DNA of 64,000 bases from Segatella copri (GTDB lineage Bacteria; Bacteroidota; Bacteroidia; Bacteroidales; Bacteroidaceae): NCBI RefSeq assembly GCF_009494395.1, contig NZ_VZCB01000013.1, positions 1 through 64,000 on the forward strand, in the 5' to 3' direction. Position numbers and translations under genes: made by a program. The notes under the pieces are model-generated. The model did no database searches, had not been told where the DNA came from, and was given only the letters and a program-made list of their open reading frames with translations. This document shows positions 1-64,000 of the stretch, one piece after another. Position 1 is the first letter of the stretch. Each line of letters begins with the position of its first letter.

Positions 1-48
1 GTTCTACCCTATGTGACACACCCCAAAACGGCCGTTCTCGGACGGGCT

Positions 49-61
49 GGGGGGGGGGGGG
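49..61. repeat. poly-G homopolymer (13 G)
   Basis: An uninterrupted run of 13 G lies about 80 bp upstream of the -7 element of the fimbrial operon. Runs of this length are prone to slipped-strand length changes. Whether it affects expression, or lies in the end of an upstream gene outside the window, cannot be seen from here. Confidence 0.9.
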
Positions 62-141
62 AATTTTCGACATTTTAGTTAACAGACCTTAAATCAAAGA
101 AGTTTTTTCTGATTTTGAAAGGCTATATGAGATATTTTGGC

Positions 142-149
142 TACATTTG
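142..149 (+). promoter_or_regulatory. Bacteroidetes -7 element for the fimbrial operon
   Basis: TACATTTG matches the TAnnTTTG -7 consensus of Bacteroidetes and is followed by a GC-containing start region. It lies about 110 bp upstream of the first gene at 259. No -33 TTTG is seen at the usual 19-21 bp spacing; the nearest, at 114-117, is 24 bp away. Confidence 0.5.
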
Positions 150-258
150 CAGCAGAAAGTAACATACGTAATGAAATTGCGACTATAAAGAAATTAGCTT
201 TTCTAGTAAAATCATTAGACAAATAATATAGAACAGTAAATATAAAAGACGCTGGCAG

Positions 259-870
259 ATGAACAAGAACAGAAGATTGAGCATGTGGCTCCTTCTTGTT
301 TTTACACTAGTCACTACTTCTATTTCGGCACAAGATTGGCGATTAAAGACCAACTTAGCCTATTGGGCAACAACTACGCCCAATATAGGAGCAGAGAAAA
401 AGATTTCAGACCAATGGTCAATAAACTTCTCCACTGGATGGAACCCATTTACTTTTAGCAAGAACAAGAAACTGAAGCACATTGCTTTACAAACAGAAGT
501 ACGCCGTTGGCTCGACAGTCCTTTTTCAGGGCATTTTCTTGGAGCCAACCTACTCTACTCTCATTACAATGTGGGCAGGGTACATTTCCCTTTTGGCCTT
601 TTTCCAAAGGTCAAGAATCATCGATTTCAAGGCGATCTAGGAGCCATTGGCTTCGTCTATGGCTATGACTGGCAGCTCGACAAGAGCAACCGTTGGAACC
701 TGGAGGCAGCCATTGGCTTAGGAGTAGGAATAACACATTATACCAAATATAATTGTGAGAAATGTGCCAGTGCCATCGAGAAGAAGACGAAAGCTTTCGT
801 CATGCCTACCAAGATGGCAGTCTCTCTGGTTTACAACTTGGGCACAAAAGATACGGACAAGCCAAATTAG
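259..870 (+). CDS. DUF3575 domain protein, predicted outer-membrane beta-barrel
   Basis: This 203-residue exported protein has a signal peptide ending near residue 24 (ISAQ). Alternating aromatic and polar segments follow, as in small outer-membrane barrels, and it ends in a strand with LVYNLG. It resembles the DUF3575 family, which often occurs at the head of Bacteroidales fimbrillin loci. A CxxC pair lies near residues 166-169. It starts the operon, 40 bp before the Mfa1-like gene. Its biochemical role is unknown; a part in fimbrial assembly or anchoring is inferred from position only. Confidence 0.75.
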
Positions 871-910
871 AATAAAAATAGTAATAATATATTTAAATCA
901 ATTTTAGATT

Positions 911-2749
911 ATGAAGAAAGTGAAGTTTTTCGGCTTAGCAGGATTCATTCTTCTTGCAAGCGGAGCAGGTTTCTCTTCCTGCTCATCAGATTCAGCAGAT
1001 CCTACGGGCGGTACAGGTGTGGCAGGACAGGTTGTTAAGACCCAGTTCGCCATCAACATCCCTTATGGCAATAACTCTTCGGCTAATCAGGCGAAGAAGG
1101 TGACTCGTATGACTGATGCTATCACTCAGCAGAGTGGCAAGCCTTTCCGTGGTATTTCAGACATTCTTTTGCTGACCTTTAGTGGAGATCCAAGTTCAAC
1201 AGGTAACAAGATTGCAACTAAGGTACATAAAATTGGAGAAGACAACAATGCCTATGATCAGGACGATTATCGCCGACTCTATCGTGACATTGATATTCCT
1301 GTTGGAACAGACTACATGATTTTTTATGGTACGGCAAAAAAGGCAAATACCACCAGTAGTTTCACATATGGTAAGACTAATAATATAGATACTTATGAGA
1401 CCGAGACAGATCTCACAAAAAGAAATTTCAAATTATCAACAATTACCAATGTGGATTTTGCCAACCACCAAGCAGCAAATGACATCATTGCTGCATTAAA
1501 CGACATTGCGAAATCTTCAGGTACAGATGGTACTAATGCTGTTGCATGGGCAGACGTAATTGACAGCAAATATGATGCAGTAACTTGGATTACCAAATCA
1601 GAAAGAGACTTCTTGAAGAAATATTACGAGAAGTTCATTAACCTTTCTGCTGGCTCACAGTACTCAGTCAAAGCCTTCATCACAAAGTTAAAAAGCATTT
1701 TAATTGGTGAGGGAACCGAAGCAGATCTTTCAAAAAAGTATTTAACAAAGAGCATTGTTGATAACTGCGATGCTGCATTAACAAAAATCGAGAGTTTAAG
1801 CTTTCCTAGAGATTTAAGCCTCCCAGACGGCGTTGCAAAAATTCATTGGAATAGCACAAATAATTCTTTCGAATACTATACAGCTGGTAGCGAAGTCTTT
1901 TCTACAGGCAACATTATAAATTACAATAAAATCTGCTATCCTGCGGAACTGTCGTATTTTGTCAAGACCTCGACTATGGTTTCAGATAAGGAAATGTCTC
2001 ACGTTAAAGATTTCCCTGATTACAATAACTGGACAACAGATATTAGCCAAGCATGGCCAATTGGGGGAACATTCGAGAACGCAGAAGTTAGCAGTTCTAC
2101 AAGAACCGTTGCTTTAAGAGATCCAGTTCAGTATAGTGTGGCAGTATTGCAATCTACGGTAAAATGTGCTGATGCAACTCTCAAAGACAATGGTCAATCT
2201 AAAGGTGGACTTGAGCAGGACCAAGATGTTACTGTTAATTCCGTAGGTTTCCCTGTAACTGGTATTTTGATTGGTGGTCAGCCTGAATCAGTAGACTGGA
2301 AGTATGAGCCAACATCTACAGAGACATTTGCAAATACCATCTATGACCAAAACATGAATGGTACAATTACAGCAGGTACAACAGCATCAAACGCAAACTA
2401 TACGCTTGTCTTTGATAACAAAAGTACAGATAAAAAACCTGTATTTGTAACCATCGAGTTAGAGAACAACTCAGGCATGGACTTCTACGGAAATGACGGT
2501 ATCATTCTTAACGGTGCTAAGTTCTATCTTGTTGGTAAGTTGGACCCTGAGGCCACAACAGGAACAACCAAACCTACTGGCGTTGATCGCGTATTCGTTC
2601 AGGACCATATTACAAAAGCAAACTTCAATATCACAAACTTGAAGGGTGCATACAACTGTATTCCTGACCTCAGAACATCAGGTATCAACGTTGGTCTTGC
2701 AGTAGACCTTTCATGGCAGGACGGCATTACATTCAACGTAGATTTGTAA
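911..2749 (+). CDS. Mfa1-family fimbrillin, probable major shaft subunit (lipoprotein precursor)
   Basis: This 612-residue protein has a lipoprotein signal with cysteine at residue 24 (FSSC), followed by a serine/aspartate-rich stretch. The N-terminal region after the lipobox contains basic sites (around VTRM, residues 63-66). In Porphyromonas-type fimbrillins a protease cleaves in this region to free the donor-strand groove; this is knowledge of the family, not shown here. The C-terminus (LSWQDGITFNVDL) looks like the terminal donor strand of Mfa1-like subunits. It is somewhat longer than the P. gingivalis shaft protein. The following gene encodes an anchor-type subunit, which supports the shaft assignment. 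Serotype-like variability would be expected in the middle part. Confidence 0.75.
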   Translation: MKKVKFFGLAGFILLASGAGFSSCSSDSADPTGGTGVAGQVVKTQFAINIPYGNNSSANQAKKVTRMTDAITQQSGKPFRGISDILLLTFSGDPSSTGNKIATKVHKIGEDNNAYDQDDYRRLYRDIDIPVGTDYMIFYGTAKKANTTSSFTYGKTNNIDTYETETDLTKRNFKLSTITNVDFANHQAANDIIAALNDIAKSSGTDGTNAVAWADVIDSKYDAVTWITKSERDFLKKYYEKFINLSAGSQYSVKAFITKLKSILIGEGTEADLSKKYLTKSIVDNCDAALTKIESLSFPRDLSLPDGVAKIHWNSTNNSFEYYTAGSEVFSTGNIINYNKICYPAELSYFVKTSTMVSDKEMSHVKDFPDYNNWTTDISQAWPIGGTFENAEVSSSTRTVALRDPVQYSVAVLQSTVKCADATLKDNGQSKGGLEQDQDVTVNSVGFPVTGILIGGQPESVDWKYEPTSTETFANTIYDQNMNGTITAGTTASNANYTLVFDNKSTDKKPVFVTIELENNSGMDFYGNDGIILNGAKFYLVGKLDPEATTGTTKPTGVDRVFVQDHITKANFNITNLKGAYNCIPDLRTSGINVGLAVDLSWQDGITFNVDL

Positions 2750-2780
2750 GAAAAAGATGATGAAGGATACCCTTCAAAAA

Positions 2781-3054
2781 ACTGAAGGAACTGAAGGATA
2801 GGATACACTGAAGGAACTGAAGGATGAAATTAAAAAATCATTTTTATATGCAGCGTAGAGCAAAATAGAGGTAATTATATGATTATCAGAATACTACCCG
2901 ATTATTGTACCATATGTTAAAATGGCATTTTTAGTAGGATATTATTATGTTTGAAAACTGCCTTCAGTTCCTTCAGCCCCAAAATCTGTCCAAACGGTTT
3001 ACTTTTTAACAGAAATTACACATTCTGTGATACCCATCCTTCAGTTCCTTCAGT
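2781..3054. repeat. inverted repeat set, 19-bp unit (ACTGAAGGAACTGAAGGAT)
   Basis: The unit occurs exactly at 2781-2799 and 2807-2825. Its exact reverse complement is at 3036-3054, and a 16-bp part of the reverse complement is at 2961-2976. The unit is itself two tandem CTGAAGGA half-units. The outer copies flank about 210 bp, a geometry compatible with a long hairpin or an invertible segment. No promoter consensus was recognised inside. Confidence 0.85.
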
Positions 3055-3150
3055 TTTCGCGATTCTCTCCTTCAAAAATACTGCATTTTTGGGGTTTCAA
3101 ATATTTTTACCACACTCCAGCAGGGAAATATGAAGCAGAGAAAAGAATTT

Positions 3151-3234
3151 ATCTTACTGAGATAATTTTCTATCTTACAGAGATATTTTTTTATTTCACA
3201 GAGATAATTTCCTATCTTACAGAGATACTGGACA
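3151..3234. repeat. tandem array, four 21-bp units
   Basis: Units start at 3151, 3172, 3193 and 3214, each beginning ATCTTACnGAGATA or a close variant. The period is a multiple of three, and one plus-strand frame reads through as a Y-L-T-E-I heptapeptide repeat. It ends just before the Mfa2-like gene at 3293. Confidence 0.85.
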
Positions 3235-3292
3235 GAACTACTCCCAATAAGGGAGACATACAGATTATGAAATTAAAAACTCGAAAAGAACA

Positions 3293-4267
3293 ATGAAGAT
3301 TCGATATAGAATGTTTCTGATAGCTATGATGACGATAGGCATCGCCTTCGGATTGTCTTCATGTATCGATGAAGACATGAGCAAGTGCGGCAAAGACTAT
3401 AAGATAAGGTATAACCTGGTACTCAATACGCAGATTAATACCATCATCGACATGGATCTGAATCTCATCACCGAACAGGAAATAGCAGAGAGACTGAAAC
3501 AGGCGCTCAGCAAGGTCTTCACCGACCATGCCAACGACAACGACCTCTCCTTCTTCGTAGGCGAAGACCTCTTCCACCACGAGGCAAACAAAATGGGTGC
3601 CAACTCGGTATCCTATACCATCTATCTGCCCCGCAACAACTATCAGAATCTCTCCCTCGCCAATACCGGCAGTGCAGACAACGTACAGATTACAGGAGCC
3701 AACACCTGTAAGACGCTCGCCCTGCAGCAAGAGCAGAAAGATACCATCAACAGCCATAACATCGGATTGTTCTCTTCCCGTTTCACCATCAACGAAAACG
3801 ACTTTGAGCACGACCTGTATACCACCCTCTATATGGCAAACTGTGCTGCGGTGGTGGTCATCGACCAGAGTAAGGTGCAGCCCACCAGACTCTGGGGATT
3901 TGTAGAAGGCATGGCAACCCAGTTCCAGGTGAATGACAGTCTCTACACCTCAACCCGGAATACCCTGGTGAGAGCCAACCGACTCAACGAAGGCATGACA
4001 ACCTATTCCATCCCTTCTCACGATGCCCTCTATACGGTCAGTTTCCCCAGCACCCAATCAGAATGGCGCTACCACGTCATCACCCAGATAAACGGTAAAT
4101 ATACCGAAACCATCTTCACGATGAACGAACCGCTGAAGGCAGGCAGAATCAAGATTATCAAGACGATACTCAAGGAAGACGGTTCCCTTGCCACCTCCAG
4201 CACCGCTGTAGGCGTAAGTGTGAAACTCGACTGGAAACCGGGAGGAAGCCACGATATTGACATTTAA
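3293..4267 (+). CDS. FimB/Mfa2-family fimbrial anchor subunit
   Basis: This 324-residue lipoprotein has its lipobox cysteine at residue 24 (LSSC) and acidic residues just after it, as in Bacteroidetes surface lipoproteins. The stretch KCGKDYKIRYNL after the lipobox is typical of the FimB/Mfa2 anchor family. That family caps the shaft base and stays lipid-anchored in the outer membrane. Length fits the family. The start ATG overlaps the stop of a short upstream reading frame (ATGA at 3293-3296), which could allow coupled translation. It follows the Mfa1-like gene after a repeat-rich gap and precedes another fimbrial lipoprotein by 84 bp. Confidence 0.8.
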   Translation: MKIRYRMFLIAMMTIGIAFGLSSCIDEDMSKCGKDYKIRYNLVLNTQINTIIDMDLNLITEQEIAERLKQALSKVFTDHANDNDLSFFVGEDLFHHEANKMGANSVSYTIYLPRNNYQNLSLANTGSADNVQITGANTCKTLALQQEQKDTINSHNIGLFSSRFTINENDFEHDLYTTLYMANCAAVVVIDQSKVQPTRLWGFVEGMATQFQVNDSLYTSTRNTLVRANRLNEGMTTYSIPSHDALYTVSFPSTQSEWRYHVITQINGKYTETIFTMNEPLKAGRIKIIKTILKEDGSLATSSTAVGVSVKLDWKPGGSHDIDI

Positions 4268-4296
4268 GTGAAGAGTGAAGAACGAAGAGTGAAGAA
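4266..4296 (+). repeat. 31-bp dispersed intergenic repeat, copy A
   Basis: A GTGAAGA/ACGAAGA-rich 31-bp sequence starts within the stop codon of the anchor gene. Its exact reverse complement occurs in 59744-59774, and closely related copies are at 59666-59699 and 59815-59847, about 55 kb away. It is a small dispersed intergenic element of unknown role. Confidence 0.85.
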
Positions 4297-4351
4297 ACAA
4301 CGTTCGGCGGCCGAAGGGCAAGCCAATTCAACGGCTATAAAGATTTGATAC

Positions 4352-5545
4352 ATGAACCATATTACGAAATACATATTTGCGATACTATCGCTTATCATGC
4401 TGGCAGGATGCAGCGAGAAGGACGAGGTGAGACCAATGGATACGTTGGCACCCATCTCGCTCACCCTATCTGTGCCTGCCGATAAGACAAACACACGCGT
4501 CGGAGATCCGGGAGCAGACACCAACGACCAGGTGGACTGGGACCGTCTCACCATCATCGTTGCCTATAAGGAAAAGACGCAAGGCGACGAAATCATAGAT
4601 GGAGCACCCCTGAAAATGGTATATTACGATACCTATACCAAGGAAGAATTCGACAGAAAAAACCTCGTCACCCATGCCACCTCAACCCTATCAGGACCTG
4701 ATGCCAACGGCTTTCGCACCTATACGATGTATCTGCCGTTAGGCACCTGTTGCGTTTATGGGGTTACCTATAGTAGCGGACAAAGGCTGAATTTGGAGGA
4801 GATGCTAGACGGCATCGCAAAAGACGGAAAAAACCATAACTCAGACATTTATGACTTACAGATTAGCAACGACTATGCCAAGCCAAGCGGCGGCACTACG
4901 GACATAGCCAAGTTTATCAGCGTAGCCACAGGCTATGCACTCAAGCTGGACCCAGAGGCGCAAATTTTCACCAATGACAGAGATATAAAAGTAGAAAAAA
5001 ACATCAATGCCGATATCAACACCAAGCAATACTGGCGCATGGTACTGGGCAGACTGGCTGCCAAGATTGACATCCAATGGGATGCCAAGGGAGCCTACGA
5101 GAAAGACAAGGATGGAAATCTGAAATATACCAACGTGAAAGTAAGCCAGTTTACTTATCACGGAGAACAGGCAAATCAAGAATCAACCATTTCCGGCTCC
5201 GGGAATGGTAGACTTTTCCCTACCCTTTATACCCTTTACCACCAAGAAGTATCTTCCAGGTCTTCGGTAAGCGGCCACACAACCTTTGTGAACACCTCGG
5301 AAATCAGCAAGCGTAACGGAAGAGTATATCATTATACCTTCCCAGACGGAGCCATTCCTCCTCGCCACACCTTCAAGCTTGACACAGAGAAAGAAGGAAC
5401 GAAAAAGCCATACAACGTGACATTTGACATGAGCAATCTGAAAGATGGCTTTATCCCAGCTCGCTGGTACAAGATCAATGTAAAAATATCGGGCACTCAG
5501 CTCAAAGGGGAGCAAAATATCACGATCAACAATTTCAACATATAA
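4352..5545 (+). CDS. fimbrial accessory/tip-type lipoprotein
   Basis: This 397-residue lipoprotein has its lipobox cysteine at residue 20 (LAGC), followed by SEKDE. The body has a two-domain beta-rich look (an early segment with LTLSVPADKTNTRVGD and a C-terminal ITINNFNI strand) similar to Mfa-type minor subunits. A basic-residue site near residue 50 could be a processing site. It lies between the anchor gene and the giant adhesin, 13 bp from the latter. This mirrors the minor-subunit genes of the mfa locus (Mfa3/Mfa4 positions). The exact subfamily was not recognised, so the accessory role is inferred from lipobox, size and context. Confidence 0.6.
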   Translation: MNHITKYIFAILSLIMLAGCSEKDEVRPMDTLAPISLTLSVPADKTNTRVGDPGADTNDQVDWDRLTIIVAYKEKTQGDEIIDGAPLKMVYYDTYTKEEFDRKNLVTHATSTLSGPDANGFRTYTMYLPLGTCCVYGVTYSSGQRLNLEEMLDGIAKDGKNHNSDIYDLQISNDYAKPSGGTTDIAKFISVATGYALKLDPEAQIFTNDRDIKVEKNINADINTKQYWRMVLGRLAAKIDIQWDAKGAYEKDKDGNLKYTNVKVSQFTYHGEQANQESTISGSGNGRLFPTLYTLYHQEVSSRSSVSGHTTFVNTSEISKRNGRVYHYTFPDGAIPPRHTFKLDTEKEGTKKPYNVTFDMSNLKDGFIPARWYKINVKISGTQLKGEQNITINNFNI

Positions 5546-5558
5546 AATTCTTTTCAGC

Positions 5559-8500
5559 ATGAGAATACAACATACAACATACAGGAAAATCATAGCACTC
5601 CTCATCCTTCTGAGCTGTGTCAACCCCCTGTTCGCACAGGACAGCAAGACCTATTATGTAACGGCTGAGGCAACAGACGGTGGTGACGGTTTATCATGGA
5701 AGAATGCCATCACCCTGACAGAAGCGCTGCGCCGAGCCACGGCTGGCGATGAAATCTGGGTGAAAGGCTATGAGGATATTACCGGTCACATCTACAAGGC
5801 ACCGGAGGGAGGCTTCGTTCTCCCTTCGGGCGTTGCCATGTATGGAGGTTTTGCAGGAAATGAAACCATCAAGAACGATCTCCCTACGGGCAGACATAAA
5901 TATCAGATGAAGTATCAGACGGCTCTGGTGGGCGATATCGCCACCAACGACAAGGCGAGCCAGCAGCTGATTATCTATCCAGAGAACACCACCCGCACCG
6001 ACAATGCCACCCATGTGCTGACCCTCCAGATGGGCGTAACACCGGACAACACCAACGACGGCAGCAAGCCAACCATTGTTTCCGGTTTCCTTATCGCAGC
6101 AGGTAATGCCAAGGGCGACAACTCTACTTCAGACGGCAGAGGCGGCGGCATCTACGTGGTGAACAACAGCAACGACAACAATGCCGGCAGCCGTTACTTC
6201 CGTATTTCGCAATGTAACTTTGCGAACAACTACGGCATGCGCGGCGGTGCCATCTATGTAGATAATTCCTGTACCAACCAGCAGTCAGCCATCAGCTACT
6301 GCAGCATTTTTAATAATGTGGCAGGCAAGCGAGGCTCCAGCGAAAACGAAGGTGGCGGTATGTGGATAGACGGAACTGCCACCGTCTACAACTGCAACAT
6401 CAACAACAATACGAACGGCGGTATCCGACTTTCGAACACATCGAAAATCGTCAACTGTTCTGTAATTGCCAACACCGTATCAGCCGCAGACCTCACCACA
6501 GACGGGGCATCAAACAGCAATGGCGGCGGAGCGGTTTACAACACCGTTCTCTGGCATTCCACTGCACTCAGCAAGCAAGACAGCCGTCCTGCCTTCTATT
6601 CCTGTGCTTTCCCGGAAGTAGAAGTAACCAATACCGGTACCAATACCGACACTAACGGAAACGTATGGATCAGCAATGAGAACCATGGCATAGAGCCAGC
6701 CCCTTGGTTCAAGCAGAGTGCCGTAACCCAGGGTTACGACTTCTCGTTCAGCAGTAACCTGAAGCAATTATACAGCACCGCCTTCACTTTCGAGGAAACC
6801 TCTGCCCTTCTGAACAAGGGAAAACTGGAATACTACAAAAATCTTGTAGTTGATGCAAACCTGGAAACAGCTTCTACCGACATCATGGGTAGAACACGCT
6901 ACCAGACAAGCAGCATCGACATCGGTGCCTACGAGTATGCCCGAATGAAGGCAGGACGCATCAGATACGTGAAGCCCCAGAAAAAGGGACTTGGCGACGG
7001 ATCATCATGGGATAATGCCACGGACGATATCCAGTGGGCCATCAACAATTTGGCAGAAAATGCACCAGGCGAGAAAGGCGAAGTCTGGGTAGCAGCCGGA
7101 ACCTATGTAGTAAAAGACCGCATCCTTGCCAAAGATGCCTCTTCCCCGGTATCCCTACTGATGAAGAATGGCATCAGCGTTTATGGTGCATTTAAGGGAA
7201 CCGAAAAAAGACGTTCCGAGCGCATCGAGGAATCCAAGGATTTAAAGCCATGGGGCTGGAAACAGGAATCCATCATCAGAGGTTCGGGATTCACGGGAAG
7301 CAATGATGCCATCTGGAACAATAGTGATGAAGCCTGGAACATACAGAACAGCGAGTCCTATCATGTGGTATGGTTTGCTCCTCTGCCAGAAGAAAAAGAA
7401 GCCTTTACGGACGAAGTATATCTGGAAGGCTTCACCATTGAGGGAGGTACATATAACGGAACGAGCGCTGCTACCCAATACGCCCCAGGCTGTGGTGCTG
7501 GCGTTTATATCAACGACCCATCAGCCCGAATGCGCTACTGCACCGTGAGATTCTGTAACCCGGGCATGAAAGAAAGCGGAAACATCAAGCCACGTGGCGG
7601 CGGCATCTACTGCAAGAACGGACAAACGGAAGGTAACCTGGTATACAACTGCTCGGCTTATCAGGGCGGAGGTATCTATATAGACGAAGCCGGCTTCATC
7701 ACCCGAAGCATGGTAACCAACTGTTCTGCCTATCAGGGAGCGGGTGTATATCTGAATGGTGACGCTAGCAACCCGGAGAAAGCCTATTATCAGATTCTTG
7801 CCACCTCGGTAATCAGTAACAATACCAGTACCCGAAATGGTGCTGTGTATCTGGATGGTCAAGGACTGGTGATTAACAACACCATCGTCAACAACTATAC
7901 CAACAACACCTTGGATCCTGCTGACGAGCTGTCATCCAATACGGGTGGTGTGTATATCAAGGAAAAGGGTCTGCTTGCCAACAATGTCATCTGGAACAAC
8001 TCGCTGCTCCGGCACAAGTCTGGCACCAGCAACTCTGCGTCCATGGCACAGATTTATGCAGCCAACCCATCAGAAGAGACCGTACAGTTTTACAACAACG
8101 CCATCTCGGATGTAAATGCAGCCAAATGGACCAACACCTATCAGAGCGGAACCATCTCCATCAACACGTATTACTCGGGCAAGGGATTCGTGATGGGTAC
8201 AGAAGCGCCTTACAACACGGTGGAAGCCTTCAACGAGAAACGTGGCGTTCTTACAGACATGAAGACGGTGAACTATTACTGGGAAACATTGACAGGTAGC
8301 CGACTGCGCAACGTGGGTATCAGCTATGCTCTCCTGCCATCTTCCTACCTGTATCAGCCAAAAATAGACCTGAGCGGAAAAGCTATCAGTTCGGTTCCGT
8401 CAGCAGGAGCCTATATGGCTGACAACCACGACCTTGTATTTGAAAAGAATAACAACAAGAAACGCCTGCGCATCTACTTTGACCGTTCACGAGAACTGGT

Positions 8501-11500
8501 GGACGGAACAGGAGAGTCGTGGGAAAAGAGCTATACCTCATCATCTGTAGATGAAGTACTCGGTTATCTTGCCGACATCAAGGATGGAGGCAAGGTAAAG
8601 GTAGTTACCAAGGGCAATACTACACCAGAGGATTTCACTATTGAGAAGAACAGCGGATGGGAGTTTGAAATCTGCGGTCGTGAGGGTATCTTCGAACCGA
8701 AGATTGCCTACACGTTCGAGGAAACAGATGCCAGGGCATGCACCTTTAACATTCAACCTTGCGTACTTCCTGTAACCGTATATGGCGGTTATCCGGAGTA
8801 TTCAGAGAATCCGAATCCGGAAGATGAAGACCGCGACCCTATCAAATACCGCACCGAGCTGAACGGAAACCTGAACGGTTCAGAACTCAACGAGGGTCTC
8901 TACCATCTGGTCCGCATCGAAGCGGGTGCCAACATCACCATCGACGGCTATGCCTTTACCCATGCATACGCTGCCGGTACTGCCTACATGCCTTATGGTG
9001 GCGGCGTGCTGATAGGAAGCATGGACCAGAGCAGTGAACCAACCACCGTGAAGCTGAAGAATTGTATCTTTGAGAACAATACAGCGACAGATGGCGGTGC
9101 TATCGCTACCATGCCGGATGCCGTGAATGTGAAATTGGAACTGGAAAACTGCGTCATCAATAACAATACGAGCAAGGATCCGCTTAATCCAAGTCCTTCG
9201 GAGCTGCCTTCCATCATCTATCTGAACAAGAGTCAAGGCAGCAACAACTCTCTCACGCTCAACCATGTAAGCATCATCAACAATGAGGGAGTAGCACCAG
9301 ATTACGACCTTGTGAAGAGAACCTCGTATGCTGTAGGAAACAAACTGAACATCAACGGCACATGGAATGGTTCGGAATGCAAGAACAGCATGGATATCAA
9401 CACTCTGGGAAAAGACGGAGCCCAGAACTTCAGCAACCCAACCAATGAAGTGGGTGCCAGAATGAGCGGCAACGTTTATTACGGAGGCTATTCATCCTTC
9501 CGTCCGCTGACCAGTTCTGCAGAGGCTGGCCGCATCATCAACAGCGCCCAAGAAAACAATGCAACCACAACAGCCAAGGACATCACCGGTGAAGACCGCA
9601 ACCTAGGTGGTGTTCCTGACCTGGGTGCATACGAAGCTCTCCTGCCAAAAGCAGGAAAGATTATCTACGTGCGTTCGTACAACCAGGACTATGAAAGCAG
9701 CAACGATGCCAACAAAGACGACAAAGACGGCAACCCGGACTTCAATCTTCTGAAAGAATCACATACCGAATATGACGGAAGCAGCTGGGACAAGGCCATC
9801 ATCGGTAACGCCATGTGTGATAACACAAAGGGTAGAACGGGCAATGACTTCTATGTAACAGACAATGGAAGCTTGCTCAATACAACCATCGAAAACGAGG
9901 AGTATAGTCTGGCTAACGGCAAGTATCGTTCAGAAACTGACTCTTATGGTAATTTCTGGACTAACTCAGGAAATCAGGAGAAGCAGTATCTCTCTGGCTG
10001 GGGATCATATAATAAAATCACCAACAACAGAGACGAACGATACATCAGCGGTCTACAATATGCTGTGGAAAAAGCAGCTGAGTTGAATAAAATAAAAAAA
10101 GACAGCGTTGTGGTGTGGGTAGGTGCAGGTATCTATACCGACTACAAAGGATTCGTTATCAGAGACAACGTGAAGGTTTATGGTGGTTTCCCATACGAAG
10201 GCTATCCTGGAGAAGACGACCGTCATCCGCTGCTGTCACAATACGTGCCGGCACGTAAGGAATACGAAAATCTGGACAAGACCAAGTATGAAACCATTCT
10301 ACAGATCAGAAAGGAATCGCCTGTATACTTCAAAAACGGAGATAAGGAAATGTGGTATCAGGAGGGCAAACCTGGAGATGGCTCTAATTATGACTTTACA
10401 AAAACGTTGATAAACAGCGGGAAAACAGAGCGCCATTATGTACTGTATCAGCCAGACGTATGCCTTCCTACCTGGTCGCCATCGGGTGATGGAAACGCCT
10501 CACGTACCGACGGTAATGCCGTACGCTATAAAGGAACTTTAGAAGACGATAAAAACTACGTGGATTACAAGCATGCCAAATGGGATGGCTTCTCCGTACG
10601 TCATGGTTATATCATCAACTATCCTGGTGCCAACCGTGACGGAGGTGCAGGTATGCGTGTATTCCGAGGAGTAGAACTGGAAAATCTCATCATCGTCAAC
10701 AACTTCAACCATGGCAGTCGCGTACGTGGTGGCGGTTTGTATATGGACGGCGAGAACAGTAAGATTTCGAACAGTTACCTGCTGAGAAACCTGAGTTATG
10801 CCAACAGCAGTGAAAGTTATGGAGGCGGAGCCTATATGATTCAAGGCACCGGCTACAACCTTGTCGTGGCAAACAACCGCTGTTATAACGGAACCTGCCG
10901 TGGCGGAGGTATCTTCCTGGAGAGTGCCAAGTTCTACAACAATACCATCGCCTACAATATGGCGACAAACGGAACCGGCATCTATCACTGGCAGGATGCC
11001 AAAACCGGAGTAGAATCGCAGCTTTCACTCTACAACTGTATCATCTATGATAATTATAACAACGGCAAACAGATTACAGATCAGGTAAACTCAGCTGCAT
11101 CGGGCAAGATGAATCCATCTCACAACTGCTACATGAACAGTAGTGACCTCAGCAGCAAATTCCAGGAAAGCGATGGAAATTTCACTGGCACAGATCTGTC
11201 TTTCCCATTTGAGGACAAGACCTACGAAAATGGAAAAGACGGAGTTTTCCGCTTCCGCAATGCCCGATTAAAGAATAACTTCCGCCTGAACGAGGCTGAT
11301 GGTTTAGCAGGTAACAAATGTCTGAATGGTGGAACCACAAATGTAGGAAATGGAATCATCCTTCCGGAAACCGACATGGACTATACCAACCGAATCAAGG
11401 ACTGCGCCATTGATATCGGTGCATACGAGGCTGACAATACTGCCAATATCGCACCACAGGAAAAGACAAACAGCGCAGGTATTGTAGATTACATTTATTA

Positions 11501-14500
11501 TGTAACCCAAAACGGATGGGGAAACAGAAGTGGAAACAGTCCGGAAAACGCAGCCTGTGCTGACAAACTGCAGGACGTGCTGACTGCTGCGGGCAAGAAA
11601 TTTAATTCAACAAGTCAGAGCAAGGTGTATGTAAAAGTGGCAGGCTATCAGGCTGATGAAACCGGAAAGCGCTTTACTTATCATGCCAATACACTGGCAG
11701 ACCCTAGCGATCCGCAGAGCTATACCTTCCTGATTCCTAACGGAGTATGTCTGATGGGTGGCTACTATGAGGGCGACCAGGAAGGAGGAAAGTTGAAAGA
11801 AGGTACCGCCAATTGGGATAATGATAAGCGCGACTGTATCAGCACATACCAGACGGTATTAAGCGCGAAGACTGAAGTAAAAGAAGGTTCTGCCGTTAAC
11901 CAGGAGGTGAACGGCTACCACACCGTGTGCTTCGGCAAATGGCCTATGGGCGACTATGACGACTACAACACTTCTGCCCTGTCAGACAATACCATCATAG
12001 ATGGCTGTCGCCTGATTGACGGTAACGCAAGCGACAAGTCGGGCTTCAAGAGTATGGGTGGTGCAGCCATTGTGCCAAGAATGGCACATGTACGCAACTG
12101 TGAAATTTCCGACTGTCAGGCAACCCTGGGCGGTGCTCTCATGTTGCTGAAGGGTAGCATCGTAAGCGGTAGTGTCATCGTAAGAAACAAGGCACAGAAA
12201 GGTGGTGCCATCTATGCGCTCCGTTCCAACGATAAGAACGAAGACACCAAGAACTACCATGCCTACGTCATCTCATGCACCATCGCCAGAAACGAAGCAA
12301 ACATCGGTGGCGGAATCTACCAGGAGGAGAACTCCCTGATTGGCGGTAACTCCGTGATATGGGGAAATTCGGCACAGACCGACAACAACATCAGCGGTGA
12401 TGTGAACTATCAGTCTTACGACTATCTGCAGGGACTGGGAGCATATACGGAAAAATTCTATCCATACAACTATTGTTTCGTAGAGAAGATGGCGTTGCCA
12501 GCCAACAGAATGAATACGGAAATGACCAGCGACCTGGACAGTTATTTCAACGACAACAAAATCTTCAAGCCTCGTGCCTATTCACCATTGATTGACAACG
12601 GAGTTTTGGAAGACGACATAACTGCATGGAAGAATTATGGTATCAGCAGCTACGATATTACCGGTAAGGAAAGAAACATGACCAAGCAACAGACAGCAGG
12701 TGCATACACATCTGATCTGCCTGAGTTTGATAATACCAAGCTTCTGAAGCGCCTGTTCGTTTCTCAGACAGGTGGTGAGATTGTAACAGAAGAAGAGAAG
12801 GCAAAGTATTATGGCCGCTCCTTCCTGACTCCTTTCAACAGTCTCGAAGCAGCCCTCGATTACATCAATGAGGCACGAGAAAAGAAAGTGGCTACAGAGG
12901 CTACCCACTTTGAGATTCTGATGACAGGTGGAACCTACAAGCCGAGCAAGATGCGACAGAATAAAGACCTTTCGCCAGAGCAAAACACGATAGACCGCCG
13001 CTTGCAGAGTTTCACCATCCCTGTGAACGTAGATATCTTCGGCAGTTTCTCGGAAAATGACCTGTATTCTTCAACTCCTGTTGATCCTGCTACGGGAAAA
13101 GAAACTGGAGATAAGTTTACAAGCTTTGATGGCAAGACTTTGGTTCCAGATGGAGACATCAAAGGCATCTTGGCAAACCGCAACTCCAACTACATGACCG
13201 ACAACAACAAGAACGGTCTGATAGAGCCATGGGAATTCCAGAATCCTACAATTCTTTCCGGTGACATCAAGGCATCTGAAAAGGAACGTAATGTATATCA
13301 TGTGGTCTACAGCAATGCGGGATCAACTAATACTTCGACTACATCGAACAACGAAGTCGTATTAGACGGTATTACCATCATGAATGGTGAGACCACGACA
13401 AAACTGAAGATAGAAGAAGAAGGAACTAACGAAGTTGCCGAGATTGGTCGTGGAGGCGGTATCTACACCAACCGCGTGAACTATACATTGAACCGTTGCC
13501 GACTGATCAAAAACTCCGGTCTGCATGGCGGAGCTGTCTATGTCAACAATGCAAGTCTGGACATCATCGGCAGTACAATCAGCGGTAACAGTAACGTATC
13601 AGAAAAGGCAAGTCAGGATGAAGTCACCGAACCTGGTAAGGGTGGAGCCATCTATCTCTATCTCACAAAATCGGTGAATGGAAACCTGCATATCGTCAAC
13701 TCGCTCTTAGCCAACAACGATGTGACCTATGGCAAATATACGGGCACACAAAGCTCTCAAGGCGGAGCTATCTATATCCGTAGAGCAAATGATGCTGGCA
13801 GTATGGCTGCGGGCTATCAGGATGCCTACATCGTAAACAGCCTCATCGTGAACAACAAGGCAAAGCAAGATGGAGCCATCCATGTAGAGAACGAGGTGAC
13901 AAACGGTACGATTACACCTATATTATATAATACCGCCATTTGGGGGAATGAATCTACAGATAATAGTGTACTCCTCCAAAGAGAGCACATGCGCAACTGC
14001 GCCTGGGATAAATTACCTGCTTCTACTGCAAAGGATGGTAACATCAAGCTGAGCAAGGAGAACATCGCATCGGATGGTCCACGCTTCACAGCGCCTACAA
14101 CGACAAAGGGTTACGAAGGTTATACACAGGATGCCAAATGGAATCCACAGGCTATCTCTGTGCTTACAGATGCAGGTGACGGAAAGAAGGATGCAGACGA
14201 TACAAACGAGACTGGTAAATATCTGAATTGGTGGAGTATGCACAATAATCGCCTTAAGGAATATGGTTATCCATCTGAGTACATCCGTTCTGCCAGCGGT
14301 TCGGATTACAACAGATACGTAGGTCCGAAAGACGAGAATGGTAATATAGCCAAAAAGCCTATCGACATCGGTATGTATGAATTCCAGTATGTATTCACGT
14401 TTACAGACTTTGAAAAGGTTTATATCGGAATGGAAGAGAAAGGAAATGGCGATGGTAGCAGTTGGGACAACCAAAGTACCGACCTTCGTGGTGCCATCAT

Positions 14501-17500
14501 TGCCATGGCCAACCCATCAGGTAGCACCACACCAGGTTCTACAACCAACAGCAAGAGAAAGGTGTTTGTACGCGGAGGTACCTATTATTCGCCAACCTAC
14601 TCTAGCGGCGATGCCTTCTCTCTCATTGTAAACAAAGCCGACAAAGCTGAATATATAGAATCAATTGAACTTGTGGGTGGTTGTACGGGTACGAAAAATG
14701 CTGACGGTACAGAGGTGCAAGACTTCAGCAAGCCTTCGGTACTCATTGAGAACCCTGCCAAGGCGGGCGAAACCAAAAACTTGCTTAATATCGAAACGAA
14801 TGGTAAGCCGGTAACTATTTCCGGTTTCACATTCCAGAACCAGAGCGGCGTGGGAGTAAATGCGAAGGTTAATTTGTCTACCAATAATGAAGGAAGTCTT
14901 TTAAAGATACACAATAGTGCCTTTAGAAAGAACAAGGGAACCGGTATGGCAGTTGACAATAATGCTGCAACAAACGATAACGAATCCGGTATAAAGATGT
15001 GGAACGTATTGTTTGCTGACGGAGAAGGAAATGGTCTTGAAATAACTAAATCCCAATCAGCAGACATAACAAATGTTACATTTGCCAACAATAAAGGAAG
15101 AGCTATTAAAGGAACAAATAGCGTGTATAATTCCTTGACTTGGAACAATGGAGACAACACCATTAGAGATACCGAACAAAAGAACAAGGATAATTGGGAC
15201 GTTGCTTTCCCTGCAAACACAAAGAATGGAGATGTACTGAACGGTCCTAATTTTGTAGATCCAGAAAATGGCGATTACAGAATTCGACCTAGTCTCAAGC
15301 TACTTGACCAAGGAAACAAAGACAAGCATCTCCAAAATATTAATTTAAGCTCAGAAAAGGACTTGGCTAATAGCCCTCGTCTGATTGGCGACAACATAGA
15401 TATCGGTGCATACGAGTGTGACACGAAGATGATTCAGATTATCTATGTTAAAGAAGGTTCTGCTGTTACAGGAACAGGTGAAAGCTGGGATAACCCTACC
15501 AACGACCTACAAGGCGCCATCAACCTGGCTGAGCTTTATGCCAACAAGAATGAAGGTGAATATGGCTACGTCTTCGTAGACAGGAATATGAAGGCTGATA
15601 ACGTGAACATCAGCATGCCGGGCGTCAAGATGTTTGGTTCGATGCGCGAAGAAAAAAGTTCTAAAACAGGGACAGAAGCTATCGTAAAGGATCTCCTTAC
15701 TCAGAGAAAAGGAATCATTGAGTCTGCCAGTCAATCTACCATCAATGGACTGACACTCAACAACGCAACTACTGATACCAGAATGTGTCTTGTTGATGGT
15801 TTCAAGGTTTCGGGCAACGTCAGCCTCAAGGGCAACAGCATGCTCTCTACCTCTATCCTCGATGCAAATGCAAAGGTATCTGGCGATGCAAGTGGTTGGC
15901 TCTACAACAGTCTGGCATTAGGAACCGTGGAGAATGTGAAGTCTGTCAATGTAACTGCTTCTGGCGCATTACCATCAACAACGGGTAGTGCTGCCAACAG
16001 ATCTACAGTAACCACCAATAATTATGTGAAAGATGATTATTGGAAGTACCAGCTTGACGAGACATCTGGCGACATCAACGCCAATACAGACGCAACCAAA
16101 ACCCAAGGATGCATCGACATGGTGATGCACAACCATGATCTTGCCGGCAACCAACGCATCAGAGCCAACGTAGACAACGGATGTTTCGAGACTTGGTATC
16201 TGACAAACGAGGCAGAAGCAAAGAAGACAGATTACCCTCATGGTAAATCTGTGGTCTATGTCATGACAAAAGACAAGGAGCTGAAACTCGACAATACATT
16301 CTATACAGAGACGAATCCGTTCAGCCCAGGCTTCCTGCTCTTGAAGCACCACGCTGGTTTAAGAGGCAACAACAGTTATGTAAACCTCACCAACTTTGCC
16401 GTGGAAAGAAACCTGAAGACAGGAACCAACTTCTTCTCCATGCCTTTCAAGGCTACCAATATGGAGGTTGAGGGCACAAATAATCCTGCTGATGGTAGCG
16501 TAGTAGCCTACTACTATAATGCTGCAACCCGTGCCAAATACGACTATAAGTTTGACCAAAACGATAGTAAAGCATGGGTAAGAGGTGTGGATAACCAGCG
16601 AAACTTTACCGCAGGTTTCAGAATGGATGCTAATGGCAACAAGACCGTTCGCTTCTATGGAATCAGTTACACGGAGAACGGTAGTCAGTTAGGACAGATT
16701 ATCTTGACGCAGAACAACAACCAGCAACCATGGTCAGACAGTAATGGTGGCGGTTTGAAGTTCACCCACAAGGAGAACATGGGCTGGAACCTCTTCGGTT
16801 CTCCTTATCTCTGCGCCATGAACTATAGCGATATGGAATATGGCAGAGTCATCTACCAATGCGAAGAAAACGGTAGCTACAAGGCTATCAATACGGATGA
16901 CGGTAGCACAACGGATGGCTACATCCCGGCAATGGATGCCGTGTTTACGCAGACTGCCACTCTGGATAATTCTGAAAGCGTGATAGTAGGACATTCGGAA
17001 GCAAGGGCAACAACAGCCTATCAAGCAACCCGAGCCCTCGACATCGCCATCACCCAGAACAGCAGAACAAGCAGAGCGGGCAACGGCACTCCTATAGATG
17101 ACCAACTCCAGTTGAACGCAGTTCCTGCACAGGAGGCGAAATCAGACTTCGACCTGGGAAGTGACGGCGTGAAATGGATAAATAACCAGAATGCCCAGAT
17201 CTATGCTAACCGTAATGGTGGACGCTACTCGCTCCTCTCTTCGGTCAGCATTGAAGCAGAACAGAGCATCGGCGTCAGTCTGCCGGAAACGGGTGAATAC
17301 TCCATCAGCATCCCTGAGGATTGCGATGCCAGCGAATATGAAACCGTATGGCTGAAGGACAAGGAAACTGGTAAGGCGGTAGATCTGAAGGAAGGAAGCT
17401 ATCAGTTCGATGCCACCCAGGCTGGCGAGATGAACAGCCGATTCAGCATCAGCTTCAACCGTATGACAACTGACATGAAGTCAGTCATCACGGTCAGTAC

Positions 17501-17702
17501 CGATGGCAGAGGCATCATTCGCGTGAAGGGTTTGAAGCCTGCCGACTTCATCAGAGTATACGGTACCACGGGAGTTCTTGCTGCCCAAAAGGAGGCTAGA
17601 GCTGAGAATGAGACTCTTCGCACAGCCGTGAACGGTACGGTGGTCGTAGAGGTGACACGAGGCGGCAAACAAGTTGCCGTTAGGAAGATAGCCGTAAGAT
17701 AA
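5559..17702 (+). CDS. giant multi-module parallel beta-helix adhesin with T9SS-like C-terminus (4047 aa)
   Basis: A signal peptide ends near residue 26 (FAQ). About eight modules follow, each opening with a YYV or IYV strand and a G-D-G-x-S-W-x-N-A motif near residues 31, 467, 968, 1367, 1977, 2397, 2952 and 3294. Many close with IDIGAYE. Between these lie GGGIY and NNT/NNN ladder turns typical of right-handed parallel beta-helices (pectate-lyase-like, choice-of-anchor Q type). From about residue 3600 a different beta-rich region follows. The end (GTVVVEVTRGGKQVAVRKI) resembles type A type IX secretion sorting domains. It closes the fimbrial operon, in the position of the T9SS-exported tip protein Mfa5 of P. 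gingivalis, but lacks the von Willebrand domain. A surface or tip adhesin is the likely role; a carbohydrate-active role is possible but no catalytic set is visible. Confidence 0.75.
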   Translation: MRIQHTTYRKIIALLILLSCVNPLFAQDSKTYYVTAEATDGGDGLSWKNAITLTEALRRATAGDEIWVKGYEDITGHIYKAPEGGFVLPSGVAMYGGFAGNETIKNDLPTGRHKYQMKYQTALVGDIATNDKASQQLIIYPENTTRTDNATHVLTLQMGVTPDNTNDGSKPTIVSGFLIAAGNAKGDNSTSDGRGGGIYVVNNSNDNNAGSRYFRISQCNFANNYGMRGGAIYVDNSCTNQQSAISYCSIFNNVAGKRGSSENEGGGMWIDGTATVYNCNINNNTNGGIRLSNTSKIVNCSVIANTVSAADLTTDGASNSNGGGAVYNTVLWHSTALSKQDSRPAFYSCAFPEVEVTNTGTNTDTNGNVWISNENHGIEPAPWFKQSAVTQGYDFSFSSNLKQLYSTAFTFEETSALLNKGKLEYYKNLVVDANLETASTDIMGRTRYQTSSIDIGAYEYARMKAGRIRYVKPQKKGLGDGSSWDNATDDIQWAINNLAENAPGEKGEVWVAAGTYVVKDRILAKDASSPVSLLMKNGISVYGAFKGTEKRRSERIEESKDLKPWGWKQESIIRGSGFTGSNDAIWNNSDEAWNIQNSESYHVVWFAPLPEEKEAFTDEVYLEGFTIEGGTYNGTSAATQYAPGCGAGVYINDPSARMRYCTVRFCNPGMKESGNIKPRGGGIYCKNGQTEGNLVYNCSAYQGGGIYIDEAGFITRSMVTNCSAYQGAGVYLNGDASNPEKAYYQILATSVISNNTSTRNGAVYLDGQGLVINNTIVNNYTNNTLDPADELSSNTGGVYIKEKGLLANNVIWNNSLLRHKSGTSNSASMAQIYAANPSEETVQFYNNAISDVNAAKWTNTYQSGTISINTYYSGKGFVMGTEAPYNTVEAFNEKRGVLTDMKTVNYYWETLTGSRLRNVGISYALLPSSYLYQPKIDLSGKAISSVPSAGAYMADNHDLVFEKNNNKKRLRIYFDRSRELVDGTGESWEKSYTSSSVDEVLGYLADIKDGGKVKVVTKGNTTPEDFTIEKNSGWEFEICGREGIFEPKIAYTFEETDARACTFNIQPCVLPVTVYGGYPEYSENPNPEDEDRDPIKYRTELNGNLNGSELNEGLYHLVRIEAGANITIDGYAFTHAYAAGTAYMPYGGGVLIGSMDQSSEPTTVKLKNCIFENNTATDGGAIATMPDAVNVKLELENCVINNNTSKDPLNPSPSELPSIIYLNKSQGSNNSLTLNHVSIINNEGVAPDYDLVKRTSYAVGNKLNINGTWNGSECKNSMDINTLGKDGAQNFSNPTNEVGARMSGNVYYGGYSSFRPLTSSAEAGRIINSAQENNATTTAKDITGEDRNLGGVPDLGAYEALLPKAGKIIYVRSYNQDYESSNDANKDDKDGNPDFNLLKESHTEYDGSSWDKAIIGNAMCDNTKGRTGNDFYVTDNGSLLNTTIENEEYSLANGKYRSETDSYGNFWTNSGNQEKQYLSGWGSYNKITNNRDERYISGLQYAVEKAAELNKIKKDSVVVWVGAGIYTDYKGFVIRDNVKVYGGFPYEGYPGEDDRHPLLSQYVPARKEYENLDKTKYETILQIRKESPVYFKNGDKEMWYQEGKPGDGSNYDFTKTLINSGKTERHYVLYQPDVCLPTWSPSGDGNASRTDGNAVRYKGTLEDDKNYVDYKHAKWDGFSVRHGYIINYPGANRDGGAGMRVFRGVELENLIIVNNFNHGSRVRGGGLYMDGENSKISNSYLLRNLSYANSSESYGGGAYMIQGTGYNLVVANNRCYNGTCRGGGIFLESAKFYNNTIAYNMATNGTGIYHWQDAKTGVESQLSLYNCIIYDNYNNGKQITDQVNSAASGKMNPSHNCYMNSSDLSSKFQESDGNFTGTDLSFPFEDKTYENGKDGVFRFRNARLKNNFRLNEADGLAGNKCLNGGTTNVGNGIILPETDMDYTNRIKDCAIDIGAYEADNTANIAPQEKTNSAGIVDYIYYVTQNGWGNRSGNSPENAACADKLQDVLTAAGKKFNSTSQSKVYVKVAGYQADETGKRFTYHANTLADPSDPQSYTFLIPNGVCLMGGYYEGDQEGGKLKEGTANWDNDKRDCISTYQTVLSAKTEVKEGSAVNQEVNGYHTVCFGKWPMGDYDDYNTSALSDNTIIDGCRLIDGNASDKSGFKSMGGAAIVPRMAHVRNCEISDCQATLGGALMLLKGSIVSGSVIVRNKAQKGGAIYALRSNDKNEDTKNYHAYVISCTIARNEANIGGGIYQEENSLIGGNSVIWGNSAQTDNNISGDVNYQSYDYLQGLGAYTEKFYPYNYCFVEKMALPANRMNTEMTSDLDSYFNDNKIFKPRAYSPLIDNGVLEDDITAWKNYGISSYDITGKERNMTKQQTAGAYTSDLPEFDNTKLLKRLFVSQTGGEIVTEEEKAKYYGRSFLTPFNSLEAALDYINEAREKKVATEATHFEILMTGGTYKPSKMRQNKDLSPEQNTIDRRLQSFTIPVNVDIFGSFSENDLYSSTPVDPATGKETGDKFTSFDGKTLVPDGDIKGILANRNSNYMTDNNKNGLIEPWEFQNPTILSGDIKASEKERNVYHVVYSNAGSTNTSTTSNNEVVLDGITIMNGETTTKLKIEEEGTNEVAEIGRGGGIYTNRVNYTLNRCRLIKNSGLHGGAVYVNNASLDIIGSTISGNSNVSEKASQDEVTEPGKGGAIYLYLTKSVNGNLHIVNSLLANNDVTYGKYTGTQSSQGGAIYIRRANDAGSMAAGYQDAYIVNSLIVNNKAKQDGAIHVENEVTNGTITPILYNTAIWGNESTDNSVLLQREHMRNCAWDKLPASTAKDGNIKLSKENIASDGPRFTAPTTTKGYEGYTQDAKWNPQAISVLTDAGDGKKDADDTNETGKYLNWWSMHNNRLKEYGYPSEYIRSASGSDYNRYVGPKDENGNIAKKPIDIGMYEFQYVFTFTDFEKVYIGMEEKGNGDGSSWDNQSTDLRGAIIAMANPSGSTTPGSTTNSKRKVFVRGGTYYSPTYSSGDAFSLIVNKADKAEYIESIELVGGCTGTKNADGTEVQDFSKPSVLIENPAKAGETKNLLNIETNGKPVTISGFTFQNQSGVGVNAKVNLSTNNEGSLLKIHNSAFRKNKGTGMAVDNNAATNDNESGIKMWNVLFADGEGNGLEITKSQSADITNVTFANNKGRAIKGTNSVYNSLTWNNGDNTIRDTEQKNKDNWDVAFPANTKNGDVLNGPNFVDPENGDYRIRPSLKLLDQGNKDKHLQNINLSSEKDLANSPRLIGDNIDIGAYECDTKMIQIIYVKEGSAVTGTGESWDNPTNDLQGAINLAELYANKNEGEYGYVFVDRNMKADNVNISMPGVKMFGSMREEKSSKTGTEAIVKDLLTQRKGIIESASQSTINGLTLNNATTDTRMCLVDGFKVSGNVSLKGNSMLSTSILDANAKVSGDASGWLYNSLALGTVENVKSVNVTASGALPSTTGSAANRSTVTTNNYVKDDYWKYQLDETSGDINANTDATKTQGCIDMVMHNHDLAGNQRIRANVDNGCFETWYLTNEAEAKKTDYPHGKSVVYVMTKDKELKLDNTFYTETNPFSPGFLLLKHHAGLRGNNSYVNLTNFAVERNLKTGTNFFSMPFKATNMEVEGTNNPADGSVVAYYYNAATRAKYDYKFDQNDSKAWVRGVDNQRNFTAGFRMDANGNKTVRFYGISYTENGSQLGQIILTQNNNQQPWSDSNGGGLKFTHKENMGWNLFGSPYLCAMNYSDMEYGRVIYQCEENGSYKAINTDDGSTTDGYIPAMDAVFTQTATLDNSESVIVGHSEARATTAYQATRALDIAITQNSRTSRAGNGTPIDDQLQLNAVPAQEAKSDFDLGSDGVKWINNQNAQIYANRNGGRYSLLSSVSIEAEQSIGVSLPETGEYSISIPEDCDASEYETVWLKDKETGKAVDLKEGSYQFDATQAGEMNSRFSISFNRMTTDMKSVITVSTDGRGIIRVKGLKPADFIRVYGTTGVLAAQKEARAENETLRTAVNGTVVVEVTRGGKQVAVRKIAVR

Positions 17703-17765
17703 CGGCTGGAAGATTGTAAAAAGACAGTCGGAATAACGTAATATTACGGAATAAATGTTAATAAA

Positions 17766-17811
17766 GCGCAGAGATAATCGCTAGTTTCAATAATTGGCAT
17801 TATCTTTGCGC
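17766..17811. promoter_or_regulatory. inverted repeat over the -7 element of the BI-1 gene
   Basis: GCGCAGAGATAAT (17766-17778) and ATTATCTTTGCGC (17799-17811) form a 13-bp inverted repeat with one mismatch (a G-T pair in RNA). The right arm contains the -7 element TATCTTTG (17801-17808). It could be an operator or a structure at the start of the transcript. Confidence 0.55.
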
Positions 17812-17851
17812 TTAGTTTTTTGAGATTACAAACAAATAAGTAAGATAAATT

Positions 17852-18601
17852 ATGACAGAAAAAGAAATGTACAATCTGATAAATAATCAGAACAATCAGC
17901 AGAGCAATGGCTTTGCATTCAACGAACGAGAGCGCGGATTGAGCGGTGCCTTCCCTGTATTGATGCGCAAGGTTTATACCTGGATGACATTGGCTCTCCT
18001 GATAACCGGTGTTACCGCCTTTGGTGTTGCTGCCAGTCCTACCCTCTTCATGAGTCTTCATAAGATGATGTGGGGATTGATTATCGCAGAACTGGTTCTG
18101 GTCTTCGCCTTGAGCGGCGCCATCAACCGCCTGTCATTGGGTACAGCCACATTGATGTTCATCGGCTACTCGGTACTGAACGGTGCGATGCTCTCATCCA
18201 TCTTCTACGTCTACAGTCCGATGGTCATCGCAAAGGTATTCTTCATCACTGCGGGAACCTTTGGCGTAACGGCTTTCTACGGTTATACCACCAAGAAGGA
18301 CCTGACCTCTATCGGCAAGATCCTCTTCATGGCTCTGATTGGCTTGATTATCGCGACCGTAGTCAACATGTTCCTGAAGAGTCCAGGATTTGATTACATC
18401 CTGAGTTATGTGGGTGTGGCAGTCTTTACGGGTCTGACAGCCTGGGACAGCCAGAAGATCAAGCAGATGCTCCAGACACAATACGACGTAAGTGAAGGAG
18501 CCCAGAAGCTCGCCTTGCTCGGTGCATTGACCCTGTATCTCGACTTCATCAACCTCTTCCTCTATCTGCTCCGCATCTTCGGAGGAAGCAACAAGGATTA
18601 A
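17852..18601 (+). CDS. Bax inhibitor-1/YccA family membrane protein
   Basis: This 249-residue protein has a short polar N-terminus and about seven hydrophobic segments between residues 45 and 245, matching the BI-1 (TMBIM/YccA) fold. Typical features are the early hydrophobic pair after VYTWMTLALLITG, the GxTAFYGYTTKKDLTSIGK segment, and a late D-x-x-N-L-F-L-Y-LLRIFGG motif near the end. Family members act in the cytoplasmic membrane as ion (calcium) leak channels or modulators of membrane-protease FtsH; which applies here is unknown. It has its own promoter (-7 TATCTTTG at 17801-17808) and a terminator at 18627-18671. Its last 56 bp occur again at 18964-19019. Confidence 0.9.
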   Translation: MTEKEMYNLINNQNNQQSNGFAFNERERGLSGAFPVLMRKVYTWMTLALLITGVTAFGVAASPTLFMSLHKMMWGLIIAELVLVFALSGAINRLSLGTATLMFIGYSVLNGAMLSSIFYVYSPMVIAKVFFITAGTFGVTAFYGYTTKKDLTSIGKILFMALIGLIIATVVNMFLKSPGFDYILSYVGVAVFTGLTAWDSQKIKQMLQTQYDVSEGAQKLALLGALTLYLDFINLFLYLLRIFGGSNKD

Positions 18602-18626
18602 GTTTTAAGAATCATATAAAAAAAAG

Positions 18627-18671
18627 AAAGTTGGCTGGCCCATCAACGGGTTAACCAACTTTATTTTTTTT
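18627..18671 (+). terminator. terminator of the BI-1 gene (first)
   Basis: AAAGTTGG pairs with CCAACTTT around an inner partly paired CTGGCCC/GGGTTAA segment, followed by a T-rich tract. Confidence 0.75.
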
Positions 18672-18765
18672 AGAAAAAGCAAATGATAAAGTCTATACTG
18701 TTTTATCATATTTGTGATGCAAAGTTATCGAAAATATCGTAAAGCTCCAAATTTTTCGGCAAAAA

Positions 18766-18838
18766 AATAGTTTCATTCCTATCAAATAGGTGTTTCATTG
18801 GGGGGAATGAAACTTTTTTATATAGGAATGAAACTATT
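18766..18838. repeat. nested palindrome
   Basis: The outer arms of 17 bp are exact inverted repeats (18766-18782 and 18822-18838). Inside them is a second perfect hairpin, GTTTCATT-G6-AATGAAAC (18792-18813). All arms share the core TTTCATT. It could be a mobile-element remnant, a recombination site or an RNA structure. Confidence 0.85.
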
Positions 18839-18848
18839 ATTTTAACAT

Positions 18849-18968
18849 TTATTTCGTGGCTTTCATCTCGAAGTGCAGTTCACCACCCTGCAAGATTTGC
18901 TGATGGGAAATGCGATAATCACTCCAAGGATTTCCATTCAAGGTGGTAGACTGGATGAGATAATCATC
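18849..18968 (-). pseudogene. GH92 C-terminal relic (about 39 codons)
   Basis: Read on the minus strand, this segment encodes DDYLIQSTTLNGNPW, then ISHQQILQGGELHFEMKATK and a stop. The pattern closely follows the C-terminal end of the GH92 part of the fusion enzyme at 24274-27828 (IQKMSLNDKPF, LSHKDILNGGKLKFQMKK). The DNA is clearly different from that gene, so it derives from another GH92 gene rather than a recent copy. The reading frame stops abruptly where the duplicated BI-1 gene end begins, so the rest of the gene has been lost from this site. Confidence 0.8.
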
Positions 18969-19019
18969 AGCCTCTTCCTCTATCTGCTCCGCATCTTCGG
19001 AGGAAGCAACAAGGACTAA
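18964..19019 (+). repeat. duplicate of the 3' end of the BI-1 gene
   Basis: These 56 bp match 18546-18601 with two differences. They keep the reading frame, the LFLYLLRIFGGSNKD residues and the stop codon. It is followed at once by a strong terminator, which was probably the original end of the BI-1 transcription unit. There is no start codon or upstream part, so it is a non-functional remnant. Confidence 0.9.
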
Positions 19020-19056
19020 AAAGAACCTGTCAGAAACAATCTGAACAGGTTCTTTT
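19019..19056. terminator. bidirectional terminator between convergent units
   Basis: AAAAGAACCTGT pairs perfectly with ACAGGTTCTTTT (12 bp) with T-rich flanks in both directions. It can end transcription from the BI-1 side and from the minus-strand SPFH cassette. Confidence 0.8.
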
Positions 19057-19095
19057 ACGATATATAAATTGATAGATTATCTTAGAACTCCATCT

Positions 19096-20931
19096 TTATG
19101 CACCTTGTTTGTTATAACGTCCGTGCATATCAATCAGAGACGTATAAAAATCGGCACAATTGGTTGTACGAGTTCTACTATATGTCAAAACATTCTGACT
19201 ATCATACGACTGATACTGGAACAAACAAGGCAATCCCGAACTATCTGTAACAATAGGTGCCAAGTTAACGCCAGTATTGGAAACAATAGAAATTTGTCCA
19301 TCCTCTTTCTTAAACATAGCTATCAGACTATACAAAAGATCGTCACGTCGCAACATTGGGATTTCATCCTCTAAAGTATCCCAAACGCCATGCATATAGA
19401 GCACGCGATCAGTCATCGCTATCGCCACATTAATTCTCATTTTTCTCAAAATAGTTTGTGGTTCGCCTGGAGACGATGATCTAGCATCAAAGAAACCATT
19501 AAAGAAATATACCTTACCTTTGGTGACATCTCTCTCTGAAATATGAGCTTGACGCAATGCATTTGAAACAAAATCACCTTGATTAACCAATCCAGCATTA
19601 GGTCCTGCAAACAACTGGCAGAACTTCATATATTCCGCAACAGTAGGTCTTTGCAAGAAACAAGTTAACCTCTCCTGATAATCGGCCATTGTTCGAACAT
19701 TTCTTCGCTCTGTATATCTTCTAGAAAGAATGGTCTCTCGGAAACTCAAGAATGTTCTACTAATCCATATCAACGGTCCAAAAAAGAACAGAGCAATAGT
19801 TGCCAGAAAACGCCACCCACTTGCTATTCCATTAACTTCCCATTGTTTTACTTCCGCTGGCAAAGAAGCGATTTCCTCCTCCGTAGGTTCATGCCATACG
19901 TTCACCCTACCTTCCGAAGCATCATAGAAATATCCCACAACAATATGGCTCTCCTTATATTTTTCTACAGTATCACCTGGAGTAAATCTATCCACTTTCG
20001 CTCCATCAAGCCATCCAGTAAAGCAAAGAATAATAACAGACACAAACCAAACTGCAAAACCAACTGCAAAGCTTTTCAAGCAGACCCAACAAGGCTCCAC
20101 AAAAGTATCTTTTTTCTCCAAACAAGGTTTTTCCGGTTTACTGATGCCCAAGAAGAATTTTTTTCTCTCCGATGGATTCATTAATTTTGCGACACCATCA
20201 TCAGTTATGACCTCGTCATCATGTCCTTTTGGATAGCTACATACATTGGCATAACAACACATACTTTGCTTAAGAATATCATCACAAGAATGAGATTCCA
20301 CGTCTTTGCCTCGCAACTGACTGACAAACTCCAAATTGCGTTCATCAGTTATTAGGACATGCTGCTCAATTTCGTAAAGTTCATCCTCCTCCTGAACAGT
20401 TTGCTTGGCTTGCAACAACAATTGCTCTGGTTCTTTTTTATCGGCAGGGATTGCCTTTCCTTTACCCTTAAATGCACCTTGAAGTAGAAGCAGCTCTAAG
20501 ATAAGATATTTTCTTTTAGGTAAAATTTTTATAGCAGTCTGCAACCACATTTCTATGCGTTCAGCCTCAAGATCGGACAAAAGCACAGGTGAACGATGAG
20601 CAAAAAGAGACAATGCATAATAATAATAAACATCAGGATCACTCGGAGTCAGATCGACTGCCGTCTTAAAATTAAGACTTGCCAACTCATAGTTTTGTAA
20701 AGCTAAATAAACCAAGCCTTTTCCGAACAATGAGTTCACATCACGAGGACTACTCTTTGGATCGGTTTCAAAAGCCTTTCTCAGATTCTCTGCTTGACTT
20801 GCAGAAAATAACAAAGGATTAACCACTTCTGGAACAAACTGATGTTCCGCTCCACATTTAGGACACTTAGCAATGCCTACTGGCAATGGACTTGTGCAGA
20901 CTTTACATCTTTGGATTTTTAACTGTGCCAT
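19096..20931 (-). CDS. zinc-ribbon/TPR protein with two membrane segments
   Basis: This 611-residue protein begins with a zinc ribbon (C9-x2-C12-x10-C23-x2-C26). Helical TPR-like repeats follow around residues 60-130 (including GLVYLALQNYELASLNFKTA). Two hydrophobic segments lie near residues 290-312 and 368-392, enclosing a roughly 60-residue polar loop. The C-terminal 180 residues are soluble and contain no domain I recognise. It is the last gene of a three-gene minus-strand cassette, 14 bp after the membrane-protein gene. The layout recalls the Bacillus YdjG/YdjH/YdjI set, in which a zinc-ribbon membrane protein works with an SPFH protein and PspA. No PspA gene is present here, so the analogy is only structural. 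Confidence 0.65.
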   Translation of the reverse strand: MAQLKIQRCKVCTSPLPVGIAKCPKCGAEHQFVPEVVNPLLFSASQAENLRKAFETDPKSSPRDVNSLFGKGLVYLALQNYELASLNFKTAVDLTPSDPDVYYYYALSLFAHRSPVLLSDLEAERIEMWLQTAIKILPKRKYLILELLLLQGAFKGKGKAIPADKKEPEQLLLQAKQTVQEEDELYEIEQHVLITDERNLEFVSQLRGKDVESHSCDDILKQSMCCYANVCSYPKGHDDEVITDDGVAKLMNPSERKKFFLGISKPEKPCLEKKDTFVEPCWVCLKSFAVGFAVWFVSVIILCFTGWLDGAKVDRFTPGDTVEKYKESHIVVGYFYDASEGRVNVWHEPTEEEIASLPAEVKQWEVNGIASGWRFLATIALFFFGPLIWISRTFLSFRETILSRRYTERRNVRTMADYQERLTCFLQRPTVAEYMKFCQLFAGPNAGLVNQGDFVSNALRQAHISERDVTKGKVYFFNGFFDARSSSPGEPQTILRKMRINVAIAMTDRVLYMHGVWDTLEDEIPMLRRDDLLYSLIAMFKKEDGQISIVSNTGVNLAPIVTDSSGLPCLFQYQSYDSQNVLTYSRTRTTNCADFYTSLIDMHGRYNKQGA

Positions 20932-20945
20932 ATCTTATCTATCGT

Positions 20946-21608
20946 TTAGTTTATGTTAAGTAATCTATTTGCCTTTGAAAGCAAACGAGCACGTTCGTTC
21001 ACCACCTCAGAAGGTATTATAGATTCAGCTTCACGTATTAACTTCTTCCACTCTCTTTCACTGTCGGAAGTCATATGTTGCTCTGCCATTTCTGTCAGTT
21101 CTTTCACCAACATTCTAACATCGTTGGTATTATCTTCTAATTGAATTTGTTGCACATTGTATTCCATGTCATGTCGTCCTACTATACTTGCAACAACCAC
21201 CCAAATCACTGTTAGAGCCAATATTCCAAAAAGATAAAGACGAATCGACATTTCTGGAAATGTTGCTAGTATTTCAGGAAGATCAAAATGAATACAAAGA
21301 ATTTGACGCCCCAGCTCAGTACCACACAAGAAGAAATAAATCATCCATAAAAATGCAGCACCAATATAATACAAGGTACTAATACCTAGGAAGACTTTAA
21401 AATAAGGAGTCTGCTTCGTTATATTCTTTATTTCTGCATGCCCCTTTTGAAGCCATACGAAGAACAAGGCTTCCAAGAAGAAAGTATAGAGCATATTAAT
21501 CCAATAAAACGCCGTAGGGGAATCTGGCATCAAAAGCAGGAATCCCAACAGTGTAACCCCAAATGCGAGCAAAGGAGTTAACCATGAATAAAACGGATTT
21601 TCTTTCAT
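20946..21608 (-). CDS. small integral membrane protein of the SPFH cassette
   Basis: A 220-residue protein if read from MKENPF. An alternative ATG at 21635 adds nine residues and overlaps the upstream gene by 14 bp. The inner start was chosen because it sits just after that gene's stop and gives a more usual N-terminus. Four to five hydrophobic segments cover residues 10-150 (for example LLAFGVTLLGFLLL and LYLFGILALTVIWVVVASIV). A charged helical tail of about 70 residues follows, rich in E and R (EREWKKLIREAESI), possibly a coiled coil on the cytoplasmic side. No family was recognised. Its place between an SPFH protein and a zinc-ribbon membrane protein suggests it is the membrane anchor of a complex. 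Confidence 0.65.
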   Translation of the reverse strand: MKENPFYSWLTPLLAFGVTLLGFLLLMPDSPTAFYWINMLYTFFLEALFFVWLQKGHAEIKNITKQTPYFKVFLGISTLYYIGAAFLWMIYFFLCGTELGRQILCIHFDLPEILATFPEMSIRLYLFGILALTVIWVVVASIVGRHDMEYNVQQIQLEDNTNDVRMLVKELTEMAEQHMTSDSEREWKKLIREAESIIPSEVVNERARLLSKANRLLNIN

Positions 21609-21621
21609 TTTTAAATTAATT

Positions 21622-22872
21622 TTACGGTTGAACAATAGGAGGTACAGGAGGAACAGGTGGTGGAGTTTGAGTGGCAGACGTAAACAACACCGCCAATTCT
21701 GGCAAAGTAGCAGCTGCCACCCATGATGGAAGCCCTGCCTTCCATACCAACGTTTGTTGAGTTAAAAGATTTTGCGATACCAATTGCTGCAAAATAGGCA
21801 AGTCATAAGGACCAGCTTGTTGCTGATTGAGACAAACATATATTTGCATGGACTGTGGGGGTGGAGGTGGAGCCTGAACTCCAGACATAGCACTATGTGC
21901 AACGGTTTCTATTTGACTTCCAAAAACATTACCAATGCCAACCCCCATTCCGAGTCCCATGCTTGCTCCCATTATATTGCCTGCAGTTCCCTCATTACCG
22001 GCAGCAGTTTCCATTACATCCAACTGTCGCTCCTGCTGATAAGAGTATCCTTCACGTTGGCGTTTTCTAGCCAATGCCCGGCTTTCCAAATCCATTGAAC
22101 CTGCCTCAGACTGAGCTTGAAGAATCTGTTGATAGTTGGAATCATCTTCATGCGGATTTATTCCCTCCACATCGAACTTCGTAAGCTCCAAGCCATACTC
22201 CTCAAAATACTCATTAATATGCTTACGGGCATAATCAGAAATATCAAGGAGATAATTATTGACTTCTGTAACGCCAACTCTTTTCTGACTAAAATATTGA
22301 CTAATAACAGAAGTTACTCTTTGAGAGACCGCTGAAGAGAATTCATCTGCAAAGTCTTCCAAATATACATCATGCTCTGTTCCTACATATTCTCTAATAA
22401 AAGCGATAGCATTAGTAATTCGAAATTCATAACTACCAAAAGCACCAACTTTGATTGTCAATCCTTCATCACACAAAGAATAATCACGAATGGTAAGACC
22501 GACACCCCATCCAGCATCATCACCAGCAAAGCGATGTCTTATAGTGCTTACAACATACAAAGAGGTTTTAAACGCAGTCTCCCCACCAAATGGAATATTT
22601 ACTATTTTTTCCAAAAAAGGAATATTATTAGTAGAGAGGGTGTGACCACCTGGCTTCAATAAGTCGGAGTACATTCCTTCCGACATAAAAACCATCTGTT
22701 GTCCCTCTTGAACTGTAACCTTGGCATGAGTGGATAAATTGTCGTAAGGATGTCTGTGAACTAGGCATCCTTTCTCTAGATTTACAAAGACATTATCAAT
22801 GAAACCTTTTCGCTCATCACCTTGTCCATCATAAGTGTTACCTTTAGAACGTAGATTTTTAAATAGATTCAT
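21622..22872 (-). CDS. SPFH-domain protein with C-terminal GYF_2 domain
   Basis: This 416-residue protein has an SPFH/virion-core-protein-like region (about residues 25-250; GGETAFKTSLYVV, FGSYEFRITNAIAFI, DISDYARKHINEYFEEYG). A helical Q/E/R-rich stretch and a glycine/methionine-rich linker (MGASMGLGMGVGIG) follow. After a PPPPP linker comes a GYF_2 (DUF4339) domain at about 340-395 (GPYDLPILQQLVSQ, WKAGLPSWVAA), and the tail is proline-rich. It lacks a clear N-terminal membrane segment, unlike stomatins, and resembles Bacillus YdjI-type proteins. SPFH proteins form oligomeric scaffolds at membranes. It is the first gene of the cassette. The GYF_2 domain probably binds proline-rich partners, perhaps its own tail. 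Confidence 0.8.
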   Translation of the reverse strand: MNLFKNLRSKGNTYDGQGDERKGFIDNVFVNLEKGCLVHRHPYDNLSTHAKVTVQEGQQMVFMSEGMYSDLLKPGGHTLSTNNIPFLEKIVNIPFGGETAFKTSLYVVSTIRHRFAGDDAGWGVGLTIRDYSLCDEGLTIKVGAFGSYEFRITNAIAFIREYVGTEHDVYLEDFADEFSSAVSQRVTSVISQYFSQKRVGVTEVNNYLLDISDYARKHINEYFEEYGLELTKFDVEGINPHEDDSNYQQILQAQSEAGSMDLESRALARKRQREGYSYQQERQLDVMETAAGNEGTAGNIMGASMGLGMGVGIGNVFGSQIETVAHSAMSGVQAPPPPPQSMQIYVCLNQQQAGPYDLPILQQLVSQNLLTQQTLVWKAGLPSWVAAATLPELAVLFTSATQTPPPVPPVPPIVQP

Positions 22873-22922
22873 AAATACAATATTTAGATTGAATAAACTT
22901 TATTATCAATAAGTTTTGGTTG

Positions 22923-22930
22923 CAAAGTAA
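22923..22930 (-). promoter_or_regulatory. candidate -7 element for the SPFH cassette (proximal)
   Basis: On the minus strand TTACTTTG is one base off the TAnnTTTG consensus and lies 50 bp upstream of the SPFH start. Confidence 0.4.
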
Positions 22931-23096
22931 CTATAAGTTATCTTACAACAATGTTCAAGTCGTAAAAAACAAGAAGCTATAACGTAAAAAAGTAGCCAAC
23001 CTTTTTTAATAAGAGCTACAAATAGAGTTAAGATTTTCTTCATACGTTCGTTTATATTATTAAAGGTTTTCAATATCATTATCATTTCTGATATTG

Positions 23097-23104
23097 CAAA
23101 GGTA
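23097..23104 (-). promoter_or_regulatory. candidate -7 element for the SPFH cassette (distal)
   Basis: On the minus strand TACCTTTG matches the Bacteroidetes -7 consensus exactly, 225 bp upstream of the SPFH gene. Use of this site would give a long leader. Confidence 0.45.
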
Positions 23105-23158
23105 GCGTTTTTGTCGATAAATCAGGGTTCAAAGGGTAAAAATGCTAAACCATAGCGT

Positions 23159-23195
23159 AAAAAAATGACGTGTCATTCCGTAAAACGACACGTCA
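23159..23195 (-). terminator. terminator after the AraC regulator
   Basis: TGACGTGTC and GACACGTCA form a 9-bp perfect stem, followed on the minus strand by seven T residues. Confidence 0.8.
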
Positions 23196-23227
23196 AATCA
23201 TACAATCAGCTCATTATCAATCCATTT

Positions 23228-24277
23228 TCACTCCTCCTTTTTGGGAAGGTGAACACAGCGGAAAGCATTAGGAGTACAATGATGGCTTCCCTCAAAGACC
23301 CTTCGGAAAGTGGAGAGCGAATTGAAACCCGATTTCTCAGCTACCTCAACCAAGGAGTGTTGAGTGGTCAGCAAGAGCTCTTCGGCATGTTTGATTCTGA
23401 GATTATTCACATAATCATAGAATGTCAATCCATTTTCCTTATTGAAAAATCTACTGAGATAAGTACGGTTCGTTCCCACAAGCCGTGCCACATCCGACAA
23501 CTTAAGACGTGGATTGAGGAACAGCTTTTCTTCGACAAACAATTTGTTGATAATCGCAGATATGTCTCCCTCCAATACCGGTTTACCTGTATCTCCATCA
23601 CTTTGTGGTGCATCAGGCTCCTGCAACTCATCCAACACAGACTCATGCCTATACAGGAAGTAAGAGACTACCATCCACGCAACCAACGAACAGAGCATAT
23701 AAGCATTGTCGAAATCTACATCAAACATATAGCAGCTCGCCGACCAAACTATGAGAATGATGAAGAAGCAAGTGAGAATGCCCCTGAGCCAATGGAGATT
23801 GACATTTTCCTGATAAGAGAAACGCTCCTTGAGCTGGCGCTGATAACGAGCAATATAGAAGAACATCAGCACATAAGTGACGGTTCCATAAACGGCACCG
23901 CAACCAGCAAGAACATCAAACCAACAAACCTTGCGAGTGAAAGCATACACGGCTAGAGGCAATATAAAGATTGCCTCATGCAAAATGCCTTTGCCCCAAG
24001 TAAGCCATCCTGGCTTCACCAACTCCATCAAGACGAACATGTAGAAAGGTATGATGACCATATCTATAGCATTCATCAGATACCAAATAGTCGATTGCGC
24101 ACCAATGCCATCCACAAACAGCAACAAGTCCTTCAGGCATTCCATATCCAAGATAGCCATCAGACAAGTGATTAATCTAGAAAGCTTTTCCTTGTTTTTT
24201 CGATAGAACATCCAAACCATCATCGAATAGAACATCACGCACAATCCATAAATAAAGAAAGTAATATGCTCTGTCAT
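23228..24277 (-). CDS. membrane-bound AraC-family transcriptional regulator
   Basis: In this 349-residue protein the first 215 residues hold six or seven hydrophobic segments. The last roughly 105 hold a double helix-turn-helix of the AraC family (LKLSDVARLVGTNRTYLSRFF; then SLVEVAEKSGFNSLSTFRRVFE; TPNAFR near the end). Such membrane-AraC proteins are common in Bacteroidales and are thought to sense envelope or sugar-related signals, but ligands are mostly unknown. Its start overlaps the stop of the phosphatase-GH92 gene by 4 bp, so it is probably translated from the same message and may control this cluster. A terminator follows at 23159-23195. Confidence 0.85.
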   Translation of the reverse strand: MTEHITFFIYGLCVMFYSMMVWMFYRKNKEKLSRLITCLMAILDMECLKDLLLFVDGIGAQSTIWYLMNAIDMVIIPFYMFVLMELVKPGWLTWGKGILHEAIFILPLAVYAFTRKVCWFDVLAGCGAVYGTVTYVLMFFYIARYQRQLKERFSYQENVNLHWLRGILTCFFIILIVWSASCYMFDVDFDNAYMLCSLVAWMVVSYFLYRHESVLDELQEPDAPQSDGDTGKPVLEGDISAIINKLFVEEKLFLNPRLKLSDVARLVGTNRTYLSRFFNKENGLTFYDYVNNLRIKHAEELLLTTQHSLVEVAEKSGFNSLSTFRRVFEGSHHCTPNAFRCVHLPKKEE

Positions 24278-27200
24278 TTTTTCATCTGAAACTTAAGTTT
24301 ACCACCATTCAAAATATCCTTATGCGACAGTTTATAGCCCCAAAACGGTTTATCGTTCAAGCTCATCTTTTGGATATAGAAAGCATCCTTCGACACTCCA
24401 TCCGCAGAAAGCACGAACTTTTTGCCGTTCTCCAGATTCAACGTCACCTTATCAAAGCTTGGCGTTCCGATATAATACTCTGGCGTAGCTGGACAAACCG
24501 GATAGAAACCGATGGAAGAGAAAACATACCATGCCGACATCTGACCCGCATCATCATTGCCAGACAATCCACCTGGCGTATCATTATACTCGGTATTCAG
24601 GATATGATGAACACGCTCCTGAGTCTTCTCCGGTGCACCAGCCGCATCATAGAGATAAGGTATCTGATGACATGGTTCGTTGCCATGCCAATACCATCCC
24701 TTGTCAAACATATCATCCAGACGGGTAACCACAGGATCATCGCCCTTAGCCGACTTGCTGTTGCGAATTACCTCAAACAGTCCTTCCGGATTCTGTGGCA
24801 CATACCAGGTATAATGACAGGTAGCACCCTCGGTGATATAGCTCTTGCGATGAACCAGATCACGGTTGTTTTCCCACTTACCTTTCTCTGTTCTGCCATC
24901 AGCCCACCCCGTAGAAGGATTGATGACATTGCGCCAGTTTTCAGAACGGCGCATCAACAGCTGATAATCTTCCTGATACTTCTGACGTTGAGAAATATTC
25001 TGACAAGAATCCATCAAAGCCTTCGCCATCTGAGCCACGGCGAAATCATCATAGGCATACTCCAAAGTGCGGGATGTCTGTTCGTTGGTATGGAAAGCAT
25101 CTGCCACCGGATTCTCCAGAGGAATATATCCGTTCTCAATATACGAGGTAATAGCACGTCGACCCTTGCCGTCTTTATAATCCTTGCTGTAATAAGGAGT
25201 GGAGAAGGCATTCTGTCGCATGCCGTCGTATGCCTTCTTTGCATCAAAGTTACGAATGCCCTTCACATAGGCATCAGCAAGAGCAGCACTCGCATGATCG
25301 CCAATCATCGCTGCCGTATAACTGTTCCAACATGGGAAGATAGGCATCCAGCCACCCTCCCGATACATCTGGACCAGTGACTGCATCATCTCGCCAGAGA
25401 GCTTCGGAGTGATGAGACTATAGAGCGGCAACTCTGCACGATAGATATCCCACATCGAGAAATCGCCATACTTCTTCAGGGCATTATATGGAGAATAGTT
25501 TCCATAAACAGAATAATCAACCTGAGTACCGGTAGAGAACTCCGGATAATCACCATTCACATCGCTGATTTCATGAGGCAGGAATGAAGAACGGTAAAGG
25601 GCACCATAGAACTGGTTCACCTTGGACTGATTCTTACTCTCCACATCAATGGTATGGAAACGCTCGCACCAGAACTCAGCAGCAAACTGCATCATACTGT
25701 TAAAGTCCAAGCCTCCGAACATATAGTTCTCGCCATTGAGATTTCCCAGTGCATTCTCACGGGAAGTGAAGGAAGAAGCCGACAGCCACTCCATCGACTT
25801 GCCTGCCTTGCCACGGAAGGTGAGCCAGGCACCAATACGAGCTTTGTCCTGCATCTTCAATCCCCTACTTATTCTGTTATCACCGTCAAAGACACCGTAA
25901 TCCACAAGCTCATCTTCATCGTATGCCAGAACGAAATGACCGCTGAAACCAGCCGGCTCTCCCCATCCCTGATAAATGCGGTGAACAGGATTATAGCCAT
26001 ATACCACATGGTTGACGGTATCAATCTCTATATACCCCTGTCCCTCGTCACTGTTCGGATTGATGACCAGATGCACCAGCTCATCCTTGTCGGGCGTGAC
26101 ACGGAGGATGGAAGTATGACTCAATGCCGTGAGCTCTGCCTTGAGATGTTCCTGCTTGAGGTGAACGGCATAGTAATGAGGATGGGATATTTCTTCATCA
26201 TGACTGAATGGCGTGGCACGCTGCTCTGGCTGAAGACGCAGGTTACCACCCAATGCAGCTACGGTAAAGGAACCGTAATCCTGCGTACAGCCTCCCACTA
26301 TCCAATGGCTGTTGCGGAAGCCCTGCAAGTGGGTATCCTTATAATAATAAGGTGCAATACATTTCTGTTCGGTATCCTGTGTCTGCGGCGTCCAGAAGTT
26401 CTGTCCGTTCGGAACGAGGACAGCCGGAAGGGTTTGTCCATGTTCCTCGCTACCCTTGCCAAACATGCCGGCAGTCTGGGTATTCGCCTGTGCTGTACCC
26501 ACCATCGTATTGAGGGCATTGAGCTGGCGGATATGCTCCAGATTGTGGATGCGTTCGTGCATCATCTGCTTCCATGTATTCCAGGAATAATAACAAGTAC
26601 CGTATTCTACCTGAGCAAGACCACTCAGTTGGATATCCCGCTCATTGAGCATGAACTTGAAAAGGACCGAATCCTGAGCATTCTTATAAAATACCATCTG
26701 CAGGTTGGCAGCCATCGGAACCACACGGTCCATCCTGTCTACCCCATTACCCAAAACCACCTTTTCCTCATCCTCTCTGGCACTCTGCGGAAGAGAAGCC
26801 GTATCGAAAAGGAACGACAGGAGACGGTAAAGAGCCGTATCGTGACCAAAGCGAAGGGTTGCGGAAGAACGGGGAGAACGCAATGCTGCATCAGCCTCAG
26901 CCTCGATATTCTGCCAGAGCGAGATGGCACAGCGTGCCGGAATCGACTCGTTGGTCGGGTCGTTGCCATTATTGATGGTCATGCGACGGTTGTTGGCATC
27001 ATAGATAGCCCGGAACTCCTCATCCGTAAACAGCGCATTCAATCGATCTTCTATGTCCTGCGGATAAGTAGGGAAATTCAAGCCTACATCCTGAATGGAA
27101 GAGGCTACCGTATGCATCTCGGTCATCAGCTTCAAGGGTTCATCTACTTGAGAGACATCCTTAAATAACTGAAGAAGGAAACGGCGAGGTGATACATGTG

Positions 27201-27828
27201 CCTGCACATGCGTACGATTCTCCAAAGCTTTTATTTCAGGAGAGACATACGCTATCCAAGCCATATCGGCAGAATCGGTCTTGACATCCAGATTCAAACC
27301 CGGCTGAAGGGTATGCAACTCCGAAGTAAAAGCCTGCATACTCCTGGCGCAACGATCCACCACGCTGGAGCGGGCCTTCACCGCATTGTCTGCAGCAAAG
27401 ATCTGTGGATAACGCTCAAACATACGATGAGCGATGCCCTGATGCTGAAGAGCACCCAGCTTGCTCAGTTTTCCACCATTACCCTTGGCATTCTCCCATA
27501 CACGCTGCAGCATTCCCTTCACCTGCAGACCCAGCGGAGTGAGATTACTCTCATCTTCAAAATGCTTGCAGATCCAGACATACCGGTCATCCTTCGGCAT
27601 CCAACGGGAGCCATGGCGACCGTAATGGCTGATATAAAAGGGTGCATATCCCTGAGGAACATTCAGAGAATCAGACAGCACATAGGTAGCCGTACCAAAA
27701 GTTCCAGTTTTGGCAGAAGGACCTTCCGGGTAAGCATAATAGACGCCACCCATCTGCTGGCGAGTCTGAGCTTGCATGGATAGCACGCAAGCCAAAGAGA
27801 TATATAATAATGTTACTTTTCTGTTCAT
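24274..27828 (-). CDS. histidine-type phosphatase fused to a GH92 alpha-mannosidase-like domain
   Basis: This 1184-residue protein starts at MNRKVTLLYI, with a signal peptide ending near residue 21 (MQAQ). The N-terminal half matches the histidine acid phosphatase/MINPP family: RHGSR at 71-75 holds the nucleophile histidine, and GHD near residue 325 holds the catalytic acid motif. From about residue 475 it reads as GH92: VGGCTQDYG, an EG-x4-YTWYVP segment, GNDDAGQMSAW, and the family C-terminus ILNGGKLKFQM. GH92 enzymes are calcium-dependent exo-alpha-mannosidases. The fusion suggests removal of phosphate (phosphomannan or a phosphorylated sugar) coupled to demannosylation, which is inference. 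The second GH92 gene lies 28 bp upstream. Confidence 0.85.
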   Translation of the reverse strand: MNRKVTLLYISLACVLSMQAQTRQQMGGVYYAYPEGPSAKTGTFGTATYVLSDSLNVPQGYAPFYISHYGRHGSRWMPKDDRYVWICKHFEDESNLTPLGLQVKGMLQRVWENAKGNGGKLSKLGALQHQGIAHRMFERYPQIFAADNAVKARSSVVDRCARSMQAFTSELHTLQPGLNLDVKTDSADMAWIAYVSPEIKALENRTHVQAHVSPRRFLLQLFKDVSQVDEPLKLMTEMHTVASSIQDVGLNFPTYPQDIEDRLNALFTDEEFRAIYDANNRRMTINNGNDPTNESIPARCAISLWQNIEAEADAALRSPRSSATLRFGHDTALYRLLSFLFDTASLPQSAREDEEKVVLGNGVDRMDRVVPMAANLQMVFYKNAQDSVLFKFMLNERDIQLSGLAQVEYGTCYYSWNTWKQMMHERIHNLEHIRQLNALNTMVGTAQANTQTAGMFGKGSEEHGQTLPAVLVPNGQNFWTPQTQDTEQKCIAPYYYKDTHLQGFRNSHWIVGGCTQDYGSFTVAALGGNLRLQPEQRATPFSHDEEISHPHYYAVHLKQEHLKAELTALSHTSILRVTPDKDELVHLVINPNSDEGQGYIEIDTVNHVVYGYNPVHRIYQGWGEPAGFSGHFVLAYDEDELVDYGVFDGDNRISRGLKMQDKARIGAWLTFRGKAGKSMEWLSASSFTSRENALGNLNGENYMFGGLDFNSMMQFAAEFWCERFHTIDVESKNQSKVNQFYGALYRSSFLPHEISDVNGDYPEFSTGTQVDYSVYGNYSPYNALKKYGDFSMWDIYRAELPLYSLITPKLSGEMMQSLVQMYREGGWMPIFPCWNSYTAAMIGDHASAALADAYVKGIRNFDAKKAYDGMRQNAFSTPYYSKDYKDGKGRRAITSYIENGYIPLENPVADAFHTNEQTSRTLEYAYDDFAVAQMAKALMDSCQNISQRQKYQEDYQLLMRRSENWRNVINPSTGWADGRTEKGKWENNRDLVHRKSYITEGATCHYTWYVPQNPEGLFEVIRNSKSAKGDDPVVTRLDDMFDKGWYWHGNEPCHQIPYLYDAAGAPEKTQERVHHILNTEYNDTPGGLSGNDDAGQMSAWYVFSSIGFYPVCPATPEYYIGTPSFDKVTLNLENGKKFVLSADGVSKDAFYIQKMSLNDKPFWGYKLSHKDILNGGKLKFQMKK

Positions 27829-27856
27829 ATAATAATGAAACGGAGAATACTCCTTT

Positions 27857-30592
27857 TTATTGTTTTTCCAACCTCCAATCAATACCTAAAGGATTTCCTT
27901 CCATACGCAGCACCCAAGGGAGATTTCCAGTGGTGGCTATCTGCATCACGGTATCATCCTGTTCAGCCTTCACGGTGACGCTCTCTGCATCTTGCGAAAC
28001 CTTACGCCATACTATCCCATTATAAACGAAAGAGCCTGTACCCAGAAGTTGCTGCAGGGCTTTCCGGGAGATAAACAGGAAGGTGCCATCCCGCATTCCA
28101 TGATTGGAGCATTGGTTGCAAACATACAGGTTCTTTCCTTTCTGCGGACTATCCCAACAGAATCCGTCAGCCTCAGCCACGAGTTGACGAGGGATGAGAT
28201 AGACCGACTGATTACATTTCAGCACAAGGGTATCAGGGATACTCACGGAATCTACACCCACTTCCCATTGACGATATTGACGATTAAGAATGAAGTGAGA
28301 TATAAACTGCACAGGAATAGTTTTCCCGTATTTATCCACAAGTTGTTCACAAAGTGTGAATTTCTCTTTCTCCTTTATATTCAATGGTTTGGAAGCTTTA
28401 TCAACAACCTTTTCCACAGCAGAAGAATGAGGGAACACAAGTTTTCCACCATTTATCAACACATCGTGAGTTATGAACATCTGCTTCCATTTCTCTCCTT
28501 CTCTCACCACCTTCAAGTTCTTTCCATTAGACAGATGGATGGTGTATTCCGGAACCATCGGTGAACCTACGATATAGAGATTCTGTCCGGCTATCGGATA
28601 GAATCCCAGCATATTGAAAATAAGCCAGGACGACATCGCTCCCCCATCATCATTACCCGGCAAACCACCAGGAGAATCATCATAGTTATCGTTCACAATC
28701 TGATGGATTCGCAGAACGCTCAAGTCAGGGCGCCCCACCCAATGATACAGGTAAGGAGTCATGAAGCTCGGTTCATTCGCCACATTGAAATGGCCATTGG
28801 CGAAGAAGGTATCAAGTCGTTTGATGAAAGCATCCTTGCCACCACAAGCCTCAATCAGTCCCGGCACATCGTGAGGAATACTGAGACTATACTCAGCCGA
28901 CAAAGCCTCGTAGAAGAAGGTTGACCACCATGGAAGATACCAGGGCGCCACCTTGGTATCCGGATGATAAGGAATCACAGGATGATAGACCTTCGACTTG
29001 CCCCAAGGCACAGAGTCGAGCCATCTGCCATCCGCATCTCTCGGCATGATAAATCCCTTCATCCCCTGCCATTCATAATCAGAACGCCAGAGGTTGCGCC
29101 AGTTATGCGAACGCTTCATATACTTATCGTAGAGTTCCGGATAACCCAGTCCTTTTGCCACCTGGGCAATACACCAGTCATCATAGCTATACTCCACGGT
29201 ACGATTGCCGGCACGGTCTATTCCATACGGAATATAGCCCAGCGTGTTATATTCCGTCAATCCACCTCTACCATGCTTTTCCTCAGGCACACTGCCCACA
29301 AAGCCATCATCATCCGTTGGCGGCACTTCGGCATCCTTGATCATCGCCTTCAGCGCCAGTTCATAATCGATACCCTTCATTCCTTTGGCAAAGGCATCGG
29401 CTATGACAATATCCGCATTGCTGCCACCCTGCGTTCTGCCGTTCCAGTTGCCGCTTCTGGCATCAGGCATATAACCGTCATGCTTGTAGATATTGAGCAG
29501 GGAATTGACCATATCACGCTGCTGGGGTTCCTCAATCAAGGTAAGCAAAGGCATGGAAGTACGGTAAGTATCCCAGATGGCATAGTAATCGTCGTAATAA
29601 GGCGTAGCTGAGAAATGAGGGTTTTCACCCGACTTATCCACAGGCATCAGCATCGTATGATAAAGGGCTGTATAAAACATCCGCTTCTGCTTTTCGGTTC
29701 CTGCGATTTCTATCTTTCCCAACTTTCCGTTCCAGGTTTTCCGCACATTCTTCAACTGGGCATCGAAGCCACAAGACGGGATATTCTTCCTTGCCTGGGC
29801 AACACTGATATGCGAAATACCAATCTTCAGATTGACGGTACTTTTCGAGAAGGCAACATCCAATCTTGTCTTTGATTCCTTCACCTTATTATATAGAGGT
29901 ACTTCGCTATTAGATAAAGGGACACCGCTATTAGATAAAGGCGTATCGCAATTAGATAAAGGCACATCGCTCTGCAAATAGAAATATACGGTATAAGGGT
30001 CGCCATTGTTCCAGCCACCCCTTACAGTACTCCATCCTGAGACGGCATATTTTCCATCACAAGTAACATACGAATCCACATACTGCTGAGTTTCGCGCTT
30101 ATCTGGAATCGTATCTATACCCAGGAAGGTAGCCACATCTATCAGGAGTTTTCCCTTCTGCTTTCTGCCATAATCCAATCGATAGAAGGCACAACGTTCT
30201 GAGGCGGTAATCTCCGTCCGGATTCCATTCTCAAAGGTACACGCATAATATCCCAAGGCAATCTTCTCATCCACCCGTTTCTGGATGATTTCCCCAGCAT
30301 CAAAGAAAGGCTGAATCAGGATATTACCATACTTCTGTCCACCTCCCGTTCCACTGACATGCATCTGCGAGAATCCCTTGACAGGCTCAGGCATCGGCGC
30401 CCATCCTGCATTCGGCATAGACACGGCATCTGGTCCCGGCTTCGCCATCCCGTAAGGCATGCAAGGTCCGGGGAAAGTTCTACCCAATCCCTCACTTCCG
30501 ATACGTGGATCCACGTATCGGGAATAATCTTGCGCCATTGTCATCAAGAAGCCAAAGGCAAAAAATATAACTAAGAATACGCTTCTCTTCAT
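27857..30592 (-). CDS. GH92 family glycoside hydrolase with in-frame minisatellite and C-terminal extension
   Basis: This 911-residue protein has a signal peptide ending near residue 20 (MAQ). GH92 hallmarks are VDPRIGSEGLG at the start, HVSGTGGGQKYGN, SYDDWCIAQVAK, IPHDVPG, and GNDDGGAMSSW. In the usual EGNAWQY position this protein has YEALSAEYS, a departure from standard alpha-1,2-mannosidase members that may mean another linkage preference. Near residue 215 a heptapeptide (xxVPLSN) repeats four times, encoded by a 21-bp tandem array (about 29885-29970). After the usual GH92 end (INGGKLVF) there are about 170 further residues with C-x2-C (NQCSN region), not recognised. It lies in a cluster with SusC/SusD and the phosphatase-GH92 gene. 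Confidence 0.85.
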   Translation of the reverse strand: MKRSVFLVIFFAFGFLMTMAQDYSRYVDPRIGSEGLGRTFPGPCMPYGMAKPGPDAVSMPNAGWAPMPEPVKGFSQMHVSGTGGGQKYGNILIQPFFDAGEIIQKRVDEKIALGYYACTFENGIRTEITASERCAFYRLDYGRKQKGKLLIDVATFLGIDTIPDKRETQQYVDSYVTCDGKYAVSGWSTVRGGWNNGDPYTVYFYLQSDVPLSNCDTPLSNSGVPLSNSEVPLYNKVKESKTRLDVAFSKSTVNLKIGISHISVAQARKNIPSCGFDAQLKNVRKTWNGKLGKIEIAGTEKQKRMFYTALYHTMLMPVDKSGENPHFSATPYYDDYYAIWDTYRTSMPLLTLIEEPQQRDMVNSLLNIYKHDGYMPDARSGNWNGRTQGGSNADIVIADAFAKGMKGIDYELALKAMIKDAEVPPTDDDGFVGSVPEEKHGRGGLTEYNTLGYIPYGIDRAGNRTVEYSYDDWCIAQVAKGLGYPELYDKYMKRSHNWRNLWRSDYEWQGMKGFIMPRDADGRWLDSVPWGKSKVYHPVIPYHPDTKVAPWYLPWWSTFFYEALSAEYSLSIPHDVPGLIEACGGKDAFIKRLDTFFANGHFNVANEPSFMTPYLYHWVGRPDLSVLRIHQIVNDNYDDSPGGLPGNDDGGAMSSWLIFNMLGFYPIAGQNLYIVGSPMVPEYTIHLSNGKNLKVVREGEKWKQMFITHDVLINGGKLVFPHSSAVEKVVDKASKPLNIKEKEKFTLCEQLVDKYGKTIPVQFISHFILNRQYRQWEVGVDSVSIPDTLVLKCNQSVYLIPRQLVAEADGFCWDSPQKGKNLYVCNQCSNHGMRDGTFLFISRKALQQLLGTGSFVYNGIVWRKVSQDAESVTVKAEQDDTVMQIATTGNLPWVLRMEGNPLGIDWRLEKQ
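29885..29970. repeat. 21-bp coding minisatellite inside the GH92 gene
   Basis: The plus-strand unit ATTAGATAAAGG plus nine variable bases recurs every 21 bp about four times. It keeps frame and codes for a VPLSN-type heptapeptide. Copy number could vary by slippage without frameshift. Confidence 0.8.
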
Positions 30593-30609
30593 ACGTTTTA
30601 ATTAATAAT

Positions 30610-30646
30610 TGCGCCAAAATCTTCAAATTTACCACATTTTGGCGCA
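30610..30646 (-). terminator. terminator after the DUF4468-like gene
   Basis: TGCGCCAAAAT and ATTTTGGCGCA form a perfect 11-bp stem just after the stop at 30648. The downstream tract is A/T-rich rather than pure T. It may act as a terminator or as an RNA-stabilising end. Confidence 0.6.
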
Positions 30647-30647
30647 G

Positions 30648-31307
30648 CTATAACGCCATTTGAATGCGATTCATCAAGACCTCCACATATCCATGACTCA
30701 TCACCAATGCCTTGCTGGAAGTTTTCTTGGTTCCATCTTTCTTCGCAAAAGGGAAACAAACATTCAGCGACCATGTTTCGTTCACAGTATATGGGGGATG
30801 CTTGTCAAAATCCTCATCCAGCATGGCACTCCAAATACCATCATCAACTTTCGTCACCTCATAGTTTGGAACGACTATCGTCAGTTTGACCTGTTCATCT
30901 TTGATGTCGCAACGCACAAGAGGGCGAATATTGACACAATAAGAGGAATAACCACCCGAGTGATAAGCAATGCCAGGCAAATAACCCTTTGCCATGATAA
31001 CCCCCAATTCCTTGTCTGCCATCTCTATCGATGAACTAGCATTGCTAAAGGTTTTCAGAAACCAATAATTCAAATCGACAAAGAGTTCATTTTTACTCTT
31101 GCCTTGCACCGAGATAGTTTTCTCAAACGTCAAAGCATTGTCCTTGTCCAACGTATCTTTTTCGCCTAGATAAAGCGCAATGTCTTTCCATCTTTTTCCA
31201 TATTGATTAATCACGTAAGTCTCGACCTCTTTACGGCTCAATGTTTGAGCATCTACAGCTAGCAAGCCTGCCAAGCACAGTAATAACAACAATAGATTCC
31301 TTCTCAT
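30648..31307 (-). CDS. exported DUF4468-like protein
   Basis: A 219-residue protein from ATG at 31307; two more upstream codons would need TTG. The signal peptide ends near residue 20 (VDAQ). The pattern with LTFEKTISVQGKSKNELFVDLNYWFLKTF and a later VKLTIVVPNYEV resembles the DUF4468 (TBP-like fold) lipid-less exported proteins common in Bacteroidales. Function is unknown. A terminator separates it from the SusD gene, and another hairpin separates it from the GH92 genes downstream. It may therefore be an independent unit sitting inside the polysaccharide cluster. Confidence 0.6.
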   Translation of the reverse strand: MRRNLLLLLLCLAGLLAVDAQTLSRKEVETYVINQYGKRWKDIALYLGEKDTLDKDNALTFEKTISVQGKSKNELFVDLNYWFLKTFSNASSSIEMADKELGVIMAKGYLPGIAYHSGGYSSYCVNIRPLVRCDIKDEQVKLTIVVPNYEVTKVDDGIWSAMLDEDFDKHPPYTVNETWSLNVCFPFAKKDGTKKTSSKALVMSHGYVEVLMNRIQMAL

Positions 31308-31354
31308 AATCAAACAGTTTTATCAAAATGAAATAAACTTCATCTAACAATTAG

Positions 31355-31387
31355 AAAAAGGGAGTGGCAGAATCCACCACTCCCCAT
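31355..31387 (-). terminator. terminator after susD-like gene
   Basis: GGGAGTGG pairs with CCACTCCC around a short loop, and on the minus strand the stem is followed by TTTTT. Confidence 0.8.
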
Positions 31388-31405
31388 TTATCATCATTCA
31401 ATCGA

Positions 31406-33025
31406 TCAATATCCAGGATTCTGCTCCCAACCATTCAAATTGATTGTGTTTTGTGGCACTGGGAAGATGCGATGACGCTTGTCGAAGTTTGCATCCGGGA
31501 AGTCCTTGTAATGAGGGAAGAACTCATCCTCATAATGACCGAAACGAATCATATCATTACGACGCCAGTTCTCATCAAAGAATTCACGACCACGCTCATC
31601 ATAGATTTCCTGCAAGGTAGGTTCGTTAGCTATCGTTGGAGCACCTGCGTATGAACGAATCTGGTTGAAGAGAGCTTTTGCACCACTACTACCCTGACGA
31701 GTAAGAGCCTCAGCCTTCATAAGAAGTATGTCGGCATAACGGAAAATCGGCAAGTCATTAGACTGGTTACGACCATTATTATAATCGGCTGGAGTAGTAA
31801 ACCATTTGATGGAGTGACAACCCTGCTGATAAGCATTGGCGTCATTGCCAACTTCAATGGTATTATCTTTCTTTGCAAGAGTGATGTCTTCCGTAAAATG
31901 TACCTGGTTGCCTTTATACATAAAAGGTTCAGTTGTAGGACGTAAAGTCTTTGGGTCACGAACATAGACATCACCACGAAGAATGCTGAGATTACGAATA
32001 TCCCCATCCAGAGAAAACAATTTGGCAAACTCAGGAGTGACTACCATGTTACCACCAAACGACTGAGTAAACTTATCTGTTGAACCATAGACATTTGGCA
32101 ACATTTTTTTCATATCCTTGAATGTACGAGGACGAGCATACTGCATACCCTGACGATTGATGGCATCATATGGTATTGCGTATATGAAGTCTTCCACCTT
32201 CCAGCCATTGTCGTATGAGAACTTATGAAGATAGTCAACAGAACCCAAATTGAACTTACCACTATTGATAATTTCATCGCAAGCAGCAATACAAGCATCC
32301 AACTTTGGATTTACAGCAGTTGCAGCATCATATTGGTCAACCGACTCCGCCGTATAAACAGGCCAGTTGATATATAGCTTGGCAAGAAGAGCCTCAGCCA
32401 TCCATTTAGTAGGCTTGCCGTATGTATTTTCAGTAACATCATCCGTCAATGCAGGGATAATGTCTTTAAGCTCACTCTCAATCCACTCCGCAACTTCCTT
32501 ACGTGGAGAACGAGGTACCACAGAACCTTCAGACTGAACTTGATCCAAAATCGGCGTATCACCATAATTATCCATCAAAATCCAGGTGTAATAAGCACGT
32601 ATGGCACGAGCAGGCGCTTTCATCTGGGCAGAAGCTCCACTACCCAAATCCTCCAAGATGGTATTCGCCTTTGTAATACCAGCCGTCACATCATCATACC
32701 AACCGATAGATGCATCATTAGGAGAACTACAATGTAATGCTTGGTGAGCATAGGTACCACTGTCATAATAACCGCCAGCAAAAGCGAGTGAAGTAAACTC
32801 ATCGGAAGCCAAGCATTGTGCCTCCATATAACGGCGGCCCAATGTTCCTGCAAGATGGTAATATACATCCGCCATTTTTGCCTCCACAACAATCATAGGA
32901 TCAACTCCTGAGTTTTGACTAGGATCCTCAGTATATTGCGAGTTTGGACTCATGTCCAAATCCGTACAGCCGGTAAGTGTCATAGCTAACAATCCAGCTG
33001 AAATAAACAATCTATTTAGTTTCAT
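31406..33025 (-). CDS. SusD/RagB family surface glycan-binding lipoprotein
   Basis: This 539-residue protein has its lipobox cysteine at residue 20 (LTGC), followed by a polar stretch. It shows the alpha-helical TPR scaffold of SusD proteins (for example APARAIRAYYTWILMDNYGDTPI and the late YADILLMKAEALTRQG segment), and ends with FPVPQNTINLNGWEQNPGY, a very typical SusD terminus. SusD-like proteins sit at the cell surface, bind oligosaccharides and act as a lid for the SusC channel. It lies 24 bp downstream of the SusC gene and ends in a terminator. Its substrate is not visible from sequence. Confidence 0.95.
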   Translation of the reverse strand: MKLNRLFISAGLLAMTLTGCTDLDMSPNSQYTEDPSQNSGVDPMIVVEAKMADVYYHLAGTLGRRYMEAQCLASDEFTSLAFAGGYYDSGTYAHQALHCSSPNDASIGWYDDVTAGITKANTILEDLGSGASAQMKAPARAIRAYYTWILMDNYGDTPILDQVQSEGSVVPRSPRKEVAEWIESELKDIIPALTDDVTENTYGKPTKWMAEALLAKLYINWPVYTAESVDQYDAATAVNPKLDACIAACDEIINSGKFNLGSVDYLHKFSYDNGWKVEDFIYAIPYDAINRQGMQYARPRTFKDMKKMLPNVYGSTDKFTQSFGGNMVVTPEFAKLFSLDGDIRNLSILRGDVYVRDPKTLRPTTEPFMYKGNQVHFTEDITLAKKDNTIEVGNDANAYQQGCHSIKWFTTPADYNNGRNQSNDLPIFRYADILLMKAEALTRQGSSGAKALFNQIRSYAGAPTIANEPTLQEIYDERGREFFDENWRRNDMIRFGHYEDEFFPHYKDFPDANFDKRHRIFPVPQNTINLNGWEQNPGY

Positions 33026-33049
33026 ATTCTGTAATCTGATTAAATGTTA

Positions 33050-36000
33050 TTACTTAACAGTCACAATAGCGATACGGTTAGCATGATTGGTATCCGCACC
33101 CTTGGCGATAATACGAGTCACATTCACACCCTTATTCTGTAGATACTTAGCTACTGCATCTGCACGTTTCTGAGACAACTGCTGATTTACAGAAGACTTG
33201 CCTTCAGGAGAAGCGTATGCTACAATCTCGACATTAGAGCCACTCTTGATGCCATCAAGTTCTGAAGTATTACCAATCTCTGCAGAATTTACAGGGAATG
33301 TCACAACGTATGTGCTCTGTACGAAAGTTGTCTTTCCTGGAACCTCCTTAACCACTTCCTTGATTACTGGTACTTCCTTGATTACCTCTCGGTCGATATA
33401 CTGTGGCGTAGCCTTTTTCTTCTTGCTTCCACCGAAATTAATCTTAACACCCACCATGAAGGTACGTGTATGTGGATAACGGCTCCAACGATAATCGATA
33501 CCCGGATCAATGCCACCCATATTCACCTCAGGATCAAGTCCCTTATAGTTAGTGATCGTAAAGAGGTTATTGGCTGTGCCATAAAGAGTCAAATCCTGAA
33601 TCCAGTCATTAAAGCAATTACGGAATGTGTAACTCAAAGAGAGCGTCTGAAGACGAACGTAAGATCCTTTCTCTATATAACGGTCCGAAGGAAGTGAGCC
33701 TGAAGCATCGCCAACAGGATTAGAAAGGAATTCTTTCAATACGTTCTTACCATCTGAGAACATTTGAGCAGCCGTATAGTGAGCGCGAGCACTATTATAA
33801 ACGTCATTACCGAACACACCTGTGATAAATGCGTTCAGACTCCAGTTCTTATAAGTAAGCGTATTATTCCAACCTGCATTGAGCTTAGGTTGCGCACAAC
33901 CAGTTATAGAACGGTCTTTCAAACTTGGATTATTGGTAGTTTCGCCTGTACGATTACCATTTTCATCAAGAACGTAGTACTCTGAGCGTCCATTTACAAT
34001 TCCTGCATACTGATACGTATAGAATGTACCAATAGGTTCGCCCTCCATAATTCTCTGTGTCCAACCATCAGCAGAAACACCAGCTACCATTGGATCACCC
34101 TGGGTGAGATTAGTAGTATGGAATGTCTCATTCTGCATCTTATCGACAGTATTCTTGTTATGAGAGAGGTTGAGGGTAGTACTCCACATGAAATTCTTGG
34201 TACGAACAGGCACCGCATTCAATGTGAACTCAATACCCTTATTGGTCATCTCACCCACATTGGCATCCATCCAACTATATATGTACTGAGTTGTAGAAAC
34301 AGGATAGCTCCAAATCAAGTCCTTGGTCTTCTTATGATAAACTTCTACAGTACCATTCAGACGTCCCTTCAAGAATGCGAAGTCGAGACCAATGTTCAAC
34401 ATACCTGTTGACTCCCACTTCAAATCAGGGTTTGCATTCTTGGTTGCACCGTATGTGCGATAAGTCTTACCGTCATATACGAATGTACCAGAAGCACCAT
34501 ACGTATTATAAGAAGAATACACATCAAAGCCCATGGCATTACCAGAAATACCATATCCCGCACGAAGTTTCAAGTTATCGAAGATATGCTGGTTCTGCAT
34601 AAACTTCTCCTCAGTGATATTCCAGGCAGCAGATACAGAAGGGAAAGTTCCCCAACGATTGTTCTTGCCGAATACCGAAGAACCGTCACGACGAATGGTT
34701 GCCTGAAGCATATAACGACTGTCAAAAGAGTAGTTCACACGACCGTAGAAAGAGATGTTACGTACTTTCTCCAAATAGCCGCTCTGAACGGAGTTCTGAA
34801 CACCCAAGATGGTTTGTGCGTATGACATATTATACCATCCAAGATCATCATTATAGTAACCTTCAACACTGAGACCGAATCCATCGTTATTCTTCTTTTC
34901 TTCCCAAGAATAACCACCCATCAAGCCCCACTTGCTCTTTCCGACCTTGAAATCGTAGTTGAGATAAGTCTCAAAAGTCTGTTCACGACCAAAATAAGTA
35001 TTACGGGTAGCCTGACCATTCTTGTTGCCTATACCCTCCAACTGAGAGTTACGGGTATTATAGGCACTATAAGTACTTTGATAATTACTCCAAGAATAGT
35101 TGACACTCCAAACGAATCCCTTCCAAAGTTCGAGGGCGGTCTTACCAACAAACTGGTTACGTTTCCATACAGTCTCAGACTTATTTTCCTCCATCAATGC
35201 AAGAGGGTTATAGTTCTTGGAACCAGAGCCTACTGTCCATGTTCCATCCGCATTTTTGATGGCATTTGTAGGAGAATAGTAGTTCATGGCATCAAGCACA
35301 GATGCACCCTCATTGCCAGATGGTACGCCAAAATGTTTGCCATACATCATATTCGCACCAAGAGAAACCGTAAGGTGGTCTTTCAATGTCTTGGTTGACA
35401 CAAGAGAACGGACATTGAAACGGTCAAAGCCTGTCATCTTGATGACACCCTCACGCTTTCTAAGATCGGCACTAATCATATAATTAGTAGAACCATTTCC
35501 ACCACTAATGTTTACATTATGATTATGACTTATACCAGTACGAAGCACCTCGTCTTGCCAATCCGTATTGGCGCCACCATCCTTGAGAGTTATATTGTTG
35601 TCCTTTGCATACTGACGCAAGTCGTCAGCTGTACACACATCATATTTCTTCAGGATATTGTCAAAAGCTACATAGCCATTGTAAGAGACATTGGTTTTCT
35701 CCTCAGCACCCTTCTTGGTAGTAATGATGATTACACCATTGGCAGCCTTGGAACCATAGATGGCCGTAGCTGTAGCATCACGAAGCACGTCAATAGACTC
35801 GATATCTTCTGGAGACACAATAGAAATATCAACTCCAGGGATTCCATCCACTACATAGTAAGGTGACATGGCACCTGTACGGAGAGTAGAAGCACCACGA
35901 AGTGTAATGGTAGGAGAACCGTTAGGATCGGCAGTAGAAGAAACCACCAAACCCGGAACCTTTCCCTGAAGCATCTGACCTGGGTCTGTAAACACACCTT

Positions 36001-36376
36001 GGTTCAAATCTTCAGCCTTCACGGTAGTAATTGAAGAGGTAACATCCTTACGGCGCATCGTACCATAACCTACCACAACCACCTCGTTGAGGGCAGTGTT
36101 ATCTTCATCCAACACTATCTGACTATTGCCACTTGCCTTAATGGTCTTTGACGTAAATCCAATGTAAGAGAGCTTCAACTTTGCTCCCGGCTTCACATTC
36201 AAGGTATAGTTACCATTTATATCGGTAACCGCACCATTGTTAGTACCTACCTCCATGACACTTACGCCTATGAGAGGTTCGCCATTGGCATCTTTCACGG
36301 TGCCGCTGACCTTACTTTGTGCAAATGTGAGTGTACTCACCAGCAGAAGGGCGGAAGAAAGCAATACTCTTTTCAT
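33050..36376 (-). CDS. SusC/RagA TonB-dependent transporter with a C-terminal OmpA-like domain
   Basis: A 1108-residue protein from MKRVLL (an ATG 33 bp further upstream is possible but would bury the signal peptide, cleaved near residue 20, FAQ). Next come a carboxypeptidase-regulatory-like domain (KVSGTVKDANGEPLIGVSV), a TonB-box region (NEVVVVGYGTMRRKDVT), plug and 22-strand barrel ending near residue 985 (VGVKINFGG). An unusual extra part follows: a KKKK and V-I-K-E-V-P repeat linker, then about 85 residues of OmpA C-terminal type (FPVNSAEI, ASPEGKSSVNQQLSQKRADA, VAKYLQNKGV, final NRIAIVTVK). OmpA domains bind peptidoglycan, so the transporter may be tethered to the cell wall. It pairs with the SusD gene downstream. 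Confidence 0.9.
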   Translation of the reverse strand: MKRVLLSSALLLVSTLTFAQSKVSGTVKDANGEPLIGVSVMEVGTNNGAVTDINGNYTLNVKPGAKLKLSYIGFTSKTIKASGNSQIVLDEDNTALNEVVVVGYGTMRRKDVTSSITTVKAEDLNQGVFTDPGQMLQGKVPGLVVSSTADPNGSPTITLRGASTLRTGAMSPYYVVDGIPGVDISIVSPEDIESIDVLRDATATAIYGSKAANGVIIITTKKGAEEKTNVSYNGYVAFDNILKKYDVCTADDLRQYAKDNNITLKDGGANTDWQDEVLRTGISHNHNVNISGGNGSTNYMISADLRKREGVIKMTGFDRFNVRSLVSTKTLKDHLTVSLGANMMYGKHFGVPSGNEGASVLDAMNYYSPTNAIKNADGTWTVGSGSKNYNPLALMEENKSETVWKRNQFVGKTALELWKGFVWSVNYSWSNYQSTYSAYNTRNSQLEGIGNKNGQATRNTYFGREQTFETYLNYDFKVGKSKWGLMGGYSWEEKKNNDGFGLSVEGYYNDDLGWYNMSYAQTILGVQNSVQSGYLEKVRNISFYGRVNYSFDSRYMLQATIRRDGSSVFGKNNRWGTFPSVSAAWNITEEKFMQNQHIFDNLKLRAGYGISGNAMGFDVYSSYNTYGASGTFVYDGKTYRTYGATKNANPDLKWESTGMLNIGLDFAFLKGRLNGTVEVYHKKTKDLIWSYPVSTTQYIYSWMDANVGEMTNKGIEFTLNAVPVRTKNFMWSTTLNLSHNKNTVDKMQNETFHTTNLTQGDPMVAGVSADGWTQRIMEGEPIGTFYTYQYAGIVNGRSEYYVLDENGNRTGETTNNPSLKDRSITGCAQPKLNAGWNNTLTYKNWSLNAFITGVFGNDVYNSARAHYTAAQMFSDGKNVLKEFLSNPVGDASGSLPSDRYIEKGSYVRLQTLSLSYTFRNCFNDWIQDLTLYGTANNLFTITNYKGLDPEVNMGGIDPGIDYRWSRYPHTRTFMVGVKINFGGSKKKKATPQYIDREVIKEVPVIKEVVKEVPGKTTFVQSTYVVTFPVNSAEIGNTSELDGIKSGSNVEIVAYASPEGKSSVNQQLSQKRADAVAKYLQNKGVNVTRIIAKGADTNHANRIAIVTVK

Positions 36377-36442
36377 GATTCTTCCATTTGTCTTTTGTAC
36401 TATTTGCATAACTTATTAGATTTTGTTATTAATAATCGGATA

Positions 36443-36450
36443 CAAAGGTA
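36443..36450 (-). promoter_or_regulatory. -7 element for the susC-susD unit
   Basis: TACCTTTG on the minus strand matches the Bacteroidetes -7 consensus, about 67 bp upstream of the chosen SusC start. No clear -33 partner was seen. Confidence 0.5.
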
Positions 36451-36510
36451 GTACTACCTTATTACACCTGTTTAAGATTTTAGTTTCAATTCTATGAAAA
36501 GATTGTTTTT

Positions 36511-37878
36511 CTAGTCATCTATACCGAAAGTCTTTCCTCCATAGTTTACTTTCGGTCCAACCTGTACTCTCAGATCATCAATCTCTACATCCCTGGCATT
36601 CTCCATATAGACTCCATATACCTTATTATATATAAAGCCCTCGCCACGACATGGGCGCTTGTCATACACGCCGCCATCATAGCCTGTCAGTTTCTTCAAG
36701 TTGAGATGTACATTGCTAAGATAGATATTGTTCACTTTATCCCGGGTATCTCCGCCGATAAAGCATCCGTTTTCTGAAGTGGCATAAATATGATTGAAGT
36801 AGATATGACTCACCTCGCCACATCTTCCTACAGTCTGACCTTTAGGGAATCGCCAGTTGGCATCCTTGTGATTTCCATTGGCACGAGGGTAAGAAGTAAC
36901 GTAAATAGGTTCTGCCTTGCCCCACCATACATCGCTCCACAGCTGGCAATCCAGAATGATGTTAGAGAAAACCACATTGCTCACGGTTCCTTCATCACGG
37001 TTCTGAATACCGAGACCACGGTTGCTACCCTTGATCACGCAATTGTCGATAACCACATTATAGATGGAATCCATATTCTCGCTGCCAATCTTCACGGTAC
37101 AGCTGCGACTCTCCATCACACAATTCGTTACAACGATATCGTGGCAAGAACCATATTCTTCAAACTCACGACGGTTCTTCAGGCAGATAGCATCATCGCC
37201 ACTGGTGATATGACAGTTGGCAATGCGCACATTCTTGCTATGATCGATATCAATGCCATCACCATTACGGATCTTGAGATTGTTGAGCAGATTGATGCCG
37301 TCAATTACTGCCCCATCGCAACCGATGAGATGCACCGTCCAGTAAGCACCTTCCCGAATGGTAATATCACGGATATTGAGATTCCTGACTCCCATCAGGG
37401 TAAGCACGTGCGGACGGGGATCGAAGGTAGTGACCGGTTTGAGTTCGTAACTATCAAAAAGTTCAGCCCCCATAAACTTGATACCATTGCCATGAATCGT
37501 ACCATGACCAGAGAACGAAAGATTCTCCACATCCTTCGCCCATATCCACATCATACCCTCCCCCTCGTTCTTGCCGAAGGCGCTGAGATGATAGATACTC
37601 TCATCGGGATTGGCTTTCCAGACGGAATTGGTTTCAAGAACGATGTTCACGTTTGATTTCAACTGTACGGGTCCTGAAAGAAATGTATGATTGGCGGAAA
37701 AGACCACATCTCCCCCTCCGGCATTCGTACAGGCATCCACAGCCTTCTGAATGGCGATTGCGTCATCACTGATTCCGTTACCTCGAGCACCGAAATCCAT
37801 CACATTGAAACTACGACCATAGAGAATACAGGGTATGGCCAACAGAATCAATAAGTTCATAGTTAATTTATTTACCAT
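36511..37878 (-). CDS. GH28 family glycoside hydrolase (polygalacturonase-like), atypical active site
   Basis: A 455-residue protein from ATG at 37878 (MVNKLTMNLLILL; ATG at 37860 is also possible). The longer frame would run through a 16-A tract and has no signal-like start. It shows the beta-helix architecture of GH28: FNVMDFGARGNGISDDAIAIQ at the N-terminus, NGDGIDID near 205-212, and SGDDAI near 224-229. The usual GHG histidine motif is replaced by SRSCTVKIGSE, and the usual RIK by LGIQNRD. Loss of the histidine is known in rhamnogalacturonan-acting members, so the substrate is probably not plain polygalacturonate. It heads the polysaccharide cluster, upstream of the SusC gene and in the same direction. 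Confidence 0.8.
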   Translation of the reverse strand: MVNKLTMNLLILLAIPCILYGRSFNVMDFGARGNGISDDAIAIQKAVDACTNAGGGDVVFSANHTFLSGPVQLKSNVNIVLETNSVWKANPDESIYHLSAFGKNEGEGMMWIWAKDVENLSFSGHGTIHGNGIKFMGAELFDSYELKPVTTFDPRPHVLTLMGVRNLNIRDITIREGAYWTVHLIGCDGAVIDGINLLNNLKIRNGDGIDIDHSKNVRIANCHITSGDDAICLKNRREFEEYGSCHDIVVTNCVMESRSCTVKIGSENMDSIYNVVIDNCVIKGSNRGLGIQNRDEGTVSNVVFSNIILDCQLWSDVWWGKAEPIYVTSYPRANGNHKDANWRFPKGQTVGRCGEVSHIYFNHIYATSENGCFIGGDTRDKVNNIYLSNVHLNLKKLTGYDGGVYDKRPCRGEGFIYNKVYGVYMENARDVEIDDLRVQVGPKVNYGGKTFGIDD

Positions 37879-37899
37879 AGGCTTAAAGATTAGTTGCTG

Positions 37900-37929
37900 C
37901 AAAAAAAAAAAAAAAATTAAGAACTGCAA
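37900..37929 (-). promoter_or_regulatory. putative GH28 promoter spanning a 16-T tract
   Basis: On the minus strand a TTG (37927-37929) and a TTTG ending the tract (37900-37903) are separated by DNA that includes a run of 16 T (37901-37916 as A on the plus strand). If these are the -33 and -7 elements, the tract sits between or inside them. Its length would then set promoter spacing. Confidence 0.35.
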
Positions 37930-37997
37930 GTTTTAAGCAAGAAAAATGCAAAATATCTCAAAAATACGTTTTATTCCCTCCTTCTCAAAACCGCAAA

Positions 37998-38036
37998 ATG
38001 CATAATATGCATATTTATTCTGCATATTTCATGCAT
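37998..38036. promoter_or_regulatory. candidate arginine-repressor operators upstream of argR
   Basis: ATGCATAATATGCAT (37998-38012) and TGCATATTTCATGCAT (38021-38036) are two adjacent dyads built from TGCAT/ATGCA half-sites. A weaker half-site follows at about 38069. They lie 58-103 bp upstream of the -33 element of argR. ArgR family repressors bind paired AT-rich palindromes of similar length. Assignment to ArgR is inferred from position and symmetry. Confidence 0.5.
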
Positions 38037-38093
38037 AAATACAATAATAAACAACAAATTATCGTTAATTATGCAAATTTCATTCATATTTTC

Positions 38094-38124
38094 TTGGCGT
38101 TTTCATATATTTATTGTAATTTTG
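38094..38124 (+). promoter_or_regulatory. promoter of the arginine operon
   Basis: TTGG (38094-38097) and TAATTTTG (38117-38124) have a 19-bp spacer, a good fit to the Bacteroidetes -33/-7 promoter. Confidence 0.65.
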
Positions 38125-38152
38125 CAACCGCAAACGTATAAAAATACATCAC

Positions 38153-38641
38153 ATGAAGGTAAAGAATAGCAGATTAGAAACATTAAAGATGCTTATCTCA
38201 AGCCAGGAGCTCAGTTCGCAGGAGCAACTCCTGCAAGCTCTTCACAAAGAAGGTTTCCAGATAACGCAAGCAACATTGAGTAGAGATTTGAAACTGCTCA
38301 AGGTTGCGAAAGCCGCTTCTTCCAGCGGTAAATATGCTTATGTCTTGCCAAACGACACCTTGTATAAGAGAGTTTCCCATCCTTCATCTGTTGCCAAGAT
38401 GATGGTGAGTACAGGATTCCAGTCTGTCCACTTCTCTGGCAACATGGTTGTTATCAAAACAAGACCAGGCTACGCCAGCAGTATCGCCTACAACATAGAT
38501 AACAGTGATATTCCTCAAATACTGGGAACCATCGCTGGTGATGATACGATATTCCTGGTAAAGAAAAAAGGAACTACCGAAGAAGAAGTAATCAATGCTT
38601 TGGCTGAAGTTATTCCTGACATTCATAAAGATAATAAATAA
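38153..38641 (+). CDS. argR: arginine repressor ArgR
   Basis: This 162-residue protein has an N-terminal winged helix (about 1-75; ELSSQEQLLQALHKEGFQITQATLSRDLKLL) and a C-terminal oligomerisation and arginine-binding domain (about 85-155) ending with ILGTIAGDDTIFLV, the signature of ArgR/AhrC. With arginine bound, hexamers repress arginine-biosynthesis genes. It is the first gene of the arginine operon, 32 bp before the acyltransferase gene, and has candidate palindromic operators upstream. Autoregulation of the whole operon is therefore likely. Confidence 0.95.
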   Translation: MKVKNSRLETLKMLISSQELSSQEQLLQALHKEGFQITQATLSRDLKLLKVAKAASSSGKYAYVLPNDTLYKRVSHPSSVAKMMVSTGFQSVHFSGNMVVIKTRPGYASSIAYNIDNSDIPQILGTIAGDDTIFLVKKKGTTEEEVINALAEVIPDIHKDNK

Positions 38642-38673
38642 GAATACAAATACATTATAAATATACAGAGAAA

Positions 38674-39279
38674 ATGGAAGAAGTAAAAGTAATGGTGGCT
38701 GACGAAAGTCACATCAAGTACATCGACACCATTCTGACTACAATCGCAGAAGCAGCAAAGAAACGTGGTTCAGGTATCGCCAAGCGTTCACCTGAATATG
38801 TTGCCACCAAAATGAGAGAGGCGAAGGCGGTCATCGCTCTCCAGGGCGAAAAGTTCGCTGGTTTCAGCTACATCGAAACATGGGGCAACAAGCACTATGT
38901 TACCACATCAGGTTTGATCGTTCACCCAGACTTCCGTGGTATGGGACTGGCTAAGCGTATCAAGAACCTGACCTTTACGCTTGCCCGACAGCGATGGCCT
39001 CATGCCAAGATTTTCTCTTTGACATCCGGTTCGGCTGTCATGAAGATGAACACCCAGCTGGGTTATCTTCCTGTTACTTTCGCCGACCTGACCGATGATG
39101 AGTCATTCTGGCGTGGTTGCGAGGGTTGCATCAACGTAGATGTACTCCATCGTACCAACCGCAAATACTGCATCTGTACCGCCATGCTCTTCGACCCTGA
39201 GGAGCATCTGCCTATCAAGCTTCCTCAGGAAGTGATTGAGAGAATCCGCAAGATTGACGGTCCATCTGCAGAAATTTAA
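38674..39279 (+). CDS. GNAT acyltransferase of the arginine operon (candidate N-acylglutamate synthase)
   Basis: This 201-residue protein has a GNAT fold. Strand beta4 carries GLIVHPDFRG and the acyl-CoA pyrophosphate loop is FRGMGLAKRI near residues 88-97. Further conserved points are SLTSGSAVMKMNTQLGYLPV and a cysteine-rich stretch (GCEGCINVD, then RTNRKYCICTAML). It lies between argR and argG, as in other Bacteroidales arginine operons. Bacteroidales use N-succinylated intermediates because their carbamoyltransferase is a succinylornithine type. This enzyme is therefore a plausible glutamate N-succinyl- or N-acetyltransferase for the first step. That role is inference; the GNAT call itself is firm. 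Confidence 0.8.
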   Translation: MEEVKVMVADESHIKYIDTILTTIAEAAKKRGSGIAKRSPEYVATKMREAKAVIALQGEKFAGFSYIETWGNKHYVTTSGLIVHPDFRGMGLAKRIKNLTFTLARQRWPHAKIFSLTSGSAVMKMNTQLGYLPVTFADLTDDESFWRGCEGCINVDVLHRTNRKYCICTAMLFDPEEHLPIKLPQEVIERIRKIDGPSAEI

Positions 39280-39355
39280 ATCCTTACATATAATTTAAGG
39301 TGTTGGCAAAATTGCCATCTAAACATTATTCACCACATATTAAACATAAAATAAA

Positions 39356-40558
39356 ATGGCAAATAAAAAAGTTGTAGTCGCTTTCAGCGGCGGTCTCGAT
39401 ACATCATACACAGTAATGAAGTTGACCCAGGATGGCTGGGATGTTTATGCAGCATGCGCTAACACTGGTGGTTTCTCTGCCGAGCAGTTGAAGACCAACG
39501 AGGAAAACGCATATAAGTTGGGCGCCAAGGCATACGTCACTCTCGACGTTACCCACGAGTATTACGAGAAATCATTGAAATACATGATTTTCGGTAATGT
39601 GCTCCGCAACAACTGCTACCCTATCTCTGTATCTTCAGAGCGTATCTTCCAGGCTATCGCCATCGCTCGTTACGCCAAGGAGATTGGTGCTGACGCCATC
39701 GCTCACGGAAGTACAGGTGCCGGCAACGACCAGATTCGTTTCGACATGACCTTCCTGGTAATGGCTCCTGGTGTAGAGATCATCACATTGACACGTGACA
39801 AGGCACTTTCTCGTAAGGAGGAGGTTGATTACCTGAACGAGCATGGTTTCTATGCAGACTTCACCAAGTTGAAGTATTCATATAACGTAGGTATCTGGGG
39901 AACCAGTATCTGTGGTGGTGAGATTCTCGACCCAACCCAGGGTCTTCCTGAGGAGGCTTATCTGAAGCACGTTAGTGCCAAGGAAGAAGAGGCTGAACTG
40001 AAGATTACCTTCGAGAAGGGTGAGATCGTGGCTGTCAACGGCGAGAAGTTTGATGATAAGATTGCAGCCATCCAGAAGATTGAGGAGATTGGTGCATCTT
40101 ACGCCATCGGTCGCGACTGCAACGTGGGTGACACCATCATCGGCATCAAGGGTCGTGTAGGTTTCGAGGCTGCGGCTCCTAAGCTCATCATCGAGGCTCA
40201 CCGCCTGTTGGAGAAGAGCACTTTGAGCAAGTGGCAGCAGTATTGGAAGGACCAGGTAGGCAACTGGTACGGAATGTTCCTCCACGAGAGCCAGTACCTG
40301 GAGCCAGTGATGCCGGATATCGAGGCAATGCTGACTTCTTCTCAGCGCAACGTAAACGGTACAGCCATCTTGAAGCTTCGTCCATACAGTTTCCAGACTG
40401 TAGGAATCGATTCACCAGACGATTTGACCAAGTCTAAGCTCGGTGAGTATGGCGAGATGCAGCACGGTTGGACAGCCGAGGATGCGAAGGGCTTCATCAA
40501 GGTAAGCTCTACCCCACTCCGTGTTTATTATGGTATGCACCCTAACGAGGAAAGATAA
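39356..40558 (+). CDS. argG: argininosuccinate synthase
   Basis: This 400-residue protein has the N-type ATP pyrophosphatase loop VVAFSGGLDTSY at residues 7-18 and AHGSTGAGNDQIRFD near 121-135 for aspartate/citrulline binding. It joins citrulline and aspartate using ATP to make argininosuccinate. Length is normal for the family. It sits third in the arginine operon, 77 bp after the GNAT gene and 3 bp before argC. A small palindrome (TGGCAAAATTGCCA, near 39304) lies in the upstream gap, but no strong promoter was seen there. Confidence 0.97.
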   Translation: MANKKVVVAFSGGLDTSYTVMKLTQDGWDVYAACANTGGFSAEQLKTNEENAYKLGAKAYVTLDVTHEYYEKSLKYMIFGNVLRNNCYPISVSSERIFQAIAIARYAKEIGADAIAHGSTGAGNDQIRFDMTFLVMAPGVEIITLTRDKALSRKEEVDYLNEHGFYADFTKLKYSYNVGIWGTSICGGEILDPTQGLPEEAYLKHVSAKEEEAELKITFEKGEIVAVNGEKFDDKIAAIQKIEEIGASYAIGRDCNVGDTIIGIKGRVGFEAAAPKLIIEAHRLLEKSTLSKWQQYWKDQVGNWYGMFLHESQYLEPVMPDIEAMLTSSQRNVNGTAILKLRPYSFQTVGIDSPDDLTKSKLGEYGEMQHGWTAEDAKGFIKVSSTPLRVYYGMHPNEER

Positions 40559-40561
40559 ATT

Positions 40562-41563
40562 ATGATTAGAGTAGGTATTTTAGGAGCAGCTGGTTATACA
40601 GGAGGTGAGTTGATTCGCCTCCTTATCAACCATCCAGAGGCAGAGATTGTATTCGCCAACAGCGAGAGTAACGCCGGCAACCTGGTGGCTGAGGTTCACG
40701 AGGGATTGTATGGCGAGACCGACTTGAAGTTTACCGCCGAGATGCCTTTCGACCAGGTGGATGTCATCTTCTTCTGCTTCGGTCACGGCAAGAGCGAGGC
40801 GTTCCTGAAGGAGCACAATGTTCCGGAGAACGTGAAGATTATCGACCTGGCACAGGACTTCCGTCTTGCCCCTGAGACTGTGGTTGCTACCCAGCAGCCA
40901 ACCCCAGCCGCTCACGATTTTGTATATGGACTTCCAGAAATAAATGAATCAAAAATAGCCGTAGCTCAGCACGTGGCAAACCCAGGTTGTTTTGCAACCT
41001 GCATTCAACTTGGTTTGTTGCCTGCTGCTAAGATGGGCCTCATCAACAGCGATGTTTCTGTTAACGCCATTACCGGTAGCACCGGTGCTGGTCAGAAGCC
41101 AGGTGCCACTACCCATTTCTCATGGCGCAACAACAACATGAGCATCTACAAGGCATTCAACCATCAGCACGTGCCAGAGATTCGTGAGAGTCTGAAGCAG
41201 ACACAGGGTTATCTCGATGCAGCCATCGACTTCATCCCTTACCGTGGCGACTTCGCCCGTGGTATCTTCGCTACAGAAGTGGTAAAGACCGACAAGCCAA
41301 TCGAGGAAATCGTAGCAGGTTACAAGGAGTTCTACAAGGATGCCAAGTTCACCCACTATGTGGATAAAGCAATCGACCTGAAGCAGGTGGTGAATACCAA
41401 CAAGTGCCTGGTTCATGTAGATAAGTATGGCGATAAACTCCTGATTACTTCCTGCATCGACAATCTTCTGAAGGGTGCCGTAGGTCAGGCTGTTCAGAAC
41501 ATGAACATCATGTTTGGTCTCGACCAGACTGCAGGTTTGAAACTCAAGCCATCAGCTTTTTAG
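40562..41563 (+). CDS. argC: N-acetyl(succinyl)-gamma-glutamyl-phosphate reductase
   Basis: This 333-residue protein has an NAD(P)-binding start GAAGYTGGELIRLL, the catalytic cysteine in ANPGCFATCIQLGLLPAA (near residue 144), and GSTGAGQKPGA. It reduces the acylglutamyl phosphate to the semialdehyde. It matches the shorter ArgC class. It starts 3 bp after argG, so translation is probably coupled. In Bacteroidales the natural acyl group may be succinyl; this cannot be read from the sequence. Confidence 0.95.
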   Translation: MIRVGILGAAGYTGGELIRLLINHPEAEIVFANSESNAGNLVAEVHEGLYGETDLKFTAEMPFDQVDVIFFCFGHGKSEAFLKEHNVPENVKIIDLAQDFRLAPETVVATQQPTPAAHDFVYGLPEINESKIAVAQHVANPGCFATCIQLGLLPAAKMGLINSDVSVNAITGSTGAGQKPGATTHFSWRNNNMSIYKAFNHQHVPEIRESLKQTQGYLDAAIDFIPYRGDFARGIFATEVVKTDKPIEEIVAGYKEFYKDAKFTHYVDKAIDLKQVVNTNKCLVHVDKYGDKLLITSCIDNLLKGAVGQAVQNMNIMFGLDQTAGLKLKPSAF

Positions 41564-41576
41564 ATAAAAGAATTCG

Positions 41577-41606
41577 GAAGAACGGATGAATATTCATTCG
41601 TTCTTC
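41577..41606. promoter_or_regulatory. 30-bp near-perfect palindrome between argC and argD
   Basis: GAAGAACGGATGAAT and ATTCATTCGTTCTTC are self-complementary except for one central G/T pair. The core TGAATATTCA resembles an ARG box half-site pair. There is no T tract after it, so it is less likely a terminator. It may be an operator, RNA-processing site or attenuating hairpin. Confidence 0.5.
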
Positions 41607-41672
41607 TATCATAAAAAATAGTTTATCACAAGATAACTCTATGAGTTGTCTTTCTTAAAACATAGATTTAAC

Positions 41673-42815
41673 ATGAAACTTTACGACGTATATCCTCTTT
41701 TCGATATTAATATAGTAAAAGGTAAGGGCTGCAAGGTATGGGACGACAAGGGTCAGGAATATCTCGACCTCTATGGCGGTCATGCCGTTATCAGCATCGG
41801 TCATTGCCATCCTCACTATGTGGAGATGCTCACCAACCAGTTGAACAACCTGGGTTTCTATTCCAACTCTGTCATCAACAAGTTGCAGGTGAAACTCGCT
41901 GAGCGTCTAGGTAAGGCTAGCGGTTATGAGGATTATCAGTTCTTCCTCATCAACTCTGGTGCCGAAGCAAATGAGAATGCCTTGAAGCTGGCTTCATTCA
42001 CCAACGGAAGAACCCGCGTGCTTTCTATAGAGAAGGCTTTCCACGGCAGAACATCCCTTGCCGTAGAGGTAACAAATAATCCAAAGATCATCGCTCCTAT
42101 CAATGATAATGGTCACGTAACCTATCTTCCTATCAACGATCTGGAGGCTTGGGAGAAGGAACTTGCCAAGGGCGATGTCTGCGCTTGTATCATCGAGGCG
42201 ATTCAGGGCGTAGGTGGCTGCAACATGGTAACTCCTGAGTTTGCTCAGGGTTTGCAGGCAGCCTGCAAGAAATACGGCACCTTCCTGATTTGCGATGAAA
42301 TCCAGTGCGGTTATGGTAGAAGCGGTAAGTTCTTCGCTCACCAGTGGTTGGGCATCAAGCCTGACCTCATCACAGTAGCCAAGGGTATCGGCAATGGTTT
42401 CCCTATGGGTGGCGTGTTGATTTCTCCAGAGTTTACTCCTGTATATGGTCAGCTGGGTACAACCTTCGGTGGCAACCATCTGGCATGTACTGCCGCTCTC
42501 GCCGTTCTCGATGTATTTGAGAAGGAGAACCTGGTACAGAATGCACATGAGGTTGGTGAATATCTCATCGCCCAGCTGAAGGAGTTGCAGAAGCGCAACA
42601 GCCATATCACAGAGGTTCGTGGCCGTGGTTTGATGGTAGGTGCCGTACTCGATATTCCTCACAAGAAAGTTCGCAGCAAGCTCATCCACGAGCAGCACTG
42701 TTTCACCGGTTGCGCCGGCACCAACATCCTTCGTATCCTCCCTCCATTGGTATTGACCAAGGAGAATGTGGATGACTTCATCGGAAGATTGGAAACTGTA
42801 TTAAAAGAAGTATAA
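41673..42815 (+). CDS. argD: acetylornithine/succinylornithine aminotransferase
   Basis: A 380-residue protein from ATG at 41673; extending upstream by nine codons would need TTG. It is a class III PLP aminotransferase: NSGAEANENALKLA, the FHGRT segment, ICDEIQCGYGRSGKFFAHQ, the PLP lysine in TVAKGIGNGFPMGG, and TTFGGNHLACTAAL. It converts N-acyl-glutamate semialdehyde to N-acyl-ornithine. It ends the arginine operon and is followed by a strong terminator. The carbamoyltransferase, kinase and lyase genes are not in this window. Confidence 0.92.
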   Translation: MKLYDVYPLFDINIVKGKGCKVWDDKGQEYLDLYGGHAVISIGHCHPHYVEMLTNQLNNLGFYSNSVINKLQVKLAERLGKASGYEDYQFFLINSGAEANENALKLASFTNGRTRVLSIEKAFHGRTSLAVEVTNNPKIIAPINDNGHVTYLPINDLEAWEKELAKGDVCACIIEAIQGVGGCNMVTPEFAQGLQAACKKYGTFLICDEIQCGYGRSGKFFAHQWLGIKPDLITVAKGIGNGFPMGGVLISPEFTPVYGQLGTTFGGNHLACTAALAVLDVFEKENLVQNAHEVGEYLIAQLKELQKRNSHITEVRGRGLMVGAVLDIPHKKVRSKLIHEQHCFTGCAGTNILRILPPLVLTKENVDDFIGRLETVLKEV

Positions 42816-42881
42816 ACCCTTTCTGATAAGGATATAAAGAAAACTCAACCCATAAAAGAAATAGGAATCACTCCTATCGTG

Positions 42882-42922
42882 AGCAGCAAGCCCTTTGCGG
42901 TTTGCTGCTTTTTTGTTTTTTC
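42882..42922 (+). terminator. terminator of the arginine operon
   Basis: GCAGCAAGCC pairs with GGTTTGCTGC (10 bp with one G-T) around CTTTGC, followed by TTTTTTGTTTTTT. Confidence 0.9.
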
Positions 42923-43074
42923 CTTGCTAGATTACTAATTGTGGTTTAACGATTTTAGTTGACCACCTTAACAGATAGTCATATCTGGAGTTTGACTTCA
43001 TATTTTTCACAAAACAAGTCCACTAGTTCACAAAAAACACGCTACCTCCAGCCATACTTTTGAAATATTATGCT

Positions 43075-43082
43075 TATCTTTG
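43075..43082 (+). promoter_or_regulatory. -7 element for the LytTR operon
   Basis: TATCTTTG, 17 bp before the start ATG at 43099. This shows that the longer frame beginning with TTG at 43060 is not the real start. The leader would be very short. Confidence 0.6.
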
Positions 43083-43098
43083 CACCAAACTTATCAGT

Positions 43099-43467
43099 AT
43101 GGAAGAATATCTCATCATATCAAATGCCAACTTCTTGCTCAGAGTGGCTTCCGAACAGATAGCATACGTCTGTTCGGAAGGAAGCTATTGCAATCTCCGA
43201 CTCACCAACGGCGATGAATACACCTTCTCGTTCAACCTTGTGGTCTTTGAGAAGAAAATAGTAGAGCAACTTGCCCAAACGGCACACTTCTTCGCTCGTG
43301 TTGGCAGAAACTACATTATTAATAGTCAGCACATTTTCAGCATCAACCTCAACACTTCTGAACTAGTGTTGTACAACGAGCGGTTTTGCGAGAAATTCAC
43401 CCTGCACGTCAGCAAGGAACCACTCAAACAATTAAAAGCACTTTTAGACAACTCCATAAAATCATAA
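43099..43467 (+). CDS. stand-alone LytTR DNA-binding regulator
   Basis: This 122-residue protein is made almost only of a LytTR domain. It shows the IAYVCSEGSYCNLRLTNG segment, then HFFARVGRNYIINSQHI (the classical F-x-R-x-H/G-R-S/N-Y-I-V/I-N pattern) and a C-terminal beta strand with a short helix. There is no receiver domain, so activity must be set by another protein, by ligand, or by abundance. It leads a likely operon with a TonB-like protein 5 bp downstream, a TPR protein and an outer-membrane receptor. It may couple envelope import to transcription, which is inference. Confidence 0.85.
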   Translation: MEEYLIISNANFLLRVASEQIAYVCSEGSYCNLRLTNGDEYTFSFNLVVFEKKIVEQLAQTAHFFARVGRNYIINSQHIFSINLNTSELVLYNERFCEKFTLHVSKEPLKQLKALLDNSIKS

Positions 43468-43472
43468 AAGGT

Positions 43473-43994
43473 ATGAAAGGAAAAAACAATCAGGAAGAAA
43501 CTTATTTCCTGGGCAAAGCACAGGAAACAAGATACACAAAATCTCATATATATAAAAAGGTATTTGGGATAGCCGCTTGCGTGATAGCAATAATAGGTAT
43601 AACCATCGTCCTTATGTTCAAACCGCAAAGCGTATCACAACCTCATGTGTTAAAGACGATAGCTGTTTTACCGGAAGGTGGTCAGATGCCAATCTTCAAC
43701 GGCAATGGCGACATCAACGATTTCCTAAGATGGGTGATGACAAACATCCAATATCCTAAAGGATTGGAAGACAAGCCTGCGCGAGTCGTCATCAACTTCA
43801 CCGTTCAAAAGGATGGAACATTGGGATTGTTTAAAGTTCTCGAAGCTCCCAAAGAAAAAGCCTATGAGCAGACTGTGATTGAACTTCTCAAGAGAAGCCC
43901 TCATTGGAAGCCTGCCCGACTCTCCGATGGCGAGGAAGTCAACATGGAGTTTACCTTGCCTGTCGTTTTCACTCCCGAAGTAAGAAAAAAATAA
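43473..43994 (+). CDS. membrane-anchored TonB C-terminal domain protein
   Basis: A 173-residue protein from MKGKNN; a longer frame would overlap the LytTR gene. A cytoplasmic stretch of about 30 residues is followed by one hydrophobic segment (about 31-50; VFGIAACVIAIIGITIVLMF). A TonB C-terminal-like domain comes next: INDFLRWVMTNIQYP, VVINFTVQKDGTLG, SPHWKPARLSDGEEV. The usual proline-rich periplasm-spanning linker is missing, so it is too short to reach the outer membrane as classical TonB does. It probably acts as an adaptor or signalling partner of the receptor encoded two genes downstream. Confidence 0.8.
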   Translation: MKGKNNQEETYFLGKAQETRYTKSHIYKKVFGIAACVIAIIGITIVLMFKPQSVSQPHVLKTIAVLPEGGQMPIFNGNGDINDFLRWVMTNIQYPKGLEDKPARVVINFTVQKDGTLGLFKVLEAPKEKAYEQTVIELLKRSPHWKPARLSDGEEVNMEFTLPVVFTPEVRKK

Positions 43995-44006
43995 TCAGCA
44001 AAAACG

Positions 44007-45065
44007 ATGAAACAGTTTAGATTGATCCTTATATTATGGCTATGTATGGCAATGAATGCCAAGGCCAACGATACCACAGCTAATCTACTTCAACAAGGAG
44101 ATAGCTGTTTGAGTAGATATGATGTGTTTCATGCAACCCAATACTATCAAAAGTATCTGGAAGCAAATCCATCTCACCTGGGAGCACGCAGGAAACTGGC
44201 TTCCTGCTATCGGAAAGTAGGCAACTACACCGCCTGCATTTCTTGCCTAGACAAGATTCCATCAGATAGCATCAACCACGAAGACATGCGAATGTTCTAT
44301 TATGCATATCTCAATCAGAACAACAATGACAAGGTTTCTCTCTGGGGTGAACGCATCGCATTCTTATTCCCATACGACAGTGAAATTATCGCTTCGCTTG
44401 CCGTGCATTACAATGGAGTGAACAAACCTGACAGAGCAGAAAAAGTGGCGAAGAATTACATTTCTCAATGTGATTCCACGAACTTATATGTCAACAAGGA
44501 ATATGCCTATTCCCTATTCATGCAATTCAAATACGATGAGGCTATACCCTTGTATGAGAAACTGATAGCGCAAGGATTTGATAATTTCGAATCCAATTTC
44601 ATCCTTGGTCTCTGTTATGAGGACCAGCCGGACAATGAAAAAGCGCTGAAACATTACCAGAAAGCAGTTCAGTTCAAAAGCGACAATGCCACTTGCCTTT
44701 TCCACTTGGCTTTGATAGAGAAATCCTTCTGCATGGATTCACTGTCCATGGCTCATTTCAACCAGTCGTTAGAGGTTTCCTTGCCAAAAGACAGAGCTTT
44801 GCGAACCTATAAATGGCTAGCCGACTTACATTTCCAACACAACCGATATGCAGACGCTGCCCGTGACTTTGAGCTATGCACCTTATACGATGAGGAAGAT
44901 AATCCTCTCTACCATTACAATGCCGCCCAAATGTTCATCGCTTCCAAAAACAAGCTGAAAGCGAAACAGCATCTCCAGATGTTCTTAGCAAATGCAAACA
45001 GACTGGAAGATAAAAAAGAGGCAGCGCAACTCATATCCAAAGCCAAAGAGCAACTCAAGCAATAA
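44007..45065 (+). CDS. exported tetratricopeptide-repeat protein
   Basis: This 352-residue protein has a signal peptide ending near residue 20 (NAKAN). At least seven TPR-like helical pairs follow (for example YDVFHATQYYQKYLEANPSH, YDEAIPLYEKLIAQGFDNFE, EKALKHYQKAVQFKSDNATC). It is likely periplasmic. It lies 12 bp after the TonB-like gene and 21 bp before the receptor gene, so co-translation is likely. TPR proteins scaffold other proteins; bridging the TonB-like protein and the receptor would fit its place but is not shown. Confidence 0.8.
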   Translation: MKQFRLILILWLCMAMNAKANDTTANLLQQGDSCLSRYDVFHATQYYQKYLEANPSHLGARRKLASCYRKVGNYTACISCLDKIPSDSINHEDMRMFYYAYLNQNNNDKVSLWGERIAFLFPYDSEIIASLAVHYNGVNKPDRAEKVAKNYISQCDSTNLYVNKEYAYSLFMQFKYDEAIPLYEKLIAQGFDNFESNFILGLCYEDQPDNEKALKHYQKAVQFKSDNATCLFHLALIEKSFCMDSLSMAHFNQSLEVSLPKDRALRTYKWLADLHFQHNRYADAARDFELCTLYDEEDNPLYHYNAAQMFIASKNKLKAKQHLQMFLANANRLEDKKEAAQLISKAKEQLKQ

Positions 45066-45086
45066 CCATCAAACTCACATAAATAC

Positions 45087-47162
45087 ATGAAAATAAATTT
45101 TATCTTAGGTTCAGCATTATTGCTGAGCCAGCCCCTTTGCGCTCAAAACGAAGAGGCAAAAGACACGCTTACCGCCGAGATGATGATGCAAAACCTGCCA
45201 GAGGTTTTCGTCAAGGCGACACGTCCTATCGTCAAGGCAGAAAGAGGACAGTTGGTTTACAACATGCCACTGCTCATAGAGAAAATGCCGGCAGACAACG
45301 CTTATGATGCCCTTACCCGAATACCAGGAGTAAACGAACTAAACGGCAACATCAATTATGCAGGAAAGGAACTGACTCTCATCATCAACGGCAAACCAAC
45401 CACGCTCAATTACGCACAACTGGCAGAGCGATTAAAAGCCATGCCCGCCTCACAATTAGCCAAAGCCAAAGTGATGCTGGCAGCGCCAGCACGCTTACAT
45501 GTTCGTGGAATGGTCATCAACCTGATTACCAAAGACTATGTAGGAAAGAACCTGCTTTCAGGACAAATACAAAGCATCTGGAGCCAAAGCAAATACGGAG
45601 AAGGGGAAGGCAAAGCCAACCTGCTGTTCCAAAAAGGAAAATTCGGTCTGGATGCCATGTATTCATTTACAGATGGAACATCATACGGAGAGACAACCAC
45701 CAATGCCAATCATCCCCTTCAAGGAAAGCGAGTAGCGTATCATGACAAGACCTCACAGAAAACCCCTGGATTGACTCACAACTATCGTATGGGACTAAGT
45801 TATGCCATTACTGATAACCACCAGCTATCCCTGGCATATACAGGAAAATGGAACAGCAGTCATCCTCATCATGAAACGATGGGAACAGGCACATCCCAGC
45901 AACAGGGCAATGAACATACCTACCTGCACAATGTAGATGCCAGCTACAACCTGCCCTTTGGACTACAAATAGGCATATCCTATCTCAACTACCAAAATCC
46001 CAGCCATCAATATCTGGAAGGAACGATGCTTGACGAAGAACGTATTCTATACACAAACAGCAAGCAGGTAATAGACAAATGGCTTTTCACCGCCGATCAA
46101 TCCCACTCATTGAAGAAGGGTTGGGAACTGTCGTATGGTATGAAATTCCAAAACAGCAACAACAGAAGCTACCAAGCCACGACCAACAAGGATGGAGCAG
46201 ACATTCCAGATGCAACCAGCCAGGTGAATATCGAAGAAAGAATCTTGAGTTTCTATGGCGGCATAAGCAAACAGATAAACGAGCAAATCAGCTTGGAAGC
46301 CTCTGTCGAAGCAGAGCAATATCATTCTCCACAATGGAACAAATGGCATATTTATCCCACTCTTAATGCATCGTGGAAAGCCAATCCTGGCAACATACTC
46401 AACTTATCCTTCAGTTCCAGCTCACAGTTTCCTAGTTATTGGTCAACTATGAGTAGCATTTACTATGCCTCTAACTATATGGAGATATGGGGAAATCCTC
46501 ATCTCAAGCCTTACTCTACATACGAGACCAACCTGATGTGGACAATCAAAAGTCGCCATACATTGATGGCATTTGCAAAGTTCCAACCCAACTATTCTGT
46601 GCAGTTGCCTTATCAGACTACCGACCACCTGGCAGTCATTATGAAGGAGACCAATTTCGACTATAATCATACTATAGGCATTAGAGCATCGACGACTTTC
46701 GGTATAGGCAATTGGATGAACGGAAGTGTTTCGGCAACAGGAATCTACAGACATGACAAGAGTAACGATTTCTTTGACTTGCCCTTCAATCGCAAACATA
46801 TCTCTGCCATTCTTGCCGGCAATCTATCCGCCCAGCTTAGCCGAAGCCATCACATCCATTTCATACTTAACCCATTCTATCAGTCGAAAGCCATTCAAGG
46901 ACTCTATGACATCAAATCAGTCTTTCTCTTGAATGCTATGTTGAGGTGGGCTTCCGATCATGATAAATGGAGCATTGTGGTTAAAGGCAGCAACATCTTC
47001 AACGAGGGATTCTCTACAAAATCAGTACAAGGCAATCAAGACTATCACATGAACATCAAGCAAGATTGGGCATCTGCCTCCATCTCCATCATCTGTAAGA
47101 TAGGCAAGTACAAGGAGAAGAGAACCAAGGACGTGGATACTTCCAGAATGGGAGTAAACTAG
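45087..47162 (+). CDS. small TonB-dependent-receptor-like outer-membrane beta-barrel
   Basis: This 691-residue protein has a signal peptide ending near residue 19 (LCAQ). A plug-type region follows (LPEVFVKATRPIVKAERGQLVYN, ALTRIPGVNELNGNI), then a long beta-barrel of alternating aromatic strands to the C-terminus. It lacks the N-terminal carboxypeptidase-regulatory-like domain of SusC proteins, and no SusD partner is present. It fits the OMP_b-brl_3-type receptors of Bacteroidetes. It closes the LytTR/TonB/TPR operon. The last strand is followed by a basic tail (KEKRTKDVD), unusual for barrels, which mostly end in an aromatic residue. The ligand is unknown. Confidence 0.8.
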   Translation: MKINFILGSALLLSQPLCAQNEEAKDTLTAEMMMQNLPEVFVKATRPIVKAERGQLVYNMPLLIEKMPADNAYDALTRIPGVNELNGNINYAGKELTLIINGKPTTLNYAQLAERLKAMPASQLAKAKVMLAAPARLHVRGMVINLITKDYVGKNLLSGQIQSIWSQSKYGEGEGKANLLFQKGKFGLDAMYSFTDGTSYGETTTNANHPLQGKRVAYHDKTSQKTPGLTHNYRMGLSYAITDNHQLSLAYTGKWNSSHPHHETMGTGTSQQQGNEHTYLHNVDASYNLPFGLQIGISYLNYQNPSHQYLEGTMLDEERILYTNSKQVIDKWLFTADQSHSLKKGWELSYGMKFQNSNNRSYQATTNKDGADIPDATSQVNIEERILSFYGGISKQINEQISLEASVEAEQYHSPQWNKWHIYPTLNASWKANPGNILNLSFSSSSQFPSYWSTMSSIYYASNYMEIWGNPHLKPYSTYETNLMWTIKSRHTLMAFAKFQPNYSVQLPYQTTDHLAVIMKETNFDYNHTIGIRASTTFGIGNWMNGSVSATGIYRHDKSNDFFDLPFNRKHISAILAGNLSAQLSRSHHIHFILNPFYQSKAIQGLYDIKSVFLLNAMLRWASDHDKWSIVVKGSNIFNEGFSTKSVQGNQDYHMNIKQDWASASISIICKIGKYKEKRTKDVDTSRMGVN

Positions 47163-47245
47163 CGAATTTCTTAGAATATCGTCAGTAAACAAGCGTACTT
47201 TCTTAAAAAATCGTCTATAGACACGCTATTTTCAGATAAAAGTAG

Positions 47246-47253
47246 TATCTTTG
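47246..47253 (+). promoter_or_regulatory. -7 element for proC
   Basis: TATCTTTG lies 32 bp upstream of the proC ATG. The longer TTG-initiated frame begins just after it, which favours the inner ATG. Confidence 0.6.
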
Positions 47254-47285
47254 CACCGTAATTGCATTTTAATTATAAGACGACA

Positions 47286-48068
47286 ATGAAAATAACAATT
47301 ATCGGAGCAGGTGCCATGGGCGGTGCTATGGCTGAAGGACTCTTGCAGAGCGAGAAGTTCACTCCATCAGATATTACGGTATCAGACCATAACCAACCAG
47401 TATTGGATCACTTCGCAAGCGAAGGAGCCAGCGTAACTCTAGACAACCAGTTGGCTTGCCACGGCGCAGACATCGTATGCGTGGTAGTAAAGCCTTGGTG
47501 TGTAGAGAAGACATTGAAGGGAATCAAGGATGTACTCAACTACAAGAATCAGAAACTCGTGGTCGTTGCAGCCGGTGTGCCATCAGCCAACATCAAGGAG
47601 TGGTTAGACAAGGATGGTATCACCCCAACCTTCTTCCTCGTGATGCCAAACATCGCCATTGCCTACAAGCAGTCGATGACCTTCATCACTCCAGTAGATG
47701 CATCTGCCACAGAAATCCAGCAGATTACAGAAATCTTCGATGAATTGGGCGAAAGCCTCATCATGGAAGAACGCCTCTTCCCAGCTGCCACCGCCATGTC
47801 GTGTGCCATCGCCTACGCCATGCGCTATGTTAGAGCCAATGTGGAAGGCGGCGTAGAGATGGGATTCAAGGCAAAGGATGCCCAGAAGATTGTCTTGCAG
47901 ACCATCAAGGGTGCCGTAGAGCTGCTTCAGGAAACAGGCGAACACCCAGAGGCTGCCATCGATAAGGTTACCACCCCAGGCGGTTGCACCATCAAAGGTT
48001 TGAACACGATGGAGCAGAATGGCTTCACCAATGCCGTCATCAAGGGATTGATAGCAGGAAAGAAATAA
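47286..48068 (+). CDS. proC: pyrroline-5-carboxylate reductase
   Basis: A 260-residue protein from ATG at 47286. The NAD(P)-binding start is ITIIGAGAMGGAMAEGL, VMPNIAIAYKQSMTF follows, and the C-terminal signature TPGGCTIKGLNTMEQNGF is diagnostic for ProC. It makes proline from pyrroline-5-carboxylate. It has its own promoter and terminator, but proB lies 12 kb downstream and proA is not in the window. Confidence 0.95.
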   Translation: MKITIIGAGAMGGAMAEGLLQSEKFTPSDITVSDHNQPVLDHFASEGASVTLDNQLACHGADIVCVVVKPWCVEKTLKGIKDVLNYKNQKLVVVAAGVPSANIKEWLDKDGITPTFFLVMPNIAIAYKQSMTFITPVDASATEIQQITEIFDELGESLIMEERLFPAATAMSCAIAYAMRYVRANVEGGVEMGFKAKDAQKIVLQTIKGAVELLQETGEHPEAAIDKVTTPGGCTIKGLNTMEQNGFTNAVIKGLIAGKK

Positions 48069-48071
48069 ATA

Positions 48072-48120
48072 AAAAAGCTGCATAAGAATAAAACCTATGC
48101 AGCTTTTTTGTTTGTTTTTA
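48072..48120. terminator. terminator between proC and the convergent GH3 gene
   Basis: AAAAAAGCTGCATA and TATGCAGCTTTTTT form a perfect 14-bp stem with A/T tracts on both sides, so it can work in both directions. Confidence 0.9.
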
Positions 48121-48179
48121 CGCCTCTTACACACTGGAAATACTATATTTCCTTACTTTCATATGTAGGGGGCAAGTTC

Positions 48180-50534
48180 TTATTTCACTTCAGGCAACAA
48201 GCAAGGGCGTACCTTGGAGGTTACACTAGCCTTCTCATTGACGATAACTGTGAGTGGCTTGGTGTCAGCAGCATTCTTTGCCACCATTACCTTATAGTCG
48301 CCAGCCTCTACCTGCCACTGGCTATCTGTTTCATTGAAAGAAGCCAAGTTTTCGTATGGAATCAGGATGGTAACCGTCTCACTCTCTCCTGGTTTCAAAG
48401 ACTTGGTTTTGGCGAAGCCACGGAGTTCCTTGGCAGGCTTTTCCATATCCTTGCCAGGAGCAGCCACATACACCTGAACCACTTCCTTACCAGCCATCTT
48501 GCCAGCGTTCTTCACTGCCACCTGCACCTGCACATTGCCTTGCGCATCCTTAGTAACTACAGGCTTGCCATACTTAAAGGTGGTATAGCTCATACCATAG
48601 CCGAAAGGATAAGCCACAGGCACGTTCTTGGTCTGGTAATAACGATAGCCCACATAGATGCCATCCTCATAATTCGTGTAATCCACATTCTTCACGTCGC
48701 CCTTGCTGCCAATGCCCTTGCCCATGAACATACCGATTACATCCTTTACCTTGACATCATCAGGATAAGGGAAATTGTCCTTGGAAGGAACATCATTGTA
48801 GCTAACAGGCCATGTCATAGGCAGACGACCAGAAGGATTCTCCTTACCCGTCAAGATGTCGGCAACGGAATTACCACCTTCCTGACCAGGCAACCAAGAC
48901 AACAAGACTGCATCAGGAGCTGCCATCCAACTCTTGGTCTCGATTACACCACAAACATTCAAGATGACTGCCACCTTCTTGCCTGCCTTGTGGAAAGCAT
49001 TGCAAACACCTGCTATCATATCCTTCTCTGCCTGGGTGAGAGTGAAGTTGTCGGAGAGATGACGATCCAAGAACTCACCAGATGACTTACCAATGGTGAT
49101 GATAGCCATGTCGTTGTTCTTCACGGCAGCAGCCATATCCAACTCAGCAAGGCTCATTTCCGGGATAAAATGTCCTGGAAGGAAAGCCTCTAATGGATTC
49201 TCAGGCTTAGGAAGAGACTCCTTTGCCTTAGGTGCATACTCCTCATAAGCCTTGCGGATAGCCCCATCCACCTGATAGCCAGCATTCTTCAAGCCATCCA
49301 AGAGACTTACCACATACGCATGATTTACATTGCCAGAACCAGTACCGCCAGCGATGAAATCATAAGAGGTGTTACCAAAGAGGGCGATGTTCTTTACTTT
49401 CTGGATGATAGGTAAGGTATTCTTGTTGTTCTTGAGCAATACCATACCCTCGGTAGCAGCTTTGCGAGCCACCTCGGCATGTCCCTTCAAGTCTGGGTTG
49501 TTGTCAGCCACATACTGCTTGAATCTTGGGGTCTCCATGATATATTCCAGGATGTGACGCACATTACGGTCGATGATTTCCAACGACAAGCGACCATTGA
49601 GCACCGCCTTGCGAATCTCGTCACATTGGTCCGCCTTTCCTGGCATCAAGAGGTCATTGCCTGCCTCCATCTGTGCAGTAGCACTAATACCGCCAAACCA
49701 ATCAGTCATCACCATGCCCTTGAAACCCCACTCATGGCGAAGGATTTCAGTCACCAAGTCGCAACGCTCGCTCGACATCGTGCCATTGATGAGGTTATAG
49801 GAGGTCATGATGGTCCAAGGCTGAGACTCCTTCACCACAATCTCGAATGGCTTGAGATAGATTTCTCTAAAAGTACGAGGATTGCCGATGACATTGTTTC
49901 TCGTGCGATTGGTCTCCTGGTTATTCAAGGCAAAGTGCTTCACGGAAGTTCCCACGCCATTGCTCTCGATACCATTCACCATGGCTGCGCAAATCTTACC
50001 TGCCAACAATGGACCCTCTGAATAATACTCAAAGTTACGACCGCAAAGTGGGTTGCGCATGATGTTGGTGGCTGGAGCCAAAAGGACATCCACACCATAG
50101 TGCTTTACCTCGTCGCCCATAGAAGTACCCACTGAATGAACCAAGTCGGCATTCCAGGTGGCACTCATCACGGTAGCCACAGGGAAATGAGTGCAGTAGA
50201 ATGTCTTATTGGTATCCTTGCGCTTGGCATCGATACGCAGACCAGCAGGTCCATCTGCCACTACGGTAGTAGGAATACCAAGTCGCTCGATGCCATTCAC
50301 TTGTCCTGCGGCACCAGGCACCAACTGACCTTGGTTACCGATGGTAGCCATCATGCTTGATTTTACTTTGCCAGTAGAACCCACCAACAGTTCTATCTTT
50401 TCATCAAGGGTCATAGCCCGGATGACATCCTCAACAGGAGAAACGCCTAACTTGGGTGTTGTCTGGGCTGGGCACAATGTAGTCGAAGCCAAGAACACAC
50501 AAGTGGTAATCATTACTTTCTTAATTTTTATCAT
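48180..50534 (-). CDS. GH3 family beta-glycosidase
   Basis: A 784-residue protein from MIKIKKVM; an upstream TTG is unlikely. The signal peptide ends near residue 24 (CPAQ). The GH3 N-domain shows VADGPAGLRI, the KHFALNNQE motif, and the nucleophile aspartate in VMTDWFGG. The GH3 C-domain (GMVLLKNN, GSGNVN) and a fibronectin-III-like end (GKEVVQVYV) complete the architecture. Beta-glucosidase or beta-xylosidase activity cannot be separated from sequence here. It is the last gene of an operon with two CE1-like esterases that diverges from a hybrid two-component regulator. This suggests a hemicellulose role. Confidence 0.9.
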   Translation of the reverse strand: MIKIKKVMITTCVFLASTTLCPAQTTPKLGVSPVEDVIRAMTLDEKIELLVGSTGKVKSSMMATIGNQGQLVPGAAGQVNGIERLGIPTTVVADGPAGLRIDAKRKDTNKTFYCTHFPVATVMSATWNADLVHSVGTSMGDEVKHYGVDVLLAPATNIMRNPLCGRNFEYYSEGPLLAGKICAAMVNGIESNGVGTSVKHFALNNQETNRTRNNVIGNPRTFREIYLKPFEIVVKESQPWTIMTSYNLINGTMSSERCDLVTEILRHEWGFKGMVMTDWFGGISATAQMEAGNDLLMPGKADQCDEIRKAVLNGRLSLEIIDRNVRHILEYIMETPRFKQYVADNNPDLKGHAEVARKAATEGMVLLKNNKNTLPIIQKVKNIALFGNTSYDFIAGGTGSGNVNHAYVVSLLDGLKNAGYQVDGAIRKAYEEYAPKAKESLPKPENPLEAFLPGHFIPEMSLAELDMAAAVKNNDMAIITIGKSSGEFLDRHLSDNFTLTQAEKDMIAGVCNAFHKAGKKVAVILNVCGVIETKSWMAAPDAVLLSWLPGQEGGNSVADILTGKENPSGRLPMTWPVSYNDVPSKDNFPYPDDVKVKDVIGMFMGKGIGSKGDVKNVDYTNYEDGIYVGYRYYQTKNVPVAYPFGYGMSYTTFKYGKPVVTKDAQGNVQVQVAVKNAGKMAGKEVVQVYVAAPGKDMEKPAKELRGFAKTKSLKPGESETVTILIPYENLASFNETDSQWQVEAGDYKVMVAKNAADTKPLTVIVNEKASVTSKVRPCLLPEVK

Positions 50535-50555
50535 ATTATCCAATCGTTTTTGTCG

Positions 50556-51779
50556 TTAGAAAATCTTTTGTGCAAACTCTGTGAGATAGACACGCCAGTT
50601 GCGCCAGATGTGGCCGCCCTCGGTCTCCATATAGGTATATTTATACCCCTTCTCATCGAAATAGCGACGCAAGCCGGCTGTACTCTTATACAAGAAGTCG
50701 GTCTTTCCCATACCTATCCAATACAATTTTGGCTTGTTCTTAAACAAGGTTGCCAACTGCTGCTTCGCCTCCTCGTCCTCTTGCAGCATCTTATAGAAAT
50801 CGGTGCGAAAATCGCCAGTCTTTCCCACATGCAAACCAGCGGAGAATAGACCAACGTAATCAAACTTATTAGGGAAACGGCGAGAGATGTCAAAGGAGTG
50901 TCCACCACCCATTGACAAACCGCAGATGGCACGATGCGCCTTATCCTTGCCCACCTTGTAATGGCTCTCCACATAGTTCATCACGTCAGGGAAGCTCTCA
51001 TCCATCGTAGCCACCGCCTTGGCACCTTGGTAACCATAGAAAGAAGGCACATACATACCTGCCGACCATTCGCCAGGAGCAGCCTGACAGTTAGGGTTGC
51101 CATTGGTCATCACCACAACCATAGGCTTTGCCTTGCCTGTGGCTATCAAGTTGTCGAGAATCTGGGAGGCACGTCCCAAGGTTGTCCAAGCATCCTCATC
51201 ACCACCTGCGCCATGAAGCAAGTAGAGCACTGGGTAATCCTTGCCCTTGTCGTAACCTGCTGGGGTATAGACGGTCATACGACGCTGCATCTTGAGCGTA
51301 GGACTGTCATACCAAACCTTCTGCACATTGCCATGAGGCACCTCATTGACGGTGTAGAGGTCACCACAGTCTCCTTTCTTGTCTGACAAGATAAAAATAT
51401 TGGTTACCGAAGTGATGTCACGAGTGATATAGACGCTTCCAGGATCCACAATCTTCACACCATCCAAGAGGAGATTATAAGAATAAAGCTCAGGAGAAAG
51501 ATTAGTGCTGGTAAAGCTCCATACTCCCTTGTCATCCTTCACCAAGTCTGCCACTCCCGGTGCATCATACTTTCCCACAGGGGTATCAATCTGCTTGGTA
51601 GGCAAGAAGTCGCCCGTAATCTGCACTTTCTGTGCATTGGGAGCCTTGAGACGGAAAGTAACTGTATGGTTGGCGTTTAACTCTGGAGAAACCACAGGTA
51701 CGTTGTCGAACAAAGCTTGTTGTGCAAAGCTGCTCATACTCAAGAGCAAGGCTGTTGCCATAAATGTTATCTTTTTCAT
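50556..51779 (-). CDS. CE1-like esterase with N-terminal CBM48-type domain (first paralog)
   Basis: This 407-residue protein has a signal peptide ending near residue 19 (SFAQ). A CBM48/E-set domain covers about 35-130 ([19 protein letters not shown]), followed by an esterase-D-type alpha/beta hydrolase: VLYLLHGAGGDEDAW, the nucleophile elbow GLSMGGGHS (serine near residue 290) and GHIWRNW with the catalytic histidine near the end. Such enzymes remove feruloyl or acetyl groups from plant polysaccharides. It sits 21 bp upstream of the GH3 gene and is a clear paralog of the next gene. Confidence 0.9.
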   Translation of the reverse strand: MKKITFMATALLLSMSSFAQQALFDNVPVVSPELNANHTVTFRLKAPNAQKVQITGDFLPTKQIDTPVGKYDAPGVADLVKDDKGVWSFTSTNLSPELYSYNLLLDGVKIVDPGSVYITRDITSVTNIFILSDKKGDCGDLYTVNEVPHGNVQKVWYDSPTLKMQRRMTVYTPAGYDKGKDYPVLYLLHGAGGDEDAWTTLGRASQILDNLIATGKAKPMVVVMTNGNPNCQAAPGEWSAGMYVPSFYGYQGAKAVATMDESFPDVMNYVESHYKVGKDKAHRAICGLSMGGGHSFDISRRFPNKFDYVGLFSAGLHVGKTGDFRTDFYKMLQEDEEAKQQLATLFKNKPKLYWIGMGKTDFLYKSTAGLRRYFDEKGYKYTYMETEGGHIWRNWRVYLTEFAQKIF

Positions 51780-51796
51780 TGTAATGTTGTTTGAAG

Positions 51797-53020
<1,224 letters not shown>

Positions 53021-53059
53021 TTACTAGTATAAAAATGATAATTGTTCAAAATTGCGCTG

Positions 53060-53067
53060 CAAAGGTA
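53060..53067 (-). promoter_or_regulatory. -7 element for the esterase-GH3 operon
   Basis: TACCTTTG on the minus strand, 58 bp upstream of the second esterase. The divergent regulator promoter is about 120 bp further along. Confidence 0.55.
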
Positions 53068-53182
53068 CGCACTTTTTCAATACACCCTTTTCTGAAATGT
53101 TTTCTTGTATTTTGATTTTGTTCAAAATGGGGTTTCCTATCTGTTCAAAAAGTTTCCTATTTGTTAAAAGTCCTTCATAAAT

Positions 53183-53214
53183 ATTGTATATATCAGGGAT
53201 TTATCGTATCTTTG
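53183..53214 (+). promoter_or_regulatory. promoter of the hybrid two-component regulator
   Basis: ATTG (53183-53186), a 20-bp spacer, and TATCTTTG (53207-53214) give a good match to the Bacteroidetes promoter, 25 bp before the start codon. Confidence 0.65.
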
Positions 53215-53239
53215 CAAATAGAAAAATAACGAAATAGCT

Positions 53240-56200
53240 ATGAGCAAAGAGAAAATACTTTTGTATGCCTTTCTAGGACTCATGCTGACACTATCAGCCT
53301 GCCAGCATCACGACACTACCGACGAGGAGAACACCTATGAGGGAAAAGAATGGACGCTCTCTGACCAAATATCCAACAAGAAAGTAAAAAGCATCTGCGA
53401 GGACCAATACGGACAAATCTGGATTGGCACCTTCCGTGGTCTCAATAAGTATGACAGCAACAAGTACTACCAATACTTCTGCGTACACGACTCCGTGGGG
53501 CTGCCCGACAACAATATCAGTAGCGTTTTCAGAGATTCCAAAAACCGACTGTGGATAACTACGGCCAATGGCATCTGCTACTACAATGAGCAGGGCAAAT
53601 TTACGAGAATCCCCCTCACCATGCAAAATAAGAATTTTACGCAGATACTGGAAGACAAAGCCGGCAGAATGTTCTTTACCACGGGCTATACCTTCTATCA
53701 ATATGACGAAAAGACTAACAAACTCGTGGTCAAGTTGAAACAACTGGAAGAAAGACCCACCTTCAACCTGACCTGCCACATCGACGACCGAGACATCATC
53801 TGGATACGTACACCACAAATCATCACCGGCTATCGCTCGGACACATTCCAGAAAGTGGCAGAAATCAAACTTTCAGGCCATTCCCAATATTCCTATCTGC
53901 AAGATGGACACAAGCTGTGGCTATCTGGCTATGACGGCATGCAAATCTTCGATACCCGCACCCGCCAACTCCAGGCACTGCCAGCCAGCCTCAAGTCTTG
54001 GTCATTGCCACACGACATGGTGAACATCGTGCATCCATACGGCAAGAATGGCATCTTGCTCAATACTACCAAGCATGGCTTGTGGTTGCTCGACAACCAT
54101 CACAAACTCGTCCATCAAAGCGACAAGAACTTCCCATTTGACTTGGGCAATATGCAAGTAAGCCAAATCTTCACCGACTCAAAAGGCAACTTATGGCTCG
54201 GTTCAGAAGAGGATGGCGTGAAGACCATCTATCGTTATCAAGACATGTTCAACAGCAACCTTGCCTTGCAACGCTCCGTGGGCAAGCAAGCTGTACTCGC
54301 CATTGTACCAGACCACACGAACCATCTTTGGATTGCCACCAAGAAAGATGGCATCTATGTCTATGACTTGGAGAACAAGCAAATCAAAAAGATACCCAAG
54401 GTATATCAAAATAGCAATGATGATAAAAAGAACATCATCACCAACCTCTATGTAGATGCCAGAAATTATATCTGGCTTGCCGATGCGGAGAACGTCGCCA
54501 AGTGTAAGTATGAAAACGGAGAATTGCGTGTTGTAGATTCTTATCCCATTTTTATGCCTATGGAATTTGCACAAGACAAGCAGGGCAACATGTGGGTTTC
54601 CACAGCAGGTGTGGATATCTATCTCATTTCTCATCAAGATGGAACCATGACCAAGAAGCAGTTGTTCCCATCTACCTTTACTTTCATCCCAAGCATCATT
54701 TGCCTCAATAATGGCAATCTGCTCGTATCTGCTTTCTATAAGCCGATATTGGAAATAGATGGCAAGACGAAGGTCATCCGAGAGTTTAAGGTAAATCCCA
54801 CTGATTGGAAGAAGTGTATCAAGCGCAGTGTCTATATCCCGACAAAGACGCTCCAAGATAGCAAGGGCAACATTTGGTTTGGCACCGTCACCAATGGGCT
54901 CTTAAAATATGATGCCAACACCCATCGAATGCAGCCTATCCCAGGATTGTCATGCTCTGACATCTCCAGTATCGAGGAAGACAAGAATGGCAACCTCTGG
55001 GTGAGTACCATGTATGGATTGAACAAGTTGGACATCAAAGCCCATAAGATAACCTCCTACAAGGAGGCTGATGGCATCGGCGGTTTCCAGTTCTACGACC
55101 GTGCCTCCTGCAAGTTAAAAGACGGCACACTTATCTTTGGTGGTACCCACGGTCTCACCATCTTCAACCCTCAGAACGTTACGACCAACCAGCCCATCAA
55201 CTTGCTGTTTGAGAACCTAAAGGTGCATAACAATCTCGTACAAGCCAAGGAAAAAGGCAACATAGAGGAGAGCATGGAGCATTCTCCTCATATCCACCTG
55301 GGCTACAAGGAGAACAGCTTTAGCATCTCCTTTTCCGCCATCGACTACAGTGACTACAAGCGCATCCACTATTTCTACCAACTGGAAGGCTTTGACAAAT
55401 CATGGGTCGATGCTGGCAGCAATACCGAGGCCTATTATTCCAACCTGCCAGCTGGCTGCTATACCTTCAAGGTGAAGATCGTGGGCAACGACAACAACCA
55501 CACCATCGCCGAAAAGTCCATCAAGGTATCTATCGCCCCAGAGCCATGGAACGCTTGGTGGGCATGGTGCCTCTATATCCTCTTGGCAACTGGCGCAGGC
55601 TATGCCTACATACGATTCAAGCAACGCATCAATATGGAAAAGGAAATGGCTAGGAAGGCTGAGGTAGAAAAGGAACAAGAACAGCGCATCAACAAGATGA
55701 ACATGAGCTTCTTTGCCAACATCTCCCATGAGTTCCGCACGCCTCTGACGATGATTTCAGGACCTGTGGAGCAACTCTGCGAGAGCACCGATATCAACAA
55801 GCACAACAAACAGTTGCTCAACATCATCAACAGAAGCGTGAACAGAATGCTCAAATTGGTAAACCAGTTGCTCGACTTCAACAAACTGGAGAACGACACT
55901 CTCCGATTACATGTCAAATTGTGTGACATCGTTACAGAGATGCAGCGCATCATAGACTTGTTTATCGTCAATGCCGAGGAAAAAGGCATCACACTCAACT
56001 GCCATGGCTTAGAAGGTTCTTATCTCATCTGGCTGGATGTTGACAAGTTGGAGAAAATCATCAACAACCTCATGTCAAATGCCATGAAGTTTACACCTCG
56101 TGGTGGAAAAATAGATGTCACCTTGGATTCGGAGATAGACAAGAAAGGGATGCAATGGGTCAAGATAACCGTTGCCGACACAGGCAAGGGAATACCAGAA

Positions 56201-57268
56201 AAGGAACTGGACAACATCTTCAAGCGCTACTATCAGTTGAACAACCAGTCGGCTAGTACCATCAACTGGGGTACTGGCATCGGCCTTTACTATGCCCGCA
56301 GCCTTGCCCTTCTCCATCATGGAAAGTTGTTAGCCAACAACCGCAAGGATTGCCAGGGAGCAGTCTTTACGCTTGCAATACCAACCCATGAGGAAATCTA
56401 TTCTGATGCCGAGAAGAGAAACTTGGAGGAAGAGCAAAAGATGAAACTTTCCGCCAAGAAAGATTCTATGATAGCCAATAAGATAGAGCAGGAAGATGGC
56501 AGCGACAACCGTCCAAAGGTTCTTATCGTAGATGATGACACCGAGGTGGTGCATTATCTTCGCACCTTGTTGGCAACAGACTATCACGTCATCTATCGCT
56601 TCGATGCGGAGAGTGCCTTGAAAGCCATCCGTGAGGAAGAGCCAAGCCTCATCCTGAGCGACGTGGTCATGCCAGGCATCAGTGGCTACGAACTCTGTAA
56701 GGAAGTGAAGCAAGACATCCAGCTCTGCCACATCCCTGTGATTCTCGTCACTGCCAAGACCACCCCAGAAAACCAGGTGGAAGGACTGAACAGTGGCGCC
56801 GATGCCTATGTTACCAAGCCATTCACCCCTAAGGTGTTGCTGGCTATGATCAACTCCCTGCTCACCAACAGAGAGAAGGCAAAGACCATCCTGAACAACG
56901 CCACCCAAACAGACAAGAGCGTAGAGGAGGTGCTGTCGCCACAAGACAAAGCCTTCATGGACGAACTGTACAAAATCATGGAGCAAGAACTAGCCAACTC
57001 TGAACTAGATGTGAACAAGGCAACGGAACTGATGCACATATCTCGTACCAAACTATACTATAAGGTAAAAGGACTGACTGGCGAGAACCCTAGCGTCTTC
57101 TTCAAGACTTACAAGCTCAACCGTGCCGCCGCCCTGATAGTAGAGGGGGAATACAACATATCGGAGATAGCCTACATGACTGGATTCAACACCCTCTCCC
57201 ACTTCTCCACCAGTTTCAAGAAGCAGTTTGGATGTAGTCCAAGCGAATATAGCAAGAAGAAATACTGA
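53240..57268 (+). CDS. hybrid two-component system regulator (HTCS)
   Basis: This 1342-residue protein has an N-terminal hydrophobic signal with a lipobox-like LSAC near residue 21. Two seven-bladed-type propellers follow with Reg_prop repeats (QIWIGTFRGLNKYD, NLWLGSEEDGVK, NIWFGTVTNGLLKYD). Next are a Y_Y_Y domain (about 690-765), a membrane segment (about 773-790), and a histidine kinase with SHEFRTPLTMI (His near 829), NLMSNAMKFTP and GTGIGLYYARS. The receiver begins near 1093 (VLIVDDDTE) with the phospho-aspartate in LSDVVMPG near 1141. The AraC helix-turn-helix lies at about 1240-1342. HTCS proteins bind oligosaccharides in the periplasm and activate polysaccharide genes. It is divergent from the esterase-GH3 operon, its likely target. 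Confidence 0.95.
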   Translation: MSKEKILLYAFLGLMLTLSACQHHDTTDEENTYEGKEWTLSDQISNKKVKSICEDQYGQIWIGTFRGLNKYDSNKYYQYFCVHDSVGLPDNNISSVFRDSKNRLWITTANGICYYNEQGKFTRIPLTMQNKNFTQILEDKAGRMFFTTGYTFYQYDEKTNKLVVKLKQLEERPTFNLTCHIDDRDIIWIRTPQIITGYRSDTFQKVAEIKLSGHSQYSYLQDGHKLWLSGYDGMQIFDTRTRQLQALPASLKSWSLPHDMVNIVHPYGKNGILLNTTKHGLWLLDNHHKLVHQSDKNFPFDLGNMQVSQIFTDSKGNLWLGSEEDGVKTIYRYQDMFNSNLALQRSVGKQAVLAIVPDHTNHLWIATKKDGIYVYDLENKQIKKIPKVYQNSNDDKKNIITNLYVDARNYIWLADAENVAKCKYENGELRVVDSYPIFMPMEFAQDKQGNMWVSTAGVDIYLISHQDGTMTKKQLFPSTFTFIPSIICLNNGNLLVSAFYKPILEIDGKTKVIREFKVNPTDWKKCIKRSVYIPTKTLQDSKGNIWFGTVTNGLLKYDANTHRMQPIPGLSCSDISSIEEDKNGNLWVSTMYGLNKLDIKAHKITSYKEADGIGGFQFYDRASCKLKDGTLIFGGTHGLTIFNPQNVTTNQPINLLFENLKVHNNLVQAKEKGNIEESMEHSPHIHLGYKENSFSISFSAIDYSDYKRIHYFYQLEGFDKSWVDAGSNTEAYYSNLPAGCYTFKVKIVGNDNNHTIAEKSIKVSIAPEPWNAWWAWCLYILLATGAGYAYIRFKQRINMEKEMARKAEVEKEQEQRINKMNMSFFANISHEFRTPLTMISGPVEQLCESTDINKHNKQLLNIINRSVNRMLKLVNQLLDFNKLENDTLRLHVKLCDIVTEMQRIIDLFIVNAEEKGITLNCHGLEGSYLIWLDVDKLEKIINNLMSNAMKFTPRGGKIDVTLDSEIDKKGMQWVKITVADTGKGIPEKELDNIFKRYYQLNNQSASTINWGTGIGLYYARSLALLHHGKLLANNRKDCQGAVFTLAIPTHEEIYSDAEKRNLEEEQKMKLSAKKDSMIANKIEQEDGSDNRPKVLIVDDDTEVVHYLRTLLATDYHVIYRFDAESALKAIREEEPSLILSDVVMPGISGYELCKEVKQDIQLCHIPVILVTAKTTPENQVEGLNSGADAYVTKPFTPKVLLAMINSLLTNREKAKTILNNATQTDKSVEEVLSPQDKAFMDELYKIMEQELANSELDVNKATELMHISRTKLYYKVKGLTGENPSVFFKTYKLNRAAALIVEGEYNISEIAYMTGFNTLSHFSTSFKKQFGCSPSEYSKKKY

Positions 57269-57359
57269 TACACAATCTCCGTGCTCCTGCCACTCGTTGG
57301 GCTTGAGGTTTCTAAACTACAAAAAATCACAAGATTTTATACAATTTATTATCATTTTG

Positions 57360-57391
57360 TTTGCATATATCGACAAAAAGTCGTAATTTTG
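57360..57391 (+). promoter_or_regulatory. promoter of the XRE-cupin/acyl-CoA synthetase pair
   Basis: TTTG (57360-57363), a 20-bp spacer, and TAATTTTG (57384-57391) form the best match to the Bacteroidetes consensus in this window. Confidence 0.75.
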
Positions 57392-57447
57392 CCAACAAAT
57401 GCGAAGGATTATTACTTTCCTGAGCTCAAACAACAAAAAAAAGAACT

Positions 57448-58002
57448 ATGGATGAAGCAATTAAGCAAATTGGTGAAAGACTGAAAGGTCTCCGTGAGGT
57501 TCTCAACATCCCGGCTGAGGAGGTGGCTGAACTTTGCGAAATCAGCCTTGACCACTATCTCAAGATTGAATCAGGAGAAGCAGATCCTTCTGTATATCGA
57601 CTTTCCAAGATTTCCAAGCGATACGGCATCGACCTCGACGTATTGCTCTTCGGCGAGGAACCTCGCATGAAGGGATACTACGTAACCCGCAAGGGACAGG
57701 GACCGGAGATAGACCGCAACAACCAGTATAAATACCAGAGCCTTGCCGTAGGGTTCAAGGATAGAAAGGTGAATCCGTTCATGGTACAGGTAGATCCGTT
57801 GCCAGGCGACAAGAAGCCAAACAAGAACGGACACGACGGACAGGAATATGATTATGTGATAGAGGGACAGCTCGAAGTAACCATCGAAGAGAAGGTGATG
57901 GTACTGAATCCAGGCGACAGCATCTACTTCGACAGTAGAAAGTCGCATTGTTTCCGCTCACTCAACAATGAGCCTGCCAAGTTCCTTTGTATAATTATCT
58001 AG
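57448..58002 (+). CDS. XRE-family regulator with C-terminal cupin domain
   Basis: This 184-residue protein has an N-terminal helix-turn-helix (about 5-65; EVAELCEISLDHYLKIESGEADPSVY) and a C-terminal cupin_2 barrel (about 105-184; EYDYVIEGQLEVTI, VLNPGDSIYFDSRKSHCF). XRE-cupin proteins sense a small molecule through the cupin. It sits 10 bp before an acyl-CoA synthetase gene, a pairing often seen in Bacteroidales, so it probably regulates that gene in response to an organic acid or its CoA ester. The HTH recognition helix is less canonical than in phage repressors. Confidence 0.88.
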   Translation: MDEAIKQIGERLKGLREVLNIPAEEVAELCEISLDHYLKIESGEADPSVYRLSKISKRYGIDLDVLLFGEEPRMKGYYVTRKGQGPEIDRNNQYKYQSLAVGFKDRKVNPFMVQVDPLPGDKKPNKNGHDGQEYDYVIEGQLEVTIEEKVMVLNPGDSIYFDSRKSHCFRSLNNEPAKFLCIII

Positions 58003-58012
58003 AAGAGTAACT

Positions 58013-59671
58013 ATGATCGAGAGATTTCTAAAACAGACAAAATTTACTTCAGAGCAAGACTTCAAGGAGCATCTGGAGTTTATCATACCAGAAGATTTCA
58101 ACTTTGCCTACGACGTGATGGACGAATGGGCAAAGATCAAACCAGACCACGTGGCGCTGCTTTGGGCAAGTGAACGTGGCGAAGAAATCCGTTTTACATA
58201 CAAGGACCTGAAGGAGCAGAGCGACAAGGCTGCTGCTTACTTCCAGAGTCTCGGCATCGGTCACGATGATAAGGTGATGCTGATTCTGAAGCGTCACTAT
58301 CAGTGGTGGCTTGCCATGCTCGGTCTCCACAAGTTGGGCGCCGTAGCCATCCCTGCCACCCACATGCTTACCAAGCACGACATCGTTTACCGCAACAATG
58401 CAGCAAGCGTGAAGGCTATCATCTGCTGCGGCGATGATTACGTGGTAGAGCAGGTTAATCAGGCTATGCCAGAAAGTCCGACTGTCAAGACTTTGATCAG
58501 TATCGGTCCAGACATCCCGGAAGGTTTCCACGACTGGATGAAGGAATGGAACGAATGTGCTCCTTTCGTTCGCCCGGAACATGTAAACTCTAATGAAGAT
58601 ACCCTGCTGATGTACTTCACATCTGGAACCACTGGCGAGCCTAAGATGGTGGCACACGATCACCTCTATGCCCTCGGTCATCTGACCACGGGTGTATATT
58701 GGCACAATCTCCACGAGAATTCCATCCATCTTACCGTAGCCGATACCGGTTGGGGCAAGGCTGTATGGGGCAAGCTCTACGGACAATGGTTTGCCGGAGC
58801 CACCGTCTTCGTCTTCGATCACGAGAAGTTTACGGCTGATAAGATCATGCGCCAGATTGAGAAGTATCACATCACCTCTTTCTGTGCCCCTCCTACCATC
58901 TATCGCTTCATGATTCAGGAGGATTTCTCTAAGTATGACCTCAGCAGTCTTGAATACTGCACCACAGCGGGTGAGGCAATGAACCCATCTGTGGCAGAGA
59001 CCTTCCAGAAACTGACGGGTGTTCAGATTTACGAGGGCTTCGGACAGACCGAGACCACCATGACATTGGGAACCTTCCCTTGGATCAAACCAAAGCCAGG
59101 AAGCATGGGCAAACCAAATCCACAATATGATGTTCACATCCTTCGCCCAGACATGACGGAATGCGAGGATGGCGAAAAGGGCGAGATTTGCATCCGCATC
59201 GGCGATGACAAGCCTATCGGTCTCTTCAAATATTACTATCGTGACGAGAAGCAGACAAAATCTGTTTGGCACGATGGTTACTATCACACGGGCGATATGG
59301 CTTGGCGTGATGAGGAAGGCTACTTCTGGTTTGAGGGAAGAATAGACGATGTGATCAAGAGTTCGGGTTACCGCATCGGTCCTTTCGAGGTAGAGAATGC
59401 CCTGATGACTCACCCTGCCGTAGTAGAGTGCGCCATCACCGGTGTGCCAGACCCAATCCGCGGTATGGTTGTCAAGGCAACCGTCGTACTGAAGGATGAA
59501 TACAAGAGTATGGCGGGTCCTGACCTCATCAAGAAGCTGCAGGATCATGTGAAGCACGAGACTGCTCCTTATAAATATCCTCGCATCATCGAATTCGTAG
59601 ATGAACTGCCAAAGACCATCTCCGGCAAGATTCGAAGAGTAGAGATTCGAGAAAAAGACGGGGTTAAGTGA
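58013..59671 (+). CDS. AMP-forming acyl-CoA synthetase
   Basis: This 552-residue protein is of the ANL superfamily: the P-loop YFTSGTTGEPKMVAHDH near 203-219, YEGFGQTETT near 343-352, the hinge region TGDMAWRDEEGYFWFEGRIDD, and the C-terminal catalytic lysine in PKTISGKIRR. It activates a carboxylic acid with ATP and CoA. It resembles the medium-chain/acetyl-type acyl-CoA synthetases rather than long-chain ones, but the acid is not defined. The stop codon lies inside a copy of the 31-bp dispersed repeat. Confidence 0.9.
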   Translation: MIERFLKQTKFTSEQDFKEHLEFIIPEDFNFAYDVMDEWAKIKPDHVALLWASERGEEIRFTYKDLKEQSDKAAAYFQSLGIGHDDKVMLILKRHYQWWLAMLGLHKLGAVAIPATHMLTKHDIVYRNNAASVKAIICCGDDYVVEQVNQAMPESPTVKTLISIGPDIPEGFHDWMKEWNECAPFVRPEHVNSNEDTLLMYFTSGTTGEPKMVAHDHLYALGHLTTGVYWHNLHENSIHLTVADTGWGKAVWGKLYGQWFAGATVFVFDHEKFTADKIMRQIEKYHITSFCAPPTIYRFMIQEDFSKYDLSSLEYCTTAGEAMNPSVAETFQKLTGVQIYEGFGQTETTMTLGTFPWIKPKPGSMGKPNPQYDVHILRPDMTECEDGEKGEICIRIGDDKPIGLFKYYYRDEKQTKSVWHDGYYHTGDMAWRDEEGYFWFEGRIDDVIKSSGYRIGPFEVENALMTHPAVVECAITGVPDPIRGMVVKATVVLKDEYKSMAGPDLIKKLQDHVKHETAPYKYPRIIEFVDELPKTISGKIRRVEIREKDGVK

Positions 59672-59847
59672 AAAACGAAGAGTGAAGAGTGAAGAATTCT
59701 CTTGCTTTAACAAGCTAAAATTTAGCATAAAAAAACTATTGAATTCTTCACTCTTCGTTCTTCACTCTTCACTTAAATATGCATTCAACATAAAATATAA
59801 TAAGAAGAACAAGAGAATTTTTCACTCTTCGTTCTTCACTCTTCACT
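59666..59847. repeat. three copies of the 31-bp dispersed repeat between the acyl-CoA synthetase and proB
   Basis: Copies lie at 59666-59699 (plus orientation), 59741-59774 and 59815-59847 (inverted). The first two are inverted with respect to each other and can form a hairpin ending in GAATTC. The middle copy is the exact reverse complement of 4266-4296 over 31 bp. The last copy ends seven bases before the proB start codon, in the ribosome-binding region. Confidence 0.88.
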
Positions 59848-59854
59848 AAAATTT

Positions 59855-60637
59855 ATGGGAAAAAGAATCGTAGTAAAGGTGGGCAGCAACGTGCTGACCC
59901 GAGAAGACGGAAAACTGGATGTAACGAGAATGTCGGCAATTGTGGATCAGATTGTCTGGCTCAGAAAGCACGACTATGAGGTGATTCTGGTATCTTCTGG
60001 TGCCGTGGCTGCCGGAAGAGCCGAACTGCACGTTGACCACCAACTGGACAGCGTGGAGCAGCGCCAGCTGTTCTCTGCCATTGGACAGGTGAAACTCGTA
60101 GGTCTCTATTACAACCTTTTCCGTGAATATAAGATCAAGATTGGTCAGGTACTGACCATGAAGGAGAATTTCGGTGCCGAGGAGCAGTACAAAAACCAGG
60201 AAGCCTGCATGCAGGTGATGCTGGAAAACAACGTGCTCCCTATCGTCAACGAGAACGATACCGTATGCATCACCGAGTTGATGTTTACGGATAACGATGA
60301 ATTGTCTGGCTTGATTGCCAAGATGATGAATGCCGACACCTTGATTCTATTAAGCAATGTGGATGGCATCTACAATGGTGACCCAAGCGAGCCTACCACC
60401 CGCATCATCCCATCGGTTTATTACGACCGTGACATCAGTGAGTACATCCTTGCCAGCAAGAGCAGTCACGGCAGAGGCGGCATGACATCGAAAGTAAAAA
60501 CCGCTCACGACGTAGCCAATGCCGGCATCAAGGTAATCATCGCCAACGGCAACACGCCAAACATCCTCATCAATCTGAAGGAACATCCGATGGAGACCCT
60601 TCATACCGAGTTTGTGGCAAGACCTAAAGAGAAGTAG
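59855..60637 (+). CDS. proB: glutamate 5-kinase, short form without PUA domain
   Basis: This 260-residue protein of the amino-acid kinase family has VVKVGSNVLTRE at the start, LVSSGAVAAGRAEL, VNENDTV, DNDELSGLIA and GRGGMTSKVKTAHDVANAG. It phosphorylates glutamate as the first proline step. The C-terminal PUA domain (about 100 residues) of the E. coli type enzyme is missing, and the protein ends just after the kinase fold. Short forms are known in other groups. A strong terminator follows, so proA is not in the same operon here. Confidence 0.92.
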   Translation: MGKRIVVKVGSNVLTREDGKLDVTRMSAIVDQIVWLRKHDYEVILVSSGAVAAGRAELHVDHQLDSVEQRQLFSAIGQVKLVGLYYNLFREYKIKIGQVLTMKENFGAEEQYKNQEACMQVMLENNVLPIVNENDTVCITELMFTDNDELSGLIAKMMNADTLILLSNVDGIYNGDPSEPTTRIIPSVYYDRDISEYILASKSSHGRGGMTSKVKTAHDVANAGIKVIIANGNTPNILINLKEHPMETLHTEFVARPKEK

Positions 60638-60662
60638 AATTTTGTATAAAAATAAACGTTAT

Positions 60663-60707
60663 CGCCATTACATAATTTGTGTTCAACAACTATGTAATGG
60701 CGTTTTT
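60663..60707 (+). terminator. terminator after proB
   Basis: CGCCATTACATA and TATGTAATGGCG form a perfect 12-bp stem with a 16-base loop, followed by TTTTT. Confidence 0.9.
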
Positions 60708-60856
60708 CTGTCTTATATACAGTAATTTCAATATAGATATGGTGTGATTTCCAGTTGGATAAAGTTAAAAAATGCAATATCAATTGGAGGTTCACATGAT
60801 TTTACCGATAATCACGAGAAAAAACTAATACTCACTCCAAACCCCCAGGTTTTCCG

Positions 60857-60864
60857 TATCTTTG
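60857..60864 (+). promoter_or_regulatory. -7 element for the lipoprotein pair
   Basis: TATCTTTG, 47 bp upstream of the start codon at 60912. No good -33 partner was identified. Confidence 0.6.
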
Positions 60865-60911
60865 CAGCGTAAAGTAATTAATGTATAATCATATAAAAAA
60901 AACGACACGCT

Positions 60912-62576
60912 ATGAAGAAAGTGAACAAGATGAATTTTCTTTTAGAAGAAACAAGCAAGTGGCTATTATCATTAGGACTCATTATCTCAATGGGAGCCTG
61001 CAGTGACAACGATTCTGACGAGAATGTGCCTAATCCAGGACATACTCCACTGACAGATGTTCAAGTAGTGCCACGCAATCCTTACCTGGCATCCGAACAT
61101 TATAGTATCACGCATTTCAATTCAGCACAGACCGACGCTTTCCCTTATGCAGTGAAGGATGGTATATTCACCGTGAATCCGGAGAATTGTGCTTCTACCT
61201 GGAGCGGACCTGTCAACCTGATGACACTTTCCTCTACCTCACCAGATTACATGTGGGGTATGAGCAGCGACCGCGTATCCTATATCAACGTAAAAGACGG
61301 AAAGTTTGAGCGCATTGCCGAAGCGGAACTTCCAGACATCAAGAAGCATACCAAGGAAGAGTTAGAAAAACTGACTGCCGACTATTCATCACTGAATGAC
61401 TTGACCCAAGCGGCAACAGACATCCTGGGACAGATGCCACAGATGTCGATGGCGAACGGATGCTACGTTTTGTGCGACAAGGACAATTATGTATATATCA
61501 ATGCTGGAAGAAAGCTGTCTCGATATCGTCTCAAGAACGCCTCCAAGCCTGAGGAAGGAATCATGTTGGACAACACGATAAACCTGGCTTCCAACATAGC
61601 CAATTCACGCACCCTTGTAGGAGTATCCATGACATATGATGGTCATCTGATTGTTGCGGCTCAACGTTGCCTGTTGATGCTAGACCGTGGCTTGACAACC
61701 ATTGAGGATACCTATATCCTGCCTACAGACCAGATATTGACCAATTCCGTCTCAGTGGACGAAAACTCTGTCTATGTGGCGAGCAACAGCACCGAGCCTA
61801 ACGGCAAGGGATTGATGCAGCGCATTATCTGCAAGAATGGCAAGTTCTCTACAGATGTTTCCGAAGGTGCTTGGCAAGCTTCTTATGATGGAGGTCCTGC
61901 TGCTCCTTGCATTAAATTGGGCTATGGTACTGGCTCCACTCCTACCTTGATGGGATTTGGTAGCGACGAAGACAAACTCGTTGTCATCACCGATGGCAGC
62001 AAACGCATGAAGTTAGCAGCATTCTGGCGAGACGAGATTCCTACAGATGCCAAGGTCATTGAAGAAGGCAACCCTAGATTGGCGGGAGTGTTTGAAGTAT
62101 CATGCGGACTTCCTGTCTCTACTGAGTGGGTGCAGTCAGAACAGTCGGTAGTAGTAGGCGGCTATGAGGCTTTCGTTGTAAACAATATCAAGGAAACTAC
62201 CGAAAAAGCTACAGACAAGATTATCGGTGTATTGGCGATTGGTCCTCTCTTGGAAGGTCCAAAAGGCGTGGAGTGTGTACGTTGGAATGTAAAGGACAAC
62301 AAATGGGAGGCTCTTTGGAGTCGCTCTGACATAAGTTCTATAAGTATGATTCCTGCTGTTAGCACAGCTTCTGACATGGTCTTCGTTAATGGTTGGTACG
62401 ATAATGCAGGTTGGGAGATTACAGGTTTGGATTGGGCAACAGGCAAGACACGCCACCAAGTGAATCTGGGTAAGAGTAATCGTGGCAATGGCGCATATGC
62501 CATCTTGCAGTACTTCCCGAATGGTGACTTATTGTTTAATTCGGTGGCAGGACCTTTCCGTGCCCCATTAAAGTAA
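60912..62576 (+). CDS. surface lipoprotein with beta-propeller-like body, function unknown
   Basis: This 554-residue protein has a long N-terminal segment and the lipobox MGAC (cysteine near residue 30) followed by SDNDSDE. That acidic run behaves like the surface-export signal of Bacteroidetes lipoproteins. The body has repeated strand patterns with short D/G turns (YVLCDKDNYVYINAGRKLSRY, VGVSMTYDGHLIVAAQRCLLML, SVSVDENSVYVASNSTEP), which suggests a propeller of the quinoprotein/SMP-30-like shape, though no named family was recognised. It is followed after 2 bp by a second lipoprotein gene, so both are probably made together. Confidence 0.6.
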   Translation: MKKVNKMNFLLEETSKWLLSLGLIISMGACSDNDSDENVPNPGHTPLTDVQVVPRNPYLASEHYSITHFNSAQTDAFPYAVKDGIFTVNPENCASTWSGPVNLMTLSSTSPDYMWGMSSDRVSYINVKDGKFERIAEAELPDIKKHTKEELEKLTADYSSLNDLTQAATDILGQMPQMSMANGCYVLCDKDNYVYINAGRKLSRYRLKNASKPEEGIMLDNTINLASNIANSRTLVGVSMTYDGHLIVAAQRCLLMLDRGLTTIEDTYILPTDQILTNSVSVDENSVYVASNSTEPNGKGLMQRIICKNGKFSTDVSEGAWQASYDGGPAAPCIKLGYGTGSTPTLMGFGSDEDKLVVITDGSKRMKLAAFWRDEIPTDAKVIEEGNPRLAGVFEVSCGLPVSTEWVQSEQSVVVGGYEAFVVNNIKETTEKATDKIIGVLAIGPLLEGPKGVECVRWNVKDNKWEALWSRSDISSISMIPAVSTASDMVFVNGWYDNAGWEITGLDWATGKTRHQVNLGKSNRGNGAYAILQYFPNGDLLFNSVAGPFRAPLK

Positions 62577-62578
62577 AT

Positions 62579-63901
62579 ATGACTATGAGTAAAATCTGGA
62601 ACTTAAGTTTATTGTGCCTGGGCGCACTGGTCTTGATCATTCAGACAGCTTGCAGCGATAATGACAGCGATTCCCGAGAAGTTCCACAAGTCGTTCCAAC
62701 AGCTCAGTGGAGCCAGACGATGGCAGGAAATGGTGAGACATTGGGAGCTTATCCCGATCTCTACAGCAACTATTGGGAATTTACTTATCGCCAGGATGAG
62801 AACTCTGATAAAATAATCTGCATCAAGGGACAATACCCTTACTGCAGATACATGAGTTTCTCATTCTACAATGACGAGACAGGAGATGTCATCGGCGGTT
62901 TGGACGATATCAACATTCATGCAGATGCTGGTTCTACCAATCCATTCAAAAAGACTATATCGGGCAAAAACTACTATACCCTCTATGTGGTATCTGACGA
63001 TGTTAGTCAAAAAGTACTGGACAAGTTGAAAGGCGCCAATATCTACAAGGTAGATTCCAAAGTCAAGAAGGTGATGATATGTCATCGCCAATACCTTGGT
63101 ACAAAGGAAGATGGCAAGACCGATGACGAGTTTGGTGGAGTATCATTGCCTGAAATCACGGCATTGGACACAGAAAACTTCAAGAATGTAGTTCCACCTG
63201 CACATGTGGAATCGAATGTCTATAAGATTACATCGAAAGTTTTCTCACAGAAGTCGGATGAGAACAACCAAGTGCCATTTTTCCTGGCACCAGTGAGCAG
63301 GTATTACCCGAACAATTCCACCTCTTATCTCTATGCTCGCACCCATCTGCAGAAGGATTCCATCTTGGCGTTCTCCTTCTATCCTGTTACTGCACCGACC
63401 AAGCCTGAGGAATACGCTACAGCTGATGCCCGATATTGGTCCATCTGTCTAGGTTCTGCATCCGATACCCGTTCATATTATTCAATATGTGACCGTGATG
63501 CAAGATACGAGCCTGGCAAGAAAGCCATGTTCTTCATCTGCCTGAAAAACAACCCTAAGTTGAAGGAGATTGAGGAAAAGGTGAGAAAGCTCAATGAGGA
63601 ACAAGGTGGTTTCGTGAACCTCATGGTATGGGACAGCGAGAAGAAAAACATAGACGGAAAGCCTATTGGCGAATATATCGCATTGATGTATCGCAACATC
63701 CTGCCTAATCCTGACTGCCCTTATTCTATGGTGAAGATGACACCTACGGCATATAAGGACGAAAAGGGTGAACCTATCGACCATGTCACCGACCCAGAAA
63801 ATCAGTTGGCACATCTAGCATTGGGGAGATATGGTCCTATTGGCACAAAAATCAGCACCCAGTTATTCCTGGAAGCCCGCATTGATGTCGTACACATGTA
63901 A
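62579..63901 (+). CDS. second lipoprotein of the pair, function unknown
   Basis: This 440-residue protein has the lipobox QTAC (cysteine near residue 25) followed by SDNDSDS, nearly the same as its neighbour. A YWEFTYR segment near residue 65, a WSICLGSASDTRSYYSICD stretch near 285 and a late YMVKMTPTAY-like region suggest a beta-rich fold. The WSICLGS...D pattern slightly recalls DUF1254/DUF1214 proteins, but the match is too weak to name. It begins 2 bp after the upstream stop. A hairpin at 63971-64000 probably ends the unit. Confidence 0.6.
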   Translation: MTMSKIWNLSLLCLGALVLIIQTACSDNDSDSREVPQVVPTAQWSQTMAGNGETLGAYPDLYSNYWEFTYRQDENSDKIICIKGQYPYCRYMSFSFYNDETGDVIGGLDDINIHADAGSTNPFKKTISGKNYYTLYVVSDDVSQKVLDKLKGANIYKVDSKVKKVMICHRQYLGTKEDGKTDDEFGGVSLPEITALDTENFKNVVPPAHVESNVYKITSKVFSQKSDENNQVPFFLAPVSRYYPNNSTSYLYARTHLQKDSILAFSFYPVTAPTKPEEYATADARYWSICLGSASDTRSYYSICDRDARYEPGKKAMFFICLKNNPKLKEIEEKVRKLNEEQGGFVNLMVWDSEKKNIDGKPIGEYIALMYRNILPNPDCPYSMVKMTPTAYKDEKGEPIDHVTDPENQLAHLALGRYGPIGTKISTQLFLEARIDVVHM

Positions 63902-63970
63902 TAAACATGATTTACGTCAGGCAGGCAGCACTGCTAGTTTAATTTTTGTAAAAATAGTGACTGTGATTTG

Positions 63971-64000
63971 CCCATCTTGATAAAAAGTATCAAGAATGGG
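63971..64000 (+). terminator. hairpin at the window edge, probable terminator
   Basis: CCCATCTTGATA pairs with TATCAAGAATGGG with one bulged base around AAAAG. The downstream T tract, if any, lies outside the window. Confidence 0.5.

Follow-up and report, generated by a model that had tools for sequence, protein, structure and literature searches.

SPFH proteins are widespread membrane organizers, and the locus described here encodes one of them beside two membrane proteins in a genome without PspA. We propose that the putative role of this gene cassette is most likely that of a PspA-independent membrane-organizing complex. The DNA analyzed was a 64,000-nucleotide stretch of a Segatella copri contig (NZ_VZCB01000013.1; hereafter, the window), in which three minus-strand open reading frames (ORFs), A, B, and C, are closely packed between positions 22872 and 19096, with gaps of 13 nt (A/B) and 14 nt (B/C) by coordinates. 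The initial annotation had described a tightly spaced set encoding an SPFH–GYF_2 protein, a multi-pass membrane protein, and a zinc-ribbon/TPR protein with two transmembrane (TM) segments, and this layout was confirmed:

21622..22872, minus strand: gene A, 416 aa, SPFH (Band_7_1) scaffold ending in GYF_2 and a polyproline tail (ORF, Pfam)
22156..22740, minus strand: SPFH/Band_7_1 domain of A, residues 45–239 (Pfam PF13421, E 1.9e-30)
21694..21840, minus strand: GYF_2 domain of A, residues 345–393 (Pfam PF14237, E 1.6e-13)
21625..21669, minus strand: polyproline tail of A, QTPPPVPPVPPIVQP, candidate GYF_2 ligand (sequence)
20946..21608, minus strand: gene B, 220 aa, multi-pass protein with long C-terminal helices (ORF, hydropathy, model)
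19096..20931, minus strand: gene C, 611 aa; in order, a zinc ribbon, TPR, TM1, a strand-containing loop, TM2, and a beta domain at the C-terminus
20854..20907, minus strand: zinc ribbon of C, Cys9, 12, 23, and 26 (alignment)
20314..20802, minus strand: TPR-type helical part of C, approximately residues 44–206 (Pfam, structure alignment)
20014..20070, minus strand: TM1 of C, residues 288–306 (hydropathy; within model helix 278–305 and its end)
19741..19797, minus strand: TM2 of C, residues 379–397 (hydropathy; within model helix 373–427)
19099..19644, minus strand: C-terminal domain of C, approximately residues 430–611 (DSSP of model)

Both domains of A belong to their Pfam families by the curated cut-offs, with Band_7_1 scoring 106.5 bits against 24 and GYF_2 scoring 50.7 bits against 25.8. 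A genome-wide profile search placed Band_7_1 at the identical position, and the GYF family profile matched the solved AgmX domain (7z3c) at E 4.1e-9. No membrane segment was predicted in A by hydropathy, and Pfam returned no zinc ribbon at E up to 1, the C-terminus being occupied by GYF_2. MafB and EndoS, with Pfam matches below cut-off, were rejected as identities of A.

Conservation of the cassette and its relatives

A draw of 395 genomes of the phylum with C as the query did not reveal conservation, as matches outside the source genome were partial (~40–120 residues) and fell in or near the TPR part. Conservation was therefore judged from an SPFH-led scan, in which 80 of 265 confirmed stretches were kept and rarer contexts may be missing. 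All 80 aligned SPFH proteins, A included, contained Band_7_1 (E 0.001), and 57 contained GYF_2 by Pfam. The SPFH tree comprised 78 of these 80 rows, leaving out L074, which is truncated, and L116, whose frame is over-extended. The group containing A, termed clade 1, had 100/100 support (14 rows including A and excluding L074). A second arrangement, termed clade 2, required two changes on the SPFH tree and appeared in 0% of bootstrap trees; it is a label for gene arrangement, not a clade.

The order A–B–C was present at 13 of 14 clade-1 database loci, with B split in one, and the remaining locus runs out at a contig edge. The genes are thus conserved together, and the single unit proposed in the initial annotation stands. 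The cassette recurs in other gut bacteria, and its order is also kept in other Bacteroidales beside different neighbors. An extra membrane gene, D, occurs at 9 of the 13 loci; D was found neither in the source genome, by a search with controls, nor in the window, so the unit described here may be a reduced one.

Across the wider set, 79 of 81 loci (80 from genomes and one from a viral contig) were scored; L107 and L109 were dropped because neither gave an SPFH frame that was intact and of the expected length. A gene with 2–5 TM segments and a gene with an N-terminal zinc ribbon both lay downstream on the same strand in 35/79; 18/79 had only the zinc-ribbon gene, 17/79 only the TM gene, and 9/79 neither. 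The last count includes L073, which has both (its C is overlain by a longer antisense ORF and its B lies in two pieces ~520 bp apart); L074 is cut, and some runs are interrupted by antisense ORFs. Control genes taken from the same loci, 6 kb or more distant, gave 0/323 for the zinc-ribbon gene, 15/323 for the TM gene, and 0/323 for both, with 149 of the 323 lacking any downstream same-strand gene. Relative to S. copri Indica, dN/dS was 0.10 for A, 0.22 for B, and 0.11 for C, calculated from few changes (synonymous + nonsynonymous: 16+6, 6+5, and 32+14, respectively); with the frames intact, these ratios point to purifying selection on all three genes.

The membrane proteins B and C

The length of B was counted from an ATG; an alternative TTG start at 21635 would run into A. 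Hydropathy gave three TM segments and the AlphaFold2 model four membrane-length helices, the fourth being residues 33–58, and most clade-1 relatives show four by hydropathy. The model also contains a long helix at residues 122–178 (mean pLDDT 75.6). B matched no Pfam family above that family's own cut-off. Profile comparison by hhalign related it to the 4TM protein adjoining Bacillota SPFH genes (97.4%; Bacillota-type set of 15 of the 19 rows so labeled in the SPFH tree) and to the helical membrane partner of clade 2 (97.9%), while those two partners aligned with each other at only 65%. Five other families compared with B gave less than 1%. By these profile alignments, B and its clade-2 and Bacillota counterparts are homologous, although B has no Pfam family. 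A GPCR identity was rejected on a Pfam match below cut-off, and the structural matches of the B model, all of receptor type, were rejected as generic helical bundles.

In C, the four zinc-ribbon cysteines are invariant in 14/14 aligned family members, and Pfam detects the ribbon weakly (E 0.6). The TPR match is marginally below its Pfam cut-off (26.7 versus 26.8 bits), and all 14 family members matched a Pfam TPR family (E up to 0.5). The model of C has a mean pLDDT of 83.1; its N-terminal part aligned with solved TPR structures in VIA-align (Z up to 13.4, rmsd 3.2, 148 aligned), and no Foldseek match reached E 0.001 (lowest E 2.2e-3). For helical bundles, a Z below about 13 may reflect common arrangement alone, a caution level that the TPR match barely exceeds. 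By DSSP of the full-length model, the C-terminal domain comprises two helices followed by seven strands and a helix, which would be PH-like by strand order only; no solved relative was found by sequence, and none of the listed Pfam families matched it. The zinc-ribbon–TPR part of C is shared with clade 2 (hhalign 99.4%). The clade-2 1TM protein aligned at 64% with full-length C and at 6% with the C-terminal domain alone, and the third-gene protein of Bacillota has only the zinc-ribbon stretch in common (28 columns, 80.6%).

Comparison with known systems

The initial annotation had noted the absence of PspA and likened the gene order to that of ydjGHI, the PspA partners of Bacillus. The absence holds genome-wide, with 0 matches to PF04012 in the source genome and positive controls in 9 of 14. 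The co-occurrence that it suggested checking did not emerge: among 42 genomes with the cassette or its relatives, mostly titled MAG with completeness not given, PspA exceeded the cut-off in one, a Clostridium, and three further matches were weak and under it. The likeness to ydjGHI was reduced to the SPFH family. Band_7_1 was detected in 4 of 14 control genomes, B. subtilis among them. According to excerpts of PMC8581546 and PMC11237479, in B. subtilis, too, an anchorless SPFH protein is encoded together with zinc-ribbon domains and partners that are integral membrane proteins. In the excerpted text of PMC11237479, YdjG has a pair of zinc ribbons, a single TM segment, and an NTF2-like domain, whereas in C a single zinc ribbon is combined with TPR and two TM segments; the text also assigns YdjH a TPM phosphatase domain, whereas A, B, and C gave no TPM match in Pfam at E up to 1. 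The cassette further differs in lacking PspA, in its added TPR, and in bearing GYF_2 on the SPFH protein where B. subtilis has a zinc ribbon. Its SPFH gene comes first and its zinc-ribbon gene last, whereas the SPFH gene is last in B. subtilis. The sigma-W control of the B. subtilis system is not applicable to the cassette.

Closer parallels exist. The Bacillota-type operon encoding an SPFH protein, a 4TM protein, and a CxxC membrane protein (L101, L129, L136, and others) shares the gene order and the homologous 4TM protein, and its scaffold is also in Band_7_1. That scaffold ends in tandem zinc ribbons, whereas A ends in GYF_2, and the zinc-ribbon stretch of the third gene, the sole part common to C, is placed C-terminally. 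The clade-2 cassette of Prevotella and Bacteroidaceae (L077, L088, and others) encodes an SPFH–GYF_2 protein with a polyproline tail, and homologs of the N-terminal part of C (a zinc-ribbon–TPR protein) and of B (a helical membrane protein). Unlike the present cassette, it has two extra upstream genes (1TM and YidD-domain proteins) in most loci and a short C, and some loci lie beside Abi_2 genes. Flotillin–NfeD operons similarly pair an SPFH scaffold with a small membrane partner (excerpt of PMC13086221), but neither B nor C matched NfeD in Pfam at E up to 1, and A lacks a membrane segment. The GYF domain is similar in sequence to 7z3c and to the model of the Myxococcus gliding protein AgmX/GltJ, although the GltJ match is far below cut-off (22.5 versus 450 bits). 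To our knowledge, AgmX/GltJ has no SPFH domain. Among the matches listed in a search of open-access titles and abstract openings, we found neither the A–B–C cassette nor a paper on gliding-motility GYF domains.

The polyproline tail tracks the GYF domain: 49 of 52 GYF-type scaffolds carry it, versus 0 of 20 zinc-ribbon-type scaffolds. GYF-type scaffolds were counted here by a strict custom pattern (52/80 proteins, near-copies not collapsed, compared with 57/80 by Pfam). Three without a counted tail still contain PPDLP, PPPLP, or PPPVP, and five of the eight proteins in neither class have the tail and end, by eye, in a GYF-like domain. Having GYF_2 and the polyproline tail in one scaffold suggests self-cross-linking.

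Genomic setting

The cassette occurs in 2 of 299 genus genomes, its own included, and this rarity counts against a core role. It lies in the lowest-GC stretch of the window, beside genes identified by reading as SusC/SusD- and GH92-like, and two features adjoin it:

18966..19019, plus strand: repeat of the final 54 bp of the BI-1 gene, immediately preceding the cassette
19021..19056, no strand assigned: terminator-like hairpin where the cassette and BI-1 genes converge (read from sequence)

The duplicated gene end is a probable recombination junction. An empty site is present in a close relative, and near relatives differ in whether they carry the cassette, with the neighboring segment varying along with it. 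We infer that Segatella/Prevotella exchange the cassette, an accessory trait, as a block. C matched neither plasmids nor viral contigs, A gave two weak partial matches to unannotated faecal phage records (23.0% and 21.6% identity), and the SPFH alignment found one viral-contig locus (L142), of Bacillota type.

Alternative explanations

Several other readings were weighed. That the cassette is a true PspA–YdjGHI partner module that has lost, or borrows, PspA is nearly refuted: a shared Band_7_1 family and the accompaniment of the B. subtilis SPFH protein by a membrane protein and a zinc-ribbon protein (PMC11237479, in excerpt) speak for it, but PspA is absent from the source genome and above cut-off in only 1 of 42 genomes, and in their domains B and C do not appear YdjH/YdjG-like. 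It is equally hard to credit that the genes are non-functional passengers of a recombined segment beside glycan-utilization genes, as their rarity, their variation with that segment among near relatives, and the adjoining SusC/SusD- and GH92-like genes might imply; the frames are intact, dN/dS has been 0.10–0.22 since the split from S. copri Indica, and the gene order persists in other Bacteroidales among other neighbors. Membrane-protein quality control, in which the SPFH assembly would surround a membrane protease or the substrates of one, in the manner of HflKC and FtsH, and clients would be delivered by the TPR/zinc-ribbon protein, is unlikely. Docking is a common role of TPR and zinc-ribbon modules, and structure alignment supports the TPR-like fold of C. 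Regulation of FtsH by HflK–HflC in E. coli (excerpt of PMC13086221) supplies a precedent. No protease or ATPase family was above cut-off in A, B, C, or D, however, and of 10 chosen flanking genes one encodes a protease (prolyl oligopeptidase, L063), beyond a regulator gene; by reading, a similar gene to that of L063 precedes L067. HflK/C also carry a membrane segment, in contrast to A.

An anti-phage or abortive-infection module reacting to membrane damage during infection, a possibility raised in the initial annotation, is decidedly unlikely. Patchy presence, low GC, and the probable recombination junction are compatible with it, as are Abi_2 genes 2.66–2.74 kb upstream of SPFH in L079, L085, and L092 (the sole Abi_2 matches in the 80 genome loci) and beside the HerA-type variant in L059/L060. 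We claim no significance for the Abi_2 position, because it was noticed post hoc, the L085 and L092 SPFH proteins are near-identical, and at least 2.9 kb of upstream sequence is available in only 11 of 15 clade-2 loci. Among the 25 of 55 families listed, sub-threshold matches to SLATT_1 appeared in 4 of 43 B-type proteins (best E 0.0038) and to SLATT_5 in one of 43 (E 0.0015), and the PADLOC RTasSLATT family matched an L054 protein at E 0.0045; in B itself, SLATT scored 15.9 bits, below the cut-off of 26.3. Defence association was unsupported in clade 1, where A, B, and C matched no family in PADLOC-DB 2.0.0 (E up to 1) and 10 chosen genes flanking the cassettes had no PADLOC match (E up to 0.001); eight of these ten could be assigned to a Pfam family at E 1e-8, chiefly as surface proteins or proteins of metabolism or transport. 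A defence role may still apply to distant relatives beside Abi_2 or HerA genes. Viral matches comprised one Bacillota-type relative on a viral contig, two weak phage matches of A, and none of C in viral contigs.

A proposed membrane-organizing complex

On balance, the observations as a whole are best explained by A, B, and C being subunits of one putative membrane-organizing complex that is independent of PspA. In the initial interpretation, the conserved unit and the membrane-organizing role thus remain the best reading, and likeness to ydjGHI beyond the SPFH family falls away. By its sequence, A is an SPFH protein of the YdjI type that lacks a membrane segment and must therefore be recruited; for YdjI, foci and membrane recruitment depend on YdjG and YdjH (PMC8581546, in excerpt). 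The integral membrane proteins B and C would hold A assemblies at the inner face of the cytoplasmic membrane, with the zinc ribbon and TPR of C pointing into the cytoplasm as docking surfaces. Because A combines a GYF_2 domain, which binds polyproline, with a polyproline tail of its own, its scaffolds may be cross-linked through binding of one to the other, a C-terminal place that tandem zinc ribbons would fill in the Bacillota relatives. The resulting patch could organize or stiffen the membrane without PspA or, alternatively, sense membrane state via the loop that joins TM1 to TM2 in C.

More tentatively, SPFH (Band_7_1), the unnamed 4TM family, and the zinc-ribbon membrane protein could constitute an ancient PspA-independent membrane-organizing machine common to Bacteroidota, Bacillota, and at least one spirochaete, with scaffolds joined by GYF_2–polyproline contacts or tandem zinc ribbons, and exchanged as an accessory trait between gut Prevotellaceae. 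In the literature covered, membrane holding of the anchorless YdjI type is described only together with PspA in Bacillus. The pairing of GYF_2 with a polyproline tail suggests a concrete assembly rule, and a recurring PspA-free cassette with a conserved, unnamed membrane partner provides a three-gene system testable in a heterologous host, for which near relatives with and without the cassette exist.

The cassette and its products

The initial annotation described a three-gene cassette encoding an SPFH-GYF_2 scaffold, a membrane protein, and a zinc-ribbon TPR protein, and this observation was confirmed by Pfam, hydropathy, and coordinates:

22872-21622, minus strand: gene A, SPFH (Band_7_1) and GYF_2 protein, 416 aa (Pfam)
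21608-20946, minus strand: gene B, multi-pass protein, 220 aa (hydropathy)
20931-19096, minus strand: gene C, zinc-ribbon TPR protein with two membrane segments, 611 aa (Pfam, hydropathy)

By coordinates, the three minus-strand genes are separated by gaps of 13 and 14 nt. Hydropathy detected no membrane segment in A, and the host genome (3.9 Mb, 111 contigs) contains one second Band_7_1 match, which falls below the cut-off (21.2 bits). An AlphaFold2 model of C was built with 14 sequences (mean pLDDT 83.1). Besides a TPR-like part (Z 13.4 against solved TPRs), it shows two membrane helices flanking a small strand-bearing region and, at the C-terminus, a domain with seven strands plus a helix. 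The order of the strands and helix in this domain, seen only within the full-length model, would fit a PH-like domain.

Conservation of the three-gene unit

A scan of a genome collection with an SPFH alignment confirmed 265 stretches, of which the 80 best were used. The SPFH protein of the window groups with its 65–77% relatives in clade 1 (support of 100/100 for 14 rows in the tree), which among these best 80 stretches comprises 14 database loci (L062–L074 and L084). The genes do occur together elsewhere as one conserved unit: the A-B-C order is kept in 13 of the 14 loci, and in the remaining one (L074) a contig edge falls inside A. B is in two pieces in L073, and the clade-1 relatives of C share 31–98% identity with the window's protein. 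An additional membrane protein, D (371–461 aa), is encoded in 9 of the 13 A-B-C loci, its gene lying either between B and C or downstream of C. The same search, applied throughout, found D in 10 of 15 clade-1 genomes and not in those of the window, L062, L063, L065, and L067. Directly upstream of the cassette, six clade-1 loci (L063, L067, L069–L072) encode a TPR-TM-HTH protein, whose HTH matches were under the Pfam cut-off in both proteins scanned. Since the window instead carries an AraC-type regulator gene upstream (HTH_18, 72 bits), control of its cassette probably differs. This regulator lies at 23228-24277, and a 99% relative has six predicted membrane segments.

Wider distribution of the partners

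Among 79 scored SPFH loci, 35 are followed on the same strand by genes for both a 2-5TM protein and an N-terminal zinc-ribbon protein; 18 have the zinc-ribbon gene alone, 17 the TM gene alone, and 9 neither. The scoring rule undercounts partners, as it misses C-terminal zinc ribbons and some runs are interrupted by antisense ORFs. The corresponding counts for 323 control genes from the same loci, 149 of which have zero same-strand genes downstream, were 0 for the zinc-ribbon gene, 15 for the TM gene, and 0 for both. In Bacillota-type loci, where the SPFH protein carries tandem zinc ribbons, the second gene after SPFH encodes a predicted membrane protein with a CxxC motif in 13 of 15 cases examined; a spirochaete, a member of the Lentisphaeria, and a viral contig are among these 15.

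Profile comparison indicates that B is homologous to two SPFH partners, that of the "clade-2" gene arrangement (97.9%, E 3.2e-13) and the 4TM protein of Bacillota-type loci (97.4%, E 1.3e-11, 195 columns). With B, five other families of these loci scored <1%, and the two partners scored only 65% against one another. A clade-2 protein is homologous to the zinc-ribbon/TPR part of C (99.4%). For the remainder of C, the match to the clade-2 1TM protein was 64% using full-length C and 6% using the C-terminal domain alone, suggesting that C and the 1TM protein may be a split/fused gene pair. In clade-2 cassettes, a YidD-domain protein gene directly precedes the SPFH gene (for example L046:7695-8108; PF01809, E 5.5e-11).

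Rarity and probable exchange

Within the genus, full-length C was detected in 2 of 299 genomes, those of the host and G066, both among the 131 that are ≥90% complete; two further matches are partial. Across 60 relatives, only a short TPR-type match was found, in one other genome. Among named matches, Segatella copri strain Indica is nearest, with 97% DNA identity across window positions 18964-23008. Genome G069 belongs to a close relative: six of its proteins from the arg region nearby are 98–99.5% identical to those of the window. In it, the AraC and BI-1 genes stand side by side, 286 bp apart, without the cassette. The last 54 bp of the BI-1-type gene are present twice in the window, at the gene end (18548-18601) and directly before the cassette (18966-19019). 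From the second copy onward the DNA is 97% identical to Indica, versus only 76% for BI-1 itself. The duplicated 3' end probably marks a recombination junction where incoming DNA meets the native gene, which we regard as the simplest reading; a local duplication of the BI-1 end, or a loss of the cassette from G069, would be an alternative. The lowest-GC 3.7-kb stretch of the window (38.6% vs 45.2%) lies over the cassette. The dN/dS values of A, B, and C (0.10, 0.22, and 0.11), although based on few changes, suggest that the genes are still under selection.

The AraC segment was probably replaced too, as the window gene is 52% identical to its G069 counterpart, compared with 98–99.5% for the arg-region proteins. 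Between cassette and AraC gene, Indica carries a 436-aa ORF (L062:7543-8853), of which only the first codons remain in the window (~23009-23077); most of it was thus lost here, or else gained in Indica. Separately, a single 4047-aa ORF at 5559-17702 probably encodes a giant surface protein; by reading, it contains many beta-helix-like repeat blocks.

Defense and PspA

The initial annotation also raised a defense-related module and a resemblance to Bacillus ydjGHI. The former gained no support in clade 1: no PADLOC model matched A, B, C, or ten chosen genes around clade-1 cassettes. Those ten include genes for pyruvate phosphate dikinase, cytochrome bd subunit II, chorismate synthase, a phosphate transporter, and prolyl oligopeptidase, and two lack a Pfam family. 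Reading of the genes around the window cassette identified SusC/SusD-, GH92-, and GH28-like ones. Among the best 80 of 265 stretches, Abi_2 hits occurred only in L079, L085, and L092, divergent and at nearly the same place (2.66–2.74 kb upstream) before a clade-2 cassette. B-type proteins gave scattered SLATT matches, all below threshold. Two Prevotella-group genomes of the window's genus encode a HerA/FtsK-type ATPase (DUF87, E 1.6e-11 in L059), an acidic repeat, SPFH, multi-pass, and zinc-ribbon proteins in one run (L059:1771-8030, L060:1371-7766) with an adjoining AbiD/Abi_2-like gene, a candidate defense-like SPFH system by gene content. Distant relatives may have a conflict role.

The absence of PspA was upheld, with 0 PF04012 matches in the whole host genome and 9 of 14 control genomes positive. 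Among 42 genomes with the cassette or its relatives, mostly MAG-titled and without completeness values, only Clostridium mobile exceeded the cut-off, and three more gave weak matches below it, a pattern clear enough to conclude that the cassette is independent of PspA. The ydjGHI resemblance did not hold for the partners: a Pfam scan of B and C did not find the YdjG/YdjH domain content given in PMC11237479. The cassette falls outside the PspA-YdjGHI system. According to PMC8581546, B. subtilis YdjI has no anchor and requires YdjG and YdjH, and PspA membrane foci require YdjI; like YdjI, A has no membrane segment. The cassette most likely resembles the YdjI system in that its SPFH scaffold is recruited.

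Proposed mechanism

The most specific mechanistic clue is the pairing of GYF domain and proline tail on A. A proline-rich C-terminal tail is present in 49 of 52 GYF-pattern scaffolds and 0 of 20 tandem-zinc-ribbon scaffolds, and 51 of the 52 contain PP in the linker before the GYF domain. Proline-rich peptides are ligands of GYF domains, which means that A by itself holds both elements of a possible cross-link. Band 7 proteins oligomerize, as stated in PMC3581485.

Together, these findings establish the cassette as a real unit that is conserved and exchanged and that centers on an unnamed membrane protein family. Its likely mode of action combines recruitment, SPFH assembly, and cross-linking: B and C would keep A at the membrane, where A would assemble via its SPFH domain and be cross-linked via GYF_2 and tail, and the resulting patch may organize or protect the membrane.
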